From Ruminococcus sp. (GTDB lineage Bacteria; Bacillota; Clostridia; Oscillospirales; Ruminococcaceae): a DNA stretch of 64,000 bases. Of the stretch, positions 1-64,000 are shown in pieces. Position 1 is the stretch's first letter. Every line of letters begins with the position of its first letter. Where the stretch lies: positions 37,098 to 101,097 of the forward strand of contig NZ_JAFUAG010000014.1 of assembly GCF_017464355.1 (NCBI RefSeq), read 5' to 3'. The notes under the pieces are model-generated. The model had not been told where the DNA came from. It did not search any database and worked only from the letters and a program-made list of their open reading frames with translations. A program made the translations under genes and the position numbers.

Positions 1-480
1 AAAGATGTCAAGACCAATGCCATGCGTATACTTGACCGCAATAAGGTCAGCTACAGGGTGAATACCTATGAGTGCGATGAGTTCATCGACGGTGTGCATA
101 TAGCCGATATGCTGGGTCAGCCCCATGACAGCACCTTCAAGACCCTGGTGGCACAGGGCAAAAGCGGGGGATATTACGTCTTCGCCATACCCATTGATGA
201 GGAGCTTGATATGAAAAAGGCTGCAAAGTCCGTGGGGGAAAAATCGGTGGAGCTGATACACGTCAGGGATATCAATAAGGTAACAGGGTACATCAGGGGA
301 GGCTGTACTCCTCTGGGCATGAAAAAGCAGTACCCCACCGTGGTGGACAGCCGTGCCTGCGGCTTTGATGAGATGATCATCAGCGGCGGAAGGCTGGGCT
401 CACAGATATTCCTTGCCCCCGATGACCTGGTAAGGGTCACGGGCGGAAAGTTCGAGAGCATTATATTTGAACAGGATTGA
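1..480 (+). CDS. ybaK: YbaK/EbsC-type Cys-tRNA(Pro)/aminoacyl-tRNA deacylase, 5' end outside window
   Basis: The frame is open from base 1 (K-D-V-K-T-N-A-M...), and family members begin a few residues before the conserved KTNAMRIL motif, so the true start lies just upstream of the window; the ATG at 22 is internal. The family hydrolyses mischarged Cys-tRNA(Pro) in the cytoplasm. Visible family marks are KTNAMRILD at the N terminus, STFKTLV carrying the conserved lysine, and a glycine-rich GGCTPLGMKK loop followed by the C-terminal strand region. About 159 codons are visible, close to the usual 155-165. The next gene starts 23 bases after the stop, so the two may be co-transcribed. Family assignment is confident; the exact tRNA substrate is inferred. 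Confidence 0.9.
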   Translation, partial: KDVKTNAMRILDRNKVSYRVNTYECDEFIDGVHIADMLGQPHDSTFKTLVAQGKSGGYYVFAIPIDEELDMKKAAKSVGEKSVELIHVRDINKVTGYIRGGCTPLGMKKQYPTVVDSRACGFDEMIISGGRLGSQIFLAPDDLVRVTGGKFESIIFEQD

Positions 481-503
481 GCCTGTTTGCGGAGGAAAGT
501 AAA

Positions 504-1259
504 ATGGATAAGATGAAAAGGATATTTGCGCTGGCGCTGACACTGGCGCTGACAGCTGCAGCAGCAGGCTGCGGCAAGGAGATAGGCACTGAGGAGCCTG
601 TTTCAAAGGCGGAGCAGGAGGCTACCGCGGAGGAAGATGTGGTCACTGAGGCCGAGCCCGAAAGCGTCGCCGAAACTACCACCACCACAGCAGCTGCCAC
701 TACCACCGCTGCCGAAACAGAGCCCGAGCTGCCTAAGATAGGTCTTGAGGACGCAGCATCGGCGGATTATTCGGTGGAGCTTACCAACGGCACCGAAAAG
801 GAGATAACAGGTATCTATATCAGCTACGGTGACAGCGGCTACAGTGAGAACCTTCTGCCTGAGGGCGAGAACTTTGCTGTGGACGAGAAAAGGCTGTTCA
901 GCTGGTCTGCCCCCGATGACGGCGGTATGGTGATAAGTGACTATAACCTGGAGATAGACTTCGGCAGCGACAGCTTTGTGCTGCACGGTTTCCCGCTGAC
1001 AGATATGCTGTCGGGCGAGATAAGGCTCATGGACGAGTACGCTTTCTTGGTATATGCCAACAGGGTGGGCGATACCAAGGACACCATGGAAAAGGAGTCG
1101 AAGATAGCCGAGGAGGAGCGCAGGGCTGAGGAGGAAAAGACAGCCACTGCCACCACCACGACCACAGCCTACGAGGAAACCGAGCCCGTCACCGAGACCG
1201 AGGTTCCCGCCCAGACAGAGGCCCCTGCGGATAACGGCTGGGGAGAAGTCTACTACTGA
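504..1259 (+). CDS. Secreted lipoprotein, acidic and Thr-rich, unknown function
   Basis: About 251 residues. I chose the ATG at 504 because GGAGG at 491-495 lies 8 bases upstream; the open frame reaches back to 477 but adds only nine residues and spoils the signal peptide. The N terminus is MDKMKRIFALALTL followed by an AAAAGC lipobox, so the protein should be lipid-anchored on the outer face of the membrane. The mature part starts with a low-complexity Glu/Ala/Thr stretch containing TTTTAAATTT, then a globular region of about 130 residues (GLEDAASADYSVEL onward), then a second Glu-rich and Thr-rich tail. I do not recognise the globular domain. The repeated Thr/Pro/Glu stretches look like surface linkers. 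Confidence 0.75.
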   Translation: MDKMKRIFALALTLALTAAAAGCGKEIGTEEPVSKAEQEATAEEDVVTEAEPESVAETTTTTAAATTTAAETEPELPKIGLEDAASADYSVELTNGTEKEITGIYISYGDSGYSENLLPEGENFAVDEKRLFSWSAPDDGGMVISDYNLEIDFGSDSFVLHGFPLTDMLSGEIRLMDEYAFLVYANRVGDTKDTMEKESKIAEEERRAEEEKTATATTTTTAYEETEPVTETEVPAQTEAPADNGWGEVYY

Positions 1260-1307
1260 TGTCTTTTGATATGACATATTTTGTCACTGAAAGCAGGAAA
1301 GTTTGAT

Positions 1308-1574
1308 ATGGGTCTTTTTAACAAAAGCAAAAGTACAGATGACTATGCCAATGAGGGCAGCAAGCTTTTTGACGACGGAAAATATGCAGAGGCCATAGAG
1401 ATATGGCTTGAAGCCCCGGACTCACTGGAAAGGCCTCTGAATGCCCGCAGCGAAGCAGTGTGGTTTTTGACAGCTGTGGCTGAATACCTTATGCGCGCCT
1501 ACATGATAGCAGGCGAAGAAATATTTGAAGACGAAGACGAAAAATACTTTGCCCTGATAAAAGACCTGATATGA
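1308..1574 (+). CDS. Small TPR-like protein
   Basis: 88 residues from the ATG at 1308, with AGGAAAG about 6 bases upstream; an upstream TTG at 1281 in the same frame is less convincing. The sequence GSKLFDDGKYAEAIEIWLEA has the helix-turn-helix spacing of one tetratricopeptide repeat, followed by a hydrophobic second helix pair. It probably forms a small helical adaptor. The function is unknown. It is followed by a strong terminator at 1606-1646. Confidence 0.6.
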   Translation: MGLFNKSKSTDDYANEGSKLFDDGKYAEAIEIWLEAPDSLERPLNARSEAVWFLTAVAEYLMRAYMIAGEEIFEDEDEKYFALIKDLI

Positions 1575-1605
1575 CCGCTGAGAAACGGCAATGCAGATGT
1601 ATCAT

Positions 1606-1646
1606 ACTGCCCCGTGGGTGCTGCTGCACCGTGGGGGCAGTTTTTT
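1606..1646 (+). terminator. Rho-independent terminator
   Basis: Stem ACTGCCCC (1606-1613) pairs with GGGGCAGT (1634-1641), followed by a run of T. It closes the first transcription unit and separates it from the kinase promoter. Confidence 0.85.
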
Positions 1647-1647
1647 G

Positions 1648-1676
1648 TTTACAAATCTGCCCCGGTGTGGTATAAT
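1648..1676 (+). promoter_or_regulatory. Sigma-A promoter of the sensor kinase
   Basis: TTTACA at 1648-1653 and TATAAT at 1671-1676 are separated by 17 bases, 31 bases before the GTG start at 1708. Confidence 0.75.
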
Positions 1677-1707
1677 GTAGTCATATAACTGTAAGGGAGG
1701 TGCTGCT

Positions 1708-2589
1708 GTGGTACTGGTAATAACGTCACTGCTGGCGGCGGTGCTGGCTGTCATAGTCATTCTGCAAAGGCGGGAGATGTCATCTGTAAAAAGGCAGCTT
1801 AGCGACATAAGGTCAAAGGATACCAACAACCTGGTAAGGTCGTCAAACGGTCTGGCGGACGACCTTATAAACGAGGTCAATATCCTGCTTAAGGAAATGC
1901 GCCGTGACCGTGCCGAGAACAGCCGCAAGAACCATGCCATGGAGCAGATGATGACCAACATCTCCCACGACCTGCGCACCCCGCTGACCTCAGCCCTGGG
2001 GTACATAGATATCCTCAGAAGCTCAGATGCCCCCGAGGAGGAAAAGCAGCGGGAGCTGGAGATAATCCGCCAGCGGCTGGGGCGCCTTGAAGAGCTGATA
2101 GACTCCTTCTTTGAATTTTCAAAGGTCATATCGGGAAGCAAGCTGCCCGACATGGAAGAGCTTGATCTGGTGGGTGTGCTGGAGGAGTCCATAGTACACT
2201 ACTACGATGACTACGAGGGCAGGGGGCGCTCCATAGAGCTTGACTGCCCCCGAAACAGGATAATGACCGTATCTAACCGCAGTATGCTGCTGCGTATCTT
2301 CGATAACCTCATAGGCAATGCATTGAAGCACGGCACAGGCACCCTTAAAGTCGCGGTGGAACAGGGAAGCGCACTCAGTATATCCTTTGAGAATAGTGCC
2401 GACCTGGGGGAGCTTGATATCGACCACATCTTCGATGAATTCTACACCACTGATATCTCCCGCACCAGGGGCAACACAGGCCTGGGTCTGGCCATAGCCA
2501 AGCAGTTCACCGAAATGCTGGGGGGCAGTATAACAGCCTCTGCCCAAGGCGATATCTTCACGGTGACAGTGAGTTTTCCCATGAAATAA
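1708..2589 (+). CDS. Membrane sensor histidine kinase, orphan
   Basis: 293 residues. GTG start at 1708 with AAGGGAGG 7 bases upstream. An N-terminal membrane helix (about residues 1-20) is followed by a helical linker, a HisKA dimerisation helix with ISHDLRTPLT (phospho-accepting His about residue 87) and a HATPase domain with the N box (IFDNLIGNALKH), and GNTGLGLAIAKQ as the G box. There is almost no extracellular sensor region, as in the small intramembrane-sensing kinases that detect envelope stress or peptide antibiotics. No response regulator gene lies next to it, so its partner must be encoded elsewhere. The domain call is firm; the signal is unknown. Confidence 0.9.
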   Translation: MVLVITSLLAAVLAVIVILQRREMSSVKRQLSDIRSKDTNNLVRSSNGLADDLINEVNILLKEMRRDRAENSRKNHAMEQMMTNISHDLRTPLTSALGYIDILRSSDAPEEEKQRELEIIRQRLGRLEELIDSFFEFSKVISGSKLPDMEELDLVGVLEESIVHYYDDYEGRGRSIELDCPRNRIMTVSNRSMLLRIFDNLIGNALKHGTGTLKVAVEQGSALSISFENSADLGELDIDHIFDEFYTTDISRTRGNTGLGLAIAKQFTEMLGGSITASAQGDIFTVTVSFPMK

Positions 2590-2593
2590 TGAC

Positions 2594-2630
2594 AAAAAAA
2601 CAGCCTTTCCCCGAAAGAGGAAAGGCTGTT
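2594..2630 (-). terminator. Terminator of the oadG-oadB unit (possibly bidirectional)
   Basis: AACAGCCTTTCC (2599-2610) pairs with GGAAAGGCTGTT (2619-2630). Seven A on the + strand just before it form a U run for transcripts coming from the minus strand. Confidence 0.85.
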
Positions 2631-2639
2631 GATATTTGC

Positions 2640-3881
2640 TTACTTAACTATTGCCAGCAGAACACCTGCAGCAACGGCAGAACCGATAACACCTGCAACG
2701 TTAGGACCCATAGCGTGCATCAGCAGATAGTTGGTAGGAACTTCTTCCTGACCTACCTTCTGGGAGATACGTGCTGCCATAGGTACGGCAGATACACCTG
2801 CAGAACCGATCAGAGGATTGATCTTTCCGCCCGAGATAACGTACATCAGCTTGCCCAGCAGTATACCGCAGGCAGTACCCAGCGAGAATGCAACTACGCC
2901 CAGCAGCATTACCTTGCCGAAGTCAAGGCTTATTACCTTGTCGGCCTGGGTGGTAGCACCAACAGTAACACCAAGGAAAATGGTGATTATGTTCATCAGT
3001 TCGTTCTGCGCGGTCTTTACCAGACGGTCGCAGCAGCCGCTTTCTTTCAGCAGGTTGCCGAACATCAGCATACCTACCAGAGGAGCAGCAGAGGGTATCA
3101 TCAGCGCGATGATAAGAGTTACCAGTACAGGGAAGATCAGCTTTTCGAGCCTTGATACAGGTCTCAGCTGACCCATAACTACCGAGCGTTCCTTCTTTGT
3201 AGTCAGCGCCCTCATTATAGGCGGCTGGATAATGGGCACCAGCGCCATGTAGGTGTAAGCTGCCAGCGCTATGGTACCGACCGAGTTAGCACTGTGGGTG
3301 GTCAGCAGCTTTGAAGAAACGTAAATGGAAGTAGGGCCGTCCGCACCGCCGATGATAGCGATGGAAGCGCAGTCCGCAGCACTCATGTTCAGTATAGCCG
3401 CACCGACAAAGGTGAAGAATATACCGCCCTGTGCGGCAGCGCCCAGCAGGAAGCTTCTGGGAGAAGCTATCAGGGGGCCGAAGTCTGTCATGGCGCCTAT
3501 GCCCAGGAATATCAGCGGGGGATATATCTGCAGCTTAACGCCCATGTAGAGGATATCCAGCAATCCTCCGTGTTCAAGAATCCGTTGATAGTCTATGTAG
3601 TGGTCGTTGACCGTGCCTGCGTCTTCCTTGAATTCTTCCACATAGTTCCAGTACTCAGGGTGGTACATCTCAGCGAAAGGCAGGTTTGTCAGCAGCATAC
3701 CGAATGAGATAGGCAGCAGCAGCAGTGGCTCAAAACCCTTGGCAACTGCCAGGTACATGAACACGAATGAGATAAGTATCATTATTATGTTCTTCCAGCC
3801 GCCGTCAGCGAAAAATCCTGCAAAGCCCGATTCCTGTGCCAGCTGAGCCAGAGTGTCCAAAAACGATTGAATTATAGCCAT
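2640..3881 (-). CDS. oadB: Sodium ion-translocating decarboxylase, beta subunit (OadB/GcdB/MmdB family)
   Basis: 413 residues, the usual length. This is the integral membrane subunit that couples decarboxylation of a carboxybiotin intermediate to Na+ export. Visible features are many hydrophobic helices, the segment GADGPTSIYVSSKL containing the conserved Asp region implicated in Na+ binding, and SAGVSAVPMAARISQKVGQEE near the C terminus with the second ion-binding area. It lies 27 bases after oadG. No carboxyltransferase alpha subunit or biotin carrier gene is in this window, so whether the substrate is oxaloacetate, methylmalonyl-CoA or glutaconyl-CoA cannot be told from here. Confidence 0.93.
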   Translation of the reverse strand: MAIIQSFLDTLAQLAQESGFAGFFADGGWKNIIMILISFVFMYLAVAKGFEPLLLLPISFGMLLTNLPFAEMYHPEYWNYVEEFKEDAGTVNDHYIDYQRILEHGGLLDILYMGVKLQIYPPLIFLGIGAMTDFGPLIASPRSFLLGAAAQGGIFFTFVGAAILNMSAADCASIAIIGGADGPTSIYVSSKLLTTHSANSVGTIALAAYTYMALVPIIQPPIMRALTTKKERSVVMGQLRPVSRLEKLIFPVLVTLIIALMIPSAAPLVGMLMFGNLLKESGCCDRLVKTAQNELMNIITIFLGVTVGATTQADKVISLDFGKVMLLGVVAFSLGTACGILLGKLMYVISGGKINPLIGSAGVSAVPMAARISQKVGQEEVPTNYLLMHAMGPNVAGVIGSAVAAGVLLAIVK

Positions 3882-3908
3882 TTTATCAGATCACGTTCCT
3901 TTCCAAAG

Positions 3909-4370
3909 CTAAAACGGGCGGGTGTTGTCCATTACGCCCGCAGCAGACCATGCCGATCTCCTCGGCTTGACGGCCTTAACGCCCTTGAGCACGGGCTTTT
4001 TGCCGCTGCCTGCATACATTGCCGAAAGCGCACCCATAATGGCAGCAACTACCTCTTCCTCAATGCCGTCCTCAACAACGGGTGCGGCAGGTGCAGGTGC
4101 AGCCTTGACTTCTTCCTTCTTAGCTTCAGCTGCTTTAGCCTTAGCTTCTTCCTCCGCCTTGGCCTTGGCTTTGGCATCAGCCTTTGCATTGATGACCTCA
4201 AATACCTTGCCGTAAAGGGTAACAAGCAGTATCAGTATTATCAGGCCGATGAATACCACGGATATACCCGTGATAACTACCGAAGCTATCGTTCCGCCGT
4301 CAAGGTCTGTCTTATCGGGCGGGATATTGCTGGAAAGCAGCATTGCCAGCGTTGATGGTAAACAACTCAT
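3909..4370 (-). CDS. OadG-type gamma subunit of a sodium pump decarboxylase
   Basis: 153 residues; ATG at 4370 with GGAGGAG (complement of 4378-4384) 7 bases upstream. One membrane helix (about residues 29-52, VVITGISVVFIGLIILILL) is followed by a long Ala/Lys/Glu stretch and an Ala/Pro linker, the standard layout of small gamma subunits that hold the complex together. The C terminus (EEEVVAAIMGALSAMYAG) matches the conserved tail helix seen in many clostridial members. Its position directly before oadB supports the assignment. Confidence 0.85.
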   Translation of the reverse strand: MSCLPSTLAMLLSSNIPPDKTDLDGGTIASVVITGISVVFIGLIILILLVTLYGKVFEVINAKADAKAKAKAEEEAKAKAAEAKKEEVKAAPAPAAPVVEDGIEEEVVAAIMGALSAMYAGSGKKPVLKGVKAVKPRRSAWSAAGVMDNTRPF

Positions 4371-4409
4371 ATAAAAACTCCTCCAGGTTTTATTTCAACA
4401 TACACATTA

Positions 4410-4438
4410 ATTATACACCACATCAAAAAAAATTACAA
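4410..4438 (-). promoter_or_regulatory. Promoter of oadG-oadB
   Basis: On the minus strand TTGTAA (complement of 4433-4438), 17-base spacer, TATAAT (complement of 4410-4415), about 40 bases before the oadG start. Confidence 0.7.
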
Positions 4439-4575
4439 GACCTTTTCGCGATTTTTTTATTTTTTTTAATATTTTGTGCTGAAAAGTCCTGTTCTGCCCC
4501 AAAACGGGGCTTACAGCAGTATGTCTGCCGCCCTGCCAAGGCCGCTGTTCATCAATTATTGCGCTCTTTTCTCCC

Positions 4576-4616
4576 AAAACACGAGAAAACGCCTGTGCTA
4601 AACACAGACGTTTCTC
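4576..4616 (-). terminator. Probable terminator of the LRR-dockerin gene
   Basis: A hairpin of GAGAAAACGCCTGTG (4583-4597) against CACAGACGTTTCTC (4603-4616), with one bulge, followed on the minus strand by a short T run. Confidence 0.55.
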
Positions 4617-4655
4617 TTGGTGAAGGTAATATATATAAGTTTAGGTGAAAGCTTA

Positions 4656-7256
4656 TCAGTATTTCAGGCCGGGTATGGGTCTGATGCCCTTTACATGGGC
4701 TGCCAGCAGAGTCAGGTCGGTAACGTTGATGTCGCCGTCGTTGTTGATATCTGCATTGATGAGTGCATCGTCGCCCTCGATGTTCCTTATGCCCTTTACG
4801 TGTGCGACCAGCTTTGCCAGGTCGGAAACGTCCAGGTTGCCGTCCCCTGTGGTGTCACCCTTTATCTCAGAGGGCTGAGGCTCAGGCTGGGGCTCAGGCT
4901 GGGGTTCTGGCTGGGGCTGGGGCTTGTCGGAGGGTCTTACATAGGGATCCATGCTGTCGTCCTCAAAGGGGGTCTCCTCAAACTTCATCTCGTGAATGAA
5001 AGCGTAATCCTCGGGAAGTGTGCCCTTCACACCGTAAAGCACCACATCTTCGCCGTCCACATTGGTCTCAAAGTAGCTGAATGCGTTTTCATTGATTTCA
5101 GTTACCTTGTCGCCCACATATACCTTGCTGAGACCTGTGCATTCGCCGAAAGCACCCGAGCCTATCTTAGCTACCGAGTAGGGCAGCTTTACTTCCTTGA
5201 GAGCATAGTCATAACGGAAAGCTTCCTTGGGCAGCTCAGTAAGTCTTCTGCTGAGGGTGACATCGGTGAGCACGGGGCACTCCCTGAATATGGCACTGCC
5301 AATGGTGGTCACGCTGTCGGGCATAACTACCTTCTGCAGGCTGTCGCAGCCGATGAAGGCCTCAGTACCGATAGTTTCTATGCCCATGGGCAGTGTTATC
5401 TCGGTCAGGGCATCGCAGTTCTTGAATGCATCTGAACCCACCTTTTCGATGACTTCCTTGTCGCTCCAGTTTATGGTGGTCAGGCTCTTGCAGTTATTGA
5501 AAGCAAAGTCGCCTACTGACTTTACAGAGTTGGGTATGGTAACTTCTGTCAGGTCCTCACAGCCTGAGCAGATACCATTTGCAAGCTTGCTTATGCTGTC
5601 GGGGAAAGCTGCGGTGAGAAGGCCTGATTTTGCAAAGCAGTTCTCGCCTATGCTTGTAACGCTTTCGGGAATGTCTATCTTTTCCAGGGCGGTGCAGTCA
5701 TAGAAAGCATACTTGTCTATGGTGGTAACAGTTCCGGGGATATTTATGTTCTTGAGGGAAGTAGCCTCGTTGAAGGCATAGCTGTCTATCTCGCCCACCA
5801 GTGCGCCGCAGTTGACGGTGACAAGTGAGGTGGCATTTTCAAAGGCATAGCTGCCTATCTTCACAACGGTGTCGGGGATAGTTATCTCCTTAATGCCGTT
5901 GTTGTAAGCCAGCAGGTTGTTGACTATCTGCAGGGTGCCCTCATCGAAAGTCACCTTGTCCAGAGCTTCACAGCCGATGAAAGGACCGTAGTGGTTAGAA
6001 AGGCCTGTGTCCACAGACTCCAGGGACTTGGGTATGTTTATCTCGATGATAGCGGTGTTCGCAAAGGCAGAGCCGCCCAGAACTTTCAGGTTCTTTGAAA
6101 GTGTCACCTGCTCCAGGGCAGAGCAGTCTTCAAAGGCGTGCAGGCCTATTCTGGTAACGCTGTTGGGTATAACTGCCGACTTAAGGCCCGTGTTCCTGAA
6201 AGCGCCGGCTTTTATGTCGGTAACGGTGGCGGGTATCTCTATGCTCTCGATGGCACCCAGGCCTGCCAGCAGCTTTTCGGGTACGGCTGTCATGCCGTTT
6301 TCCAGTATGACCTCGGTCAGGTCGGGGCAGTTGTAGAAGGGGCCTCTGTCAGAATGGTCAAATGAAGAATCAACTGTCTCAATGCTCTTGGGTATGGTAA
6401 CGGTAGTCAGACCCGAATTCTGGAAAGCACATATGCCCAGCTTTTTCAGCTCCTTTGGCAGTTCTGCCTGCTTCAGGGCAGAGCAGTTCTCAAAGGCATG
6501 GTTGCCTATCTCAGTTACCGAGGCGGGTATGGTCACATCCGTAAGGGCGGTGCAGCCCGTAAAGAAATAATCGGGTATCTTGGTCAGTACATCGGGCAGC
6601 TTCACAGCGGTGATGTTGGGTACGCCTGCCAGCAGTCTTGCGGGAAGAGATACCGAGCTTTCGTCAAAAGTTACCTCTGTCAGCGACTCGCAGCCGTAGA
6701 AAGGTCCCCTTTCGCCGTAGGAGTAGCTGTAGCCCACATCAGTCAGTGAAGCGGGTATGTTCACGCTGCTTATGCTGGTCTTTGCAAAGCACAGCATACC
6801 CAGGCTGGAAATGTTCGCAGGCAGCTCCAGCGAGGTCAGGCCTGAATTGTTGAAAGCGTATGAGCCTATTTTTTCAATGTTGCCGCCGAACTGTACTTCG
6901 GTCAGATCGCTGCAGTTTTCAAAAACGTAGCCGCCTATAGTCTTTACAGAATCGGGTATGACCACCTTGGTTATGCCCTTCTGGTTCTGAAAGAGCTTTT
7001 CTCCTATGGCCACAACAGGGTAGTCGCCGACCATGGCGGGTATAACTACTTCCTCGGGTATGCTCTCGCCGACGAACTTTGTCAGTGTAGCACCCACACC
7101 CTCCTCAACGGTGAACTGATAGTCACCCTCGGTCATAGTATCAGCCGAAGCTGTAACAGCTGCGGTCGGTGCTGTCTTGAAGACCTCAGCGGGTGCCACA
7201 GCGGCTGTGCCGAATACCAGTGTCAGTGCGAGTGCGCTTGCCAGAACTTTTTTCAT
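4656..7256 (-). CDS. Secreted BspA-type leucine-rich repeat protein with C-terminal dockerin
   Basis: 866 residues from the ATG at 7256; GGGAGGA (complement of 7264-7270) lies 8 bases upstream, and the longer frame to 7319 has no signal sequence. MKKVLASALALTLVFGTAAVAPAEVF is the signal peptide (stated here in pieces: basic start, hydrophobic core, AxA-like cleavage). About 25 repeats of the LRR_5 type (IPDSVTxIGxxAFxNCxxLxxV, roughly 23 residues) fill most of the protein. A PQPEP repeat linker leads to a dockerin at about residues 800-866 with two calcium-binding repeats (GDTTGDGNLDVSDLAKL and ADINNDGDINVTDLTLL). It should be exported and docked to a cohesin on a scaffoldin or on the cell surface; LRR_5 proteins commonly bind proteins or polysaccharides. 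No catalytic domain is seen. Confidence 0.92.
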   Translation of the reverse strand: MKKVLASALALTLVFGTAAVAPAEVFKTAPTAAVTASADTMTEGDYQFTVEEGVGATLTKFVGESIPEEVVIPAMVGDYPVVAIGEKLFQNQKGITKVVIPDSVKTIGGYVFENCSDLTEVQFGGNIEKIGSYAFNNSGLTSLELPANISSLGMLCFAKTSISSVNIPASLTDVGYSYSYGERGPFYGCESLTEVTFDESSVSLPARLLAGVPNITAVKLPDVLTKIPDYFFTGCTALTDVTIPASVTEIGNHAFENCSALKQAELPKELKKLGICAFQNSGLTTVTIPKSIETVDSSFDHSDRGPFYNCPDLTEVILENGMTAVPEKLLAGLGAIESIEIPATVTDIKAGAFRNTGLKSAVIPNSVTRIGLHAFEDCSALEQVTLSKNLKVLGGSAFANTAIIEINIPKSLESVDTGLSNHYGPFIGCEALDKVTFDEGTLQIVNNLLAYNNGIKEITIPDTVVKIGSYAFENATSLVTVNCGALVGEIDSYAFNEATSLKNINIPGTVTTIDKYAFYDCTALEKIDIPESVTSIGENCFAKSGLLTAAFPDSISKLANGICSGCEDLTEVTIPNSVKSVGDFAFNNCKSLTTINWSDKEVIEKVGSDAFKNCDALTEITLPMGIETIGTEAFIGCDSLQKVVMPDSVTTIGSAIFRECPVLTDVTLSRRLTELPKEAFRYDYALKEVKLPYSVAKIGSGAFGECTGLSKVYVGDKVTEINENAFSYFETNVDGEDVVLYGVKGTLPEDYAFIHEMKFEETPFEDDSMDPYVRPSDKPQPQPEPQPEPQPEPQPSEIKGDTTGDGNLDVSDLAKLVAHVKGIRNIEGDDALINADINNDGDINVTDLTLLAAHVKGIRPIPGLKY

Positions 7257-7500
7257 TACATTGTCCTCCCTTTTTGGATCTGTTTTTATCTTGCGTGCCA
7301 AAATACCACAAAGGCACACAGCTTCTTTTGGTCGGCCACTTCAAGCAGATCATATTGCAAAGCCGTGACTTATCAACAGAGCTTATCTGTTGAAAGCATA
7401 TCAAACAATCAGGTCACTTAACGTGTGTTCTTCGCAATAAGACCTTGCTTTCGGTGTCCTCAGCAGTGAGGTTTGGGGTCCTCCCTGTGATGTAATTATA
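7257..7500 (-). promoter_or_regulatory. Long 5' leader and likely promoter of the LRR-dockerin gene
   Basis: TATAAT on the minus strand (complement of 7495-7500) is the best -10 candidate; no good -35 was found. Transcription from here would give a leader of about 230 bases. It holds a perfect 7-bp hairpin (CAACAGA / TCTGTTG, within 7373-7391) and CCTCA-CTGC-TGAGG (within 7460-7473). I do not recognise a known riboswitch. Confidence 0.4.
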
Positions 7501-7690
7501 ATACCACGACCCACCCTTTTTTTCTACCAACCCGACTTTGAACTTGCGCAACTGCGGGTTGCATTTTTGCAAGAATATTCGCATAAAACGCAAAAATATG
7601 CAGGAATATCCTGAAAATAGTGAATATTATCGATAATATAGACCGTGAAATACATCGTCTGCCCCTCTTTGCCGAATTTTCCCTTTGGGG

Positions 7691-7719
7691 TTGTAAGATA
7701 GAAAAAAATATGCTATAAT
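7691..7719 (+). promoter_or_regulatory. Promoter of the AgrC-like kinase
   Basis: TTGTAA at 7691-7696, 17-base spacer, extended -10 TGCTATAAT ending at 7719, 45 bases before the start at 7765. The remaining bases 7501-7690 show no gene or clear signal. Confidence 0.8.
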
Positions 7720-7764
7720 CAGTGTATATTCCCGAAAAATACAGAAAGACAGGAAGTGCAGACA

Positions 7765-9153
7765 ATGAATACCGAGATAATTGCCGATGTGCTGGTGGTG
7801 CTGACTGACTACGTGTTCAGCGTGCTTATGACCATAGCCGCCACACTGGTGGTACATTGTTTCTTCGATGACGAGATACAGGTCACAAAAAAGAAGGCCA
7901 TAGTCATAGCCGCAGTGTACGGTGCGTTTGAGCTGGCCTTCAATATATTAAGGCGCATAGTGGGCGGCGAGGCCATAGATTCCGGCACGTTCGTAGTATA
8001 CCTGGTTGGCGGCATAATAGCCGCATGGGGGCCGAAGACAAGGCGCATAAGGCGCTCGCTGTTCCTGACCCTCGTCATGGTCATGTGCATGATGGTCTGC
8101 TTCGTTATCGCCCAGATGTGCATCTACCTTGCGGGTGTCAGAAATCTGGTGAGCTACGACAGCGTGGAGGAGGCCACAGGTCAGTTCAACTTTACAAACC
8201 TCTTCGCTATACTGTATGTACTGGTCATAATACTTTACCTGATGAAACAGTATGTCCGGAAAGGCAGGGTAATGCCCTTCCGCCGTTCAGACAAGGTGTT
8301 CACCGCCCTGTACCTGGTGTACATAGTCTGCATGGAGGCCATATACGTCAAGATAGAACAGAACAGCCCCGGCTTTGCCAGGGATTACAAGTCCATAAAC
8401 ATTTTCACAGCGGTAGTCACCATAGGCATAGCCCTGCTAATACCTGTGCTGATACTCAGGAACCGCCAGACGGATTACTTCAACAGGCTCAGCGAGCAGC
8501 ACCAGAATTTTCTGGAGGCTGAGCTGGCGGCCTCAAAGCAGTTCAGGGAGGCTCAGGAGGAGACCCGTGCTTTCAGGCACGATGTACAGAATAACCTGAG
8601 CGTGGTCTCCATGCTGATGAACGAGGGCAAGTTCGCGGAGGCCGAGCAGTACATCAACGATATGCATACCCATGTATCCTCTCTTTCCCCGAAGATAGTC
8701 ACGGGGGACGAAATGCTGGATTCCCTCATAGCCGTCAAAATGGCCAAGATAAACGAAGCGGGCATAGACCTGACCATTGACGGTGTGGCCGACGGCGGCA
8801 TAGGCTGGAAGCCCATAGACATCTGCACGGTGTTCGCCAATGCCCTTGACAATGCCATAGAGGCCTGCGAGCGCATAGAGGAAAAGGAAAAGCGCTTCAT
8901 CAGGCTGGAGATACGCAAGACCGCCCACCAGCGGCTCATAACCATAGCCAACAGCTCTGCTGAGGACGTTGACTGCGAAAAGCTGCTGCACAGCGATATG
9001 CACGTTACCTCCAAGGAGGATAAAATGCTCCACGGGTACGGCGTGCGCAATATCAGGCGTACTATCGAGAAATACGGCGGTATGCTACGTGTCAGCTGTA
9101 TCGGCGGACAGTTCAAGCTGGAGATGATACTGGGCATAAGCAGCGTGGAATAA
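7765..9153 (+). CDS. AgrC/GHKL-type membrane sensor histidine kinase, orphan
   Basis: 462 residues from the ATG at 7765 (AGGAAG at 7751-7756; a GTG at 7756 overlaps that site and is unlikely). The first about 220 residues hold six or so hydrophobic helices, as in peptide-sensing AgrC/VirS/ComD kinases. A coiled linker leads to AFRHDVQNNLSVV with the phospho-acceptor His at about residue 272, then a HATPase_c_5-like domain with the N box ANALDNAIEAC (about residue 357) and GYGVRNIRRTI as the G box (about residue 425). Such kinases normally pair with a LytTR response regulator and an exported peptide; neither is adjacent, so the partner is elsewhere. Confidence 0.9.
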   Translation: MNTEIIADVLVVLTDYVFSVLMTIAATLVVHCFFDDEIQVTKKKAIVIAAVYGAFELAFNILRRIVGGEAIDSGTFVVYLVGGIIAAWGPKTRRIRRSLFLTLVMVMCMMVCFVIAQMCIYLAGVRNLVSYDSVEEATGQFNFTNLFAILYVLVIILYLMKQYVRKGRVMPFRRSDKVFTALYLVYIVCMEAIYVKIEQNSPGFARDYKSINIFTAVVTIGIALLIPVLILRNRQTDYFNRLSEQHQNFLEAELAASKQFREAQEETRAFRHDVQNNLSVVSMLMNEGKFAEAEQYINDMHTHVSSLSPKIVTGDEMLDSLIAVKMAKINEAGIDLTIDGVADGGIGWKPIDICTVFANALDNAIEACERIEEKEKRFIRLEIRKTAHQRLITIANSSAEDVDCEKLLHSDMHVTSKEDKMLHGYGVRNIRRTIEKYGGMLRVSCIGGQFKLEMILGISSVE

Positions 9154-9164
9154 AAGCTTTTCAG

Positions 9165-9206
9165 AATATCTCTGCTGTCTGCGGGCAGCGGAGATATTTT
9201 TGTTTT
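9165..9206 (+). terminator. Terminator after the AgrC-like kinase
   Basis: AATATCTCTGCTG (9165-9177) pairs with CAGCGGAGATATT (9186-9198) with one mismatch, followed by TTTGTTTT. Confidence 0.85.
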
Positions 9207-9212
9207 ACCCCC

Positions 9213-9241
9213 TTGAAATCCGCCATGGGTCATGTTATAAT
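9213..9241 (+). promoter_or_regulatory. Promoter of the esterase-deacetylase pair
   Basis: TTGAAA at 9213-9218, 17 bases, TATAAT at 9236-9241, 34 bases before the esterase start. Confidence 0.75.
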
Positions 9242-9275
9242 AGTATGCAAGGTCTGAAATGAAGGAGTGTCAGTG

Positions 9276-10466
9276 ATGACAAGAAGGATAATATCGCTGC
9301 TCTGCGCTGCCGCAGTATTTGTCGGCATGGCGGGCTGCGGGGCTGAAAAGTCCCCCGCACCTGCGGAAAGTGCGGGCAGTATGGTCAAGGAGGATACGGG
9401 TATGAAGGGTACAAGGCTTACTGATGAGAATGCAAAGCTTACAGGCAGGGCTTTCCCTGCGGAAAGCGGAACTCTCTGGTGCGCACTCAGCGGCTCGGGC
9501 GCTGAATTTGAATTTACAGGTAAAAACCTGGATATAATGGTGGAGGGCGACGGCGTCAGCCAGTCAGGCCCCAGGGACAACTATGCCCGCATAGCCATTT
9601 ACGTTGACGGCGAAAGAGTGGTCGATGACCTGCTCAATGAGGGCATAAAGAAGTATACCCCCATTTCGGGCGACAGCGTTGTCACAAAGACCGTTAAGAT
9701 AGTAAAGCTTTCCGAAACGGCTATGTCCTGCTTCGGTATAATGCCCCTCCAGCTGGAGGAGGGGGCTTCTGTAAAGCCCACAGCCCCCAAGGCTCACAGG
9801 ATCGAGATAATAGGCGACTCTATCACCTGCGGCTACGGTGTGGACGATGAGGACCCCACCCACAATTTCAAGACCTCCACCGAAGATGTGACAAAGGCAT
9901 ATTCCTACAAAACGGTGCAGGCGCTGGACGTGGACTACAGCCTGTTCTCCATAAGCGGCTGGGGCGTGATCTCAGGCTGGACAGGGGACGGCACTCAGAA
10001 GCCCGACCAGCAGATACCTCTTTATTATGAGAAGTACGGCTTCACCTACGGCGGCTTCGGCGATACCAAGCCCCAGGATATGGACTGGGATTTCTCCCGC
10101 TTTCAGCCCGAGCTTGTCATAATAAATCTGGGTACCAACGATGACAGCTACTGCGGCACCAATGAGGACAGAAGGGCTGATTATTCCGCAGGCTATGTGG
10201 AGTTCCTGAAGACCGTCCGCCGCTGCAACCCCGATGCCCGCATTCTGTGCGTGCTGGGTATAATGGGCGATGCCCTCTATCCCACCGTGGAAGAAACAGT
10301 GGCAAAGTACAGCGAGGAAACAGGTGATACCAACATATCAGCCTTCCACTTTGAGCCCCAGAAGCCCGAGGACGGCCTGGCAGCCGATTATCACCCCACC
10401 GAAGTCACCCACACCAAGGCCGCCGAAGCCCTTACCGCTGAGGTGAAGAGCATAATGGGGTGGTAA
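9276..10466 (+). CDS. SGNH/GDSL esterase lipoprotein, CE2-like
   Basis: 396 residues from the ATG at 9276 (AAGGAG 8 bases upstream). MTRRIISLLCAAAVFVGMAGC gives a signal peptide with an MAGC lipobox, so the enzyme is anchored outside the cell. A jelly-roll-like N-terminal domain (about residues 40-165) precedes an SGNH hydrolase fold with GDSITCGYG (nucleophile Ser, block I), NLGTNDD (block III) and DYHPTEVTH (catalytic Asp and His, block V). This two-domain layout is typical of carbohydrate esterase family 2, which removes acetyl groups from plant polysaccharides or their oligomers. It is followed after one base by a polysaccharide deacetylase, suggesting joint trimming of substituted sugars or of the cell wall. 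Confidence 0.85.
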   Translation: MTRRIISLLCAAAVFVGMAGCGAEKSPAPAESAGSMVKEDTGMKGTRLTDENAKLTGRAFPAESGTLWCALSGSGAEFEFTGKNLDIMVEGDGVSQSGPRDNYARIAIYVDGERVVDDLLNEGIKKYTPISGDSVVTKTVKIVKLSETAMSCFGIMPLQLEEGASVKPTAPKAHRIEIIGDSITCGYGVDDEDPTHNFKTSTEDVTKAYSYKTVQALDVDYSLFSISGWGVISGWTGDGTQKPDQQIPLYYEKYGFTYGGFGDTKPQDMDWDFSRFQPELVIINLGTNDDSYCGTNEDRRADYSAGYVEFLKTVRRCNPDARILCVLGIMGDALYPTVEETVAKYSEETGDTNISAFHFEPQKPEDGLAADYHPTEVTHTKAAEALTAEVKSIMGW

Positions 10467-10467
10467 T

Positions 10468-11292
10468 ATGAGAAGACTTGCAAAAACGGCGCTGTCCGCC
10501 TTTGTTATGGGCACACTGATGATGACAGGCTGCGGTTCTTCCGTAAGCAGTTCCTCCGTGAAAGAAAGCACTGCCGAAAAGCCCGCAGAGACCTCTGCGG
10601 CTGAAACAACTGCCCCCGAGGAGGTAAAGCCTGTGGTAACAAGCTTCAAGGCACCCGAGGAGTACGGCAAGGTCATAGCCCTGACCTTTGATGACGGCCC
10701 CGATGCGGTGTCCACCAACATGATACTTGATGTTTTCGAGGAAAATAATGCCAGAGCCAGCTTTTTCCTTATCGGTGACAATATCACCGATGCCACCGCA
10801 GAAACAGTGAAAAGGGAGGCTCGGCTGGGCTTTGAGATAAACAGCCATTCAAAGACCCATTCGTATATGGATAAGATGACCCCCGAGGAGATAAAGGCGG
10901 AAATGGACTACACCGACGAGAAGATAAAGGAGCTTACAGGTGTTACACCAAGGTTCTTCCGCCCGCCCTACATAGCGGTCAGCGATACCATGTTCGAGAC
11001 CATTGACAAGCCCTTTATCAACGGCCTTGGCTGCAATGACTGGGACAAGAGCGTTTCTGCTGAGACCATAACCGAAAAGGTGCTTGCCCAGGCCGAGGAC
11101 GGCGCTATAATTCTCCTCCATGACGGCGGAAGCAATTTCCGCACCGCTGAAGCCCTGAAGACTATCGTGCCCGAGCTTCAGGCTCAGGGCTATGAACTTG
11201 TGACAGTGTCGGAGCTTTTCCATGCCAAGGGCATAGAACCTCAGGAGGACAATATTTTGTACAGCAGGGCTGAGCAGACCTCCATGTACTGA
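10468..11292 (+). CDS. Polysaccharide deacetylase lipoprotein (NodB domain, CE4)
   Basis: 274 residues, starting one base after the esterase stop, so the two are translationally linked. LMMTGC is the lipobox, followed by a Ser/Glu/Thr-rich tether. The NodB domain shows all CE4 motifs: TFDDGPD (catalytic base Asp and metal Asp), SHSKTH (the two metal-binding His), RFFRPPY and IILLHD (motif 5 His). The domain is metal-dependent and removes N- or O-acetyl groups from chitin-like sugars, peptidoglycan or xylan. The cell-surface location leaves peptidoglycan and dietary glycans as candidates. Confidence 0.9.
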   Translation: MRRLAKTALSAFVMGTLMMTGCGSSVSSSSVKESTAEKPAETSAAETTAPEEVKPVVTSFKAPEEYGKVIALTFDDGPDAVSTNMILDVFEENNARASFFLIGDNITDATAETVKREARLGFEINSHSKTHSYMDKMTPEEIKAEMDYTDEKIKELTGVTPRFFRPPYIAVSDTMFETIDKPFINGLGCNDWDKSVSAETITEKVLAQAEDGAIILLHDGGSNFRTAEALKTIVPELQAQGYELVTVSELFHAKGIEPQEDNILYSRAEQTSMY

Positions 11293-11335
11293 GAGCGACA
11301 AGGGAAGAAATGATATATAATAAGGAAGTGTATGA

Positions 11336-11854
11336 ATGAACAAGCTGCTTGAAGCAGGAAAGATAGTATCGGTGTTCGGCCTGAAAGGAGAGGTCAAGGT
11401 GCAGCCCTGGTGCGACACCCCCGATTTCCTATGTGAGTTCGACAGGCTCTATTACAAAAGCGGCACCCCCGTTGATATCGAGCGTGCCAGAGTGCAGAAG
11501 AACATCGTGGTCATGAAGATAAAGGGCATCGACTCCGTGGAGGAAGCCCAGAAGATACGCAACCGCGTGCTTTATCTTGACAGGGACGATGTGGAGCTTG
11601 ATGAGGACACCTATTTCGTGCAGGACCTCATCGGTCTTAAGGTCATCGACCTTGACAGCGGCAGAGAGTACGGCACCCTGACAGAGGTCAGCGAAACAGG
11701 CGCCAATGATGTATACCATATTAAAAGCGCCGACGGAAAGATGTACTATATCCCCGCCATACCCTCAGTGGTGGCCGAGACCGATGTGGAGGGCGGTGTC
11801 ATGAAGATAACCCCCCTTGAGGGACTTTTTGATGACGCGGAGGAGATCCGATGA
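11336..11854 (+). CDS. rimM: 16S rRNA processing protein RimM
   Basis: 172 residues, normal length. RimM binds ribosomal protein S19 and helps mature the 30S head. The N-terminal RimM barrel begins LEAGKIVSVFGLKGEVKVQPW, with the family GxxGLxGE-type signature, and a PRC-barrel follows (DLIGLKVIDLDSGREYGTL; IPAIPSVV). AAGGAAG sits just upstream of the ATG at 11336. Its last four bases overlap the trmD start (ATGA), the usual rimM-trmD arrangement. Confidence 0.96.
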   Translation: MNKLLEAGKIVSVFGLKGEVKVQPWCDTPDFLCEFDRLYYKSGTPVDIERARVQKNIVVMKIKGIDSVEEAQKIRNRVLYLDRDDVELDEDTYFVQDLIGLKVIDLDSGREYGTLTEVSETGANDVYHIKSADGKMYYIPAIPSVVAETDVEGGVMKITPLEGLFDDAEEIR

Positions 11855-12585
11855 ACATTGATATAGCCACACTTTTTCCCGAAATGCTGGAAAATTACCT
11901 GTCCCAAAGCATCGTGGGGCGGGCAAGGGCAAAGGATATCTTCACGGTGAACTGCCACGATATCCGCGCATATACTAAAGATAAGCACCGCCGTGTTGAC
12001 GACACACCCTACAGCGAACAGAAGGGTATGCTCATGCAGTGCGACCCTATCTTCAACTGCTATGAGGCCGTGACCGAGGGCAGGCCTAAGCCCCATGTGA
12101 TATATATGTCGCCTCAGGGGAAGACCCTTACCCAGCAGCGCTGCCGTGAGCTGGCACAGCTGGAGGATATCTTCATTCTCTGCGGACATTATGAGGGCGT
12201 GGACGAACGTATCATCGAAACACTGGTGGATGAGGAGATATCCATAGGCGACTATGTGCTGACAGGTGGCGAGCTGCCTGCCCTGGTGCTGGTGGACGCT
12301 GTGGTGCGTATGCTGGACGGCACCCTCTCCCAGCCCGACTGCTACGAGGACGAGAGCCATTACAGCGGCCTGCTGGAATATCCCCAGTATACCCGACCCG
12401 AGGTCTGGCACGATATGAAAGTCCCCGAGATACTCCTTTCGGGACATCATGCCAACATCAAAAAATGGCGGCATGAACAGGCACTCATCACCACAGCAAA
12501 GAAGCGCCCCGAATTATTGGAAAAGCTGGAACTCACCGAGGAGGATTTGGCAATAATACACAAAGTTGTCGATTTTGACAAATAA
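11851..12585 (+). CDS. trmD: tRNA (guanine-37-N1)-methyltransferase TrmD
   Basis: 244 residues. The enzyme methylates G37 next to the anticodon using SAM and prevents frameshifting. The SPOUT-fold motifs are clear: IYMSPQGKTL, CGHYEGVDER, EISIGDYVLTGGELPALV in the trefoil knot, and a C-terminal helical domain. The start overlaps rimM by four bases. No ribosomal protein L19 gene follows, unlike the common rpsP-rimM-trmD-rplS order. Confidence 0.97.
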   Translation: MNIDIATLFPEMLENYLSQSIVGRARAKDIFTVNCHDIRAYTKDKHRRVDDTPYSEQKGMLMQCDPIFNCYEAVTEGRPKPHVIYMSPQGKTLTQQRCRELAQLEDIFILCGHYEGVDERIIETLVDEEISIGDYVLTGGELPALVLVDAVVRMLDGTLSQPDCYEDESHYSGLLEYPQYTRPEVWHDMKVPEILLSGHHANIKKWRHEQALITTAKKRPELLEKLELTEEDLAIIHKVVDFDK

Positions 12586-12761
12586 TCGGGGCAGATGTAT
12601 TGGGCAATACAGATAAGTATGTTAAAAAGATTTGTACAGAGTGATACAAAAAATATTGACTTATTGTATAAATCAGATAAAGGCACTTGATAATTGTTAA
12701 CCTTTTATAGGTGAATGCTACGAAAATCAGACCTGCGGCTGTTGTTTGTCTAAAATTTGCG

Positions 12762-12790
12762 TTGACTAAAGAGGAGTTGTCGGGTATAAT
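12762..12790 (+). promoter_or_regulatory. Promoter of the HPr gene
   Basis: TTGACT at 12762-12767, 17 bases, TATAAT at 12785-12790. The leader is about 85 bases. The rest of 12586-12761 is AT-rich and shows no gene. Confidence 0.85.
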
Positions 12791-12881
12791 ATATTATGTG
12801 AACAGGGAGGAAAAACACCCCGCTGCTCACCAAGTTCTATGAAAATGTTTAAGACTTTATAGGGATTGGAGAGATCGCATC

Positions 12882-13154
12882 ATGTTACAGAATACTGTTG
12901 TTGTTCAGAATCAGGTAGGCCTGCACGCACGTCCTGCAACTTTCTTCATTCAGAAGGCTAATGAGTTCAAGTCCTCTATCTGGATAGAGAAGGAAGACAG
13001 AAGAGTAAATGCAAAGAGCCTGCTGGGTATCCTCTCACTGGGTATCGTTGGCGGCACCACTATCAAGATCATCGCTGACGGCGCTGACGAGGAAGAGGCT
13101 GTTAAGGGTCTGGTTGACCTGGTAGACAGCGGCTTTGCTGAGGACGCAAGATAA
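12882..13154 (+). CDS. ptsH: Phosphocarrier protein HPr
   Basis: 90 residues. HPr carries phosphate from enzyme I to sugar-specific PTS enzymes, and in Firmicutes its serine-phosphorylated form is the CcpA co-repressor. The active His is in VGLHARPAT and the regulatory Ser46 region is NAKSLLGILSLG, so both phosphorylation sites are present. The gene stands alone between its own promoter and terminator, without ptsI. A role in carbon catabolite control fits as well as a role in sugar uptake. Confidence 0.92.
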   Translation: MLQNTVVVQNQVGLHARPATFFIQKANEFKSSIWIEKEDRRVNAKSLLGILSLGIVGGTTIKIIADGADEEEAVKGLVDLVDSGFAEDAR

Positions 13155-13176
13155 TAATAGCTTAGTGGATAAAGTG

Positions 13177-13213
13177 ACAGGCTGTTCCTTCGGGAACGGT
13201 CTGTTTTGTTTTT
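13177..13213 (+). terminator. Terminator after ptsH
   Basis: ACAGGCTGTTCC-TTCG-GGAACGGTCTGT hairpin (13177-13204) with a TTCG loop, followed by TTTGTTTTT. Confidence 0.85.
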
Positions 13214-13385
13214 ACGGCGCAGGGAAGTTCCGGGGGGCTTTTCACATAATGCTCAAAAACAAATAAGCAAAATGTTCAAAGGTTACAAAACAATTACCTG
13301 CCCATAGAATTTCATTGGTCGTTTTTGTGGATATTAAACAATAAACCTTTTAATTTTACATTGTGTTCACACATTAAAGAGGAAA

Positions 13386-13408
13386 ATATGTTACAATTTG
13401 TAACATAT
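13386..13408. promoter_or_regulatory. Perfect palindrome, operator candidate
   Basis: ATATGTTACA (13386-13395) and its exact inverse TGTAACATAT (13399-13408) flank the three bases ATT. It lies about 77 bases upstream of the promoter of the PucR-type regulator, within a 436-base gap (13155-13590) that otherwise holds only a terminator, that promoter and a small leader hairpin (13528-13552). Confidence 0.5.
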
Positions 13409-13484
13409 CAGGGCATAAAGGATAGCGCCCTGAGGTTCGGTAAAAAGTTTTTTTGGAAAATCCGCACTTTTTACTATAAAACAC

Positions 13485-13513
13485 TTGCAAAATTCTTTGT
13501 TTTTTGTTATAAT
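13485..13513 (+). promoter_or_regulatory. Promoter of the PucR/CdaR-type regulator (and ftsEX)
   Basis: TTGCAA at 13485-13490, 17 bases, TATAAT at 13508-13513. The leader contains a GTTTTGCC/GGCAAAAC hairpin at 13528-13552. Confidence 0.8.
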
Positions 13514-13590
13514 TAATGTAAGCGAATGTTTTGCCGTCAAGAAGGGCAAAACTACTGTGAGAATAAATTGCAAGTAGAGGGGATCAAATT

Positions 13591-14676
13591 ATGTCAAACA
13601 GATTATTTCAAAGCGTTGTTCATCAGATGCGAGACACTATCGATTGCGTGATCGGCGTCATCGACGAAACTGCGACCATAATCGCCTGCTCTGAGCTGGC
13701 ACAGGTCGGCACGACCAATGAGTTCGTATCTCTCGATCTGGGAGACTCCCATGATATCTTCGTGCGCGACGGCTATACCTATAAGCCTTTCGGCGCCCAC
13801 ATGAAGCCTGACTATGCAGTGTTCGTTGAGGGCACTGATGAGGTGGCTGCAAAGTATGCCAGCATACTGGCTATAACTCTGTCCAGTATCAAGCAGTACT
13901 ATGATGAGAAGTACGATCGCAACAACTTCATCAAGAATGTCGTTCTGGATAACGTGCTGCCCGGTGACGTTCACGTCAAGGCGAGGGAGCTGCATTTCAG
14001 CTCTGACATCTCCAGAGTCGTTCTGCTCATAAGGATAGTATCTTCCAATGACGTTTCCGCTTACGACGTTATACAGAACCTGTTCCCCGATAAGAACAAG
14101 GATTTCGTGTTCAATATCACTGAGAGCGATATCGTGCTGGTAAAGGAAGTTGCTGCAGGCGTTGAGACCAAGGATCTCGAAAAGCTGGCAAGAAGCATAT
14201 CCGATACTCTGTCCAGCGAGTTCTATACCAGGGTAAACGTTGGTATAGGTACTGTTATCGAGGGTGTCAGGGATCTGGCTAAGTCTTTCAAGGAGGCTCA
14301 GGTGTCTCTTGAAGTCGGCAAGGTCTTCGATACTGACAAGAATATCGTTTCCTATGACGACCTGGGTATCGCAAGGCTGATTTATCATCTGCCTACTACC
14401 CTGTGCGAGACTTTCCTGAAGGAAGTCTTCAAGAAGGGCTCCATAGATTCTCTGGATCACGAAACACTGTTCACTATACAGAAGTTCTTTGAGAACAACC
14501 TGAACGTTTCTGAGACATCGAGAAAACTGTTCGTACACAGAAATACTCTGGTGTACAGACTTGAAAAGATCAAAAAGCTCACGGGTCTTGACCTGAGAGA
14601 GTTTGACCATGCGATCATCTTCAAGATCGCTCTGATGGTAAAGAAGTATCTTTCCGCCAATCCGGTCAAATTCTGA
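13591..14676 (+). CDS. PucR/CdaR-family transcriptional regulator
   Basis: 361 residues. The C terminus is a PucR-type helix-turn-helix (FFENNLNVSETSRKLFVHRNTLVYRLEKI, given here as NLNVSETSRKLFVHRNTL at about residues 308-325), the hallmark of the family of sugar-diacid and purine regulators. A central GGDEF-like fold region (about residues 125-270) and an N-terminal sensory region (CVIGVIDETATIIACSEL) precede it. The inducer cannot be told from the sequence. The gene is 57 bases upstream of ftsE without a terminator between, so it may be co-transcribed with ftsEX. Confidence 0.85.
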   Translation: MSNRLFQSVVHQMRDTIDCVIGVIDETATIIACSELAQVGTTNEFVSLDLGDSHDIFVRDGYTYKPFGAHMKPDYAVFVEGTDEVAAKYASILAITLSSIKQYYDEKYDRNNFIKNVVLDNVLPGDVHVKARELHFSSDISRVVLLIRIVSSNDVSAYDVIQNLFPDKNKDFVFNITESDIVLVKEVAAGVETKDLEKLARSISDTLSSEFYTRVNVGIGTVIEGVRDLAKSFKEAQVSLEVGKVFDTDKNIVSYDDLGIARLIYHLPTTLCETFLKEVFKKGSIDSLDHETLFTIQKFFENNLNVSETSRKLFVHRNTLVYRLEKIKKLTGLDLREFDHAIIFKIALMVKKYLSANPVKF

Positions 14677-14733
14677 GGAAAAGCCTATGAGCAGCGGACG
14701 CCTGCGTCCGTAAACTTTAAGGCGGTGTAAATT

Positions 14734-15423
14734 TTGGTAGAGTTTCAGGACGTGTCCGTCACCTATAATTCAAGCGGTGTGGACGCGCTAAACAAAGTCA
14801 ATCTTAAGATCAATGACGGCGACTTCGCGTTCGTTGTCGGCCCCTCGGGTGCGGGCAAATCCACCCTCATCAAGCTGGTACTGAAAGAGATAGACGCGAC
14901 CAGCGGTACAGTCCTGGTAAACGGCTTCAACCTCAGAAAGCTGAGGAGGAGCAAGGTGCCTGCGCTGAGAAGAACTATCGGCGTGGTGTTCCAGGATTTC
15001 AGACTTATACCCACAATGACGGTGTATGAGAACGTGGCTTTCGTGCTGCGTGTTATAGATGCTCCCGCAAAGTATATCAGGAGCAGAGTACCCTATGTTA
15101 TCAGCCTTGTAGGGCTTTCTGACAAGGCAAAGTGTTACCCCACCGAGCTTTCGGGCGGTGAGCAGCAGCGTGTGGCGCTGGCGAGGGCTCTTGTCAATGA
15201 CCCCAAGCTGATAATCGCGGACGAGCCTACGGGTAATATCGACCCCGCACTTTCCTATGAGATAGTTGAACTGCTCAAGGGTATAAATGAGTGCGGCACG
15301 ACCATACTCATGGTCACTCATGAGCATGACCTGGTGCGCTATTTCGGCGGACGTATAATCAATATCAATAAGGGTAGTATTGATTTCGACGAGGTAGTAG
15401 GAGGTGCGCAGAGTGAAAGTTAG
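14734..15423 (+). CDS. ftsE: Cell division ATP-binding protein FtsE
   Basis: 229 residues starting at TTG 14734, with AAGGCGG about 9 bases upstream; the start [11 protein letters not shown] aligns with the family N terminus. Walker A is GPSGAGKST, the signature is [15 protein letters not shown], and Walker B is [12 protein letters not shown]. FtsE powers FtsX, which switches on a peptidoglycan hydrolase at the membrane. The ftsX start lies inside the ftsE end, so the pair is coupled. Confidence 0.96.
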
Positions 15424-16318
15424 CAGCTTCCGTTACCTGGTACATCAGGGCGTTTCAGGCATCTGGAAAAACAGGATGATGACCTTCGCCTCCTTCTGCA
15501 TACTGCTGGTAAGTCTGCTCATGGTAGGTATCGCAAGCCTTACGGCTATCAACCTTACCAGGATAATCAGCGGCATCGAGGATAAGAGTGAGGTCGTGGT
15601 CGTTATAAACGACAACGCTGATAAGGAGAACGAAAAGCAGCTCAAGGAGCAGCTGGCAGCTATCCCGAACATCAATTCGATAGAGCTTTACAGCAAGGAA
15701 GAAGCCTGGAACGGTATGCTCGACAGCATGACCGAGGAGGAAAGGGCGTTCTTCAAGTACGCTGACGAGAACCCTCTGCCTGATACTTACAGACTTACTG
15801 TAAAGGATATTGAGCTGATGAGCGAAACTACCGCGCAGATCGAAACTCTGGATTTCGTTGATTCGACCCAGTCCCCTACGACCTTTGCGGACGTTCTTAT
15901 CAGTATCAGGAGGATATTCACCATAATCGCCACAGCAGTTGTGGCTGCCCTTGTGGTGGTGAGCCTCGTTATCATCTCGAATACTACGAGAGCCAGCGTT
16001 TTCGCAAGACGTAAAGAGATCAATATCATGAAATACGTCGGCGCGACCAACGCATTTATCAGGATACCGTTCTTCGTTGAGGGCATGATCGTGGGCATAG
16101 TTGCCGCCATAGGCGCACTGCTCATGACTAAGTTCGCTTACGAAGGTGTGTATAATATCTTCAATGATGACTCGGCTATCTGGGTCGTTATGGGAATGAA
16201 GAAGCTCTATTCCTTCAAGGAACTGCTGTTCCCCGTGAGCGTATCATATCTTGCAGCAGGCGCTGTTATCGGCGCGTTGGGCACTTCGATAAGTACAGGC
16301 AAGCACCTTAAGGTGTAA
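15413..16318 (+). CDS. ftsX: Cell division membrane protein FtsX
   Basis: 301 residues. I chose GTG 15413 (TAGGAGG at 15398-15404) over GTG 15404, which would overlap the ribosome binding site. The protein begins [22 protein letters not shown], a typical FtsX N terminus given here as SFRYLVHQGVSGIWKNRMM. There are four membrane helices (about residues 22-44 and three near the C terminus) and an extracellular loop of about 120 residues that in other Firmicutes binds the coiled-coil hydrolase. Two coiled-coil M23 proteins follow directly downstream. Confidence 0.95.
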   Translation: MKVSSFRYLVHQGVSGIWKNRMMTFASFCILLVSLLMVGIASLTAINLTRIISGIEDKSEVVVVINDNADKENEKQLKEQLAAIPNINSIELYSKEEAWNGMLDSMTEEERAFFKYADENPLPDTYRLTVKDIELMSETTAQIETLDFVDSTQSPTTFADVLISIRRIFTIIATAVVAALVVVSLVIISNTTRASVFARRKEINIMKYVGATNAFIRIPFFVEGMIVGIVAAIGALLMTKFAYEGVYNIFNDDSAIWVVMGMKKLYSFKELLFPVSVSYLAAGAVIGALGTSISTGKHLKV

Positions 16319-16340
16319 GCATGATAATTTTGACAACATA

Positions 16341-16383
16341 TGGCAGGGGACGGGGGACACACGTTTCCTGCCATTTTGTGTTT
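16341..16383 (+). terminator. Terminator after ftsX
   Basis: TGGCAGG (16341-16347) pairs with CCTGCCA (16367-16373), followed by TTTTGTGTTT. Confidence 0.75.
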
Positions 16384-16421
16384 AACAGGCAAAACTGACA
16401 AATTGTGTAAAAATGCTGCGG

Positions 16422-16427
16422 TATAAT
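16422..16427 (+). promoter_or_regulatory. -10 element of the first M23 hydrolase gene
   Basis: TATAAT at 16422-16427, 37 bases before the start. The -35 is weak; CTGACA at 16395-16400 is 21 bases away. Confidence 0.5.
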
Positions 16428-16464
16428 ATATACAGAGAGCCGCAGTCTGACGGAGGAATTCTTA

Positions 16465-18060
16465 ATGAATAAACTGACAGGCTTTAAGAAGCTCGTCGCG
16501 TGTACCGCGGCGGTGCTTATCTGTGCGTCTGCTTTTTCGGGCGCGGACAGCTTTGTTATGAAAGCAGATGTTGCAAATGCAGCCAGTAAAGAGCTGAAAG
16601 AAAACAAGCAAAATATAACCGATACACAGGCAAGCATCGAAGAGCTTATCGCCAAGCAGGAAGAACTTGATAAAAAAATAGCCGAGACCAAGGACGATAT
16701 CTCCGCTGAGGAGGAAAACAAGGCGGCTATCGAGGAGCAGATAATCACTGTTCAGAAGACTGTAATGTCCCTGACAGATGTCATCTCTCAGACTAACGAC
16801 GAGATAAAGGCTCTTGAAGCTTCTATCGCCGAAAAGGAAGTGCAGGTAGAGGAAAAGCACGAGCAGATAGTCGAAGGCGTAGGCGAATTCAAGGAAAGAC
16901 TGAAAGCGATGTACGTCGCAGGCAACAATACATATTCAGATATCATCATCGGTTCTTCCGACTTCTATGATATGCTCATGAAAGTCGAGCTGGTCAAAAG
17001 GGTGGCTGAGCACGATGATAATATGATAGACAGCCTTATCGAACTGAAGGATCAGTACGAGGCTGATGAGGCTGAGCTCAATGCCGAAAAGGCTGAGCTT
17101 GAAGTAAAGCAGGAAGATCTTGAGACCAAGAAACAGGCTCATGAGAACCAGAGGGACAAGCTGCAGATGCTGTTTGAAGAAAGCGAGATCGCTCTGGACG
17201 ACATGAATGCCAATAAGGAGATCTACGAGAACAACCTGGCCATGATCGAGCAGAACAAGAAAGAGTTTGAAAAGGAACTGGACGCTCTGTTTGAAGAGAG
17301 AATGGCCATACAGGCAGAGGAAAAGAGGAAAGCTGACGAGGAGAAGGCTCGTCAGGAAGAATTACGCAGACAGGAAGAAGAACGTAAACGTCAGGAAGAG
17401 GAAAAACAAAGACAGGAAGAAGCCGAGAGGGCAAGACAGGAAGCTGAAAAGGCAAATCAGGCAGCTGCTGAAAGTCAGTCGGACAGCAGCTCTGATAACA
17501 GCAGCAGTACCGACAGCAGCAGCATAGATACTTCGGAGAGCATAGCTTCCGAGGTGACTGAGAACCTGTCAGACACCCCCTCCGATAACCTGAGCAAGAA
17601 TGCCCAGAACGGCTATCAGGAGATATCCAGGTTCACCTGGCCCGTACCCGGTCATTACCATGTCTCCTACGGCTTCGGCTACAGAAATGCAGGTGTGCTG
17701 ACGGGCAACCACGGCGGTATCGACATCTACGACGCCAACATCTACAATGCAGAGATAGTTGCGGCTGACGCAGGTACTGTCATAAGGGTGGAGAACTATT
17801 GTACCCATGACTTCGGCAAGAACTACGACTGCGGCTGCGGCGGCGGTTACGGCAGATACTGCATCATCGATCATGGTGACGGTGTATGGACAGTTTACGG
17901 CCACGCAAACAATATCGTTGTATCCACAAACCAGTACGTTGAAAAGGGTCAGGTCCTTGGCTATGTTGGCTCTACAGGCCATTCCACAGGCCCCCACACC
18001 CACTTCGAGGTACAGATCAACAGAGTAAAGCAGGACCCCGCTAACTACCTTTCATACTAA
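16465..18060 (+). CDS. Secreted coiled-coil peptidoglycan hydrolase with M23 domain, FtsEX client candidate
   Basis: 531 residues. Signal peptide at residues 1-38, then a long coiled coil (about 45-330, including REAL-type repeats of EEERKRQEEEKQRQEEA), a Ser/Asp/Thr linker, and a C-terminal LytM/M23 domain. Zinc ligand motifs are NHGGIDIY and HTHFEV, with YGHAN between. An unusual insert with CTHDFGKNYDCGCGGGYG lies in the middle of the domain. The layout copies PcsB/CwlO/EnvC-type hydrolases, which FtsEX activates through the coiled coil, and the gene follows ftsX. It should cut peptide stems at the division site. The link to FtsEX is inferred from position and architecture. Confidence 0.9.
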   Translation: MNKLTGFKKLVACTAAVLICASAFSGADSFVMKADVANAASKELKENKQNITDTQASIEELIAKQEELDKKIAETKDDISAEEENKAAIEEQIITVQKTVMSLTDVISQTNDEIKALEASIAEKEVQVEEKHEQIVEGVGEFKERLKAMYVAGNNTYSDIIIGSSDFYDMLMKVELVKRVAEHDDNMIDSLIELKDQYEADEAELNAEKAELEVKQEDLETKKQAHENQRDKLQMLFEESEIALDDMNANKEIYENNLAMIEQNKKEFEKELDALFEERMAIQAEEKRKADEEKARQEELRRQEEERKRQEEEKQRQEEAERARQEAEKANQAAAESQSDSSSDNSSSTDSSSIDTSESIASEVTENLSDTPSDNLSKNAQNGYQEISRFTWPVPGHYHVSYGFGYRNAGVLTGNHGGIDIYDANIYNAEIVAADAGTVIRVENYCTHDFGKNYDCGCGGGYGRYCIIDHGDGVWTVYGHANNIVVSTNQYVEKGQVLGYVGSTGHSTGPHTHFEVQINRVKQDPANYLSY

Positions 18061-18115
18061 CTACGTTTCATTTTCCTGATAGTTCTTTTCTTCGCTTCCC
18101 GTAAAGGAGAGTATG

Positions 18116-19912
18116 ATGAATAAGCGCAAAGGCTTTTTTAAGATCATGTCAATGGCTGCGGCACTGTGTGTGACTTTCACAGTGGCAGGCAGCACCATTG
18201 AAGCCACAAAGGCTGACGCATATTATGACGGCAGCGATTACAGCGGCTATGACTACGGCGGCTATGGCACCGATTACGGCTATGGCTATGACAGCGGCTA
18301 TGGCTACGACAGCGGTTATGGTTACGACAGCGGCTACGGCTATGACGGAGGCTATGGCTATGACAGCGGCTACGACGACGGAAGCTATGACTATAACTCA
18401 GGCTGGACAGACCCCAACGCGGGCTGGACAGACCCCAACGCAGGCTATGACAGCCAGACGGGCTGGACGGACCCAAATGCTGCGGCACAGACCGATGACA
18501 GCACGGCTGACAGCGAGAACGGTACTTCCGCCGATGATGTCTACGAGCCGCTGACCGTCACGGATATATCAGGCTATGCCGAAGCACTCAGGGATATCAT
18601 CGGCAAGCAGTCGGAGCTCAAGGTGGAGATATCCGATGCGGACACCGCTATCCGTGAGGAAGAAAAAATGCTCAAAAGCATAAAGAAGCGCACCGAAGAG
18701 CTGGATAACGAGCTTTATATACTCAACTGCTCCATGTCCATGCTGGAAGTAAGGGTGGGCAGCAACAAACGTGAGCTTGACAGGATAAACGAGCAGATAG
18801 AGGACGGCACCGAGCGCCTGAAAAAGCGCCTGAGAGCCATGTATCTCTCAGGCTCCGATTCCTATACCACCGTGCTGCTTGAGTCGGACAGCTTCTATGA
18901 TGTGCTTATGCGCATGGAGCTGATAAAGCGTGTGGCCGAGCATGATGACAATATCATAGATGAGCTTTACGGGCTGCAGGAAAAGGTCGAGGTAAAGCAG
19001 GCTGACCTTGATGCACAGCAGGCTGAGCTTGATAAGCAGTATGCCCTCTTTGATACAAAAAAGGCAAAGCTGGATGAGATATATAATTCCTCCGCCCAGG
19101 CTAGGACGCTGCTGGAGGAAAAGCAGAAAAAGCTGAAGGAGCAGGAGGCTCAGTTCAAGCTTGAAAAGATGAAGGCAGCCGAGGAACTCAGCGGTCTGCT
19201 GAAACAGCCCTCGGGTACCACCTCCTTCGATGAAGAGGTCGCAGCCACCATGGTGCTGGCCGATGAAAGGCTGGAGGAGCTGCATGAAGAGATACGCGAG
19301 CGTATCAAAAATGACGAAGAACTGGGCGAGGACGAGCCGACCTATACCTTTGCATGGCCCGTGCCCCTCTGCTATACGATAAACTCAGGCGTGGGCGCCC
19401 GCTGGGGCACCTACCACAAGGGCATAGATATCGGCGGCGAACACGGCTATCCTATCCATGCCAGCGAAACAGGTACGGTCGTAAAGATCAATACCTCCTG
19501 CGTGCATGACTACGGCAAGTATGAGAGCTGCGGCTGCGGCGATGGCTACGGAAACTACGTCATCATCGACCACGGCAATGATTTCATTACGCTGTACGGC
19601 CACATGACCCAGGTGCTGGTGGAGGTCGGCGACCAGGTAAAGCAGGGCGATGTCATCGGCCTTATGGGCTCAACAGGCTTCTCCACAGGCGACCACCTGC
19701 ATTTCGAGATACGCTATCAGGGCTATGTGCTCAACCCCACCTACTATGTTGACCTGACTATCAACACCGAGGAAGGCGACGAAGCATCGCGCTTCAGGGA
19801 CAGGGATGATAACGAGCCTGACAGGGAACTGACGGTTGTTGAACGTGAGCCTGAAAATGCCGACAGCACCGTGACCCTTGAAACGGAGAACGACAGCTCG
19901 GGCAGTTCATGA
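18116..19912 (+). CDS. Second coiled-coil M23 peptidoglycan hydrolase, with Gly/Tyr/Asp repeat region
   Basis: 598 residues; ATG 18116 has the better spacing from AAGGAG, with ATG 18113 an alternative. It is a paralogue of the preceding protein: shared motifs include LKKRLRAMYLSGSDSYTTVL, SFYDVLMRMELIKRVAEHDD and the same Cys-containing insert (CVHDYGKYESCGCGDGYG) in the M23 domain. Zinc motifs are YHKGIDIGG and HLHFEI. New here are an N-terminal run of GYGYDSGYGYDSG repeats (about residues 35-85), three WTDPNAG repeats, and a charged C-terminal tail. The repeats resemble self-associating or wall-spanning low-complexity segments. It probably shares the transcript of the first hydrolase, 52 bases upstream. 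Confidence 0.88.
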   Translation: MNKRKGFFKIMSMAAALCVTFTVAGSTIEATKADAYYDGSDYSGYDYGGYGTDYGYGYDSGYGYDSGYGYDSGYGYDGGYGYDSGYDDGSYDYNSGWTDPNAGWTDPNAGYDSQTGWTDPNAAAQTDDSTADSENGTSADDVYEPLTVTDISGYAEALRDIIGKQSELKVEISDADTAIREEEKMLKSIKKRTEELDNELYILNCSMSMLEVRVGSNKRELDRINEQIEDGTERLKKRLRAMYLSGSDSYTTVLLESDSFYDVLMRMELIKRVAEHDDNIIDELYGLQEKVEVKQADLDAQQAELDKQYALFDTKKAKLDEIYNSSAQARTLLEEKQKKLKEQEAQFKLEKMKAAEELSGLLKQPSGTTSFDEEVAATMVLADERLEELHEEIRERIKNDEELGEDEPTYTFAWPVPLCYTINSGVGARWGTYHKGIDIGGEHGYPIHASETGTVVKINTSCVHDYGKYESCGCGDGYGNYVIIDHGNDFITLYGHMTQVLVEVGDQVKQGDVIGLMGSTGFSTGDHLHFEIRYQGYVLNPTYYVDLTINTEEGDEASRFRDRDDNEPDRELTVVEREPENADSTVTLETENDSSGSS

Positions 19913-19925
19913 TCTTGATATATGA

Positions 19926-19950
19926 GGGAGCAGGCAGCTGCTCCCTTTTT
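19926..19950 (+). terminator. Terminator after the M23 pair
   Basis: GGGAGCAG (19926-19933), loop GCAG, CTGCTCCC (19938-19945), TTTTT. Confidence 0.92.
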
Positions 19951-19972
19951 GTTATGCGGGAAAAGCCAAGGG

Positions 19973-20001
19973 TTGACTTAGCCCTCGGAATATGTTATAA
20001 T
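19973..20001 (+). promoter_or_regulatory. Promoter of the ilv operon
   Basis: TTGACT at 19973-19978, 17 bases, TATAAT at 19996-20001. The leader of about 175 bases contains dispersed repeat copy 1. No T-box motif was found. Confidence 0.85.
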
Positions 20002-20055
20002 TATATAAATTTTTACCTGTGAGGAAAATGCTTTCTGCGGTAAAGAAAAATAGGA

Positions 20056-20153
20056 TCCCAGTTTGGTCGTGTATTGTTTCCCCCGCCGAAGGCGGGGGAA
20101 ACAATACTAAAAAAGCCATTCTGTATCATTAGCAATACACTTCAAAATTGGGA
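20056..20153. repeat. Dispersed inverted-end repeat, copy 1 (98 bp)
   Basis: Ends TCCCAGTTTGGTCGTGTATTG and the near-inverse CAATACACTTCAAAATTGGGA are 21 bases each and match at most positions (described as termini at 20056-20076 and 20133-20153). Inside is a long hairpin around CCCCCGCC-GAA-GGCGGGGG. Copies at 30117-30214, 55926-56003 and, more diverged, 55426-55520. Confidence 0.85.
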
Positions 20154-20182
20154 AAAAATAGAAAATAAGGAGGTAGTATCAT

Positions 20183-21820
20183 ATGAAAATGACAGTTAGT
20201 CAGGCTATGGTCGAATGCTTGAAGGCGGAGGGGATCAAGGTCGTCTACGGCTACCCGGGCGCAGCTATCTGCCCTTTTTACGATGCCCTGCTTGACGCTG
20301 AAAAGGACATTAAACACGTACTTGTAAGACATGAGGCGAACGGCGGCCACGCTGCCAGCGGCTATGCCCGTATCTCGGGAAAGCCTGCGGTGTGCATAGC
20401 CACCTCGGGCCCCGGGGCGGTAAATCTCATAACCGCTATCGCTACGGCCTACGCCGATTCTATACCGATAGTCTGCATAACGGGTCAGGTCAATACCGAC
20501 CAGATCGGTTCAGATGTTTTTCAGGAGGCTGACGTAACAGGGGCGGCTGAGCCCTTTGTGAAGCACAGCTACCTGCTCAAGGACCCCGCTGATGTGGGCA
20601 GGGTCTTCAAGGAAGCTTTCTATATAGCAGGCAGCGGCAGACCCGGCCCTGTGCTGATAGATGTGCCTATGGACGTCCAGAAGATGACAGTGGATCTCAA
20701 ATATCCCAAGACCTGCGAGATACGCAGCTATAAGCCCACAGGCAAGGGCAATGCTTTGCAGGTAAAGCGTGTTACCGAGGCTCTGCGTTCGGCGGAAAAG
20801 CCCCTTATCTGCATAGGCGGCGGTGTGTTCGCCTCAAATGCCCAGGCAGAGGTAGTAGCGCTTTCCGAAAAGCTGAATATCCCCGTTATCACCACCATGA
20901 TGGGCATTTCCGTCTTCTCTGATGACAACCCCCTGTTCGTGGGCATGATAGGCACCCACGGCACACCCATAGCCAACTATGCGGTCAATGCCTGCGATAC
21001 CCTGTTCCTCGTAGGTGCAAGGGTGGGGGACAGAGCTGTCAAAACTCCTCTGGCACTGGAAAAGACTACCAAGATACTCCATATAGATATCGACCCCGCC
21101 GAGATAGGCAAAAATATCGGCGCCGACCTGCCCCTGGTAGGTGACGCAAAGCTGGTGCTGCAGCAGATGCTGGCTTATATCGAAAAGCACCCCGAGGGTA
21201 CTGCCGACCACGCTGAATGGCTCTCGCAGATAGCTGAGAACCGCAAGCCCGTCAAGTTTGCAAAGGTGCCCAGAGGTACCGTGAACCCCAAGGAGTTTTT
21301 GCAGAAGCTGGCCGAGCGTATGCCCGCTGATGTAAATATCTGCGCCGATGTTGGCCAGAACCAGATCTGGACCAGCAGATACTATTTCAAGCGCGGGGGA
21401 CGTTTCCTGACCTCAGGCGGCATGGGTACCATGGGCTATTCGCTGCCCTGTGCTATAGGCGCCCGCATGGCCGATGAAACCAGACCCACTATCGCCATAT
21501 GCGGCGATGGCGGCTTCCAGATGAATATGATGGAGCTGGCCACCGCTGTGCAGTATGGGGTGGATATAAAGGTCATCGTGTTCACCAACACCCGCCTGGG
21601 CATGGTCCGTGAACTTCAGACCAAGGGCTACAACGACAGACAGATAGCTGTCTTCCTGGACGGCTCCCCTGATTTCGTAAAGCTGGCCGCCGCCTACGGT
21701 ATACCCGCCGTCCGCGTCAAGGACAGAAAGTCCGCTGATAAGGCCATTGAAATGCTGGCAGAGGAAAAGGGTATGCTGCTGTGCGAGGTAGTAGTCGATA
21801 AGGATTTCCCGACACTGTAA
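20183..21820 (+). CDS. ilvB: Acetolactate synthase, large (catalytic) subunit
   Basis: 545 residues, AAGGAGG upstream of the ATG. This ThDP enzyme condenses two pyruvates to acetolactate, or pyruvate with 2-oxobutyrate, the first common step to valine, leucine and isoleucine. Visible are YGYPGAAICPFYDAL with the start of the ThDP-activating region, RHEANGGHAASGYAR (the glutamate is needed for cofactor activation), and the ThDP motif ICGDGGFQMNMMELATAVQY with Mg ligands. The regulatory subunit ilvN and the reductoisomerase ilvC follow on the same strand, with one unknown gene inserted between. Confidence 0.95.
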   Translation: MKMTVSQAMVECLKAEGIKVVYGYPGAAICPFYDALLDAEKDIKHVLVRHEANGGHAASGYARISGKPAVCIATSGPGAVNLITAIATAYADSIPIVCITGQVNTDQIGSDVFQEADVTGAAEPFVKHSYLLKDPADVGRVFKEAFYIAGSGRPGPVLIDVPMDVQKMTVDLKYPKTCEIRSYKPTGKGNALQVKRVTEALRSAEKPLICIGGGVFASNAQAEVVALSEKLNIPVITTMMGISVFSDDNPLFVGMIGTHGTPIANYAVNACDTLFLVGARVGDRAVKTPLALEKTTKILHIDIDPAEIGKNIGADLPLVGDAKLVLQQMLAYIEKHPEGTADHAEWLSQIAENRKPVKFAKVPRGTVNPKEFLQKLAERMPADVNICADVGQNQIWTSRYYFKRGGRFLTSGGMGTMGYSLPCAIGARMADETRPTIAICGDGGFQMNMMELATAVQYGVDIKVIVFTNTRLGMVRELQTKGYNDRQIAVFLDGSPDFVKLAAAYGIPAVRVKDRKSADKAIEMLAEEKGMLLCEVVVDKDFPTL

Positions 21821-21830
21821 GAGGTGGGCT

Positions 21831-22388
21831 ATGCTGCATTATAAAATAATGAGCTATGAGAGCGACTACGACTGGGGACAGCTGGTGGATATGACCTCCC
21901 TGAGAGATAAGAATTCTATCGAGAGGGAGTTTGTGAAAAGACTTAACGATAACCTGAACGATGAACCCTTTGCCGATGAGCTGTCAGATAAGCTTATGGC
22001 AGAGCTGGATAATTCCCGCAGAACAGGGGAGTATGCGGTGATAACGCCAAGGGGCAAGGGCTGTATAACCTGCCTGGGTACAGGCATAAAGTTCGGGCTT
22101 ATGGTGATAGACCTGGCCGCACGGGGCAAAAGCGCCATAACCAAGCCCTATGCCGCAGGCATGGATGTGCTTGAATGGCTCTCCCGCCACGGGGAGCATA
22201 CCCTGGTGCTTACGGATAACGAGTGCGACCGTTCTGTAAAAGAGGTGCTGACACTGGTGAATAACGGCGCGGCTGACCTGGAGTATATGGGGCAGACTTA
22301 CTCTGCCTACAGCCTGAGAGAATGCATGGCCGCCCTGGCGCCCCTTATCGCAAAGAATGAGGGCTCGGTGGAGGACGATACCTTCTGA
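21831..22388 (+). CDS. Unknown protein between ilvB and ilvN
   Basis: 185 residues starting 10 bases after ilvB, with GAGGTGG as ribosome binding site inside the ilvB end. I do not recognise the family. It is soluble and acidic with no signal peptide, and has a hydrophobic centre (GKGCITCLGTGIKFGLMVIDLAARG written here in part: CLGTGIKFGLMVIDLAARG). The placement implies co-expression with branched-chain amino acid synthesis. Possible roles are regulation of the pathway or an unrelated passenger. Confidence 0.7.
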   Translation: MLHYKIMSYESDYDWGQLVDMTSLRDKNSIEREFVKRLNDNLNDEPFADELSDKLMAELDNSRRTGEYAVITPRGKGCITCLGTGIKFGLMVIDLAARGKSAITKPYAAGMDVLEWLSRHGEHTLVLTDNECDRSVKEVLTLVNNGAADLEYMGQTYSAYSLRECMAALAPLIAKNEGSVEDDTF

Positions 22389-22524
22389 AAAGGCTGTTTG
22401 CTGTAATAATTATGATACAGCTGCGTTGTTAATTTTATCGTGTTAAAAAGTTAAAGAAATATCCATAATATAATAGTATAATGAATGAGTGTGGAATTTA
22501 TTTCCGAAAAACGGAGGTTTTAAT

Positions 22525-24104
<1,580 letters not shown>

Positions 24105-24137
24105 GCTTGCTGCTTCTGCAAAGTATAGATCTTACAA

Positions 24138-24169
24138 GACCCGAAGGCCTCACGCTTTCGGGTCTTTTT
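24138..24169 (+). terminator. Terminator of the ilv operon
   Basis: GACCCGAA (24138-24145) pairs with TTCGGGTC (24157-24164), then TTTTT. Confidence 0.92.
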
Positions 24170-24259
24170 GCAGACTTTTCCCGCCTTACTTCAAATGTAC
24201 AAAAATTATGAACAAAAGCGTACACTATGCACAAATTTCGCTGCGATTTATCCCGATGA

Positions 24260-24288
24260 TTGACAAGCATGACAAAACGTGTTATACT
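24260..24288 (+). promoter_or_regulatory. Promoter of the PP2C phosphatase gene
   Basis: TTGACA at 24260-24265, 17 bases, TATACT at 24283-24288. It lies inside the longest open frame and so argues for the downstream start at 24334/24340. Confidence 0.8.
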
Positions 24289-24333
24289 TTTAATGTGGGC
24301 GCTTGCGCGCGTAATGTGGAAAAATTTGGGGCA

Positions 24334-25395
24334 ATGTCTATGAGATATTATATTTACGGATATACCGACACAGGCGGAAGAGATAATAATGAAGACGCTG
24401 TGCTGGTCAATAAAGAGGTCATAAATGAAGGCTTCTGTGAGGCGGTCGTTGACGCACCGTTCATCACAGCGGTCTGCGACGGCGTGGGCGGAGAAAAGGC
24501 AGGGGAGCTGGCCTCCCGTATGTGCCTGCAGCTGCTCTCTCTGGTGAACTATACGGCCTCCTGCGACCTGAAACAGGCGCTTCTGGAAATACATGAGAAG
24601 ATAAGGAAGAAAAGCTCCCGCGACCGTGCCGCCAGGGATATGCAGACCACCGTCTGCGCACTGGCAGTGGACGAGCAGGGCAGGGGCCTCTGCGTAAATG
24701 TGGGGGACAGCAGGCTCTACCGCTTCGTCAACGGCACCATAAGGCAGATATCTTCCGACCAGAGCTACGGGCAGTATATGTATAATAAAGGCGAGATAGA
24801 CTCTGCTCAGGAGCTGGAGCCAAAGTACCGCAGCGCCATAATCTCCGCCATAGGCAGCCCCCACAGTGAGCCTGACGTGGCTCAGACGCCCCTGGTGAGC
24901 GAGTTCGGGGCTGAACCCGATGATATGATAATTATCACTACAGACGGCGTTTCCGACTTTATCAGCGATAACGAGTTCGAGGTGGGGCTGTCCATGGACC
25001 TGCCTATCTCCGAAAAACTGGTGGCGCTGGCCAAGCTGGCGCTCATGAACGGCAGCAAGGATAATGTTTCCATAATCGGTATCAAGCCCTTCCTGGATTT
25101 TGAAGAGCTGGCTGCCCTTACTCGGCATGACGCTGTCAGCGAGACCGTTAACGTCATGGAAATGCTGGGCGAGCATGAAGAACCCGCCGAGGAAAAGGAC
25201 GAACTCAGCGATATACTCACCATCGACCTGGGAGATATCATCGGCAAAAACAAGCCCGCACCTCCCCCCGAGGAACACCATGAGATAGCCACCCGCGAGG
25301 ATATCGAGCTTGAAGCCCATGACCTCTTCATGCAGGCGCAGGCCTCACTTTCGAGATTGTCAAGCCTTTTCCCCAACAAGAAAAAGTCCGATTAA
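24334..25395 (+). CDS. PP2C-family serine/threonine protein phosphatase
   Basis: 353 residues from ATG 24334 (24340 is equally possible; GGGGC precedes both). The frame is open back to 24208, but the promoter lies inside that extension. PP2C motifs with metal-binding Asp residues are TDTGGRDNNEDA, VCDGVGGEKAGE, NVGDSRLYRF, ITTDGVSDFIS and DNVSII. The catalytic domain takes about 245 residues; a C-terminal acidic tail of about 100 residues (ETVNVMEMLGEHEEP onward) is not part of it. No partner PASTA kinase is adjacent. It probably reverses Ser/Thr phosphorylation in the cytoplasm. Confidence 0.9.
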   Translation: MSMRYYIYGYTDTGGRDNNEDAVLVNKEVINEGFCEAVVDAPFITAVCDGVGGEKAGELASRMCLQLLSLVNYTASCDLKQALLEIHEKIRKKSSRDRAARDMQTTVCALAVDEQGRGLCVNVGDSRLYRFVNGTIRQISSDQSYGQYMYNKGEIDSAQELEPKYRSAIISAIGSPHSEPDVAQTPLVSEFGAEPDDMIIITTDGVSDFISDNEFEVGLSMDLPISEKLVALAKLALMNGSKDNVSIIGIKPFLDFEELAALTRHDAVSETVNVMEMLGEHEEPAEEKDELSDILTIDLGDIIGKNKPAPPPEEHHEIATREDIELEAHDLFMQAQASLSRLSSLFPNKKKSD

Positions 25396-25523
25396 TTAGG
25401 CAAAACATTTAAATAAATGCGGCAATACGGGGTTTTTCTTAGAATTATTAGGTAATAATGATAAATTTTTTCCTGCCGAAATTGTTAGTTTACGGTAAAA
25501 CGATGAATAATGACCCCGATGTC

Positions 25524-25552
25524 TTGACAAATCCATTTATATGTTGTAAAAT
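25524..25552 (+). promoter_or_regulatory. Promoter of a dockerin protein gene
   Basis: TTGACA at 25524-25529, 17 bases, TAAAAT at 25547-25552. Confidence 0.8.
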
Positions 25553-25617
25553 GGTTATTGAAATAGACAAGGTAGGTCTATTTGAGACTTTTACGAAACG
25601 AATTGGAGGAATTTGAG

Positions 25618-26388
25618 ATGAAGAATTCAAAGATCGTTGCAGCTATGACTGCTGCAGCAATGGTAGTTTCTATGTCAGCTATGGTTGCTTCCGCAGCTGA
25701 GGTTGACGACATTTTTGATGAAGTTGGCGTTAACGACTACAACGCATATGAGTGGGATATCACTGACCTGGAAGCTTTCTTCGAGGATGAGGACGCTGTA
25801 GTTGTTATTACTTACACTGATGAGCACGACGGCTGGGGTGATCTCGCTTTCGGTTTCAGCGTTGACGGCACCTGGAAGTCTGCTACTTTCTCAAACGATG
25901 CCGGCGAGGATGCTGAGTTCGAGGTAAGCGTTGCTGATGTTATCGCAGCTGTTGAGATCGAGGATGCTTCTACTGCTTCTTTCGGTAAGGTAGAGGGCTA
26001 CAATGGCTGCACTATCTCTAAGATCGTTCTGAAGACAGCTGACGCTGAGCCTTCTGATGACGACGAGCCTGCTGATGACGATGTAGCTACTGACGACGAG
26101 ACCACTGCTGATGATGACGTTACTACAGGTGAAGAGACCACCACAGGTGATGACGACACTACTGGTGACGAGACCACTACTGAGGAAGAGTACACCACTG
26201 GTGATATCAACGGCGACGGCAACGTTGACGTAACTGACCTGATGGCAATTGCTGCTCACGTTAAGACTATCAGACCTCTGACTAAGGCTGGCGAGAAGGC
26301 TGCTGACGTTAACGGAGACGGCAATGTTGACGTAACTGACCTGATGGCAGTTGCTGCTCACGTTAAGGCTATCAGACCTCTGTACTAA
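25618..26388 (+). CDS. Secreted protein with unknown N-terminal domain and C-terminal dockerin
   Basis: 256 residues from ATG 25618 (GGAGGA 7 bases upstream). Signal peptide about residues 1-26 ending ASA. A domain of about 110 residues (DIFDEVGVNDYNAYEW onward; probably a beta-sandwich, with many aromatic and acidic residues as in carbohydrate-binding modules) is followed by a Thr/Asp/Glu linker built from repeats such as TTGEETTTGDDDTTGDE and a two-repeat dockerin (DINGDGNVDVTDLMAIAAHV and DVNGDGNVDVTDLMAVAAHV). The two dockerin repeats are nearly identical. The gene has highly biased codons, suggesting strong expression. Carbohydrate binding is only a guess. Confidence 0.85.
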   Translation: MKNSKIVAAMTAAAMVVSMSAMVASAAEVDDIFDEVGVNDYNAYEWDITDLEAFFEDEDAVVVITYTDEHDGWGDLAFGFSVDGTWKSATFSNDAGEDAEFEVSVADVIAAVEIEDASTASFGKVEGYNGCTISKIVLKTADAEPSDDDEPADDDVATDDETTADDDVTTGEETTTGDDDTTGDETTTEEEYTTGDINGDGNVDVTDLMAIAAHVKTIRPLTKAGEKAADVNGDGNVDVTDLMAVAAHVKAIRPLY

Positions 26389-26426
26389 TTTCTTGACGAA
26401 ATATATACAGTTCAAGCTGTAACGAT

Positions 26427-26458
26427 AAAAGCGGACGTTTCAAAGCGTCCGCTTTTTT
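26427..26458 (+). terminator. Terminator after the dockerin gene
   Basis: AAAAGCGGACG (26427-26437) pairs with CGTCCGCTTTT (26446-26456), followed by more T. Confidence 0.92.
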
Positions 26459-26465
26459 ATGCATG

Positions 26466-26497
26466 AAAAACCTCCGCAGCCCGGCTGGCCGCGGAGG
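26466..26497 (-). terminator. Terminator of the paired dockerin genes
   Basis: CCTCCGC (26471-26477) pairs with GCGGAGG (26491-26497); five A before it on + give the T run for minus-strand transcripts. Confidence 0.85.
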
Positions 26498-26502
26498 TGC
26501 TT

Positions 26503-27447
26503 TTATTTCTCTGTCGGTTTGAATTCGATGTCTCTCGGTATGTAGTTGGCAACAACGTTCCCGCTGCGGTTCTTTATAAATAAGACCGTGCCTGTCCCAT
26601 AGGGTATGCAGTTTTCGCCCTCATTCTCAAGGACCTCCTGTACGCTCATATAATAGTAATCGTTCCAGCACCTGCCGTACAGCTCCCCGGGGGCGGCCAC
26701 AAAGGCCTTGTCTGTCATCGAGAAACCTACCACATCAGCATATATCTTCCCGTCGATCTCACGGGCGTAGTCCACCAGCACCAGCTTGTCGCCGTCAGGC
26801 TCGCGGTACTTTTCTGAGAGATCGATCTTTGTCTTCAACAGGTAGAAATATCCTGTGCTTTCATCAACAAATGAACCTTTCAGCTGCCCGCTGTAGTCTG
26901 AGGAGAACCATTCGTTTATCTCCCGTGCAGTGTACCGTACCCCGAGATAAAAGCTCAGCCTGTCGTTCACGTTCTCCAGAGAATAAGCACGGTAGCCCTC
27001 CTTGTAGATACCGTCATCATTAACATCGAACATAGTTTTGGTCCCTGCCACCAGTAGCATCTCATCGGTCATGTCACGGTCAAAGGAATACAGCGTGCCC
27101 TCAAACTCATGCAGCCCGTAAGGGCTCGTCAGATATTCCGAAAGCTGCTCGTTTTCAGTCAGGCCTAAAGTGCAGGTGTTGTCCTCCAGGTTTTTCAGCC
27201 CCTTGACATGGGCGGCAGCCGCCATAAGGTCAGTTACCGTAATGTTGAAGTCTCCGTTTACATCGCCGATGGAAAAGGCTGTCCCCTCCAGGGGTCTTAT
27301 GCCCTTTACGTGAGCCGCTATCAGCGTCAGGTCAGTCACGTTGATATCATCGTCACGGTTCACATCACCGTTCAGCGCCGAGGCGCTTATGCACGCCATG
27401 CCCGCACTCAGGCAGAGGGCGGCAAACATCGCTGTTAATTTTTTCAT
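26503..27447 (-). CDS. Secreted protein with N-terminal dockerin, paralogue of the next gene
   Basis: 314 residues from ATG 27447 (AGGAGA about 7 bases upstream; the long extension to 27636 overlaps the neighbouring gene). Signal peptide, then directly a dockerin (DVNRDDDINVTDLTLIAAHV and DVNGDFNITVTDLMAAAAHV, about residues 27-85), an unusual N-terminal placement. The rest, about 220 residues, is a domain I do not recognise (for example SFYLGVRYTAREINEW; KLVLVDYAREIDGKIYADVV) that is shared with the gene upstream. No catalytic motif is visible. It lies 25 bases after its paralogue and uses the same promoter. Confidence 0.85.
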   Translation of the reverse strand: MKKLTAMFAALCLSAGMACISASALNGDVNRDDDINVTDLTLIAAHVKGIRPLEGTAFSIGDVNGDFNITVTDLMAAAAHVKGLKNLEDNTCTLGLTENEQLSEYLTSPYGLHEFEGTLYSFDRDMTDEMLLVAGTKTMFDVNDDGIYKEGYRAYSLENVNDRLSFYLGVRYTAREINEWFSSDYSGQLKGSFVDESTGYFYLLKTKIDLSEKYREPDGDKLVLVDYAREIDGKIYADVVGFSMTDKAFVAAPGELYGRCWNDYYYMSVQEVLENEGENCIPYGTGTVLFIKNRSGNVVANYIPRDIEFKPTEK

Positions 27448-27472
27448 TCTGTTGTCTCCTTTTATATGTCTG

Positions 27473-28915
27473 TTATCTGTTAAGGTGTACCGCCACCCTG
27501 CATACAGGGTCAAGGCCAAAGTCCTCAAACCTGAATGACTCAGAACACATGATATCACTGTTGAAGCCAAGACCAAAGTCGTTTGACCACTTGCCTTCCA
27601 TATCGAATACCAGCAGCCACTCAACGCCGTCCACATCGACTACATAGTTGGGCGCAAAAGTGTGGTTCTCAAAGCGGGTGTCACCACTGAGGTCAAAGTA
27701 CTTTTTCAGCTCGCTGTACCTCATGCCCACCTTAGCGCCCGAGTTCCCTATAGGATAGCCCTTCAGTATCTGTATCTGATTTATCTTGGTCCAATCAGGG
27801 TCATCGCTTACACCATTATCTATAAATACAGACTTTCCGTCCACAAAGTCCAGGTTGTAGCTGCCGTAGAAGCAGAACCTGTATCCGGGGTAGACCTTAT
27901 CATTGTATGCAGCACCTGTGTTGCTCTGGCCTGCCTCGCATACCTCGTATTTCATATCACCCAGAGCTGAGCGTACATCTCCCAGGTCGAAGGCTGTGGG
28001 CACCTTTTTCATGCTCAGGCTCTCGGGGATATAGGTGTAGCTGCCGTCGTCCAGCGTGTGCTTTACAAGCACTGCCGTGCCCTCGCTGGTCTTGACATAA
28101 TGGTCCTTGTGCTGATAAGCCTCCGTCACGGCCAGCTTATAGTCTTCCTCGGCAGGCTCCCAGGTGTAGTCCAGGTAATCAGGGGTTATCTTGAACTCCA
28201 CAAGGTCCGCATAGACCTTGCCGCCCAGTTCTCTGGCAGATCTTACCAGTATGAGATCCGGGCGCATCTCGCCGTTGTGTGCAGGTATGTACAGACATTC
28301 GGTGTTAGGGTCAAAATAGGTCTTGTCGTCCTGTTCGTAGAGGAAGCCATTGTAATCCCACGCAGCCAGCTGTGCAGCCGTGTACTTCATACCGAAATAC
28401 CTGTCGGTCATGCTGTTGAGCTGTTCAAGGGTGTGACCCTCATAGCCTGTCACAAAAGCAGGGTCATCTGCGGGAATGTTGCCCATATGCCCGTGAAGAT
28501 AAATGTGCGCGAACTGCAGCTGCTCTATCATGGTGGTGCTGGCCTTGCTGAGGGTTATGCCCTCAAGCTTCAGACCATTCTGGTAATTGTCCAGTGTGCT
28601 GAGCTGCCTGTTTATCTCATAGATATCCTCAGCAGATACCTCCTTTGGTTCCTCCAGGGGACGTATGCCCTTTACGTGGGCAGCCACCAGGGTAACGTCC
28701 GTTACATTAACATCGCCGTCACCGTTGGCGTCTGCCTGTTCAAGAGCCGCACCCTGAAGCGCTTTGATACCCTTTACGTGAGCCGCCACCATGGTAAGGT
28801 CGCTGACGTTGATATCATCGTCCAGGTTCGTGTCTCCCTTAAGGGCTGAGGCTGTCATGCCGAAAGCCCCTAAACTGAGCGTAAGTGCGGTAAGTGCTGC
28901 CAAAGCTTTTTTCAT
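27473..28915 (-). CDS. Secreted protein with N-terminal dockerin and two unknown domains
   Basis: 480 residues from ATG 28915 (AAGGAGGT just upstream). Signal peptide to about residue 24, dockerin at about 26-85 (DTNLDDDINVSDLTMVAAHV, DANGDGDVNVTDVTLVAAHV), then a domain of about 230 residues homologous to the downstream gene (YFGMKYTAAQLAAWDYNG, SARELGGKVYADLVEFKI), and a further C-terminal domain of about 150 residues (FDLGDVRSALGDMKYEVCEA onward) absent from the shorter paralogue. The domain functions are unknown. The protein would be recruited to cohesin-bearing scaffolds. Confidence 0.87.
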   Translation of the reverse strand: MKKALAALTALTLSLGAFGMTASALKGDTNLDDDINVSDLTMVAAHVKGIKALQGAALEQADANGDGDVNVTDVTLVAAHVKGIRPLEEPKEVSAEDIYEINRQLSTLDNYQNGLKLEGITLSKASTTMIEQLQFAHIYLHGHMGNIPADDPAFVTGYEGHTLEQLNSMTDRYFGMKYTAAQLAAWDYNGFLYEQDDKTYFDPNTECLYIPAHNGEMRPDLILVRSARELGGKVYADLVEFKITPDYLDYTWEPAEEDYKLAVTEAYQHKDHYVKTSEGTAVLVKHTLDDGSYTYIPESLSMKKVPTAFDLGDVRSALGDMKYEVCEAGQSNTGAAYNDKVYPGYRFCFYGSYNLDFVDGKSVFIDNGVSDDPDWTKINQIQILKGYPIGNSGAKVGMRYSELKKYFDLSGDTRFENHTFAPNYVVDVDGVEWLLVFDMEGKWSNDFGLGFNSDIMCSESFRFEDFGLDPVCRVAVHLNR

Positions 28916-28956
28916 AATGTATACCTCCTTGTATATGCGATATTTTTCTACCAATA

Positions 28957-28985
28957 ATGATACTACATTTTATCAGCCCTGTCAA
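28957..28985 (-). promoter_or_regulatory. Promoter of the paired dockerin genes
   Basis: On the minus strand TTGACA (complement of 28980-28985), 17 bases, TATCAT (complement of 28957-28962). Confidence 0.8.
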
Positions 28986-29031
28986 GCACCGTGAAGACAC
29001 ATATTTCGGCTTCCGCAGACATGACAGGTGC

Positions 29032-29060
29032 TTGACAGCAGGGCTAAAACAGAGTATAAT
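29032..29060 (+). promoter_or_regulatory. Promoter of ldh
   Basis: TTGACA at 29032-29037, 17 bases, TATAAT at 29055-29060: a consensus promoter, divergent from the dockerin promoter. Confidence 0.9.
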
Positions 29061-29101
29061 GGTATATTATAGAACAACGTTTCCCGAAGGAGGTATATGA
29101 T

Positions 29102-30055
29102 ATGACTACAGACGGACGCAAGGTCGTGCTTATAGGCACAGGTATGGTGGGCATGAGCTTTGCCTACTCGCTGGTAAATCAGGGTGGCATATGCAATGAG
29201 CTGGTGCTTATCGACGTTAATATCGAACGTGCCAGAGGTGAGGCCATGGACCTCAACCACGGGCTTGCCTTTGCAAAATCAAACATGAAGATATATGCGG
29301 GTGAATACAAGGACTGCAAGAACGCAGATATTGTTGTCATAGCCGCAGGTGTAGCCCAGAAGGAGGGCGAGACCAGACTTGACCTGCTGCAGCGCAATGT
29401 GGAGGTCTTCCGTTCCATCGTGACCCCCGTGGTGCGCTCGGGCTTTGACGGCATTTTCCTCGTAGCCACCAACCCCGTTGACATCATGACAAGAGTGACC
29501 TATGAGCTTTCCCGCTTCGGCGCTTCAAGGGTCATCGGCACAGGTACATCTCTTGATACCGCCCGCCTGCGTTATCTGCTGGGGGACTACTTTACTGTTG
29601 ACCCCAAGAATATCCACGCATACGTCATCGGTGAACATGGCGACAGCGAGTTCGTGCCTTTCTCACAGGTCATGCTCGCCACTAAGCCCGTCACCAAGAT
29701 ACTTGCCGATGAGCGCAACAGCTTCTGCATAGACGAAATGCAGTCCATAGAGGAACAGGTGCGTACCGCCGCCTATAAGATAATCGAGGCCAAGCGGGCT
29801 ACCTACTACGGCATAGGCATGGCGCTCACCCGTATAGTAAAGGCCATTCTCGGCGATGAGAACAGCGTGCTTACAGTATCTGCCAAGCTGTGCGGCGAGT
29901 ACGGCAGCAGGGCAGTGTTCATAGGCGTGCCCACTATCATCGGCAGAAACGGCGTCAAGGAGATAATCGAGCTTGACCTGAACGATGAGGAAAAGGAGAA
30001 GTTCAAAAACTCCGTGCAGGTGCTTGATGAGCATTTTGCTTCTCTTGAACTCTGA
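29102..30055 (+). CDS. ldh: L-lactate dehydrogenase
   Basis: 317 residues, AAGGAGGT 9 bases upstream. It reduces pyruvate to lactate with NADH, recycling NAD during sugar fermentation. NAD-binding GTGMVGMSFAYSL, VAAG-type strand, the substrate-loop region, ATNPVDIMT, and the catalytic His in VIGEHGDSEFVPFS. The EHGDSE motif distinguishes lactate from most malate dehydrogenases. The gene is monocistronic, ended by a strong terminator. Confidence 0.95.
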   Translation: MTTDGRKVVLIGTGMVGMSFAYSLVNQGGICNELVLIDVNIERARGEAMDLNHGLAFAKSNMKIYAGEYKDCKNADIVVIAAGVAQKEGETRLDLLQRNVEVFRSIVTPVVRSGFDGIFLVATNPVDIMTRVTYELSRFGASRVIGTGTSLDTARLRYLLGDYFTVDPKNIHAYVIGEHGDSEFVPFSQVMLATKPVTKILADERNSFCIDEMQSIEEQVRTAAYKIIEAKRATYYGIGMALTRIVKAILGDENSVLTVSAKLCGEYGSRAVFIGVPTIIGRNGVKEIIELDLNDEEKEKFKNSVQVLDEHFASLEL

Positions 30056-30072
30056 TAAATAGAATATCTGCT

Positions 30073-30109
30073 GCCCCGCAGCGGTCTGTGTGCCGCCGCG
30101 GGGCTTTTT
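30073..30109 (+). terminator. Terminator after ldh
   Basis: GCCCCGC (30073-30079) pairs with GCGGGGC (30098-30104), then TTTTT. Confidence 0.92.
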
Positions 30110-30116
30110 ATTTGTA

Positions 30117-30214
30117 TCCCGATTTGGCCGTGTATCGTTTTCCCCGCCGAAGGCTGGGGAAACAATACGAAAAAAGCCATTCTGTATCATAAGCAATACA
30201 CTTCAAAATTGAGA
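30117..30214. repeat. Dispersed inverted-end repeat, copy 2 (98 bp)
   Basis: Same layout as copy 1: TCCCGATTTGGCCGTGTATCG at the left, a GC hairpin (CCCCGCC-GAA-GGCTGGGG), the conserved GCCATTCTGTATCAT segment, and CAATACACTTCAAAATTGAGA at the right. It directly follows the ldh terminator. Confidence 0.85.
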
Positions 30215-30363
30215 GTTGTTTATAAACGTTATCGTAATTTGTAACGGTCCACATCAGTATTTTGTGAAATAGTTAACATTATCAATAAAGTGATAAAATC
30301 CGAAATATTAACCCGCGTTTATTGAGTTAAATGACGAAATTATATTCCAAATATGAATAATAG

Positions 30364-30392
30364 TTGACAAAAAAAGCTAAAGATGATAATAT
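30364..30392 (+). promoter_or_regulatory. Promoter of the giant adhesin gene
   Basis: TTGACA at 30364-30369 and TAATAT at 30387-30392 with 17 bases between. The leader is about 100 bases. Confidence 0.7.
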
Positions 30393-30501
30393 ATTAACAT
30401 ATATGGCTATATGGTCATAGTATGTTTACTTTTCCTTTCAGCCTGAGTCGGGAAGGGCAAAAGGGAGAGGTCAAAGAATTATGAAAGGGGAGATGCTTTT
30501 A

Positions 30502-33500
30502 ATGGAAAAAAGCACGCATCGTAAGGAATACAGGTTCCTGGCGGGACTGCTCTCGCTGGTATGCCTGTTTTCCGTAGTTTTCGGTTCGGTGCCCGAGGCC
30601 TTTGCTGCCTCCGCAGAGTACCCCGAGAACATTGAGCTCGTCTTCAACGAAGCAGAAGATGAGAACATAAAGATCACTGATGACGGCAAAACTGCTGATT
30701 ATACCATTCCTGAACTTCAGCAGCGGGTAAATATCCAGCTGAAACTCAGCCTTAATAAAAGGTATGAGAACGGCCAGCTCAGGATAGAGATACCCAGCGA
30801 AGCCTTCTCAAGGCGCGACGGTGATCTTTACAGCATGGACAAGAAATACGAATTCATCAACCAGGCCAAAAGTGATTCGTCACTGGTCAACGTTGAGAAT
30901 GAGAACTACACCCGTGTAAATCCCGACGGTACAAGGGAAAGCGGCATAATCGTCCTTTCAAACAAGGCGGCTACCGCCCCCCAGATCACCATAGATATGG
31001 CATACCTCATCTATGCCTTTGGTGTAGAGGATAACGCTTCACAGGATTTCGGTATCAGGATAGTAGATACCATCACAGGTGAAGAGCGTTCTCCCGATGA
31101 TATCACCGCCACTTTCCGCACCCATGTAAGGAACGCTTCGCTCAGCAAGTATACCGAGAGCGTAGGCGTTAAAAACGGCTGCTACTATAAGTGGGACGAT
31201 TCACTGGAATCAAGATATGCCCTGACCAGCAAGTACGGTATCGATGAGGCAAAGTTTACAGAGCTGTGCAATGACTATGACTTTGTAGGCTACCGCCTGT
31301 CACCCTCCGTGCAGGCCAACCAGGATTATACCCTTTATCTGGACGAACAGCCCGAGGGCGGCGAGGTAGTTGCTGTATCCCGACTTTACAGCTACAGCAG
31401 CAACTGCATTCCTCTGGAAAAGGAAACAGAGGGTCCCTATGCAGGCCAGTGGAAGCATGACGGCAGCGTTTCCAACATACTGGTACTGGTAAAGTACCCC
31501 AAGTCAGTGGCTGAGTCTGCTGACGGCGGCAGTAACCCTGACCTTGTCAATAACGCTAAGGTGACTTATGTCGGTGTTGACGGCGATGAGGAAGACGTAG
31601 CCGAGGCAGAGAAGACCCTGCACTCAGTATGGCAGGACATGAGCGCTGTATATCACGGCGATATATGGAGCGTTGAAAAGGACGGCTACCCCGATCCCAG
31701 CGGCGGACTTGACCTGCTGCAGGCAGGCAGCAACGCTACCTTTACCTACAGGATAAAAGGTATCGGCAGAACATATAAGTACGGCATGATCGATAACTTT
31801 GAGTACAAGAACGGCCCCTACTGGATGGAGCTGGTCGATGACGCACTCTATGTCAACGGCCTTGGTGAATACGGCACAAACAGTGCAAGACTTGAACCCG
31901 ATGATTTCTACTTCAAGACCTTCACTGCAGAGCTGTACCATAAGGACGTCACCGAGGTCACTCTTGACGGCGAACCCAAGACCTATACCTACCGCAAGCT
32001 AGAGGACAGACAGCCTATCGAGGTCTATGTAATGACCGCAGATAAGCCCGATGAATGGCAGCTTGACCAGAAGCTTACGACCCTTGCGCCGAACAGCCAG
32101 TATACCTATGCCGATGAAAACGGCAATTCCACATTCAAGTTCAAGCATGACAGAGTTTACAGGATAAAGTTCACCTACAGAGATGCCAACGGCGATATCG
32201 AGCTGGTATCCGTAGTTACAGGTGAGCTTCGCGGCGAAGGCCCCACTGTAAAGAAAGTCCTTGCGAATATGAAAGAACATGACCTGGCAAATTTCCAGCT
32301 GTTCAACTGGGACGGCCAGATGGGCTACAATGCCGCAGGTGTCTGGGAGAACCCCACTGACGGCAAAACTATCAGTACCGATGACAGCTGGGTCAAGGAA
32401 GACCTCCTTGCCCTGGACGCACAGCTTTACGAGGGTCACTCTGCTGAGGCTGACAACGTGCAGGTAGCTACCCGTCTTCATGCCCAGAATAACCTGGTAA
32501 CAGGAAAACCCTTCTGCGGCGCCGCCAAGCAAGGCTCCGTAAACCAGCGTGACGGCAAGATCTACGGCACCTACAAGCTTGGTGCAGTAGCAGGCAGGGG
32601 CGGCAGCCCCGATGACGTCAGTGAAATGGTAAAGCTTGGCATGATAAATGCCGGCAACGAGGTCGTTTACCATGAGCTTCTGCCCATAGGCATGAGCCTG
32701 ATGTCTGTAAGGCCTATATTTGAGGGTTCCACTCAGTTCGATTTCCAGAAGAAAAACTTCTCATGGGAAACTCTCTGGTACCAGTACAGTGCGAATATCC
32801 ACTTCCTGCAGCCCGAGAACGAGCCTGAGATCACTATTGAAACTATCGACAACTACAAGGGCTCCCTCCGCCAGATGGCAGTGATAAAAGTAAAGTATCC
32901 CGAACTGCCTGTCATCAAAATGGGTGAGCATACCGATATCTGCTACGCTGTCGGCTCTGTTATAGAGGTCAAGACAGTGGCAGACTATGCTGATATCAGA
33001 AACAATACCCTTGATAATGTCTTTGAAGCCCAGTTCATCGGCGATGACGGCAAGGCTCTGGAACTCAAGGGTCAGGCAGCACTGCCCGATGACGGCAGCG
33101 TGTTTGAAGAGATAAAGGGCAGAGACGGCGAGAACGTCTTCAAGGATATCGACGAGGACGGAGACACCACCGCCCTGAGCGTGGTAGCTTTCTCCAGCTC
33201 TGATACTATCACTATCTATCAGTCGGGCGCCCAGCTTGACAAGAAGATCAAGGCTGACGACTACGACACCTATTTCAAGGATTATACCCAGACCTACGCA
33301 GGTCACAACTATACCTACAGGATACGTTTCTATGCCAACGACGGTGTTATCCGCAACGTTGTCCTGTTCGACTCCATCGAGGAAGCTTACAACGAGGAGA
33401 AGTATCAGGGTCTGCCTTACTGGAAGGGCACCCTCTACGGAGTAGACCTCAGCGAAGCTAAGGACTCAGGCTTTGAGGATATCAGGGTCTTTGTCAACAC

Positions 33501-36500
33501 AGGCCATTTCTATACCGATGAAGAGATAGCTACAAACTACTCCACAGGCTATAAGGGACTTCAGCCCGATGACCTCACTGCTGCCAACGGCTGGCAGGAG
33601 ATCGACCCCGATAACTACGACGGCTGGGCAGATGTCAAGACCATAGCTTTCAGTATCGGTGAAGATGTACGTTTCGGCAAGGCTGATGACCTGCCCAAGT
33701 CGGTAAGCGTTTATCTTAAGATGACCGCCCCCGACACTATCCATGAGGAGCAGACCGAGAGTAACCAGGTGCTGGCATACAACGCTCCCGCTTTCTACAG
33801 CGAAAAGCTCAATACCAGCGGCTGGACAAAGGATACCACTATCGCAAACGTGGTAACTATAGGCCTTAAGTCTGCAACAGCTGAGATACCCGCCATAACC
33901 AAGACCCTCACAGGTGAGGATATCCCCGGGGACTTCAGCGATACCTGCACATTCAAGATAACCCCCGTTGACGGCGGCGAAGCACCCCGTGCTTATGCTG
34001 ACGGCGAATGGGGCGATGAGATAAGCTCCGTAAAGGTCAGCGTAAATGCCGCTGGACCCACCGCCGTGGCTGATGATAACGGCAGCCTGTTCTTCACCGA
34101 GCCCCAGACCCGCGAGTTCGAGATAACCGAGGTGGGGGGCAGAAAAACAGGCGTTAACTACAGCAAGGCTAAGTACAAGGTAGTCTATACCGTTGAGGAT
34201 ACCCGCAAGGACGTTCAGTATGACGAGGATACCCTGCTCAAGGTAGAAACTAAGATCTACAAGACCGCAGGCGATGACGGCAAGGCACTGGCAGGACCCA
34301 TTGAGGTAGAGAGCATCGAGTTTGTAAACAGCTATGCTCCCGTTCCCGCAGAGCTGGAACTGCCCGCAGTAAAGAAGACCGTCGAGGGCGCTGACAGACC
34401 CGAGGAGAAGGAATTCACCTTCATGCTGGAGCCTTTCACCGAGAATTACGAAACAGCAGGTCCTCTGCCCGAGGATACCACCGCTGTGGTAAAGGGCGAG
34501 GGCACAGCTAAGTTCGGCAAGATGACCTTTGACAAGGCAGGCATCTACGAGTACGCTGTTTACGAGGTAAGCGGCGGACAGACAGGCTACACCTACGATG
34601 ACCATACCGAGATAGTAAGAGTTACCGTCTTCGATAACAAGGGTCAGCTCGATACCACTGTTGAGAAGCTTGAGGGTGATACATATGTGGATGCAGCTGA
34701 GGGCTTTGAGTTTGTAAATGAATACACACCCAATCCCACTGACACCGTTTCCTTCCCCCAGGTGACAAAGAGATTTTCAGGTCAGCCCAGGCTGGACGAC
34801 AAGGAATTCTCCTTCACCCTGACCGCAAAGAACGGCGCACCTCTGCCCAAGGATACCAACGTGACCGTAGAGGGCGCAGGCAGGGCTTCCTTCTGCAGTG
34901 TCAAGTACACCAAGGCAGGCACCTATACCTACACTATCACCGAAGATGACTTCGATGAGAGCTACACAGGCTATACCAGGGACGAAAGCGTTTATACCTA
35001 CACCGTTACCGTTACCGATAACGACGGTCAGCTTGAAGCTTCCGCTGAACTGACAAAGAACGGCGATACTGCAAGTGCTGCCATATTTGTAAACGACTAT
35101 ACTCCCGTACCCACAAGTATCGTTCCCCCTGTGGCTGTAAAGCAGATAAAGGGCGATACCCACGATAACGACCCCAAGGTGTTCAGCTTTGAGCTGAGAG
35201 CCCTTGACGAAGCACCTGTCCCCGAAAGAACTGTTGCCAAGGTAACAGGCGAGGGCATGGCACAGAGCTTCGGCAGGATAAACTACACCGAGGCAGGCAC
35301 CTATGTTTACGAGATAAACGAGAAGGAGCTTCCTGATACTTATGTGGGCTACACCAGGGATACCGCCCTGTATACCTACACCGTTACCGTTACCGATAAC
35401 TCAGGCAAGCTTAAGGCTGAGGGCGTTCTTACCAAGGACCGTGAAGCAGCTGACGCTCTTGAGTTCGTAAACACCTATACCCCTGTGGAAACTTCCGTTG
35501 AAGTACCCGTTGCTGTCAAGCAGATCGACGGCGACACCCACGGCAATGAGGACAAGACCTTTACCTTTGAGCTGACAAGCAATGAGGACGAAGCAGAGGA
35601 TATCCCCATGCCCGAGAACACCACTGCCACCGCAACAGGCAGCGGCGAAGCAACACCTTTCGGTGCTGTCAGGTTCACCGATGTCGGCACATACCACTAT
35701 GCTGTCACCGAAAAGGAACTTGATGATACCCACACAGGCTACAGCAGAGATGAGTCTGTTTACGAGTTCACAGTTACCGTTACAGATGTCAACGGCAAAC
35801 TCACCGCTGAGTATGAGATAACCAAGGGCGGCGAGACCGTCGAGGTACCTGAGTTCGTATTCGTGAACGAGTATAAGCCCGAGGAAACTCAGCTTGAACT
35901 CCCCGCAGCTGTAAAACAGATAAACGGCGATACACAGGATACCGAGGACAGAGAGTTCACATTCCTGCTGACCGACGCTGAGGACTACACCACCGATGAA
36001 GAAGACAGCTCTTCTGAGGAACTACCTATGCCCGACCCCGCAGCAGCAACTGTAAAGGGCAGCGGACAGGCAACACCTTTCGGAAAGATCACCTTTACCG
36101 AGCCAGGTGTCTACCGCTATGCAGTCATCGAGCAGGAACTGAACGACACCCACGCAGGCTACACCCGCGACGGCTCGGTTTACATCATCACAGTTACCGT
36201 CACCGATAACGACGGCAAGCTGGAAGCTTCCTATGTCATGACAAAGAGCGGCAGGGAAGTAAGCGAGCTGGTATTCGTCAACGACTACGTGGCAGAAAGC
36301 TGTGAGCTTGAACTGCCCGTAGCAGTAAAGAAGATAGACGGCATCGTTCCCGATGAGGAGGACAAGACCTTTACCTTTGAGCTTACCTCCGCAGAGGACG
36401 AGCTGAACCCCATGCCCGAGAATGCCACCGCCACCGTAACAGGCGAGGGCAAAGCCACCGCCTTCGGCAAGATAACCTATACCAGGGCAGGCACTTACCA

Positions 36501-37452
36501 CTATGATGTCTTCGAGCAGGATCTTGATGACAGCTATGTGGGCTACAGCAAGGATACCACTGTTTACAGACTTACCGTTACCGTAAAGGATATGGGCGGC
36601 AAGCTGGAGGCTTCCTGCGTTATCACCAAGGACGGCAAGGAGCAGAGCGAGCCGGTATTTGTAAACAGCTATAATCCCAGACCCCTTGATACCGACCTTG
36701 ATGTCATCAAGGTGATAGAGGGTGCAACTCCCGAAGAGGACGAGATATACACCTTTGAGATAACCGCAAAGGACGGCGCACCTCTTCCCGAGAACAACAG
36801 GCTCACCATAACAGGTGACGGCAGCGGTACTTTCGACAGCTGGACCTATACCGAAGCAGGCGTTTATGTCTACGAGGTAAGAGAGATAGCAGGCGACTCT
36901 GAAAACTGCACCTACGACGATGTAGTCTATACCATTACAGATACCGTTACCGATATGGGCGGCGAGCTGAAGCTTATCACTGTCAAGGACGGCATCAAGC
37001 AATTCGGCAGAGTGATATCCGTTGGCGAAAGCATCTATGCAGACGTTGAGTTTGTCAACGTATATGAGGAGGAAGAAGAAGAGACCACCAAGCCCGAGGA
37101 CGACAGCAGCGAGCAGGGCGGACACGATGATTCTTCAAGCATTCCCCACGATGACAGCTCTTCTCAGGAGCAGACAACTTCGGGCGACAGCTCAGGCAGC
37201 TCCGAAAGCTCTGAAAGCTCAAGCGAGAGCAGCAGCTCCTCCGATAAGGACAGCTCTTCTCAGTCATCTTCTTCCGGGGACTCTTCCAAGAGCAGTTCTT
37301 CCAAGTCAGACAGCAGCCGTTCCACCACCACCACACAGACTTCTTCCAACCCAAATACAGGCGCCGCAAAGACGCTTGTGGGCTTCGAGATAGTTATGCT
37401 CGGTGCGGCTATCGTTGTTCTGAAAAAGCGTAAGGATAATAAGGAAGACTAA
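30502..37452 (+). CDS. Giant cell-wall-anchored adhesin with pilin-type isopeptide repeats
   Basis: About 2316 residues from ATG 30502 (GGGGAG upstream; ATG 30481 is an alternative). Signal peptide ends SVPEAFA. The first about 1125 residues form a large N-terminal region of unknown fold. Then come about eight domains of the FctA/Spy0128 pilin type, 105-150 residues each, starting near nt 33871, 34354, 34741, 35116, 35494, 35890, 36301 and 36690. Each opens with a strand carrying Lys (PVAVKQI), has a TFxFEL strand, and ends FVNxY, the Lys and Asn expected to form an internal isopeptide bond. A Ser/Asp/Glu stalk follows, then NPNTG at 37348-37362, a hydrophobic helix and KKRKDNKED: a sortase signal with a non-canonical motif. 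It should be attached to peptidoglycan and stick far out of the cell. No sortase gene is nearby. Confidence 0.9.
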   Translation: MEKSTHRKEYRFLAGLLSLVCLFSVVFGSVPEAFAASAEYPENIELVFNEAEDENIKITDDGKTADYTIPELQQRVNIQLKLSLNKRYENGQLRIEIPSEAFSRRDGDLYSMDKKYEFINQAKSDSSLVNVENENYTRVNPDGTRESGIIVLSNKAATAPQITIDMAYLIYAFGVEDNASQDFGIRIVDTITGEERSPDDITATFRTHVRNASLSKYTESVGVKNGCYYKWDDSLESRYALTSKYGIDEAKFTELCNDYDFVGYRLSPSVQANQDYTLYLDEQPEGGEVVAVSRLYSYSSNCIPLEKETEGPYAGQWKHDGSVSNILVLVKYPKSVAESADGGSNPDLVNNAKVTYVGVDGDEEDVAEAEKTLHSVWQDMSAVYHGDIWSVEKDGYPDPSGGLDLLQAGSNATFTYRIKGIGRTYKYGMIDNFEYKNGPYWMELVDDALYVNGLGEYGTNSARLEPDDFYFKTFTAELYHKDVTEVTLDGEPKTYTYRKLEDRQPIEVYVMTADKPDEWQLDQKLTTLAPNSQYTYADENGNSTFKFKHDRVYRIKFTYRDANGDIELVSVVTGELRGEGPTVKKVLANMKEHDLANFQLFNWDGQMGYNAAGVWENPTDGKTISTDDSWVKEDLLALDAQLYEGHSAEADNVQVATRLHAQNNLVTGKPFCGAAKQGSVNQRDGKIYGTYKLGAVAGRGGSPDDVSEMVKLGMINAGNEVVYHELLPIGMSLMSVRPIFEGSTQFDFQKKNFSWETLWYQYSANIHFLQPENEPEITIETIDNYKGSLRQMAVIKVKYPELPVIKMGEHTDICYAVGSVIEVKTVADYADIRNNTLDNVFEAQFIGDDGKALELKGQAALPDDGSVFEEIKGRDGENVFKDIDEDGDTTALSVVAFSSSDTITIYQSGAQLDKKIKADDYDTYFKDYTQTYAGHNYTYRIRFYANDGVIRNVVLFDSIEEAYNEEKYQGLPYWKGTLYGVDLSEAKDSGFEDIRVFVNTGHFYTDEEIATNYSTGYKGLQPDDLTAANGWQEIDPDNYDGWADVKTIAFSIGEDVRFGKADDLPKSVSVYLKMTAPDTIHEEQTESNQVLAYNAPAFYSEKLNTSGWTKDTTIANVVTIGLKSATAEIPAITKTLTGEDIPGDFSDTCTFKITPVDGGEAPRAYADGEWGDEISSVKVSVNAAGPTAVADDNGSLFFTEPQTREFEITEVGGRKTGVNYSKAKYKVVYTVEDTRKDVQYDEDTLLKVETKIYKTAGDDGKALAGPIEVESIEFVNSYAPVPAELELPAVKKTVEGADRPEEKEFTFMLEPFTENYETAGPLPEDTTAVVKGEGTAKFGKMTFDKAGIYEYAVYEVSGGQTGYTYDDHTEIVRVTVFDNKGQLDTTVEKLEGDTYVDAAEGFEFVNEYTPNPTDTVSFPQVTKRFSGQPRLDDKEFSFTLTAKNGAPLPKDTNVTVEGAGRASFCSVKYTKAGTYTYTITEDDFDESYTGYTRDESVYTYTVTVTDNDGQLEASAELTKNGDTASAAIFVNDYTPVPTSIVPPVAVKQIKGDTHDNDPKVFSFELRALDEAPVPERTVAKVTGEGMAQSFGRINYTEAGTYVYEINEKELPDTYVGYTRDTALYTYTVTVTDNSGKLKAEGVLTKDREAADALEFVNTYTPVETSVEVPVAVKQIDGDTHGNEDKTFTFELTSNEDEAEDIPMPENTTATATGSGEATPFGAVRFTDVGTYHYAVTEKELDDTHTGYSRDESVYEFTVTVTDVNGKLTAEYEITKGGETVEVPEFVFVNEYKPEETQLELPAAVKQINGDTQDTEDREFTFLLTDAEDYTTDEEDSSSEELPMPDPAAATVKGSGQATPFGKITFTEPGVYRYAVIEQELNDTHAGYTRDGSVYIITVTVTDNDGKLEASYVMTKSGREVSELVFVNDYVAESCELELPVAVKKIDGIVPDEEDKTFTFELTSAEDELNPMPENATATVTGEGKATAFGKITYTRAGTYHYDVFEQDLDDSYVGYSKDTTVYRLTVTVKDMGGKLEASCVITKDGKEQSEPVFVNSYNPRPLDTDLDVIKVIEGATPEEDEIYTFEITAKDGAPLPENNRLTITGDGSGTFDSWTYTEAGVYVYEVREIAGDSENCTYDDVVYTITDTVTDMGGELKLITVKDGIKQFGRVISVGESIYADVEFVNVYEEEEEETTKPEDDSSEQGGHDDSSSIPHDDSSSQEQTTSGDSSGSSESSESSSESSSSSDKDSSSQSSSSGDSSKSSSSKSDSSRSTTTTQTSSNPNTGAAKTLVGFEIVMLGAAIVVLKKRKDNKED

Positions 37453-37488
37453 GTCCTGAAAACCTGAGGCGCTGAAAAAGTAAAGTTT

Positions 37489-37529
37489 ATGCCGCAGCAT
37501 TTCTGAAACTTCAGGAAATGCTGCGGCAT
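37489..37529 (+). terminator. Hairpin after the adhesin gene, terminator-like
   Basis: GCCGCAGCATTTC (37491-37503) pairs perfectly with GAAATGCTGCGGC (37515-37527); the T run after it is weak. Confidence 0.65.
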
Positions 37530-37590
37530 TGCTGTATATTCACGGGTGTATTGCTCCCAAAAGCCCCGCAATACCCCATAACACCAATAA

Positions 37591-37625
37591 GCCCCGAAGT
37601 GAAGACCTCTCACCTCGGGGCTTTT
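37591..37625. terminator. Bidirectional terminator between adhesin and hydrolase genes
   Basis: GCCCCGAAGTGA (37591-37602) pairs with TCACCTCGGGGC (37610-37621) with one mismatch, T run after it on + and a TTATT tract on -. Confidence 0.8.
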
Positions 37626-37626
37626 G

Positions 37627-38481
37627 CTATACCGACCAGTTTTCAATGGTCTTCATTATTATATTCAGGGTGTCCTCCCTGGCCTGCTGACATTCCTGCG
37701 GGTACTTTTTCTCGCGGGGCAGCATATTGCTGTTGACAGGGAAATACCCCAGATTATGGCTGCCCTTTTCGCTGACTATGTGCTTTCGCCCGTAAGCAAA
37801 GCCGCAGCGGTCAAGCCTTGCCATAAGCTGCTCGGCACAGCGCTTTGCAGGTACCGATTCATCGTGTACCGCCGTGAGAAAAAGTATGTCGCCCCTTATC
37901 CTCTCCACAGGTATCTCGTTTTCCTCACTGCCCCGCTTGTCCCATTCGTCGAAGAAGTACAGCAGCCTGACATTTCTTTCCTTTATGCAGCGCCTCAGCA
38001 GGTCGCCCATCAGCCCCTTGTTCGCCACATAGGGAAGCTCCTTCCCCCCGAAAGATACCATGGACCTGCAAGGGTCGTCCGAAGCCCTGCCGCTGCCCTG
38101 CATTATGTGCCCGAAAGCCGAAGCCGCTATGACCAGACTTATATCGGGAGTAAAGCTTGCAGCCAGCAGTGCCATGCCCGCCCCCTTTGAATTGCCGTAA
38201 ATGCCTATCCGCCGAAAACCCTTTTCCTTAAGCGCAAGGCAGGCCGCCTGAAATTGCTCCAGGGGTATGGCACGCACACTCTTTTTCTGCCCCTCGCCCC
38301 CGTAGTATGACATAGCCAGAGCCGAGTACCCTCTCTCTGCAAAAAGCCCTGCATACTTCTCGGGAAGCTCCAGCCCTTTCAGCCCCTGCAAAACTATAAT
38401 GACCCTGTCATCGCCGTTTTCCGCGGAGTACAGCGCCCCCTCAAAGCCGTCACGGAGATATTTGTATGTATATTTTTTCAT
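37627..38481 (-). CDS. Alpha/beta hydrolase, BAAT C-terminal/dienelactone hydrolase-like
   Basis: 284 residues from ATG 38481 (AAGGAAG about 9 bases upstream; the open frame reaches 38562 but overlaps the promoter). The fold shows the nucleophile elbow GIYGNSKGAG, an Asp in FLTAVHDESVPA and a His in EKGSHNLGY, a complete Ser-Asp-His triad. The IYGNSKGA signature resembles the C-terminal domain of acyl-CoA thioesterase/bile acid-CoA acyltransferases, which in bacteria are peptidase- or esterase-like enzymes of unknown substrate. It is cytoplasmic, with no signal peptide, and stands alone. Confidence 0.8.
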   Translation of the reverse strand: MKKYTYKYLRDGFEGALYSAENGDDRVIIVLQGLKGLELPEKYAGLFAERGYSALAMSYYGGEGQKKSVRAIPLEQFQAACLALKEKGFRRIGIYGNSKGAGMALLAASFTPDISLVIAASAFGHIMQGSGRASDDPCRSMVSFGGKELPYVANKGLMGDLLRRCIKERNVRLLYFFDEWDKRGSEENEIPVERIRGDILFLTAVHDESVPAKRCAEQLMARLDRCGFAYGRKHIVSEKGSHNLGYFPVNSNMLPREKKYPQECQQAREDTLNIIMKTIENWSV

Positions 38482-38508
38482 GGATATCTGCTTCCTTTCT
38501 ATGGAGTT

Positions 38509-38537
38509 ATTATACACTAACCGCAATAAAAAGTCAA
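38509..38537 (-). promoter_or_regulatory. Promoter of the alpha/beta hydrolase gene
   Basis: Minus strand TTGACT (complement of 38532-38537), 17 bases, TATAAT (complement of 38509-38514). Confidence 0.85.
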
Positions 38538-38585
38538 TGTCATATCGGTAAGTGTTCTGCACTTTTCCTTACGAAAATATAAGGC

Positions 38586-38643
38586 TAAGGTTAAGAATTC
38601 TTAAGGTTGCATGAAGAAAGATTTCAGAAAACTGTATTATACT
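38586..38643 (+). promoter_or_regulatory. Exporter promoter region with TTAAG repeats
   Basis: TAAGGTT at 38586-38592 and again at 38602-38608 surround the palindrome TTAAGAATTCTTAA (38591-38604). TATACT at 38638-38643 is the likely -10 with no good -35, as expected for an activator-dependent promoter; TTAAG repeats of this kind often bind OmpR-family regulators. Confidence 0.45.
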
Positions 38644-38715
38644 TTAAACATAACGAAAGAACGACATACAAAACTCATGTCGTACAGAAAATAATTTCAT
38701 GAAGGAGACAATATC

Positions 38716-40380
38716 ATGAGCAGATCACCCAAGAAAAGCAAAAAGAAGATAATAGCTGTCGCATCGGTAGGTGTGCTGGCTGCGGTAGGCGGTGTGGCGC
38801 TGTATGGTTCGGCGATGAGCAATAAGGCAGAAACAGCAGACCCCGACGCAAGCATCATTACCGTTGAGAAGACCGACCTCAGGCAGAAAGTCACAGTGAC
38901 AGGCACTGTTGAAAGCGCCGAGACCTCCGTGGTAAAAAGCGACCTGATGAACGTTAAGGTAAAGTCCGTAAAGGTCAGGGTAGGCGACAGAGTAAAGAAA
39001 GGCGACATCATCGCTGAACTGGACGACACCGACCTGAAAGAACAGCTTTCCGACGCCGAGAAGTCCCTGGAGAATGCCAAGGCTATCAACGAGATAAACC
39101 TGAATGCCGCCCAGCGCAGCTATGATGACACCGTGGCCGATAAGGGCACTAAGAATGCCCGTGCAGGCAAGAACGTCGATGTGGCACAGGACGAATACAA
39201 CAAGGCCGTAGGCGACCAGAACACCGCCTATGATACATATAACAACTCAGTGGACGAGCGTGTGGCAGCCGAAGAAACTGCCGCCGAAGCCGCACAGGCA
39301 GCCGCCGATGCAGCCGCCCCCGTAGATGAACTGAAAGCCGCCGTAAAGGAAGCTAAAAAAGCCTCCGAAGAAGCCGCTGCCGAATTTGACAGACTTGCCC
39401 TTGCTGAGGACACCTCCGCCGAAGACCTCGAAGCAGCCAAGAAGACCCGTGACGACGCAAAGGCAGCCTATGACGAAGCCGCCGATGCCCTCGCAGAGGC
39501 TCAGGAGGGTGCCGCTTCACTGAACGAGTACGCAGCCCTCTGCGCACAGCAGGCCTCCGCTGCACTGATGAAAGAAAAGGAGCTGTACGCAGGCCTTTCC
39601 GCCGCCGATAAAATGGTTGACCAGGCAAGGCTCGCCACCGAGAACGCAGCCGATGCCCAAAGCGACAGTGACCGTGAGTACGACAAGGCCATCGCCCAGA
39701 CCAAGGACGCCCTTGATACCGCTAAACTCAGCGGAGATGACAGCCTGAACGCTCCCCAAAAGCAGATAGATAACATCAACGAAAATATTGATAAATGCGT
39801 TATCGTCGCAGACCGTGACGGTGTCATCACCTCCGTTTCCGTGGAGGAAGGCGATATCTATGCAGGCGGCGAGATAGCTGTTATCCAGGACGACACAGGC
39901 TTCAAGGTAAGCGCTAAGGTAGACCAGTATGATATCTCCAAGATATCCAAGGATATGCCCGCCGAGATAACCGTGCAGGCTCTCGGCAGTGAAGCCGCAG
40001 GCGGCAAGCTGAGCTTTGTTTCACCTACCCCCGCCCCTGCTGCCATGTCCGCAGACGGCTCTGTATCACCCACAGATTATCCTATCGAGGCCACCTTCGA
40101 TAACAGCGATGAGGCTCTGCGCATAGGCATGAGCGCCAAGCTCGTCATCGTCACCGAAGAAAAGAAAGATGTTTTAGCCGTGCCCGACAGCTGCATACAG
40201 AAAGATGACAAGGGCTGGTACGTTCAGGTGCAGGGCGAGGGCACCGATATTGAAAACGTTTATGTAGAAAAGGGACTTACCACCGATTACTATACCGAGA
40301 TAAGCGGCAGCAAAGTCACCGAGGGCATGGAGATAATCCAGCCCGAGGCGGAGGAAGATACCTCTGCGGTATTCTATTGA
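38716..40380 (+). CDS. MacA/HlyD-type membrane fusion protein of an ABC exporter
   Basis: 554 residues with GAAGGAG upstream. An N-terminal membrane helix (KKIIAVASVGVLAAVGGVAL) is followed by a half lipoyl motif (VKSVKVRVGDRVKKGDIIAELDD), a very long Ala/Glu/Lys coiled-coil hairpin (about residues 105-345), the second half of the lipoyl domain (CVIVADRDGVITSVSVEEGD), a beta-barrel domain and a C-terminal domain (VPDSCIQKDDKGWYVQV). It should be a membrane-tethered adaptor that works with the ATPase and permease encoded directly downstream, exporting a peptide, antibiotic or surface molecule. The coiled coil is longer than in E. coli MacA. Confidence 0.92.
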   Translation: MSRSPKKSKKKIIAVASVGVLAAVGGVALYGSAMSNKAETADPDASIITVEKTDLRQKVTVTGTVESAETSVVKSDLMNVKVKSVKVRVGDRVKKGDIIAELDDTDLKEQLSDAEKSLENAKAINEINLNAAQRSYDDTVADKGTKNARAGKNVDVAQDEYNKAVGDQNTAYDTYNNSVDERVAAEETAAEAAQAAADAAAPVDELKAAVKEAKKASEEAAAEFDRLALAEDTSAEDLEAAKKTRDDAKAAYDEAADALAEAQEGAASLNEYAALCAQQASAALMKEKELYAGLSAADKMVDQARLATENAADAQSDSDREYDKAIAQTKDALDTAKLSGDDSLNAPQKQIDNINENIDKCVIVADRDGVITSVSVEEGDIYAGGEIAVIQDDTGFKVSAKVDQYDISKISKDMPAEITVQALGSEAAGGKLSFVSPTPAPAAMSADGSVSPTDYPIEATFDNSDEALRIGMSAKLVIVTEEKKDVLAVPDSCIQKDDKGWYVQVQGEGTDIENVYVEKGLTTDYYTEISGSKVTEGMEIIQPEAEEDTSAVFY

Positions 40381-40395
40381 TCGGAGGAGACAGCA

Positions 40396-41127
40396 ATGAG
40401 CGATGTTGTTATTGATCTGAAAAATATATACAAGAGATTTTACCAGGGCACGCCCAACGAGCTGGAGATACTCCACGGTATCGACCTTACGGTGAGAAAG
40501 GGAGAATTCGTGTCTATCGTAGGCGCTTCGGGCTCGGGCAAAAGTACCCTCATGAATATCATCGGCGCCCTGGACAGACCCTCCTTCGGCAGCTATGACC
40601 TCGGCGGAACAGACATCTGCGCCGCAAAGGACAACGAGCTTTCCCACATAAGAAACAGGCAGATAGGCTTTGTTTTCCAGACCTACAACCTTATACCCAG
40701 AAACACTGCCCTGAAAAATGTGGAGCTGCCCATGATGTACGCCAGGCTGAACCCTTTCACCCGCAAGAAGAAAGCTAAGGAACTGCTTGAAATGGTAGGC
40801 ATGGGCGACAGGATGAGCCATACCCCCGATGAACTCTCAGGCGGTCAGAAGCAGCGTGTTGCCATAGCAAGGGCGCTGGCCAATGACCCCTCTATCATAC
40901 TGGCCGATGAGCCTACAGGTGCGCTGGATTCTGCTACAGGCAGAATGATAATGGACCTGTTCCATAAGCTCCACGAGGAGAACGGCATAACTATCGTGCT
41001 CATCACCCATTCCAACGAACTGGCCGAGGAGACCGAGCGTGTGCTGACCCTCATGGACGGAAACATTATTTCTGAAAGGAGGGGTTCTGCATATGTTCCT
41101 GGACAATATAAGACTCGCATTCAGTGA
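40396..41127 (+). CDS. MacB-type ABC transporter ATP-binding protein
   Basis: 243 residues. Walker A GASGSGKST, Q-loop FQTYNLIP, signature LSGGQKQRVAIARAL, Walker B IILADEPTGALD, H-loop ITHS: a complete nucleotide-binding domain of the LolD/MacB/FtsE branch. It lies 15 bases after the fusion protein and overlaps the permease by 35 bases, so the three genes form one translation-coupled exporter unit. Confidence 0.95.
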   Translation: MSDVVIDLKNIYKRFYQGTPNELEILHGIDLTVRKGEFVSIVGASGSGKSTLMNIIGALDRPSFGSYDLGGTDICAAKDNELSHIRNRQIGFVFQTYNLIPRNTALKNVELPMMYARLNPFTRKKKAKELLEMVGMGDRMSHTPDELSGGQKQRVAIARALANDPSIILADEPTGALDSATGRMIMDLFHKLHEENGITIVLITHSNELAEETERVLTLMDGNIISERRGSAYVPGQYKTRIQ

Positions 41128-42352
41128 GCTTTTCGCCAATAAAATGCGTTCACTGCTGACCATGCTGGGTATCGTCATAGGTATCGCGTCGGTCATCGCC
41201 ATAATGTCCCTGGGCGAGGGTATGCAGAACTCCATGCTGGATACCTTCGGCGGTGCCCAGGCCAAGCAGATAATCTTCGAGGTCATTCAGAAGGACATGA
41301 AGAACGACTACGACTACGACAACATGGACCAGGGCGCCCGCAAGATGAATGACTCCGACAGGTTCGATATACGCACCTTTGAAGAGGTGCAGTCAAACTT
41401 CGGCAGCAGGCTTGAGGGCATATCCCTTTCATCGAACCTCGGCAAGATAAGGTGCGGCGACGCCACAGCCAGTGTAGTAAGCGTAAACTCCTGTGCCTTT
41501 GCCACCCAGGGCGACCTGAAAATGGTAGCAGGCAGAAAGATAAGCGCTGACGAATACGACAAGGGCAGAAAGGTCATTCTCCTGTCCGAAACCACCGCAG
41601 AAAAGGTCTACGGTTCAGCCGAAGCTGCTCTCGGTCAGGAATTCGAGGGCGAAATGGGCAGCAGCTTTTCCACCTACACCGTGGTAGGTGTCTATAAGCG
41701 TGAAGTGTCGGGAATGAGCGCCATGCTCATGGGCACAGGCGGTTCAGAAACAGCCTACGTCCCCTACAGGTCGGGGCTCAGGACCTCCATTGAAGATGAG
41801 AAGTTTGATTACTTCATAGCCATCGCCAGGGACAGCACCGATATCCCCGCCCTTGAAGCGGACATAGGCGCATTCCTCGGCAAGAAGTATGAGAACAACG
41901 ATACCTTCAAGATATACACCAACACCATGCAGTCAGAGCTTGATATGGTAAATCAGGAGCTTGGCCTGTTCAAGGGCATACTTGCAGCCATAGCAGCTAT
42001 CTCGCTGCTGGTAGGCGGTATAGGTGTCATGAACATAATGATAGTCTCCATAACCGAGCGTACCCGTGAGATAGGCACCAGAAAAGCCCTGGGCGCCACC
42101 AACAACGATATCCGCGCACAGTTCCTCATCGAATCTATCATCATCTGCCTGGTGGGCAGCGCCATTGGCATAGGCCTTGGTATTGGCCTGGGCTCGTTGC
42201 TTTCCATGGCACTGGGCGTATCGGGAGCCGCTTCCTTCAGCTCCATAGCCGTAAGCGTGCTCATCTCCATGGCCTTCGGTATCTTCTTCGGTTTCTACCC
42301 TGCCAACAAGGCAGCCAAGCTGAACCCCATAGATGCCCTGAGATACGAGTGA
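41093..42352 (+). CDS. MacB/FtsX-type ABC transporter permease
   Basis: 419 residues from ATG 41093 (GGAGGGG upstream). Four membrane helices: one at about residues 18-42 (MRSLLTMLGIVIGIASVIAI) and three after residue 290. Between them is a MacB periplasmic core domain of about 230 residues. The signature TERTREIGTRKALGAT near residues 320-335 is shared by MacB-family permeases. With the two genes before it this makes a mechanotransmission-type exporter. Confidence 0.95.
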   Translation: MFLDNIRLAFSELFANKMRSLLTMLGIVIGIASVIAIMSLGEGMQNSMLDTFGGAQAKQIIFEVIQKDMKNDYDYDNMDQGARKMNDSDRFDIRTFEEVQSNFGSRLEGISLSSNLGKIRCGDATASVVSVNSCAFATQGDLKMVAGRKISADEYDKGRKVILLSETTAEKVYGSAEAALGQEFEGEMGSSFSTYTVVGVYKREVSGMSAMLMGTGGSETAYVPYRSGLRTSIEDEKFDYFIAIARDSTDIPALEADIGAFLGKKYENNDTFKIYTNTMQSELDMVNQELGLFKGILAAIAAISLLVGGIGVMNIMIVSITERTREIGTRKALGATNNDIRAQFLIESIIICLVGSAIGIGLGIGLGSLLSMALGVSGAASFSSIAVSVLISMAFGIFFGFYPANKAAKLNPIDALRYE

Positions 42353-42701
42353 TAGTTTTGTATTCTTCACCAAAACCTCTTTAATAAACCACCCTATAAG
42401 CTTTACTTCCCCGTCTTCGGGCGGGGAAAGCCAAAGCTTTCGGCAGATGCCGATATCTGTTCGTGAAGACCTCGCGGGCTGATATGGAGACCTGCTTGTC
42501 TCATTCTCTTTCATGTTGACCTTGTAAGCAGAGGGCGGCGCAAGCCGTCCGCCGCTTCGGGGTTTAAAAGAGGATTTTATATATAACGCATTTTCCGATT
42601 TTTCATCTTAAGAAAGACCTCTTGCAGAAAACACCCCTGATCTTGTTTATACAGATATCATCGGTGTTTTTTGCGTTACGGGGCAGAAAGGAAAGCTTTT
42701 A
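42353..42701. other. Gene-free stretch of about 350 bases with hairpins
   Basis: No gene seen. It holds a CTTCCCCG/CGGGGAAAG hairpin (about 42406-42430), GC-rich pairing around 42533-42553, and a terminator-like hairpin GCAGAAAACACC/GGTGTTTTTTGC (about 42623-42675) just before the next gene. No convincing promoter was found. Confidence 0.5.
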
Positions 42702-43322
42702 ATGGCTGAGATACACCGTATAAAATGCGGCACAGGCAACGCATACTTGATAAATGAGGGTAAAAGTGCTATACTCGTAGATACAGGCAGCAAAGAGTTT
42801 TTTGATACCGTGGCAGAGGTCTGTGACGGGTACGATATGAAGCTGGTGCTGCTCACCCACATACACTTCGACCACGCAGAAAATGCCTGCAAATTGGGAA
42901 AACGCTACGGCATACCCGTGGCTTTCCATCAGGCAGATGAAGAGCTGTTCGATGACTTTGACAGGCAGCCCATGTCACCCTTCGGCCTTACAGGCAGGGC
43001 AGTGCTGGGGCTGTCACTTAAAAAGCTCCGTAAAAGGAAAGTTCCCCGCCCCGAAAACTATGTGTACATAGCCGAGGGTGACAGCCTTGCAGCATACGGC
43101 ATAAACGGCAGGGTAGTCGGGCTGGCGGGGCATACCAAAGGTTCTGTCGGGGTGGAAGTTGACGGCAGACACCTTATCGTCGGCGACGCCATGGATAACT
43201 GGCTGAAAGCAGGGGCAGCACACCTCTGCCATGACAGGGGAGCCGCCCTGAGATCCGCCGAAAAGATAAGCTCCCTGGGCAAACGGATAATATACTACGG
43301 TCACGGCAGACCCACCCCATGA
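42702..43322 (+). CDS. MBL-fold metallo-hydrolase
   Basis: 206 residues with AAAGGAAAG upstream. The zinc-binding motif LTHIHFDHAENA fits HxHxDH, with further metal ligands expected in the GLAGHTKGSVGVEVDGRHLIVGDA region (His and Asp) and in YYGHGRPTP at the C terminus. The family covers glyoxalase II-like and other hydrolases; the substrate is unknown. A membrane alpha/beta hydrolase follows after 15 bases. Confidence 0.87.
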   Translation: MAEIHRIKCGTGNAYLINEGKSAILVDTGSKEFFDTVAEVCDGYDMKLVLLTHIHFDHAENACKLGKRYGIPVAFHQADEELFDDFDRQPMSPFGLTGRAVLGLSLKKLRKRKVPRPENYVYIAEGDSLAAYGINGRVVGLAGHTKGSVGVEVDGRHLIVGDAMDNWLKAGAAHLCHDRGAALRSAEKISSLGKRIIYYGHGRPTP

Positions 43323-43337
43323 CCCATAGGAGGAAAT

Positions 43338-44303
43338 ATGAAGAAAGCACTGAAAATAACAGGAAAAATAATTCTCGGCCTGATAGTATTGCTGCTGCTG
43401 GCACTGCTTGCCATTTTTATAATGCACAGGTACAAACTCTCACAGGAGAAAGACCTCATCTCACAGCCCATAGGCGAGATGACAGAGGTAGACGGCAAAA
43501 ATATGTGCGTTTATACCGCGGGCAGCGGCGAGCACACCATAGTGTTCATGTCGGGCTACGGCACACCCTCCCCCATACTGGATTTCAAGCCCCTCTGGAA
43601 CAGGCTGAAAGAAAATAACCGCATAGCCGTCGTGGAAAAATTCGGCTACGGTTTCAGCGATGAGACCGATGACCCCCGTGATATCGACACCATGCTCCGC
43701 CAGACCCGTGAAGCCCTGAAAGCCGCAGGGGTGGAAGGCCCCTATATCCTCTGCCCCCATTCGGCCTCAGGTATCGAGGCCATTTACTGGGCGCAGACCT
43801 ACCCCGAGGAGGTCGAGGCCATCGCCGCACTGGATATAGCTGTTCCCGGCTACAATGAGGAAACGGGGTACTCCATATTTGCCGACAGGCTCATGGCATT
43901 TATCGTTGATTCAGGGCTTATCCGCCTTATGCCGACGGAGTCCTTTGAGTGGGGCATAAATTCCCCCGACCTCACCGAGGCCGAGCGCGAACAGTACAAA
44001 GCCCTCATGTATGCCCGCAGAGGTTCTTCCACCATGCTGCATGAAGCTGAGTGGTGCAAGCGCAATATGGAAACTATCTCCCAAAAGGACGTACCCGATG
44101 TGCCCATGCTGTTTTTCATCTCAAAGAAAATGGCAGCAGGCATTTTCCCCTCCGACCCCGATAAATATATGCAGCTTTTCCGCAATTACACCCATAACGA
44201 AAAGCAGTATATAGACGTTGACTGCGGCCACTATATCCATGTGGAGGAACCCGACTTCACCGCAGCCGAGATAGAAAGATTTATAGAAGATACAGAAAAC
44301 TGA
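43338..44303 (+). CDS. Membrane-anchored alpha/beta hydrolase
   Basis: 321 residues, AGGAGGAAAT upstream. The N-terminal helix IILGLIVLLLLALLAIFIM anchors the catalytic domain. The nucleophile elbow is CPHSASGIEA, the oxyanion region YGTPSPI, the acid probably in the FISKKMAAGIFPSDPDKY area and the His in DCGHYIHVE. Substrate unknown. It probably acts outside the membrane. Same strand and likely the same transcript as the MBL protein before it. Confidence 0.85.
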   Translation: MKKALKITGKIILGLIVLLLLALLAIFIMHRYKLSQEKDLISQPIGEMTEVDGKNMCVYTAGSGEHTIVFMSGYGTPSPILDFKPLWNRLKENNRIAVVEKFGYGFSDETDDPRDIDTMLRQTREALKAAGVEGPYILCPHSASGIEAIYWAQTYPEEVEAIAALDIAVPGYNEETGYSIFADRLMAFIVDSGLIRLMPTESFEWGINSPDLTEAEREQYKALMYARRGSSTMLHEAEWCKRNMETISQKDVPDVPMLFFISKKMAAGIFPSDPDKYMQLFRNYTHNEKQYIDVDCGHYIHVEEPDFTAAEIERFIEDTEN

Positions 44304-44362
44304 AAGAGCAAAGAGGTATCACTGATATAAGAGATCAATATGATCTACAGGAGAGATGACCC

Positions 44363-44866
44363 ATGAAAAACAACAAGCCCGTTGATAACATTCCCGAGAA
44401 GATACACGCTCGTCTTCACATTATTTATTTCATACTCAAATGTATATTCGCAGGGGCTGTTTTTATTGTGTTATGGAACCCAGCTGTCTTCATGTATGAA
44501 AAGCTGCAGGGCAATGAGATGCCTGAGAAGATCTCTGAGGAGTCACCCTTTCTGTTCCACCAGTACTGCGGGACATTTTTTGTGGAATTTGATAAGGACA
44601 ATTCCTTTGAGTCCCCTGAAGCCTACACAAAATACATCGAAGCCTATGCCGACAAGGAAGAGCCACTGGGCGGTGCAGAGTCTGTTGTAATGGGTGTCAT
44701 GACGATCACCCTTGTCGCAGGCCTTATACTTGCTTTGCGCAGCGGTGATAAAAAACGCATCTTCTGCGGCAAAGCCTCAAGATATTTCCTGCTCGTCGGA
44801 ACGATATGGGCGGCGGGCAATATCTATACGAGTATCTCAAGCGGCATAAGGGGAGCCAAAACCTAA
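44363..44866 (+). pseudogene. 5' half of a host membrane protein split by the integrated element
   Basis: Reads as 167 residues, but only the first 164 codons (to 44854) are host sequence; the last residues and TAA come from the element. Two or three membrane helices are seen (IIYFILKCIFAGAVFIVLW; VVMGVMTITLVAGLILAL; FLLVGTIWAAGNIYTSI). Joining at the shared GGGGA core to 54669 onward continues in frame as GIRG-PTRFDGM..., giving an intact protein of about 405 residues with about six helices. Function unknown. AGGAGAG precedes the ATG. Confidence 0.85.
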
Positions 44867-44878
44867 CCAATGCGAACC
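44850..44878. other. attL of the integrated element
   Basis: Core GGGGA at 44850-44854, then 13 bases, then arm CAATGCGAACC at 44868-44878, the exact inverse of the arm at 54643-54653. Reading the two element ends together restores a 50-bp attP with inverted arms around GGGGA, the form used by large serine integrases. Confidence 0.8.
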
Positions 44879-44917
44879 ACTCTATATTTTTGTAGGTGGG
44901 CGTTTTGGTATCGTTAT

Positions 44918-44948
44918 ACCCCGTAAGGCGTAAGCCCTGCGGGGTTTT
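44918..44948 (+). terminator. Terminator at the left end of the element
   Basis: ACCCCG (44918-44923) pairs with CGGGGT (44140-based numbering corrected: 44940-44945), then TTTT. In the excised circle it would directly follow the integrase stop at 44931-44933 and so terminate that gene. Confidence 0.65.
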
Positions 44949-44956
44949 CGCTCACA

Positions 44957-44994
44957 TATAAAAGCCGCCCGACGTGTGCCGAGCGGCTTGTTTT
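44957..44994 (-). terminator. Terminator of the lysis module
   Basis: AAGCCGC (44962-44968) pairs with GCGGCTT (44983-44989); on the minus strand it is followed by TTTTATAT. Confidence 0.75.
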
Positions 44995-44998
44995 GCAT

Positions 44999-45841
44999 TT
45001 ACTTTATGATTTTAATTTTCTGCCCGACATAGATCAAGTTAGCGTTTTTAATGCTGTTATCCTTGACGAGCTTTGCAACCGTTGTGCCGTACTTTTTCGC
45101 AATGGCTGTTAGAGTGTCGCCGCTCTTAACGGTATATGTAGTTGTTGTCGTGGTCGGCTTAGTCGGTTCGGCGGGTTTTGTCTCCGGCGTGGTTGCGGGC
45201 GTTGTAGCACCCTTAGAATAGCCGTTAAAGCCGCCGTTTTTGATTATAGATACATAATCTATCTTTGCTCTGTTAAGGTCTGTAGAGCCGCTCACGCCGC
45301 TTACGGAGCCCGTAAAGCTGTACTGATGTACTCCGTATGTGATCGAGGGCGTGCGGCTGATATTTGCGCACCATATCGCATAACGATTTCTAAAGGTCGC
45401 CGAAAGTCTCGACAAGAAAGCCTCATAGGAGTAAAGGGCGCAAAAATAGCCCGCCGCCTCTACAATGTCGATAAATGCCTTTATGATCGCCTGCAAGGTC
45501 GCCGCCGAAAGCCCGCTTTGTACTGCGTCCTCAATATCAAGGGCAACAAAGTACGGTATCGGCTTTACGCTGTCAAGGAGCTTAACAAAGCCTCTTGCCT
45601 CTGCCTGCGCTGCACTTACAGTTGTTGCATAGCAATAGTGATAGATACCGAAAGCGAGCCCCGCCGCCTTTGCTTTCTTGACGTTCTCGGTAAACTTGTA
45701 ATCGGTCTGCCTCGGATATGCCGCAACGTTTCCGTATGAGCTGCGAATTATAACAAAGTCCTTGCCGTTCTTCTTAGCCTTTGCCATGTCAACGGCTCCA
45801 TTCCATTGACTTACATCAAAGCCGTAAAATGTCGCTGCCAT
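44999..45841 (-). CDS. Phage endolysin: GH25 muramidase with C-terminal LysM
   Basis: 280 residues from ATG 45841 (GGAGGG 7 bases upstream; the longer frame to 45940 overlaps the previous gene). GH25 motifs: [12 protein letters not shown] (catalytic-site Asp), [28 protein letters not shown] (catalytic Asp/Glu pair). A Thr/Pro linker leads to one LysM repeat ([20 protein letters not shown]). It cuts the glycan strands of peptidoglycan to release phage; it needs the holin encoded just upstream. No signal peptide. Confidence 0.93.
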
Positions 45842-45843
45842 TA

Positions 45844-46014
45844 TCAACCCTCCATTTCTGCATAATGCGCCTTGATCTCGGCTATTGTGTCGGCGTTCTC
45901 CGCCTTGAAAGCCTCCGCCTCTGCAACGGTCATGCCGCACATTTCCGCAACCTGGTTAATGTCAACCTCGTATGCAAAAGCCTTGCAAGCCTCTCTCTTT
46001 TCCTGCTCACTCAT
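45844..46014 (-). CDS. Small phage protein before the lysozyme
   Basis: 56 residues from ATG 46014 with AAGGAGGAAA upstream, overlapping the holin end by 8 bases. Sequence [17 protein letters not shown] with an HTH-like segment ([19 protein letters not shown]). No known function. The tight packing between holin and endolysin suggests a lysis accessory or regulator. Confidence 0.65.
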
Positions 46015-46465
46015 TGTCGGTTTCCTCCTTTTCTGTGTTGTTTTCAACCGCTATTTTTAGCTTGTGTACGGTCTGTGTTAAGAACGGCGGGAGCGGCACA
46101 CCAATTACGGCGAGGTTTTCGAGTATAGAGATAAGTTCGTTTATAATCAACCATATAGCGACGATTACGCCGAAAAGGTAGTTAATATCAATGCTTATCC
46201 CTATTTTCTGCAAGCCCGACGTTATGAGCCAGTCCACAACCGCCGCAACACATACGACAAGTAAATAGCTTACTTTCTTGATAATGCCTTTTATGCCCGT
46301 CTTGCTTGAGAGCTCGGCGTTTATCCAAGCCTTAATCATGCCGCTTGCATAGTCGATAATCATTACCGCTATAAGAATGACAAGCGGTATTGCTATCTCC
46401 CGAAAATATGCGGTAAGCCCTCCGACGATAACGGCAAAAACGGCTTTGAAAACATTCTCTCTCAA
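46007..46465 (-). CDS. Phage holin (Bacteriophage_holin_4-like)
   Basis: 152 residues. Three to four membrane helices (LVILIAVMIIDYASGMIKAW; VSYLLVVCVAAVVDWLI; YLFGVIVAIWLIINELISI) with the family features DYxSG and NELISIxENxxxxGVPLP. Holins form membrane lesions that let the endolysin through. The charged tail ([12 protein letters not shown]) is typical. The downstream GH25 enzyme completes the lysis pair. Confidence 0.9.
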   Translation of the reverse strand: MRENVFKAVFAVIVGGLTAYFREIAIPLVILIAVMIIDYASGMIKAWINAELSSKTGIKGIIKKVSYLLVVCVAAVVDWLITSGLQKIGISIDINYLFGVIVAIWLIINELISILENLAVIGVPLPPFLTQTVHKLKIAVENNTEKEETDNE

Positions 46466-46636
46466 TTATTCCGCCTCCTCGCTCTCGTCCTCGCCGCTGT
46501 CAAAGTCATATCCCGTAATAGCCTTGTATTCCTCGGCTGTGATACGTCCCTTTACAACAGCGTCATAAACCTGTCTTATACTCCAATAACCCTTGTCGTA
46601 ATAAGACTTGATCGTGTTGTAATACTTATTACTCAA
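46466..46636 (-). CDS. XkdX-like small phage protein
   Basis: 56 residues if started at the TTG at 46636, which follows GGAGGAG; the longer frame to 46687 overlaps the gene before it. The motif YYDKGYWSIRQVYDAVVKGRITAEEYKxITG matches XkdX-type proteins found after tail-fibre genes in many Firmicutes prophages (key residues YWS, QVxDAVxxGxITxEEY). Function unknown; its position just before the holin is normal. Confidence 0.7.
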   Translation of the reverse strand: MSNKYYNTIKSYYDKGYWSIRQVYDAVVKGRITAEEYKAITGYDFDSGEDESEEAE

Positions 46637-46805
46637 CCTCGCTCGCCTCCTCCCTGCTCTCGTCCTCGGTTTCGAGTTCAAGCTCAATGTCGCACATCAT
46701 AGCGACGTAATCGACATTAGCGGCGTTGCGCTCCGCCTGCTCCTTGAGCTTGATATTTTTTGCACGCTCCTTGCGGAGCTGATCGCCAATAGAAATATAT
46801 TTCAT
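46629..46805 (-). CDS. Small phage protein overlapping the reverse transcriptase end
   Basis: 58 residues from ATG 46805 (GGAGGGA upstream). Start MKYISIGDQLRKERAKNIKL, a coiled-coil helix, then VAMMCDIELE and an acidic tail. Similar short proteins occur beside XkdX genes in Clostridia prophages. It overlaps the last 29 codons of the reverse transcriptase gene in another frame. Confidence 0.6.
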   Translation of the reverse strand: MKYISIGDQLRKERAKNIKLKEQAERNAANVDYVAMMCDIELELETEDESREEASEVE

Positions 46806-47850
46806 TGCAATCCCTCCATAATTCATTGTAATACTTTTCCATGCTCTTTATAAGATTATAACTATTGCCTTTTGAGGCGTGGGCTTTCCAAGCCTCAAAG
46901 CACTTGTCAACCTCCTCTCTCGTCATAATTCCGCATTTAGTGTGGTATACGAGTTTACGGAGCTTGCGCCGCTCGTGCGTGACTTTCTCCGGCAATACAA
47001 ACATAAGCACTTTGCCTGTTTCTGTCAGCTTAAAGCTAAAGCCGAGAAATTTCAAAGGCTGTTTAAGAGGAAAAATTTGTGTTTTCTTTGCATTCAAGGT
47101 CAATCCGAGCTCGGCGAGCTTGTCCGCAATTATGCGCTTGCAATATAGCAAATACTCTTTATCCTCATGTATCAATATAAAATCGTCCATATAGCGGATA
47201 TAGTGTTTTATGTGGAGTTTCTCTTTTATAAAATGGTCGAGATCGTCCAAAACGGCAAGCTCTATAAGCTGTGTAACCTGGGAGCCTAAATCCATTCCGA
47301 TATTAGGATTTTCACCTTGCGTAAAGCTGTTTATAATCTCGGCGGTGCGGTCACACGCCCACTCGTCCGCCGCTCTTTTGCGGACGGCGGCTATTGCAAC
47401 CTCGTGCGGCGTGCTGCCGAAATAGTTCTTTATATCGCATTTGAGCACATAGCCCTCACGCCCATGCTTGCGGTAAAACTTTTGTAAATGTGCCTTGAGC
47501 CGATTTCGTGCAAAGTCGGTGCCCTTGCCCGATTGACAAGCACAATTATCATAAATAAATGATTTGGAAATAGCCTCGGTCAAATAGTTGTCGCATAAGC
47601 TCCGTTGAAAAGTACGGTCTCTTATCCTTGTACTAACTATTACTCGCACTTTAGGCTCTGTGATCGCAAATACGGTATATTTACCGATTTTGTATTTACC
47701 GCTCAAAAGGTCTCGGCGGAGATCAAGGCAATTAACCAAGCCATTTTTAACAAAGCCTGCGGTGCTGTCTTTCCACATAACGCCGCTTTTGCATTTTTGC
47801 ATACCTCTGTAAAGATTTTCAAAAGAGCAAATTTCCTCTTTAACGCTCAT
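46717..47850 (-). CDS. Reverse transcriptase of the diversity-generating retroelement
   Basis: 377 residues. Reverse transcriptase motifs in order: EPKVRVIVSTRIRDRTFQRS (RT2), LKCDIKNYFGSTPHE (motif A Asp), GMDLGSQVTQLIELAVLDD (motif B' with the GSQxTQ form), HYIRYMDDFILI (YMDD catalytic pair), LGLTLNAKKTQIF and LKFLGFSF. No maturase or endonuclease domain, so not a group II intron. Together with the Avd gene and the adenine-rich template repeat just upstream this is a DGR enzyme, which copies the template RNA with errors at adenines. No clear ribosome binding site precedes ATG 47850; translation may start inefficiently. The C-terminal end overlaps the next gene. Confidence 0.9.
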   Translation of the reverse strand: MSVKEEICSFENLYRGMQKCKSGVMWKDSTAGFVKNGLVNCLDLRRDLLSGKYKIGKYTVFAITEPKVRVIVSTRIRDRTFQRSLCDNYLTEAISKSFIYDNCACQSGKGTDFARNRLKAHLQKFYRKHGREGYVLKCDIKNYFGSTPHEVAIAAVRKRAADEWACDRTAEIINSFTQGENPNIGMDLGSQVTQLIELAVLDDLDHFIKEKLHIKHYIRYMDDFILIHEDKEYLLYCKRIIADKLAELGLTLNAKKTQIFPLKQPLKFLGFSFKLTETGKVLMFVLPEKVTHERRKLRKLVYHTKCGIMTREEVDKCFEAWKAHASKGNSYNLIKSMEKYYNELWRDCNEIYFYWRSAPQGACKKYQAQGAGGAQRR

Positions 47851-48016
47851 AATAATATTTACGCCGCTTATAGTTGTACTTGCTCTCTCGGAGCAAACAA
47901 CGTCGGCGTGTTACATTTCACCTCAACTTTTATAGTTTCGGTCGGGATAACGGTTCCTTGTTAGAGTAGCATTGATTTCAGCGTATAGCTTACTTTATTC
48001 GAGCGGTTCTCTCAAT
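47851..48016 (-). ncRNA. DGR RNA spacer region between template repeat and reverse transcriptase
   Basis: No gene fits here. In studied DGRs the segment directly 3' of the template repeat is part of the structured RNA that, with the RT and Avd, primes cDNA synthesis. The 166 bases here occupy that position. The extent of the RNA is inferred. Confidence 0.5.
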
Positions 48017-48166
48017 CCGGGGCGAGCCCGTAAGTATTGCTCGCATTGTTGTTGTTCAAAGCTCCCGACGTGTTCACGTTGCGCACATTATTAGCGTTCC
48101 CGACGTTAGGAGTACGCAACCACCAATTACGAGCCGAGCGTATAACAACCGCTAACCCACTATCAA
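48017..48166 (-). repeat. DGR template repeat (TR)
   Basis: Begins right after the Avd stop codon. Read on the minus strand it would encode NWWLRTPNVGNANNVRN...GALNNNNASNTYGLAPD then TGA, with 12 Asn codons (AAC/AAT) and no other unusual composition, exactly the AAY-rich design of DGR templates whose adenines are randomised. It ends in the GC-rich block complementary to 48017-48033, the likely counterpart of the initiation-of-mutagenic-homing sequence. It has no start codon or ribosome binding site and is not itself a gene. Confidence 0.9.
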
Positions 48167-48167
48167 A

Positions 48168-48569
48168 TTATTTACTTTCCGATTTACGCCAATTTCGGAG
48201 GAGGGCTTGAACCTCTTTTGCAAGGTGCGTCCAAAACTCAACACGTCCGCTCTCAATTCCGAAAGTACGGTATGCAATATCTATCATACTAAGCAAAGCG
48301 TAAGTCTCGGCTAAAGCCTTAGTCTGATATTGCCTCCGCAAATTATAGGCTTGCTCGTCGTTATCGGCTACATATACCGAGTTAGCCGCAACAATGTTAT
48401 TGTTAATACTCAAAGCCGCCTCGACGAGCTTATTTGATATGCACCAACGGTAACGCTTCGGGAAATTCTTTTCGTTACTGCATATCTTTATTGTATATGC
48501 GGCGAGTTCGTTTGCTCTCGTTATAACTAAGAGCTTTCCCTCGCCACGCTTTGATTTTACAACCGACAT
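48168..48569 (-). CDS. avd: DGR accessory protein Avd (four-helix bundle)
   Basis: 133 residues. All-helical, with basic and aromatic residues in the style of bAvd/23S-IVP-like bundles: ITRANELAAYTIKICSNEKN, FPKRYRWCISNKLVEAALSI (the FPKxxR motif is typical), then RQYQTKALAETYALLSMIDI and a last helix with VQALLRNWRKS. Avd binds the reverse transcriptase and template RNA and is needed for homing. GGGAGGGG precedes ATG 48569. The position between a variable-gene end and the TR is the standard order. Confidence 0.85.
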   Translation of the reverse strand: MSVVKSKRGEGKLLVITRANELAAYTIKICSNEKNFPKRYRWCISNKLVEAALSINNNIVAANSVYVADNDEQAYNLRRQYQTKALAETYALLSMIDIAYRTFGIESGRVEFWTHLAKEVQALLRNWRKSESK

Positions 48570-48602
48570 CTTAGCCCCTCCCTCGCCCTCTATCGAGGGC
48601 GA

Positions 48603-48941
48603 TTAAAGATTAAATAATGCAACAAGCCGGGGCGAGCCCGTAATAAGGCTTGTAACTGTGAAAAACAAACTTGAGCGTTTTCCTCTAAATCCGAGCCGCT
48701 TTCCGCACAAGGATATGTCTTGACATGGGAAACCTGCGCACCAGATGTCAGCCCTGGGAATGTCAGTTGCTCGTACTGTTCGTATGTCGTCGGCAAACCA
48801 TTCTCCCTCCGTTTCGTGTATTGCTCTGTATGATTTAACGGCGAATTTGTCTTGCTCGCAAAAGCCGAGGCATTTGTGCCCCGCAAGCTCTAAACCTCTG
48901 CGAAAGCCGCCCACGCCTGCGAAAAAGTCAATAAATGTCAT
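48603..48941 (-). pseudogene. Truncated C5 cytosine DNA methyltransferase fused to a variable-repeat end
   Basis: 112 residues from ATG 48941; full-length relatives have about 300-400. Motif I FIDFFAGVGGFRRGLE and motif IV with the catalytic Cys (CAGFPCQDIS) are intact, followed by GFRGKRSSLFFTVTSLI. After that the sequence runs into the 17-base block at 48627-48643 that is identical to the end of the template repeat, and stops. The target-recognition domain and motifs VIII-X are lost, so it cannot be an active enzyme. The start overlaps the gene before it (ATGA). Confidence 0.85.
48622..48653. repeat. Orphan variable-repeat 3' end (IMH-like block) with hairpin
   Basis: CCGGGGCGAGCCCGTAA at 48627-48643 is identical to 48017-48033 in the template repeat. 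On the minus strand, in the TR frame, it reads YGLAPACCII then a stop, a believable C terminus of a DGR target protein. ACAAGCC (48622-48628) and GGCTTGT (48647-48653) can pair around it, and GGGC-GA-GCCC pairs inside. Confidence 0.7.
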
Positions 48942-49108
48942 TGCTCGCCGTTCCCCCGTTCTGAAAAGTCTTTGCAAGGGTAAAGCCTGCTCCATTCAAG
49001 GCATTTTCGGCAAAGCCTGCAATCTAAGCAAGTTTTAATGCTCGGAGGCGGGCGGCTCTCGGTGATAGCAGGCTTTAGCTTATGCCGCTTGTGAGATTTC
49101 CTTGACAT
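48938..49108 (-). CDS. Small Cys-rich protein (zinc-ribbon-like)
   Basis: 56 residues, ATG 49108 to TGA 48940-48938, overlapping the methyltransferase start by four bases. Basic N terminus MSRKSHKRHKLKP, then CLDCRLCRKC and a fifth Cys in YPCKDF: a likely metal-binding knuckle. It follows the small membrane protein after five bases. Function unknown; probably an early phage gene. Confidence 0.6.
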   Translation of the reverse strand: MSRKSHKRHKLKPAITESRPPPSIKTCLDCRLCRKCLEWSRLYPCKDFSERGNGEQ

Positions 49109-49113
49109 TAAAA

Positions 49114-49293
49114 TCACTCCGTTTCAATGTGCTTTATGTTACGCTCGGCGGTCTTGCCGAGCTTTTCTGCCTCTTTACGCTTGATCTCGTCGGCGAGCTT
49201 GCCCTCTGATATAATGGCACTAATCAGAATAACGAAAAGGCAAGCCAAGCCGCCGACAACGACGAGAAAAAGCAATATACTTGAACGTCCCAA
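49114..49293 (-). CDS. Small single-pass membrane protein
   Basis: 59 residues from a TTG start at 49293 with GGAGG about 8 bases upstream. One membrane helix (SSILLFLVVVGGLACLFVIL) is followed by a charged helix (LADEIKRKEAEKLGKTAERN). It ends in the ribosome binding site of the Cys-rich gene (ACGGAGTGA). Function unknown. 49294-49374 holds nothing I can name. Confidence 0.55.
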   Translation of the reverse strand: MGRSSILLFLVVVGGLACLFVILISAIISEGKLADEIKRKEAEKLGKTAERNIKHIETE

Positions 49294-49374
49294 TATTAAC
49301 GCCTCCTCTCGTCGGTGAATTTGTGGAACGGGGCTTGTTTAACCGCTATGCCCCTAATCGAAAGCGGCGAGGCT

Positions 49375-49578
49375 CTAAGCCTCTATCGGATAATTACGCC
49401 TAAACTCAAAGCTCTCGGTCGAGTAATTCCACTCGTAACGCTTTGCGGCGGTCTCGGTGCTTATAGTAAGCTCCATTACGCCGCCCTGCTCCTCAAGTGT
49501 CAATCCGTATACGGTATTTGAGCCGCCGAGATTATTTACTATTACGGAGGCAAGCAACATCATTTTGTCAGTTATCAT
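49375..49578 (-). CDS. Small phage protein, unknown
   Basis: 67 residues from ATG 49578, preceded by GGGGGTGAG. MITDKMMLLASVIVNNLGGS, then a beta-rich region with alternating hydrophobic residues (GGVMELTISTETAAKRYEW). Unknown family. It follows the 211-residue gene upstream by 13 bases. Confidence 0.55.
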   Translation of the reverse strand: MITDKMMLLASVIVNNLGGSNTVYGLTLEEQGGVMELTISTETAAKRYEWNYSTESFEFRRNYPIEA

Positions 49579-49591
49579 ATACTCACCCCCC

Positions 49592-50227
49592 TCATTCAAC
49601 CCACATTCGAGGCGGCAAGTGTGCTATTTCCTCGTCGAAAGCCTCACCGCTTTTTCCTGTGAGGTCTGAATAAAGAGCATTTATTCTCTCGTTCTTACGC
49701 TCAAGCAATGCGCCCTTTTCGTCAAGTTCCTCAACAATAGAGGTCAAGCAATCATGGGCGGCTTTAAGGTCGAAAAACATAACAAGGGTCATAAGCACTT
49801 TACGAAAGTTGCGTATCAACTGTTGCTTTGTCAAGCGCATTAACCGCTTTTCTGCCTCCTGCATAGCGAGGGTTTCCTCAAACCCTGATAGCTTGAAATA
49901 GTCAAGCTCGGCGGGGTTAAACCCATAAACTGTGTAAAGTTCGCCCAAAAGATTTACGGTCATGTCGTCCCATATTTCGCAATACTCATTGTATTCGCCG
50001 CCGCAATAGTCGTACTCGCTCAACCGCTCCCACATTGTATACGCTCCGGCGGCGAGTTCGTCGAATTGATCTTTATACTCGTTATAATACCCCTCTATGG
50101 AGCTATCCTCGTAGCCGTATGCGTCGCCGTTGTCGCCTATTTCGTCGAGCCATTCGACAATATTTTCAAAGCTCAACGAGGAGCCTAAACACGATTTCTT
50201 CCATAAAGGCGTTTTGCTCTGTTTCAT
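49592..50227 (-). CDS. Phage protein of unknown function
   Basis: 211 residues, very acidic and aromatic-rich in the first half (EGYYNEYKDQFDELAAGAYT), with a predicted helical second half containing KNERINALYSDLTGKSGEAF. I recognise no domain. It starts 7 bases after the PAPS-reductase-type gene and belongs to the early operon. Confidence 0.6.
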   Translation of the reverse strand: MKQSKTPLWKKSCLGSSLSFENIVEWLDEIGDNGDAYGYEDSSIEGYYNEYKDQFDELAAGAYTMWERLSEYDYCGGEYNEYCEIWDDMTVNLLGELYTVYGFNPAELDYFKLSGFEETLAMQEAEKRLMRLTKQQLIRNFRKVLMTLVMFFDLKAAHDCLTSIVEELDEKGALLERKNERINALYSDLTGKSGEAFDEEIAHLPPRMWVE

Positions 50228-50234
50228 AGCTCAA

Positions 50235-51119
50235 TCACTCCGTTTCATTATTTTTCAGATCATCAAATGTAATCTGTCTAAAGTCCTCCTCAAGCCACCA
50301 ACGGAAAACGTCAAGTCCCGTTTCCCAACCTTTTGAGGCGGGCTTGCCGAGCTCTTTTCGGTGCTCAAGCATACGGTCAAAGGCTCTTATATAGTTTTCT
50401 TTGTACTTAGGATATATCGCAAACTCCTTATAACGAGCCGTCTTGCTTGCCATGGGACAACCGATACACCCGATACGAGTAAAGCCGCACTCGTAAAGCG
50501 GGTTGCTCCTGCAACCATAGTGCGAGAGAAATTCCCAAACGTCAGCCTCCGTCCAATCGACAATCGGATTTACCATTACTTTATGTTGCAAATGGCAATG
50601 CTCCACCAGTTGCCGAGCCTCGTCATTATCATTGTTGAGAACGAGCCCGCCTTGCTTATTTACTGCGTATTGTGCGCCGAGCTCCTCCGCTTTCTTTTGC
50701 GCCGTCTTAGGCTTGCCGAGTATATTTACAAGTCCTGAACGTTCTCGTCGGCTTGCGCTTTCCGCCTGCCTAACGCCCGTAACGACGGTACGCCCTGTCC
50801 CCGCTCGCTCCTTGAGGTATGAACAACAATAGCGTACTATCCTTGTCGGCGGCATTAGCTTTTTAACGATAAGCTGCCACATGGATATATCGGGGTAATT
50901 GACCTTGACATTTGGCTTACTGCGCACATAATAGACGGTTTCGGGAGCGTCAACGGTTGTGTGATTATGTACCGCCTCAAACTCCACGCCTGCAAGCTCG
51001 GCGAGAATAAGTATAGCGTCGCTGTCCTTGCCGCCGCTATATGCCAAATAATACGGCTCGTCGTTGGGCTCAAAGGCTCTTAGGCGGTCAATAGCCTTTT
51101 GCTCTTTCTGCTTGTCCAT
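50235..51119 (-). CDS. PAPS reductase/DndC-family PP-loop protein
   Basis: 294 residues from ATG 51119, whose A overlaps the stop of the gene before it; GGAGG is 10 bases upstream. The PP-loop YLAYSGGKDSDAI binds ATP or an adenylyl sulfate. CCSYLKE and a four-Cys region (YECGFTRIGCIGCPMAS) resemble metal-cluster ligands of DndC-like and phage members. Possible roles are DNA or tRNA modification by sulfur, or nucleotide metabolism during infection. The genes of a complete phosphorothioation system are not here. Family firm, role unknown. Confidence 0.85.
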   Translation of the reverse strand: MDKQKEQKAIDRLRAFEPNDEPYYLAYSGGKDSDAILILAELAGVEFEAVHNHTTVDAPETVYYVRSKPNVKVNYPDISMWQLIVKKLMPPTRIVRYCCSYLKERAGTGRTVVTGVRQAESASRRERSGLVNILGKPKTAQKKAEELGAQYAVNKQGGLVLNNDNDEARQLVEHCHLQHKVMVNPIVDWTEADVWEFLSHYGCRSNPLYECGFTRIGCIGCPMASKTARYKEFAIYPKYKENYIRAFDRMLEHRKELGKPASKGWETGLDVFRWWLEEDFRQITFDDLKNNETE

Positions 51120-51349
51120 TACTCGCACGCCTCCTCAATGGAGCTTATAGCCTCGTCGAGATCGTCGCAAGCTGTGTCAAGGCTATCTATAGCACTTTCC
51201 GCCGCCTCATACCTCTCGGAACCCTGCAAGTTTTCGGGGATATTATAAAAATAGGTTTCCTCCTCGCCTTTAAGTATCTCAAGCTCCGTCATGATCTCGC
51301 CGAGTTGGTCGGCAAGGGCTCTCAATTTCTTACGTCTTGCATTGTTCAT
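51119..51349 (-). CDS. Small coiled-coil phage protein
   Basis: 76 residues, helical throughout (KKLRALADQLGEIMTELEIL; AESAIDSLDTACDDLDEAIS), ending EEACE. Similar short acidic coiled-coil proteins sit in early operons of many Clostridia phages. Function unknown. Confidence 0.65.
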   Translation of the reverse strand: MNNARRKKLRALADQLGEIMTELEILKGEEETYFYNIPENLQGSERYEAAESAIDSLDTACDDLDEAISSIEEACE

Positions 51350-51384
51350 AACTCAATCACTCCGTTTCGTTATATTGTCGCCGC

Positions 51385-51594
51385 TTATGCGCTCTCGGCG
51401 TTCTCCTCAAAAAGATAGTCAAGCGTGAGGGACGGGAAAAATGTGTCTCTTATCAAGAAAGCCTCTTTGAGAGTAAAGCGCCCGCTCTTGTTGAGTTTTT
51501 CCGATATCGTCGAGGCGGTGACGTTGAGGAGCTCGGCGAGCTTTGTTCTCTTAATGCCCGCTCTTGCGAGCTCTGCCTCTAAGTTTCTATACAT
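51385..51594 (-). CDS. Cro-like XRE-family regulator
   Basis: 69 residues. Helix-turn-helix KRTKLAELLNVTASTISEKL (about residues 15-34). It is the first gene of the leftward early operon and faces the repressor gene across a 167-base switch region. ATG 51594 follows AAGGAGG. Confidence 0.85.
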   Translation of the reverse strand: MYRNLEAELARAGIKRTKLAELLNVTASTISEKLNKSGRFTLKEAFLIRDTFFPSLTLDYLFEENAESA

Positions 51595-51640
51595 AATGCG
51601 TACCTCCTTTTTAGTTTACCATATTTGGTGAATTTTCTAT

Positions 51641-51738
51641 ATTATACACCCTAACGGGTTAATTGTCAAGGGGTTTTTCAAAAAATTTTTGTTTTAGGGT
51701 GAATTTCTCTTGATTTTTCTGTATAAGTATGCTATAAT
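51641..51738. promoter_or_regulatory. Divergent lysogeny switch: two promoters and repeated half-sites
   Basis: Leftward: TTGACA (complement of 51664-51669), 17 bases, TATAAT (complement of 51641-51646). Rightward: TTGATT 51710-51715, 17 bases, extended TGCTATAAT ending 51738. CACCCTAA (51647-51654) and its inverse TTAGGGTG (51694-51701) flank the leftward -35 and precede the rightward promoter; GTGAATTT recurs near 51628 and 51699. These are likely repressor/Cro operators. Confidence 0.8.
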
Positions 51739-51761
51739 TCTAAAAAAGGAGGTATCGCACA

Positions 51762-52196
51762 ATGGGCGCAAAAAGTAACTATGAGTTAGGTGAGGTCGAG
51801 CAAAGGCTAAAGGATTATATCTTATCTCAATACAAGAGTATGAGGAAGTTTTGTATGCAAATAGACCGCTCGTACTCCACTATTGACAATATGCTAAAAA
51901 GAGGTTTGCTCAATAGTAGTGTGTCGCTTGTACTATATGTTTGCGATAGGTTAGGGCTTGATATTGATGAGCTTTTTAACGGCAAGGTTATTGAAAAAGC
52001 GGAAACACTCTACCCCGAAATAAGCAATCATGAAATAGAACTTATACGGGCATATAGAGCAAAGCCCGATATGCAAAAAGCCGTTGATACTCTCTTAGGA
52101 ATAGAGAATACCAACGGCAATATAGCGGAGGATATAGCAAAAACGGTTGAAAATGGTGAGAGCATTTTCAAGAAAAATTCTATAGGTACAAAATAA
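51762..52196 (+). CDS. Phage-type repressor (XRE family, no peptidase domain)
   Basis: 144 residues, AAAGGAGG upstream. Helix-turn-helix around SMRKFCMQIDRSYSTIDNML and a second helical part. The C terminus (EIELIRAYRAKPDMQKAVDT) is the short helical type without the LexA-like S24 peptidase, so induction would not be by RecA self-cleavage. It is divergent from the Cro-like gene and upstream of the HIRAN gene and integrase, the typical lysogeny arm. Confidence 0.85.
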   Translation: MGAKSNYELGEVEQRLKDYILSQYKSMRKFCMQIDRSYSTIDNMLKRGLLNSSVSLVLYVCDRLGLDIDELFNGKVIEKAETLYPEISNHEIELIRAYRAKPDMQKAVDTLLGIENTNGNIAEDIAKTVENGESIFKKNSIGTK

Positions 52197-52267
52197 TGTT
52201 TGCGGTTCCTGCTCCGAGCGGGAATATTTACATATTTACTATTTACTATACTTAGGAGGTATAATCT

Positions 52268-53146
52268 ATGTTGCAAGAAATGATTGATAAGTATAGCTCT
52301 AATACTGTTATGATCGGCTCAAGTGTGACGTATGCCGAAAGCCTGCTCCAAGCGGGCGAGACTGTTTTATATGCGTGGTTCGGTACGATCTTCACTTGTA
52401 ATTGCTCCAATAGGTTTAATAATGATGTTGTGCCGTTGAGCCAAAAGAAAGCGGCTGTCATAGTCGCTACGAATTATAGGCTTATAGCTTGCTATAAATC
52501 GTTGGTCTCTCGGTTTGCTTTTAGTGTAAATTTAAGCGAGATCGTTTCAATGAGGTTTAATAAACCGTTGATACATTCGAGCCAAATTATAGCAAGATCG
52601 GGTTTTAATGATTACTACATTGACGTCAACGCAAAATACGTCGAGGAGATATTCTCCGCCTTGTGCGCCGCCTCTGATCGGGTAAAAGCCGCAACCGCCG
52701 TTAATACGCCTGCTCAACCCTCCGAAAAGCCCAAAGCTAAACCCAAAAAGAAAAAAGAGGTCGTAACCTCCCTTGAGTATAAAGCTATAGTGTATAGCAA
52801 AAACCCTAAACCCAAAGAAATATATACGGAATTTCACACAAAGGTTGCGGGAGTTACTTTCAAGAATGACGACGGCTCCGATAGACAAAAGATAGTAAAG
52901 AAATGTAAAGAGGGACAAGCGGTTTATTTTCGCCCCGTCCCGACGGAGGAGCACCCGAAAGCAATAGGCGTGTTTACCTCCGGCGGAAAGCAGCTCGGGC
53001 ACGTTAGCTCCTCAATAGCCGACGATCTTATATTTTTATATCCAAACAACCCCGCAAAGGTTACAATAGCTAACATTACGGGCGGTAATGGTAAAAATTA
53101 CGGTTGTAACCTTTTTGTACAGATTATAAGGCTTGCTAAAAAATAA
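52268..53146 (+). CDS. HIRAN-domain protein with PH-like N-terminal domain
   Basis: 292 residues. N-terminal about 135 residues resemble bacterial PH-like domains (ETVLYAWFGTIFTC; AAVIVATNYRLIACYKS), then a Pro/Lys linker (KPKAKPKKKKE) and a HIRAN domain: FHTKVAGVTFKND...EGQAVYFRPVPTEEHPKAIGVFTSGGKQLGHVSSSIADDL (key residues G, P, HPKAI, LGHV). HIRAN domains bind 3' ends of single-stranded DNA in repair helicases; stand-alone phage and mobile-element versions are uncharacterised. It is encoded in the lysogeny arm between repressor and integrase and could be cargo or defence. Confidence 0.75.
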   Translation: MLQEMIDKYSSNTVMIGSSVTYAESLLQAGETVLYAWFGTIFTCNCSNRFNNDVVPLSQKKAAVIVATNYRLIACYKSLVSRFAFSVNLSEIVSMRFNKPLIHSSQIIARSGFNDYYIDVNAKYVEEIFSALCAASDRVKAATAVNTPAQPSEKPKAKPKKKKEVVTSLEYKAIVYSKNPKPKEIYTEFHTKVAGVTFKNDDGSDRQKIVKKCKEGQAVYFRPVPTEEHPKAIGVFTSGGKQLGHVSSSIADDLIFLYPNNPAKVTIANITGGNGKNYGCNLFVQIIRLAKK

Positions 53147-53181
53147 AGCCTGCTCACAAAAGCAGACAAGGAGGCGAAATA

Positions 53182-54690
53182 TTGAAAGCTGTCATATATG
53201 CCCGCTATTCCTCAACCAATCAAAAGGAGATAAGCATAGAGGGGCAATTAAGAGAGTGCGGAGCATACGCCGAGCGTTGCGGCTATAAGGTTATAGGCGA
53301 GTACATAGATAGAGCGTTAAGCGGCAAGTCTGATAGCCGCCCCGAATTTCAACGCCTCATAGCCGATAGCAAAAAGGGGCAATTTGATATTGTCATAGTG
53401 TGGAAATTAGACCGTTTCGCCCGCAATAGATACGATAGCGCCGTTTATAAGCGGCAATTAAAGAAAAACGGCGTTAAGGTCGTGTCCGCAACCGAGCCAA
53501 TAGGCGAGGGCTCCGAAAGCGTGCTTGTTGAGGCTATATTAGAGGCTACGGCGGAAATGTACTCTTTGCAGCTCGCCGAGAATACAATGCGAGGTATGAA
53601 AGATACGGCGTTAAAGGGCTATTGTACGGGCGGTACAATCCCGCTCGGCTTTAAGGTCGAAAACAAATTCCTTATTCGTGATGACGAGAAAGCCCCTATA
53701 ATAGAATTTATCTTCGAGGAATACAACCGAGGATCCACTCAAGCGGAAATTTGCCGAGCGTGCAAAGAGAGGGGCTATAAGACAAAATACGGCAAGGATT
53801 TTAACGTTAACTCAATAGCCTCTATCCTCCGCAATAGAATGTATATGGGCGACTATACCTACAAGGGCGAAATACCCCGCACTTGTCCCGCCCTCGTCTC
53901 GGAGGAGGTCTTTAACTCCGTACAAGCTCGGTTAGAGATCAACCGCCGACAAAGGGGGCGAAAAATCACGAACGAAAAAGTTGTATATTCCTTGAGCGGT
54001 AAATGCTTTTGCGGCAAATGCGGCGAGCACATGACGGGCGAGAGCGCCTCCTCTCATGGTATTCAGCACCATTATTACACTTGCCACAACCGCAAGAAAT
54101 ACAAGGCTTGCGACAAGCGGCGAGAGCACAAGGAGGAATTGGAGCGGTTTGTAGTCGAGAAAACTTTGCAATACGTCCTCTCGCCCGCCCACATTGATTT
54201 TATAGCCGAGCGAGTGTGCGAGGAATACCGCAAGGAGTTTAGCTTTGATAACATAGAGCGGCTTGAGCGGCGGCTTGCTACAATAGAAATAGAGTTCGAC
54301 AAATGCACCGAGGCTATGATAAACGCCCGCTCGCAACTCATGATAGACAAGATAAACGAAAAAGCCGAGCTCCTTGAGGTGCAAAAGCAAGATACCGAAA
54401 TAGAGCTCGCAAAGCTCCGCATAGCGGCGGACATAGCCTTAAACCCCGACGAGGTGCGGGCGTGGCTTTTGAGCTTTTGCAATGGCAATATAGACGATCT
54501 CGACTTTCAACGCCGCATAATAGATGTTTTTATTAACTCTGTATTTGTTTACGACGATAAGTACGTTATCTATTTCAACGTAAAAGGTGGCGAGGCTACA
54601 ATACCGAGCACCCCTCCCGACATTTCCGGCGAGCTTGAGAACGGTTCGCATTGTTCGTGTTGTGGGGACCCACACGTTTTGACGGCATGA
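53182..54690 (+). CDS. Large serine integrase of the element
   Basis: 502 residues from TTG 53182 (AAGGAGG 7 bases upstream). Resolvase domain with the catalytic Ser in YARYSSTNQKE and the VIVWKLDRFARNRYD motif; recombinase domain (PLGFKVENK...TQAEICRACKERGY); zinc-ribbon CFCGKCGEHM...YYTCHNRKKYKACDK; coiled coil of about 60 residues. It catalyses attP x attB recombination. The last residues after GSHCSCCG (DPHVLTA) are encoded by host DNA beyond the core; in the circle the frame would instead run into a 26-residue tail ending GRFGIVIPRKA. Confidence 0.95.
   Translation: MKAVIYARYSSTNQKEISIEGQLRECGAYAERCGYKVIGEYIDRALSGKSDSRPEFQRLIADSKKGQFDIVIVWKLDRFARNRYDSAVYKRQLKKNGVKVVSATEPIGEGSESVLVEAILEATAEMYSLQLAENTMRGMKDTALKGYCTGGTIPLGFKVENKFLIRDDEKAPIIEFIFEEYNRGSTQAEICRACKERGYKTKYGKDFNVNSIASILRNRMYMGDYTYKGEIPRTCPALVSEEVFNSVQARLEINRRQRGRKITNEKVVYSLSGKCFCGKCGEHMTGESASSHGIQHHYYTCHNRKKYKACDKRREHKEELERFVVEKTLQYVLSPAHIDFIAERVCEEYRKEFSFDNIERLERRLATIEIEFDKCTEAMINARSQLMIDKINEKAELLEVQKQDTEIELAKLRIAADIALNPDEVRAWLLSFCNGNIDDLDFQRRIIDVFINSVFVYDDKYVIYFNVKGGEATIPSTPPDISGELENGSHCSCCGDPHVLTA
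54643..54668. other. attR of the integrated element
   Basis: Arm GGTTCGCATTG (54643-54653), 10 bases, core GGGGA (54664-54668). It lies inside the integrase C-terminal codons. Confidence 0.8.
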
Positions 54691-55394
54691 CCTCGGTGTT
54701 CACCGATGACCGCTTCTACCTGCACCTGTATGATATCATAGTCATCCCCATGATGTGCATATGCTGCGGCCTGGTGCTAAAAATGCACGAGAAAGCCCTC
54801 TCGGGGGAGGATAATGCCCGTGTATCCAAAGGCCTTAAGGCCATGGCCTGTGCCTTCACCGCAGGTGCCGCAGGCTTCGTCTGCTGGCGCCTGGGGGTGC
54901 GCACCTACGAGCTTATCCGCACCTGCACCGATGAAAGCTACAGCGTCTGGCTGCCCTTTACTCTCATGGAGAACTATGAAAGATATCTCTGCCGCCTGCC
55001 CGTGGAGGACGCTGTTTCTCATCAGGCTTACATCAAAGTTGTGCTTTTCCGCTATCTGCGTGACCTGCCTGTCTTCGCCCTTACAAGTGCTGCGGTATGG
55101 CAGTTTGTCCGCCTGCTGCTCAACACTGCCAATAACGAGCTTAACACCGCCCGCAACCGCAGGCACCTGAGGAACGGCCTCATACTCCTGCTGACAGCCT
55201 CTGTCATACTCAACGGCGCAGGCTTCTATGAAACTTATCTCTTTGACCGCAGCTTCACAGGCATTTTCGGCAACACCACCTATACCATGGCTCTGCGCTC
55301 CATGACCGAGCCTATGCTTTACTGCATGGTGCTGTGGTTCTTCGGCACATACCTGCAAGCCATACCCGCCGCTGACGAGCCTGCAAATGCATAG
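54669..55394 (+). pseudogene. 3' half of the split host membrane protein
   Basis: 241 codons plus stop, beginning in frame as PTRFDGMTSVFTDD. It holds about four membrane helices (IIVIPMMCICCGLVL; AMACAFTAGAAGFVCWRLGV; GLILLLTASVILNGAGF; PMLYCMVLWFFGTYL). It has no ribosome binding site of its own; a TTG at 54651 in frame lies inside the integrase gene. Excision would rejoin it to 44363-44854. Family not recognised. Confidence 0.85.
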
Positions 55395-55425
55395 GTCGGC
55401 CGCTGCAGCTGCTGAAAAATATTTC

Positions 55426-55520
55426 TCCCGATTTTTATATGTATGGCTGATGATACACAATGTCTGTCCTTTCGTTTGCTTTCCCCGCATCGGCGGAGAA
55501 AGCGCTGCACGGCCAAATCG
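55426..55520. repeat. Dispersed inverted-end repeat, copy 4 (diverged, reverse orientation)
   Basis: Reverse of copies 1 and 2: TGGCTGATGATACACAATG, a GC hairpin (CCCCGCATCGGCGG) and CGGCCAAATCG are recognisable, but both ends have drifted. Confidence 0.65.
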
Positions 55521-55532
55521 TTCTTCAACTAT

Positions 55533-55572
55533 AAAAAGCGATGTCCTCCCTTTCGGCAGAACATCGCTTTTA
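55533..55572. terminator. Terminator-like hairpin after the split gene
   Basis: AAAAGCGATGT (55534-55544) pairs with ACATCGCTTTT (55561-55571), A run before and T run after, so it can work both ways. Confidence 0.8.
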
Positions 55573-55659
55573 TCTTTGTCTTGTTTCGTATCATCACAGC
55601 CTCTGTCCGCGGCTGAGGTCTAATGGTCAGCTCCTCATTTCCCGTAAGACCATTCTCTG

Positions 55660-55902
55660 TCAGCCATCGGCCTTCCCCCTCACTTCTTTCCCCGTCATCT
55701 CCGTGGCAGAAGCCACCTCGCCCCCGTCATGCTCCTTTGCCGCAAAGGTCTGCCCACCGCATTCCTCCACCGCCTTTTTCAGCGCCACGAAGTTCCCCGC
55801 GTCCCCCTCCATGAGCCTTTTTCTCAGCGTAGGCGAAAGGGACGCGAAAAACTCCCTGCTGCCCCTGTCCTGTTCGGGTATCTCCGCAAGCTTTCTGTCC
55901 AT
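55660..55902 (-). CDS. Small hypothetical protein
   Basis: 80 residues from ATG 55902 with GGAGGTAG upstream; the open frame extends back to 55992 through a dispersed repeat and is not coding there. DRKLAEIPEQDRGSREFFASL then SPTLRKRLMEGDAGNFVALKKAVE: charged, helical, soluble. Function unknown. Confidence 0.6.
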   Translation of the reverse strand: MDRKLAEIPEQDRGSREFFASLSPTLRKRLMEGDAGNFVALKKAVEECGGQTFAAKEHDGGEVASATEMTGKEVRGKADG

Positions 55903-55925
55903 AAAAACTACCTCCAATAAAAAAC

Positions 55926-56003
55926 TCCCAATTTTGAAGTGTATTGCTGATGATACAGAATGGCTTTTTTTCGTATTGTTTCCAATACACAACCAAATTG
56001 GGA
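55926..56003. repeat. Dispersed inverted-end repeat, copy 3 (78 bp, reverse orientation)
   Basis: TCCCAATTTTGAAGTGTATTG at the left, GATACAGAATGGC in the middle, CAATACACAACCAAATTGGGA at the right. The central GC hairpin of copies 1 and 2 is missing, which leaves a 20-base shorter element. Confidence 0.85.
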
Positions 56004-56041
56004 TATAAAAAATACCGAGGTCTCCCTCGGTATCATTATTC

Positions 56042-56695
56042 TCAGTTTTTCACAGGATTATTCCCCGCCGAAACACATATCTCCCTCAGGGGACAGCCCT
56101 TGCACTTCGGGCTCCTGGCCGTGCAGAACTCTCTGCCGAACAGCACCAGCCTGTGGCAGAGGTCACTGCTCTTTTCAGGGGGCAGTATCTTCCATAGCTC
56201 CGCCTCCACCTTCGCAGGCTCCTTGTTCTTCACAAGACCCAGCCGTCCCGTTATCCGTATGCAGTGGGTGTCCGTCACCACCGCAGGCTTGCGGTAAATA
56301 TCCCCCATTATGAGGTTTGCCGTCTTCCGTCCAATGCCGCTGAGCTTCGTCAGCTCCTCCAGCGTATCGGGAAGAATTCCGCCGTAGTCGTCCCTCAGCT
56401 GTATGCACATCTCCTTTATGGACTTCGCTTTCGTCTTGTATAACCCGCAGGGCTTCACTATCTCCTCTATGTCGGCAATGTCCGCCTCAGCAAATTCCTC
56501 TATGGAGCTGTACTTCTCAAACAGCACCTCAGTGACCACATTCACCCTCGCATCAGTACACTGGGCAGAAAGCCTTGTGGCTATGAGCAGCTCGTGGGGC
56601 GCCTTGTAGTTCAGCGAGCATACCGCCTCAGGGTATTGCTTTTCCAGCAGACCTATCACCTGCACCGCCAGTTCCTTTTTCTGCCTTATGGTCAT
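56042..56695 (-). CDS. nth: Endonuclease III (DNA glycosylase/AP lyase)
   Basis: 217 residues from ATG 56695, preceded by GGGAG; a longer frame to 56725 overlaps the SUKH gene. Helix-hairpin-helix LTKLSGIGRKTANLIMGDIY, catalytic Lys in this hairpin and Asp in VVTDTHCIRI, and the [4Fe-4S] ligands C-x6-C-x2-C-x5-C in EFCTARSPKCKGCPLREIC. It removes oxidised pyrimidines in base excision repair. Its start overlaps the end region of the SUKH gene, suggesting a shared transcript. Confidence 0.96.
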   Translation of the reverse strand: MTIRQKKELAVQVIGLLEKQYPEAVCSLNYKAPHELLIATRLSAQCTDARVNVVTEVLFEKYSSIEEFAEADIADIEEIVKPCGLYKTKAKSIKEMCIQLRDDYGGILPDTLEELTKLSGIGRKTANLIMGDIYRKPAVVTDTHCIRITGRLGLVKNKEPAKVEAELWKILPPEKSSDLCHRLVLFGREFCTARSPKCKGCPLREICVSAGNNPVKN

Positions 56696-56699
56696 ACTC

Positions 56700-57299
56700 T
56701 TACTCCCATATGTCAGCTTCCTCAAAATTCATGGCGAAAAGCTCGTCCGTCAGCTCCTCAGCACTTTTCCCCTGTATCACAGCCCTGTACTTCCCGCTGA
56801 GATATCCCAGGTTTTCCATGAAATTCTCGCCTTCTATATCTTCATCGTTCTCAGCCGCCAGCAGCAGCTGTATGTAGATGAACTCGTCAAAATCATGCCC
56901 CATGACCCTGGGCGCTTCATATCCGTCATGAGAAAATATGATGACCTGAGCCTCGGCCATGCCCTCTCTGTAAAGCAGGCAGTAAACATCACCGCCCCCG
57001 CTTCTCCCGAAAGGTACTATCCTCAGCCCCTTTTTTATGGAAACGTGCTTGTCCTCCTGCTGCCACTGTGCCAGCTTCGCCAGTTCCTCCGCCAAAGCCT
57101 GCACGTCCTCAAACAGGCTCATCTCGCAGTCGCAGTTCATCATCAGGAAAGCCTTGCTGTCCGCTGCATATTCCCTTAAGCGCTCCTTGAACTCTCCCCT
57201 TGAAAGTGTCAGCCAATTCATGCCGCCCCTGTCGTATATCTCACGGAATTTCGCAGGGTACGTCACTTCCTGCTGACGTTCAAGCTGTTCCAGTGTCAC
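56700..57299 (-). CDS. SMI1/KNR4 (SUKH) family protein
   Basis: 199 residues from a GTG at 57299 with GGAGTGAG just upstream. The SUKH fold is suggested by the N-terminal LERQQEVTYPAKFREIYDRGG, the central GDVYCLLYREG and VIIFSHDGYEAPRVMGHDFDEFI. In many bacteria SUKH proteins are immunity proteins for polymorphic toxins, but no toxin gene is near; here it is upstream of nth in what may be one transcript. Confidence 0.75.
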   Translation of the reverse strand: MTLEQLERQQEVTYPAKFREIYDRGGMNWLTLSRGEFKERLREYAADSKAFLMMNCDCEMSLFEDVQALAEELAKLAQWQQEDKHVSIKKGLRIVPFGRSGGGDVYCLLYREGMAEAQVIIFSHDGYEAPRVMGHDFDEFIYIQLLLAAENDEDIEGENFMENLGYLSGKYRAVIQGKSAEELTDELFAMNFEEADIWE

Positions 57300-57443
57300 C
57301 TGGGCTCACTCCTTTACCTGTCATCTGTCTGATATGTCCCGTCCCTTATGGCTCTTTTAAGAAACTTTGCATAAGCCTTGGGTATGCTTATCTGCGGCCC
57401 GCAGCCGCCAAACAGACATCATTGTAATCATCTCATTAAGTCC

Positions 57444-57480
57444 GCCGAAAAAAGCCCGTAAAGTATCGCCGACGCGGGCT
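57444..57480 (-). terminator. Terminator of the carboxynorspermidine synthase gene
   Basis: AGCCCG (57453-57458) pairs with CGGGCT (57475-57480), overlapping the stop codon; six A before it on + give the T run for the minus strand. Confidence 0.75.
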
Positions 57481-58681
57481 AGGGCACCAGCACAGGATCG
57501 AAATTCTCTGTCCAGGGCAGACCCCACTTGTTCAGCGCCTCCATGAAAGGATCGGGGTCGAACTCCTCAACATTGTAAACGCCGGGCTTCTTCCACTTGC
57601 CTGTCAGCACCATCATGGCGCCTATCATCGCAGGCACACCCGTGGTGTAGGAGATAGCCTGTGAGCCCACTTCCTTGTAGCACTCCTGATGATCGCATAC
57701 GTTGTAAACATAGTAGGTCTTGTCCTGACCGTCCTTCTTGCCCTGGAAGATACAGCCGATGTTAGTCTTGCCCTTGGTCCTGGGGCCAAGGCTTGCAGGG
57801 TCGGGCAGTACAGCTTTGAGGAACTGGAGAGGAACTATCTCCCTGCCCTCATACATTATAGGCTCAATGGAAGTCATTCCCACATTCTCCAGACACTTCA
57901 GGTGCGTCAGATAGCTCTGCCCGAAGGTCATGAAGAAACGTATCCTCTTTATGCCCTTTATGTTCAGCGCCAGGCTCTCCAGCTCCTCATGGTGCAGCAG
58001 GTACATATCCTTTTCGCCCACCTGGTCGAAGTTGTATACCCTCTTTATCTCCATGGGCTCGGTCTCTACCCACTTGCCGTCCTGAATGTAGCTTCCCTTG
58101 GCGGAAACTTCTCTTATGTTTATCTCAGGGTTGAAATTAGTCGCAAAAGGATAGCCATGGTCGCCGCCGTTGCAGTCCAGTATGTCGATGTAGTTTATCT
58201 CATCAAAATAATGCTTCTGTGCATAAGCGCAGAAAACTCCCGTAACACCCGGGTCAAAGCCGCTGCCCAGTATGGCGGTTATGCCTGCCTTCTCGAACCT
58301 CTCGCGGTAAGCCCACTGCCAGCTGTACTCAAACTTTGCTGTGTCCTCAGGCTCGTAGTTCGCAGTGTCCAGATAGTCCACCTTGCACTCCAGGCAAGCG
58401 TCCATTATGTGCAGATCCTGATAGGGAAGTGCCACATTTATGCAGATGTCAGGCTTGTACTCCTTCATCAGTGCCACCAGCTCGGGAACATTGTCAGCGT
58501 CCACCTGCGCAGTGGTTATGTTGGTCTTGGTCTTGCCCTGCAGCTCCTCCTTGAACTTGTCGCACTTGGCCTTTGTACGGCTGGCGATACAAATATCAGT
58601 GAATACCTCGCTGTTCTGGCAGCACTTGTGTATAACAACACCTGCTACGCCGCCCGCACCGATTATCAAAGCTCTTGACAT
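57479..58681 (-). CDS. Carboxynorspermidine synthase (saccharopine dehydrogenase-like)
   Basis: 400 residues. Rossmann motif LIIGAGGVAGVVIHKC at the N terminus, then saccharopine dehydrogenase-type catalytic parts (NVALPYQDLHIMDACLE, GSGFDPGVTGVFCAYA, DCNGGDHGYPFATNFNPEIN). This set is typical of the enzyme that reductively condenses aspartate semialdehyde with a diamine (putrescine or diaminopropane) to carboxyspermidine or carboxynorspermidine. The decarboxylase partner (nspC) is not in the window. Biased codons suggest good expression. Confidence 0.88.
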   Translation of the reverse strand: MSRALIIGAGGVAGVVIHKCCQNSEVFTDICIASRTKAKCDKFKEELQGKTKTNITTAQVDADNVPELVALMKEYKPDICINVALPYQDLHIMDACLECKVDYLDTANYEPEDTAKFEYSWQWAYRERFEKAGITAILGSGFDPGVTGVFCAYAQKHYFDEINYIDILDCNGGDHGYPFATNFNPEINIREVSAKGSYIQDGKWVETEPMEIKRVYNFDQVGEKDMYLLHHEELESLALNIKGIKRIRFFMTFGQSYLTHLKCLENVGMTSIEPIMYEGREIVPLQFLKAVLPDPASLGPRTKGKTNIGCIFQGKKDGQDKTYYVYNVCDHQECYKEVGSQAISYTTGVPAMIGAMMVLTGKWKKPGVYNVEEFDPDPFMEALNKWGLPWTENFDPVLVP

Positions 58682-58751
58682 TTCACATCTGTCCTTTCGT
58701 TTTCATATTTTCAAATAGAAATTATATCCATAAAGCGGAAAACTCCGCTTG

Positions 58752-59426
58752 TCATCTTTCCCGCCGACCTCCGTCAGCCCTGCTTTTCCTTGCCGCCGCC
58801 ACAAAGACCTTTGCTGTGACCACAGCCGCAAGCACTATCAGCCCCATAAAGGCCAGCGCACCCGCAGCCATAAGTACCACTAACGTCGGTGATATCCCGA
58901 AGCTTCTGTACTCAGCCCTGTCTCCGTCGATGACCACAGCATAAGGCGCTCTGTTGTCGTATGCCCGCGAGGTCTTGCCCGTCACCGCCAGCACACTGCC
59001 GTCATAGCCAACATAAGCCGCCCTGAATTCCCCGTACCTGTCATACAGGTCATCAGCCCTTATGCCCAGCTCTATGTGACAGCCGCTATCCCCGATAACA
59101 TACCTCTTCACCAGCGAAGAATGCAGCGTCAGCGAAACATACCCGTCCTCACAGAACTTTGCTATCTCACTGTCCCTGCCGATGTCCATGGGAACATACC
59201 CGTCCTCCGCCGCCTGCACAGGGGCACCATTGAAGTCTATGCAGCTCTCATCATTCACATCAAGCTGCACCAGTATGTCCACATAAGCCGTCCCCTCGGG
59301 GCTGTCCTTGCATTCCACCTCAAGCTGCATGGGGTCAAAGTCCAGCGCATATCCCCTTGCCGCCGTCAGCACCGCCAGCCATACCACCAGCGCGAAAGCC
59401 CCAAGCTTTCCCGCAAACTTACCCAT
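58752..59426 (-). CDS. Secreted membrane-anchored protein, unknown
   Basis: 224 residues. Signal peptide (LGAFALVVWLAVLTAARGYA), an extracellular region of about 150 residues, a C-terminal membrane helix (LVVLMAAGALAFMGLIVLAA) and a basic tail. It overlaps the upstream DUF3592-like gene by 8 bases, so the two are coupled. Family not recognised. Confidence 0.65.
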   Translation of the reverse strand: MGKFAGKLGAFALVVWLAVLTAARGYALDFDPMQLEVECKDSPEGTAYVDILVQLDVNDESCIDFNGAPVQAAEDGYVPMDIGRDSEIAKFCEDGYVSLTLHSSLVKRYVIGDSGCHIELGIRADDLYDRYGEFRAAYVGYDGSVLAVTGKTSRAYDNRAPYAVVIDGDRAEYRSFGISPTLVVLMAAGALAFMGLIVLAAVVTAKVFVAAARKSRADGGRRER

Positions 59427-59910
59427 TTGCCCGCCTTTTCGCGCCCCTTACCGCCAGCACCACTATGCCCACTACAGCAAGGTATACCGCCGTAAATGCC
59501 AGCGGCATAAAAAACATCGCCGTGTACAGCCACTTCTTGTCCGCCTCAATAACGAATTCGGGATCATCTTCCGCCACCAGCAGTTCCAGCTTCTCGCCCT
59601 CAACATGGGCGTCCTTGTCGTTGGAGGTCATTTTTCCCTCCGCCTCATAGCTGGTCCCACCGTATTCAAACCTGAACACAGGCCTGTATTCCGTAACTGT
59701 CCTCTCCGAGGAAGTTCCGTCGCTGTAGCTCTCGGTCTTCGTGAAAGTTCTTGCTTCCACCCTCACGACCTGCCCCTGCACCTTTTCAGTGCAGGCCTTT
59801 ACCTTGTCGTAGTAGTTTTCTTTCAGCACATCATACATGATGAACTCAGGTACCAGCGAAAGCAAAAGCCCCGCCAGGAACAGTACGGTAAGCACTATCT
59901 TCTTTTTCAT
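59419..59910 (-). CDS. DUF3592-like membrane protein
   Basis: 163 residues. Two membrane helices (VLTVLFLAGLLLSLVPEFIM and MFFMPLAFTAVYLAVVGIVV) flank a beta-rich outer domain (VQGQVVRVEARTFTKTESYS; YRPVFRFEYGGTSYEAEG; DDPEFVI), matching the DUF3592 layout. Function unknown. Confidence 0.75.
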   Translation of the reverse strand: MKKKIVLTVLFLAGLLLSLVPEFIMYDVLKENYYDKVKACTEKVQGQVVRVEARTFTKTESYSDGTSSERTVTEYRPVFRFEYGGTSYEAEGKMTSNDKDAHVEGEKLELLVAEDDPEFVIEADKKWLYTAMFFMPLAFTAVYLAVVGIVVLAVRGAKRRANG

Positions 59911-59970
59911 ATGTTGCCTCTTGATCTTTCTATAAAAATAAGTCTTTTTCTGTATTTATAAGCTATACCT

Positions 59971-60501
59971 TTATTTTTCTTTAAGCTTAGGCGCCACAGC
60001 ATATCCGCAGATCATGGCGCATATGGTGCTTTCGCCCCTTATCCTTATGAGGTCGCTGTCCTTTATAAACTGCCACTTGTCACTGAGATATCCCTCTTCC
60101 CTTAGCCTTTTGCGCTCCTCATGAGCTTTTCGGGGAATGCTGTCTTTCTCCTCCGCCGCCAGGAAGGAACCTTTCAAAAAAACGTAACCCAGGTTTTCAT
60201 ACTTGTCAACAGTTGCGTTTATAAAGGTATACCTCTTGCGCTCAGTGCCGTCAAGCACCACACCGTCGGCTATGCTGACCTCGTTCTCTTCCGCAGGCCG
60301 TGCCTTTTCCGATACCTCCTGCACATCAGCCGAAACCCCGTTTTTCAGGGCATAAAGCTCCTGCAGCACCTCACCCGAAAGCTTTACCGCCTGCACCAGC
60401 ATAGGGTCATCTTTCCCGTGAGAACTCATCATCAGCAGCTGCTGCAGGTTCCCGACTTTCAGGATAATATCCACGAGCCGATCGTTTTCAATGCTCATCA
60501 T
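59971..60501 (-). CDS. DUF4357-like hypothetical protein
   Basis: 176 residues from ATG 60501 (or 60498) with GGAAGGGGGG upstream. N-terminal helical half (VDIILKVGNLQQLLMMSSHG), then a C-terminal domain (YTFINATVDKYENLGYVFLKG; REEGYLSDKWQFIKDSDLIR) that resembles DUF4357, often found at the end of restriction or nuclease-related proteins, though the usual SPSxAAxxV motif is replaced by GESTICAMICGYAV. Function unknown. Confidence 0.55.
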   Translation of the reverse strand: MMSIENDRLVDIILKVGNLQQLLMMSSHGKDDPMLVQAVKLSGEVLQELYALKNGVSADVQEVSEKARPAEENEVSIADGVVLDGTERKRYTFINATVDKYENLGYVFLKGSFLAAEEKDSIPRKAHEERKRLREEGYLSDKWQFIKDSDLIRIRGESTICAMICGYAVAPKLKEK

Positions 60502-60677
60502 CAGCCCCCCTTCCAAACCTTATTATACCATAACCCGCCCCCGCTGTCAACAATGCAAGGTGTTAAATAGATGAAAAGATATGTGCAGCTGAAATTCAAA
60601 ACAGCTTGCTAAAGCTATTTGTAAACGCTTATTATGCATTAAAAAACTAATTAATAAAGATTTCGCCTAAGAAACAT

Positions 60678-60706
60678 TTGACATTTTCTGCTTAATATGC
60701 TATACT
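60678..60706 (+). promoter_or_regulatory. Promoter of the frameshifted gene
   Basis: TTGACA at 60678-60683, 17 bases, extended TGCTATACT ending at 60706. Confidence 0.85.
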
Positions 60707-60930
60707 AAGTACAGATAAGGACTCATAAACACGGAATTGGCCGTTTTGTTTGCTCGCTCTGCTCATCGGTTAATGTAAAGTGACGCAAAAACACGCAGCG
60801 GTATACCCGCGACCCAAGCCCCGACGGGCTGCAACAACGGAAAGGAGATCATAGCTTTTATTCGGCTGACAACCCAAAGACGGAACCGTACAGCGACCCC
60901 GTCAGTATTTAAAATTAAGGAGGAAATATC
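60707..60930 (+). ncRNA. Structured leader candidate, about 215 bases
   Basis: No gene. Hairpins include GCGG-TATA-CCCGC (within 60798-60811), AGCCC-CGAC-GGGCT (within 60817-60830) enclosed by GCAGC/GCTGC, and GACGG/CCGTC (about 60879-60903). I do not recognise a known riboswitch. 60502-60677 shows nothing else. Confidence 0.35.
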
Positions 60931-61403
60931 ATGAAAAACTCAAGAACTTACAACAACATCGGCGCCCAGACCGCAGCCATCATTCTGGCTTTCCTGATCC
61001 TTGCCCCCCGCGGCCTCACCACTGACGAACTCCTGGACAAGCTGTATAATTGCGGCTTTGCAAAGGTCAAGAAGGCACACTATCGTACAGGCCTTAAAAA
61101 GGCTATCAGGGCAACAGCAGTCACGTCTTCGACTCCATATGCAATATGATCTACAGGGACCTTATCCCCGCGGGCTATGTCACCAAGGGCGGAACATACG
61201 GCAGGACCGCTTTCCGCATCACCCCCGAGGGCAGGCAGAACTTCATTGATACCTGCTTTAATATCGGCTACGAACTCTGTTATGACTACGACGGATACTC
61301 CACCTGCAAGATCATCTATAAGGATAAATGCATACCCCATGTTCTCTTTGATATTTCAGCAGATTCCGAAAAAGCTATCCTCGATGCCCTCATGAGGTGC
61401 TGA
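60931..61403 (+). pseudogene. Small protein gene with a -1 frameshift at an A5 run
   Basis: AAGGAGG precedes ATG 60931. The first frame (72 residues) is coherent to YRTGLKK and then degenerates; the -1 frame from the AAAAA at 61096-61100 reads GYQGNSSHVFDSICNMIYRD and continues to 61403 (TGRTAFRITPEGRQNFID...). The joined product would be about 157 residues, with a helical N terminus that looks like a winged-helix DNA-binding unit (LTTDELLDKLYNCGFAKVKK). Either a one-base deletion, a sequencing error, or programmed frameshifting at T-AAA-AAG. Family not recognised. Confidence 0.7.
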
Positions 61404-61420
61404 CATACTGTGACCACCAT

Positions 61421-61453
61421 AAAAAACAGAGCCCTGAAAGGCTCTGTTTTTTA
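61421..61453. terminator. Bidirectional terminator
   Basis: AAAAAACAGAGCC (61421-61433) pairs with GGCTCTGTTTTTT (61440-61452). Confidence 0.92.
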
Positions 61454-63145
61454 TCATAAAGCTCTTATGCCCTTTACATGGGCGGCTATAGCGGAAAGGT
61501 CTGTTATATTCACATCGCCGTCCCCGTTTACATCGGCTATGTCAGGCTCTTCCAGCGGACGTATACCCTTGACATGGGCGGCCACTGCCATAAGGTCAGT
61601 GACATCTACCTGACCGTCGTGGTTGATATCGGCCTTGAGGTGGGCGGGCTCATCTACAGGCTCCTTCTTATCCAGAAGCTCGTAGTTGAGGCCGACCTCT
61701 TCAGCGTACCGATGACCTGCGGTGTTCTCATAGCAGTACATCACGAAGTTCGGGCAGTATATTAATTCGGCGTCGATATGATATTGGCCTAAAGCACATT
61801 CGCCTATGGTGGTGACGTTTTTGGGGATATTTATTCTTTCAAGGTCATTGCAGTCGAAAAACGCTTCTAAGCCTATAGTCTCCAGGGTGTCGGGAAGAGT
61901 AACTCTTTTAAGGGCTGTACATTCACTGAAAGACTGTTCCCCGATCTCCGTAACGCCCTCGGGTATAGTAATCTCTTCAAGGGCGCTGCATTCTGAAAAA
62001 GCATAAGCACCGATATTTTTTACTCCCGAGGGGATATTTATGTTCGTAATACTTTCACAGTGGAAGAAAGCATATTCGTCGATCTTTTCCACCGTCGAGG
62101 GGATAGCTGCGTCTTTGAGTGCTGTACAGCCATAGAAAGCGTGGAGGGGTATCTCAGTGATATGGTCGGGCAGGACAACGCTCTCAAGGGCTGTGCAATT
62201 GTAGAAAATGTCTTTGCTAATGCTTTCAACGCTGTCGGGAAGAGTAACTCTTTCAAGGGCTGTACATTCACTGAAAGTTTGTTCCCCGATCTCCGTAACG
62301 CCCTCGGGTATAGTTATCTCTTCAAGGGCACTGCATTCTGAAAAAGCATAAGCACCGATATTTTTTACTCCCGAGGGGATATTTATGTCCGTAATGCTTG
62401 TACAGGATCGGAAAGCACCCACGCCGATCTTTTCTGCCGTCGAGGGGATAGCTGCGCCTTTGAGCGCTTTGCAGCCGCAGAAAGTATTGTCAGAGATCTC
62501 GGTGAGACCGTTGGGGAGGACAACGCTCTCAAGGGCTGTGCAGTCGAAGAAAATGCCTATGCCAATGCTTTCAACGGTGTCGGGGACAACTGCTCTTTTA
62601 AGAGCTGTACAGCCAAAGAATGCACCATCATCTATGGCAGTGACACTTTCGGGGATAAATATGCGGGTCACGTCAGTGTCACGGAAAGCATAGCAGCCTA
62701 TCTTGGTGACACCGTCGGGCACCTCCGCTTTTTCAGGGCATTCTTTAGCGTCGATAAGCACACCGTTGACGACGACCATGGGGTCTTCCTTGCGCTTGTT
62801 ACGCAGCCATTTTGTATCGGAAAAAGCATCTTCGCCGAAATCGGTGATACCTGCGGGGATATCTATCTCTTCAACATCAAAGCAGTCCCTGAAAGCGCAG
62901 CCGCCGATAGTTGTGACAGCTTTACCGTCTACCTCAGCGGGGATAGTAACGTGTGTATCGCTGCCGTTGTAATTTTTTATCTCGATAGTGCCGTCTCTTT
63001 GCACAACGCAGGTGAAGTCGCCGCTGGTGAACTCTTCAGCGCTTGCGGTGACAGCTGTGTTCAGCGGGGTAAGGGCTGAGGGCAGGGCTGTTCCGCCGAA
63101 GACGAAAGCCATTGCCAGCAGGGCTGCAGTGATTTTTTTGTACAT
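61454..63145 (-). CDS. Secreted BspA-type LRR protein with C-terminal dockerin
   Basis: 563 residues from ATG 63145 (AAGGAGA about 9 bases upstream; ATG 63166 would overlap it). Signal peptide to about residue 37. About 16 LRR_5 repeats of 23 residues follow, then a Cys/Tyr-containing cap (CYENTAGHRYAEEVGLNYEL) and a dockerin (DINHDGQVDVTDLMAVAAHV, DVNGDGDVNITDLSAIAAHV). Five repeats are duplicated almost exactly at the DNA level with a 345-base period. It should bind scaffold cohesins and contact host, bacterial or plant surfaces. It is a tandem paralogue of the gene to its right. Confidence 0.92.
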   Translation of the reverse strand: MYKKITAALLAMAFVFGGTALPSALTPLNTAVTASAEEFTSGDFTCVVQRDGTIEIKNYNGSDTHVTIPAEVDGKAVTTIGGCAFRDCFDVEEIDIPAGITDFGEDAFSDTKWLRNKRKEDPMVVVNGVLIDAKECPEKAEVPDGVTKIGCYAFRDTDVTRIFIPESVTAIDDGAFFGCTALKRAVVPDTVESIGIGIFFDCTALESVVLPNGLTEISDNTFCGCKALKGAAIPSTAEKIGVGAFRSCTSITDINIPSGVKNIGAYAFSECSALEEITIPEGVTEIGEQTFSECTALERVTLPDSVESISKDIFYNCTALESVVLPDHITEIPLHAFYGCTALKDAAIPSTVEKIDEYAFFHCESITNINIPSGVKNIGAYAFSECSALEEITIPEGVTEIGEQSFSECTALKRVTLPDTLETIGLEAFFDCNDLERINIPKNVTTIGECALGQYHIDAELIYCPNFVMYCYENTAGHRYAEEVGLNYELLDKKEPVDEPAHLKADINHDGQVDVTDLMAVAAHVKGIRPLEEPDIADVNGDGDVNITDLSAIAAHVKGIRAL

Positions 63146-63194
63146 AGTTGTTTTCTCCTTGTTCATAAATGAAAATTCTCTTAATAACTAATAT

Positions 63195-63223
63195 ATTATA
63201 ACACATTGCGCAGTCTCTGTCAA
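63195..63223 (-). promoter_or_regulatory. Promoter of the LRR-dockerin gene
   Basis: Minus strand TTGACA (complement of 63218-63223), 17 bases, TATAAT (complement of 63195-63200): full consensus. Confidence 0.9.
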
Positions 63224-63275
63224 TATGTTTGTTATATTTTTAAATCATTTTGGAGCAGAGTGCATTCTTTCCGCC

Positions 63276-63305
63276 AAAAAAAGAGCCTCCGCAGGGAGGC
63301 TCTTT
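63276..63305 (-). terminator. Terminator of the last LRR-dockerin gene
   Basis: AAAGAGCCTCC (63280-63290) pairs with GGAGGCTCTTT (63295-63305); further A before it on + give a long T run on the minus strand. Confidence 0.9.
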
Positions 63306-63311
63306 CATCTG

Positions 63312-64000
63312 TTACTTAAGTGGACGAATGCCCTTTACATGGGCGGCAATAGCAGAAAGGTCTGTTACATTCACATCGCCGTCATGGTTGACATCAGCTA
63401 TGTCCGGGTCTGTCAGCGGGCGTATACCCTTGACCTGGGCGGCTACCGCCATAAGGTCAGATACGTTTATCTCGCCGTCGCCGTTGATATCGCCCTTCAT
63501 GGGTGTATCTTCGGTGTCGGTGGGGGTGTCATCGGGGATATCGGTGGGGTCATCGGGTTTGTCGATGGGTTCCTGCTTGTCGAGGAGTTCGTAATCGATA
63601 TTATTATCTATGGCATACTGTTCGGCTGCGGTGTCTGCGTAGCAGAAGAGCTTGAAGTCGAAGAGTTTTTTGTAACCACCGTTCATTTCGTCATAATCAT
63701 AATATATGCCGAAAGCGTCATCACCTATCGATTCAACTGTTTTCGGGATAGTTACGCTTTTAAGTCTTCTGCAACATTCAAAAGCACCGTAGCCTATGCT
63801 TGTTACACCCTCGGGGATAGTTACGTTCGTAAGGCTTGCGCACCATGAAAAAGCACCGACGCCTATGGTCGTTACACTATCGGGGATAGTTATGTCCGTG
63901 ATGTCAGCACAATCATAAAAAGCGTCTTCGCCAATGCTCTTTACACCATCGGGTATGACCACATCACCTTTGCAGGTCTTGCCGTCGATGAGAATACCAT
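63312..64000 (-). CDS. BspA-type LRR protein with C-terminal dockerin, 5' end outside window
   Basis: The frame is open to the window end (reads GILIDGKTCKGDVVIPDG from 63998), so the start lies beyond. Four LRR_5 repeats are visible, then a cap with FCYADTAAEQYAIDNNIDYEL, an Asp/Pro/Thr linker and a dockerin (DINGDGEINVSDLMAVAAQV, DVNHDGDVNVTDLSAIAAHV). The tail is nearly identical to that of the preceding protein, pointing to a recent tandem duplication. Confidence 0.92.
   Translation of the reverse strand, partial: GILIDGKTCKGDVVIPDGVKSIGEDAFYDCADITDITIPDSVTTIGVGAFSWCASLTNVTIPEGVTSIGYGAFECCRRLKSVTIPKTVESIGDDAFGIYYDYDEMNGGYKKLFDFKLFCYADTAAEQYAIDNNIDYELLDKQEPIDKPDDPTDIPDDTPTDTEDTPMKGDINGDGEINVSDLMAVAAQVKGIRPLTDPDIADVNHDGDVNVTDLSAIAAHVKGIRPLK

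What the first reader, a model, noticed from the sequence alone, without database searches (positions are those of the whole stretch)
46717..48653. Diversity-generating retroelement (Avd, template repeat, reverse transcriptase) on a small integrated element
On the minus strand the order is variable-gene end, Avd (48569-48168), an adenine-rich template repeat (about 48166-48017), an RNA spacer and a reverse transcriptase with YMDD (47850-46717). The template reads NWWLRTPNVGNANNVRN... with 12 AAC/AAT codons, the pattern of templates that diversify C-type-lectin/FGE-type receptor domains. This is seen directly; the mechanism (adenine-directed mutagenesis and homing) is known from the Bordetella phage system.
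Basis: partly seen in the sequence, partly recalled or inferred. Interest (0 to 1): 0.88.

Follow-up and report, generated by a model that had tools for sequence, protein, structure and literature searches.

The report
Diversity-generating retroelement that lost its target
A gut-bacterium prophage keeps a complete-looking machine for rewriting one of its own genes, but a large deletion has removed that gene except for its last few codons, so here the machine is probably stranded.

Summary
The cassette is real. On the minus strand of a Ruminococcus-type genome lie Avd (48569-48168), an adenine-rich template repeat (about 48133-48013), a conserved spacer RNA and a DGR-clade reverse transcriptase (47850-46717), in the order of Bordetella phage BPP-1. 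Relatives confirm the mechanism class: 35 of 35 loci with RT identity of 55% or more and at least 1 kb upstream carry a TR/VR pair; in 28 distinct pairs 381 of 823 template A's differ from VR against 25 of 1,697 other bases.

The 'variable-gene end' is only a stub: 21 nt of the TR/VR match, the stop codon and a hairpin, joined at about 48642 to the 5' third of a cytosine methyltransferase gene. No other variable repeat or FGE-fold protein was found in the 91%-complete assembly. The 9.8-kb element looks like a deletion derivative of a prophage such as the 32-kb one of R. bicirculans. RT and Avd show no faster change than in the nearest relative, so the loss looks recent. A known kind of system, stranded. 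The breakpoint 1-3 nt from the homing-initiation tract is a curiosity seen once.

The parts
46717..47850 (-). DGR reverse transcriptase (377-aa ORF; its last part overlaps the next small ORF 46629-46826)
   Evidence: PF00078, phrog_1423, SQ and YMDD, place in tree, best PDB sequence match 8ub7_A
47851..48016 (-). IMH* end and spacer RNA between template and RT, with conserved motifs and a covarying consensus fold
   Evidence: alignment of 12 spacers; 17 of 28 predicted pairs have a change on both sides in at least one sequence
48013..48133 (-). template repeat (TR); G/C tract CGGGCTCGCCCCGG at 48030-48017
   Evidence: limits by comparison with TR/VR pairs of relatives
48168..48569 (-). Avd accessory protein
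   Evidence: phrog_3206 8.9e-19; aligned with 21 Avd-like proteins of relatives, 28-78% identical
48583..48602 (-). hairpin TCGCCCTC-GATA-GAGGGCGA downstream of the VR stub
   Evidence: 8-bp stem with 4-nt loop; 2 of 2,000 single-base shuffles of the 75 nt reach it; a 4-nt-loop stem of 6 bp or more follows the VR in 44 of 60 distinct relatives
48610..48643 (-). stub of the variable gene: 21 nt of TR/VR match (IMH; 48643-48623) and tail to the stop codon TAA 48612-48610
   Evidence: 57 of the first 58 nt from 48641 equal the R. bicirculans VR tail
48641..48643 (.). deletion junction (ambiguous over about 3 nt)
   Evidence: methyltransferase-like sequence to about 48642, VR-like from about 48643
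48642..48995 (-). 5' part of a C5-cytosine methyltransferase gene, cut by the deletion
   Evidence: PF00145 1.1e-26, profile positions 1-98 of 324; 80% identical to L174 over 100 aa
49592..51594 (-). early-region genes: 49592-50227 (no family), 50235-51128 PAPS-reductase-like, 51119-51349, 51385-51594 (regulator by position, inference)
   Evidence: 51385 has a homologue in the R. bicirculans prophage
51762..53146 (+). ORF 51762-52196 (repressor by position, inference) and 52268-53146 with bPH_3/HIRAN matches just under the Pfam cut-offs
53182..54690 (+). large serine recombinase (integrase)
   Evidence: Resolvase, Recombinase and Zn_ribbon_recom domains; phrog_95 integrase 1.3e-110
44999..46687 (-). 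lysis cassette: GH25-LysM endolysin 44999-45940, small ORF 45844-46047, holin 46007-46465, phrog_134 ORF 46466-46687
44850..54668 (.). whole integrated element, with GGGGA at 44850-44854 and 54664-54668; it interrupts one host membrane-protein gene
   Evidence: in the same-genus genome G006 both halves of the gene match adjoining stretches (25.7% over 101 aa and 31% over 218 aa) of one 396-aa open frame; ends read directly

Best explanation
This is a BPP-1-type diversity-generating retroelement inside a defective prophage. In an intact ancestor the RT-Avd complex would have copied the template RNA with errors at adenines, and the cDNA would have homed into the 3' end of a receptor-like variable gene just upstream of avd, marked by the G/C tract and the hairpin. 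A deletion, very roughly 20-25 kb, then joined a methyltransferase gene to the last 17-21 nt of the variable repeat and removed the target together with the replication, packaging, head and tail genes expected there. The donor half (avd, TR, spacer RNA, RT) and the 3' landing site (IMH and hairpin) look intact, but the 5' TR/VR homology needed to finish homing is gone, so the cassette most likely has no effect here. Shown: anatomy, family, A-specific variation in relatives, truncated target, no other target in this assembly. Inferred: activity of the ancestor, size and recency of the deletion, present inactivity.
For: RT, Avd, lysis and integrase identities. Same gene order as BPP-1: mtd(VR1)-avd-TR-brt-small ORFs-endolysin. 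RT sister to that of L003 (SH-aLRT 88, not starred) inside the DGR group. TR/VR pair in 35 of 35 loci with RT identity >=55% and >=1 kb upstream and in 46 of 50 at 45-55%. A's changed 381/823, other bases 25/1,697 in 28 distinct pairs. VR tail and hairpin in the window 57 of 58 nt identical to R. bicirculans. Methyltransferase cut at profile position 98 of 324. The 32-kb R. bicirculans prophage has homologues of both ends and, in between, ParB-like, replication-initiation, terminase, portal, protease, major head, major tail, tape-measure and tail genes and the VR gene (10 of 33 ORFs scanned). No VR or FGE-fold protein elsewhere in the genome. Relative-rate counts without excess in the window: RT 21 to 24, 25 to 25, 17 to 24 with three outgroups; Avd 6 to 12. 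Spacer motifs kept.
Against: No reads could be seen, so an assembly error at 48642 or a mixed population is not excluded. The genome is 91% complete, so a target in the missing part is possible. Curated Pfam and NCBIfam models score Avd below their cut-offs, a PDB sequence search with Avd found nothing and no structure model could be made. Only 12 ORFs of the element were scanned against Pfam or PHROGs, so a small structural gene could have been missed. Some protein alignments of methyltransferases run past the junction to about 48606 (L178 and L180); I take this as chance extension because the DNA there equals a VR tail. A phage contig with terminase and portal (C18) is in the same assembly; that it is the lost part is not strictly excluded.
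Confidence: 0.88

Rival explanations
1. The junction is an assembly or binning artefact: the strain carries an intact prophage with a full variable gene and the contig joins two distant phage parts.
For: No reads available; 49-contig, 91%-complete assembly; a separate 6.8-kb phage contig with terminase and portal genes is in the assembly.
Against: The longest match of the stub to the rest of the genome that BLAST found is 17 nt, 21 with one A difference, short for a false join (inference). No VR elsewhere and no further fragment of this methyltransferase: the only other PF00145 gene is a complete one on C33. No match to the R. bicirculans tail protein, which by the tool's own warning shows little. 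C18's terminase is 24% identical to that of the R. bicirculans prophage and 27 loci around relatives of C18's terminase contain no RT or Avd match in the stretches fetched.
Confidence: 0.08
2. The DGR is still in use at a distance: it diversifies a target elsewhere in the host or in co-resident phages.
For: RT, Avd, TR and spacer look intact and are not changing faster; targets far from the cassette are known in gut prophages (PMC12629997, passages) and are seen in some relatives.
Against: No second match to the TR with A-tolerant pattern and up to 3 mismatches, none by DNA or protein apart from the stub and the TR itself, and no FGE-sulfatase domain in the genome, although that search rings in 5 of 14 control genomes. 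The 35 of 35 close relatives have the target next to avd.
Confidence: 0.04
3. The deletion was caused by the DGR itself: a break or failed cDNA integration at the G/C tract was joined to the methyltransferase gene.
For: Junction 1-3 nt from the 5' edge of the G/C tract; in BPP-1 the marker boundary lies within (GC)14 and a nick or break there is postulated (PMC3240598, passages).
Against: One case; no other truncation at this place in the 157 other loci with an RT hit or the 64 loci (contigs overlap between the two), and the one other truncation seen (L107) is elsewhere in VR. A chance breakpoint, or one favoured by the neighbouring hairpin, explains it as well.
Confidence: 0.07

Closest known systems
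Bordetella phage BPP-1 tropism-switching cassette (mtd-avd-TR-brt), NC_005357
   Same: Order VR gene-avd-TR-RT-small ORFs-endolysin on one strand; RT in the same group of the tree; G/C tract at the 3' end of the repeat, base difference between TR and VR ends, hairpin with 4-nt loop that fits the 5'-GRNA consensus given in PMC3240598.
   Different: The target gene is present there and absent here; the RTs are distant (long branch); phage type and host differ.
   Same: RT 69%, Avd 72% identical, VR tail and hairpin 57 of 58 nt, same lysis cassette and a homologous recombinase.
   Different: Intact VR gene and structural genes; other early genes; recombinase only 38% identical.
DGRs of viral contig L003 and of Faecalibacterium phages Brigit, Toutatis and Lelie and Roseburia phage Shimadzu
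   Same: L003 has the closest RT (77%) with VR and Avd; the named phages encode related RTs (34-37% identical).
   Different: L003 keeps its VR. The named phages were seen only as RT matches in a listing; their TR/VR were not examined.

Membership tests
Diversity-generating retroelement | RT of the DGR group with YxDD and the SQ dipeptide of motif 4 (criterion from PMC3521204, passages) | tested here: met
   SQ 190, YMDD 220; tree
Diversity-generating retroelement | Accessory protein Avd next to the template | tested here: met
   phrog_3206 8.9e-19; below the cut-offs of Pfam and NCBIfam models
Diversity-generating retroelement | Template repeat next to RT, rich in adenines at codon positions 1 and 2 | tested here: met
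   12 AAC/AAT codons
Diversity-generating retroelement | Variable repeat differing from the template at adenines | tested here: not met
   In this genome only 21 nt remain, with a single A-to-C difference at a position that also differs in relatives. Met in relatives.
Diversity-generating retroelement | IMH/IMH* and downstream hairpin | tested here: met
Diversity-generating retroelement | Adenine-directed mutagenesis and homing actually taking place | not testable with these tools
   needs reads of many cells or a bench test
Intact prophage | terminase, portal, capsid and tail genes within the element | tested here: not met
   none among the 12 ORFs scanned; phrog_134 has no known function; small ORFs such as 46629, 49375, 51119 and 51385 were not scanned
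Group II intron RT | RT clusters with group II introns | tested here: not met
   two RTs that I took for group II by eye (L164, L165) form the outgroup; NCBIfam group II model 89 bits against a cut-off of 300
Retron RT | RT clusters with retron RTs | not tested
   no retron RT was put in the tree; NCBIfam retron St85 model 38 bits against a cut-off of 235

The most novel reading that the evidence does not exclude
DGR homing itself can make large deletions: a break or failed cDNA integration at the G/C tract of the variable repeat was joined to a gene many kb away, which in one step stranded the retroelement, removed the phage's structural genes and fixed the prophage in its host, while leaving the minimal 3' landing site (IMH and hairpin) next to a new, unrelated gene.
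Probability: 0.07. Interest if true: 0.6.

Novelty: new member of a known kind. Interest (0 to 1): 0.25.

Why it matters
It adds one cassette to a large known family and shows that a DGR can outlast its target: RT, Avd and template can look complete while nothing is left to diversify, so a survey that calls DGRs on RT plus accessory genes alone would count it as active. DiGReF noted 28 SQ-motif RTs without hits, apart from six truncated ones mostly put down to false negatives such as short contigs (PMC3521204, passages); here the reason is a visible deletion. If breakpoints at the homing tract recur, they would bear on the open question of how the target is cut.

Tried and rejected
A working local DGR was rejected: the VR is cut off. 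Targets elsewhere in the own genome were sought four ways and not found. Other loci with a breakpoint at the IMH, to test the homing-scar idea, were sought (163 loci with an RT hit, six of them own-genome loci, many near-duplicates) and (64 of the 78 new loci; the 14 left out, L234-L247, are contigs already covered) and none was found.

Loci that at first seemed to lack a VR: L100 has VR-Avd-TR on the strand opposite to its RT; L147/L166 and L108 have a VR downstream; L042 is cut by the contig end; L107 is truncated elsewhere in VR; L102, L081, L252, L253, L082, L109 and L139 stayed without a pair on either strand in the stretches scanned. Among loci with RT identity under 45% and at least 1 kb upstream, 28 of 47 gave no pair in the narrow upstream scan; several of these had A-biased pairs in the wider scan, the rest are unresolved, and some of these RTs (the YSDD group) may not be DGR RTs at all.

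Rfam found nothing in the element. The exact junction was not found in viral contigs, which only says that no copy is held there. Whether contig C18 is the missing phage part was tested and not supported. Notebook entry 2 calls L100 VR-less and identifies L102 with it; one search corrects that for L100. A structure model of Avd could not be obtained.

Papers: PMC3240598, PMC12875486, PMC12629997 and PMC3521204 were seen as passages only; PMC6642488 gave no passage for my terms; all other papers only in search listings. I do not claim that DGRs stranded by deletion are unreported; three searches were too coarse for that.
Full report
What is in the sequence. The RT matches PF00078 (5.6e-19) and phrog_1423 (1.6e-90); Avd matches phrog_3206 'Avd protein of DGR' (8.9e-19), while Pfam and NCBIfam models score it below their cut-offs and a PDB sequence search with it is empty. 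The RT has an SQ dipeptide and YMDD, and its best solved relative is 8ub7_A (4.9e-26), which I recall as the Bordetella phage DGR RT. In a quick tree of 56 RTs it lies inside the group of RTs with confirmed TR/VR, sister to the RT of viral contig L003 (SH-aLRT 88, not starred), away from two RTs that I took for group II by eye and from a separate group with YSDD.

Relatives show the mechanism. I scanned the loci fetched with the RT for a repeat pair in which the copy near the RT differs at A only. All 37 loci first examined, of 141 returned and with several near-duplicates and some cut by contig ends, gave a pair; the window gave none. In the wider scan, 35 of 35 loci with RT identity of 55% or more and at least 1 kb upstream, and 46 of 50 at 45-55%, had one; below 45% it was 19 of 47. 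Over a fixed 90-nt stretch in 28 distinct pairs, 381 of 823 template A's were changed against 25 of 1,697 other bases. The pairs were found with a score that is lenient to A differences, so they are not chosen blindly; but that does not make a difference of 46% against 1.5%. The variable gene sits directly upstream of avd in the relatives printed.

The window lacks that gene. Upstream of its avd only 21 nt of the TR/VR match remain (48643-48623), then the stop codon and a hairpin with 8-bp stem and GATA loop (48602-48583), which 2 of 2,000 single-base shuffles equal; a stem of 6 bp or more with a 4-nt loop follows the VR in 44 of 60 distinct relatives. From 48641 on, 57 of 58 bases equal the VR tail of Ruminococcus bicirculans, after which the two diverge. 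Immediately upstream lies the 5' part of a cytosine methyltransferase gene (PF00145 positions 1-98 of 324), 80% identical to L174 over 100 aa, whose sequence differs beyond the junction. Some protein alignments to other methyltransferases run on to about 48606 (L178 and L180); since the DNA there is that of a VR tail I take this as chance. The junction is fixed to about 3 nt (48641-48643). The methyltransferase frame and the old VR frame differ (read directly).

No other target was found. The template matches only itself and the stub in the 3.48-Mb assembly; an A-tolerant pattern with up to 3 mismatches finds only the template; the R. bicirculans VR protein finds only the template; PF03781 finds nothing, although it rings in 5 of 14 control genomes. 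The assembly is 91% complete.

The element. It runs from GGGGA at 44850 to GGGGA at 54664 and interrupts one host membrane-protein gene: in a same-genus genome both halves match adjoining stretches of one 396-aa open frame; the left half only weakly (25.7% over 101 aa). It holds endolysin, holin, small ORFs, the DGR, the methyltransferase stub, a PAPS-reductase-like gene, presumed regulators and a large serine recombinase; none of the 12 ORFs scanned is a packaging, head, tail or replication protein. Of its 33 ORFs of at least 110 aa, 10 were scanned and match ParB-like, replication-initiation, terminase, portal, protease, major head, major tail, tape-measure and head/tail proteins; the tenth is the VR gene. 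The interval between the small gene 51385 and the VR end is about 25 kb there and 2.7 kb here, so I put the deletion at very roughly 20-25 kb; the early genes of the two phages differ.

State of the cassette. RT and Avd are open; relative-rate counts against L003 show no excess in the window (RT 21 to 24, 25 to 25 and 17 to 24 with three outgroups; Avd 6 to 12). The spacer RNA keeps the invariant motifs, with a consensus fold in which 17 of 28 pairs have changed on both sides in at least one of 12 sequences. So the loss is recent, or the cassette is kept for a reason not visible here.

Mechanism and rivals. In BPP-1 the marker-transfer boundary maps within the (GC)14 tract, a nick or break there is postulated, the hairpin is needed for efficient homing, and 5' integration needs TR/VR homology (PMC3240598, passages). 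A recent study instead describes cDNA primed from an adenine in the spacer, with the integration step incompletely understood, and finds the stem-loop important but not strictly required (PMC12875486, passages). The window keeps the 3' requirements and has lost the 5' homology, so I infer that homing cannot normally be completed. The breakpoint next to the tract invites the idea of a homing accident. I looked for further cases in the loci and found none at this place, and one truncation elsewhere (L107), so the idea rests on one case and stays unlikely. An assembly error cannot be excluded without reads. A separate phage contig in the assembly (C18) belongs to a phage type whose 27 fetched relatives contain no RT or Avd match in the stretches held; that it is the lost part is not strictly excluded.

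Verdict. Novelty: new member of a known kind. Interest 0.25.

Noticed in passing
L100 10001-12000: DGR in which the RT lies on the strand opposite to VR-Avd-TR (on minus: VR 12000-11893, Avd 11796-11410, TR 11338-11231; 14 A and 1 other differences): an inverted arrangement.
   Followed up: partly
L102 around 9932-11000; L081 8600-10020 (also L252, L253): RTs of the DGR group without a detectable TR/VR pair on either strand in the stretches scanned. In L081 the sequence at the template position already reads like a diversified copy.
   Followed up: partly
L107 1300-2500: Another truncated variable repeat: VR keeps its 5' part and is joined straight to avd; 4-kb contig, so an assembly error is possible.
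   Followed up: no
L017 9264, L020 20286, L021 11512, L027 4766, L083 16706: Second A-specific variable repeats away from the one next to avd: DGRs with two targets.
   Followed up: no
L298 (G000 contig C18, 1-6798): 6.8-kb phage contig with terminase subunits, portal and head protease whose two ends share 133 identical bases: circular or repeat-bounded.
   Followed up: partly
window 48584-48641 against L085: IMH, VR tail and hairpin are 57 of 58 nt identical to R. bicirculans although the RT is only 69% identical and is closer to L003: possible exchange of the target end between phages, or strong constraint.
   Followed up: no
window 61454-63166 and 63312-63962, minus strand: Repeat proteins with C-terminal DxNxDG motifs that look like dockerin modules (recalled motif, seen in the translations, no family search).
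   Followed up: no
L147 and L166 (genome G048): Two DGR cassettes with the same RT score in one chromosome, with the A-specific repeat downstream of the RT.
   Followed up: no
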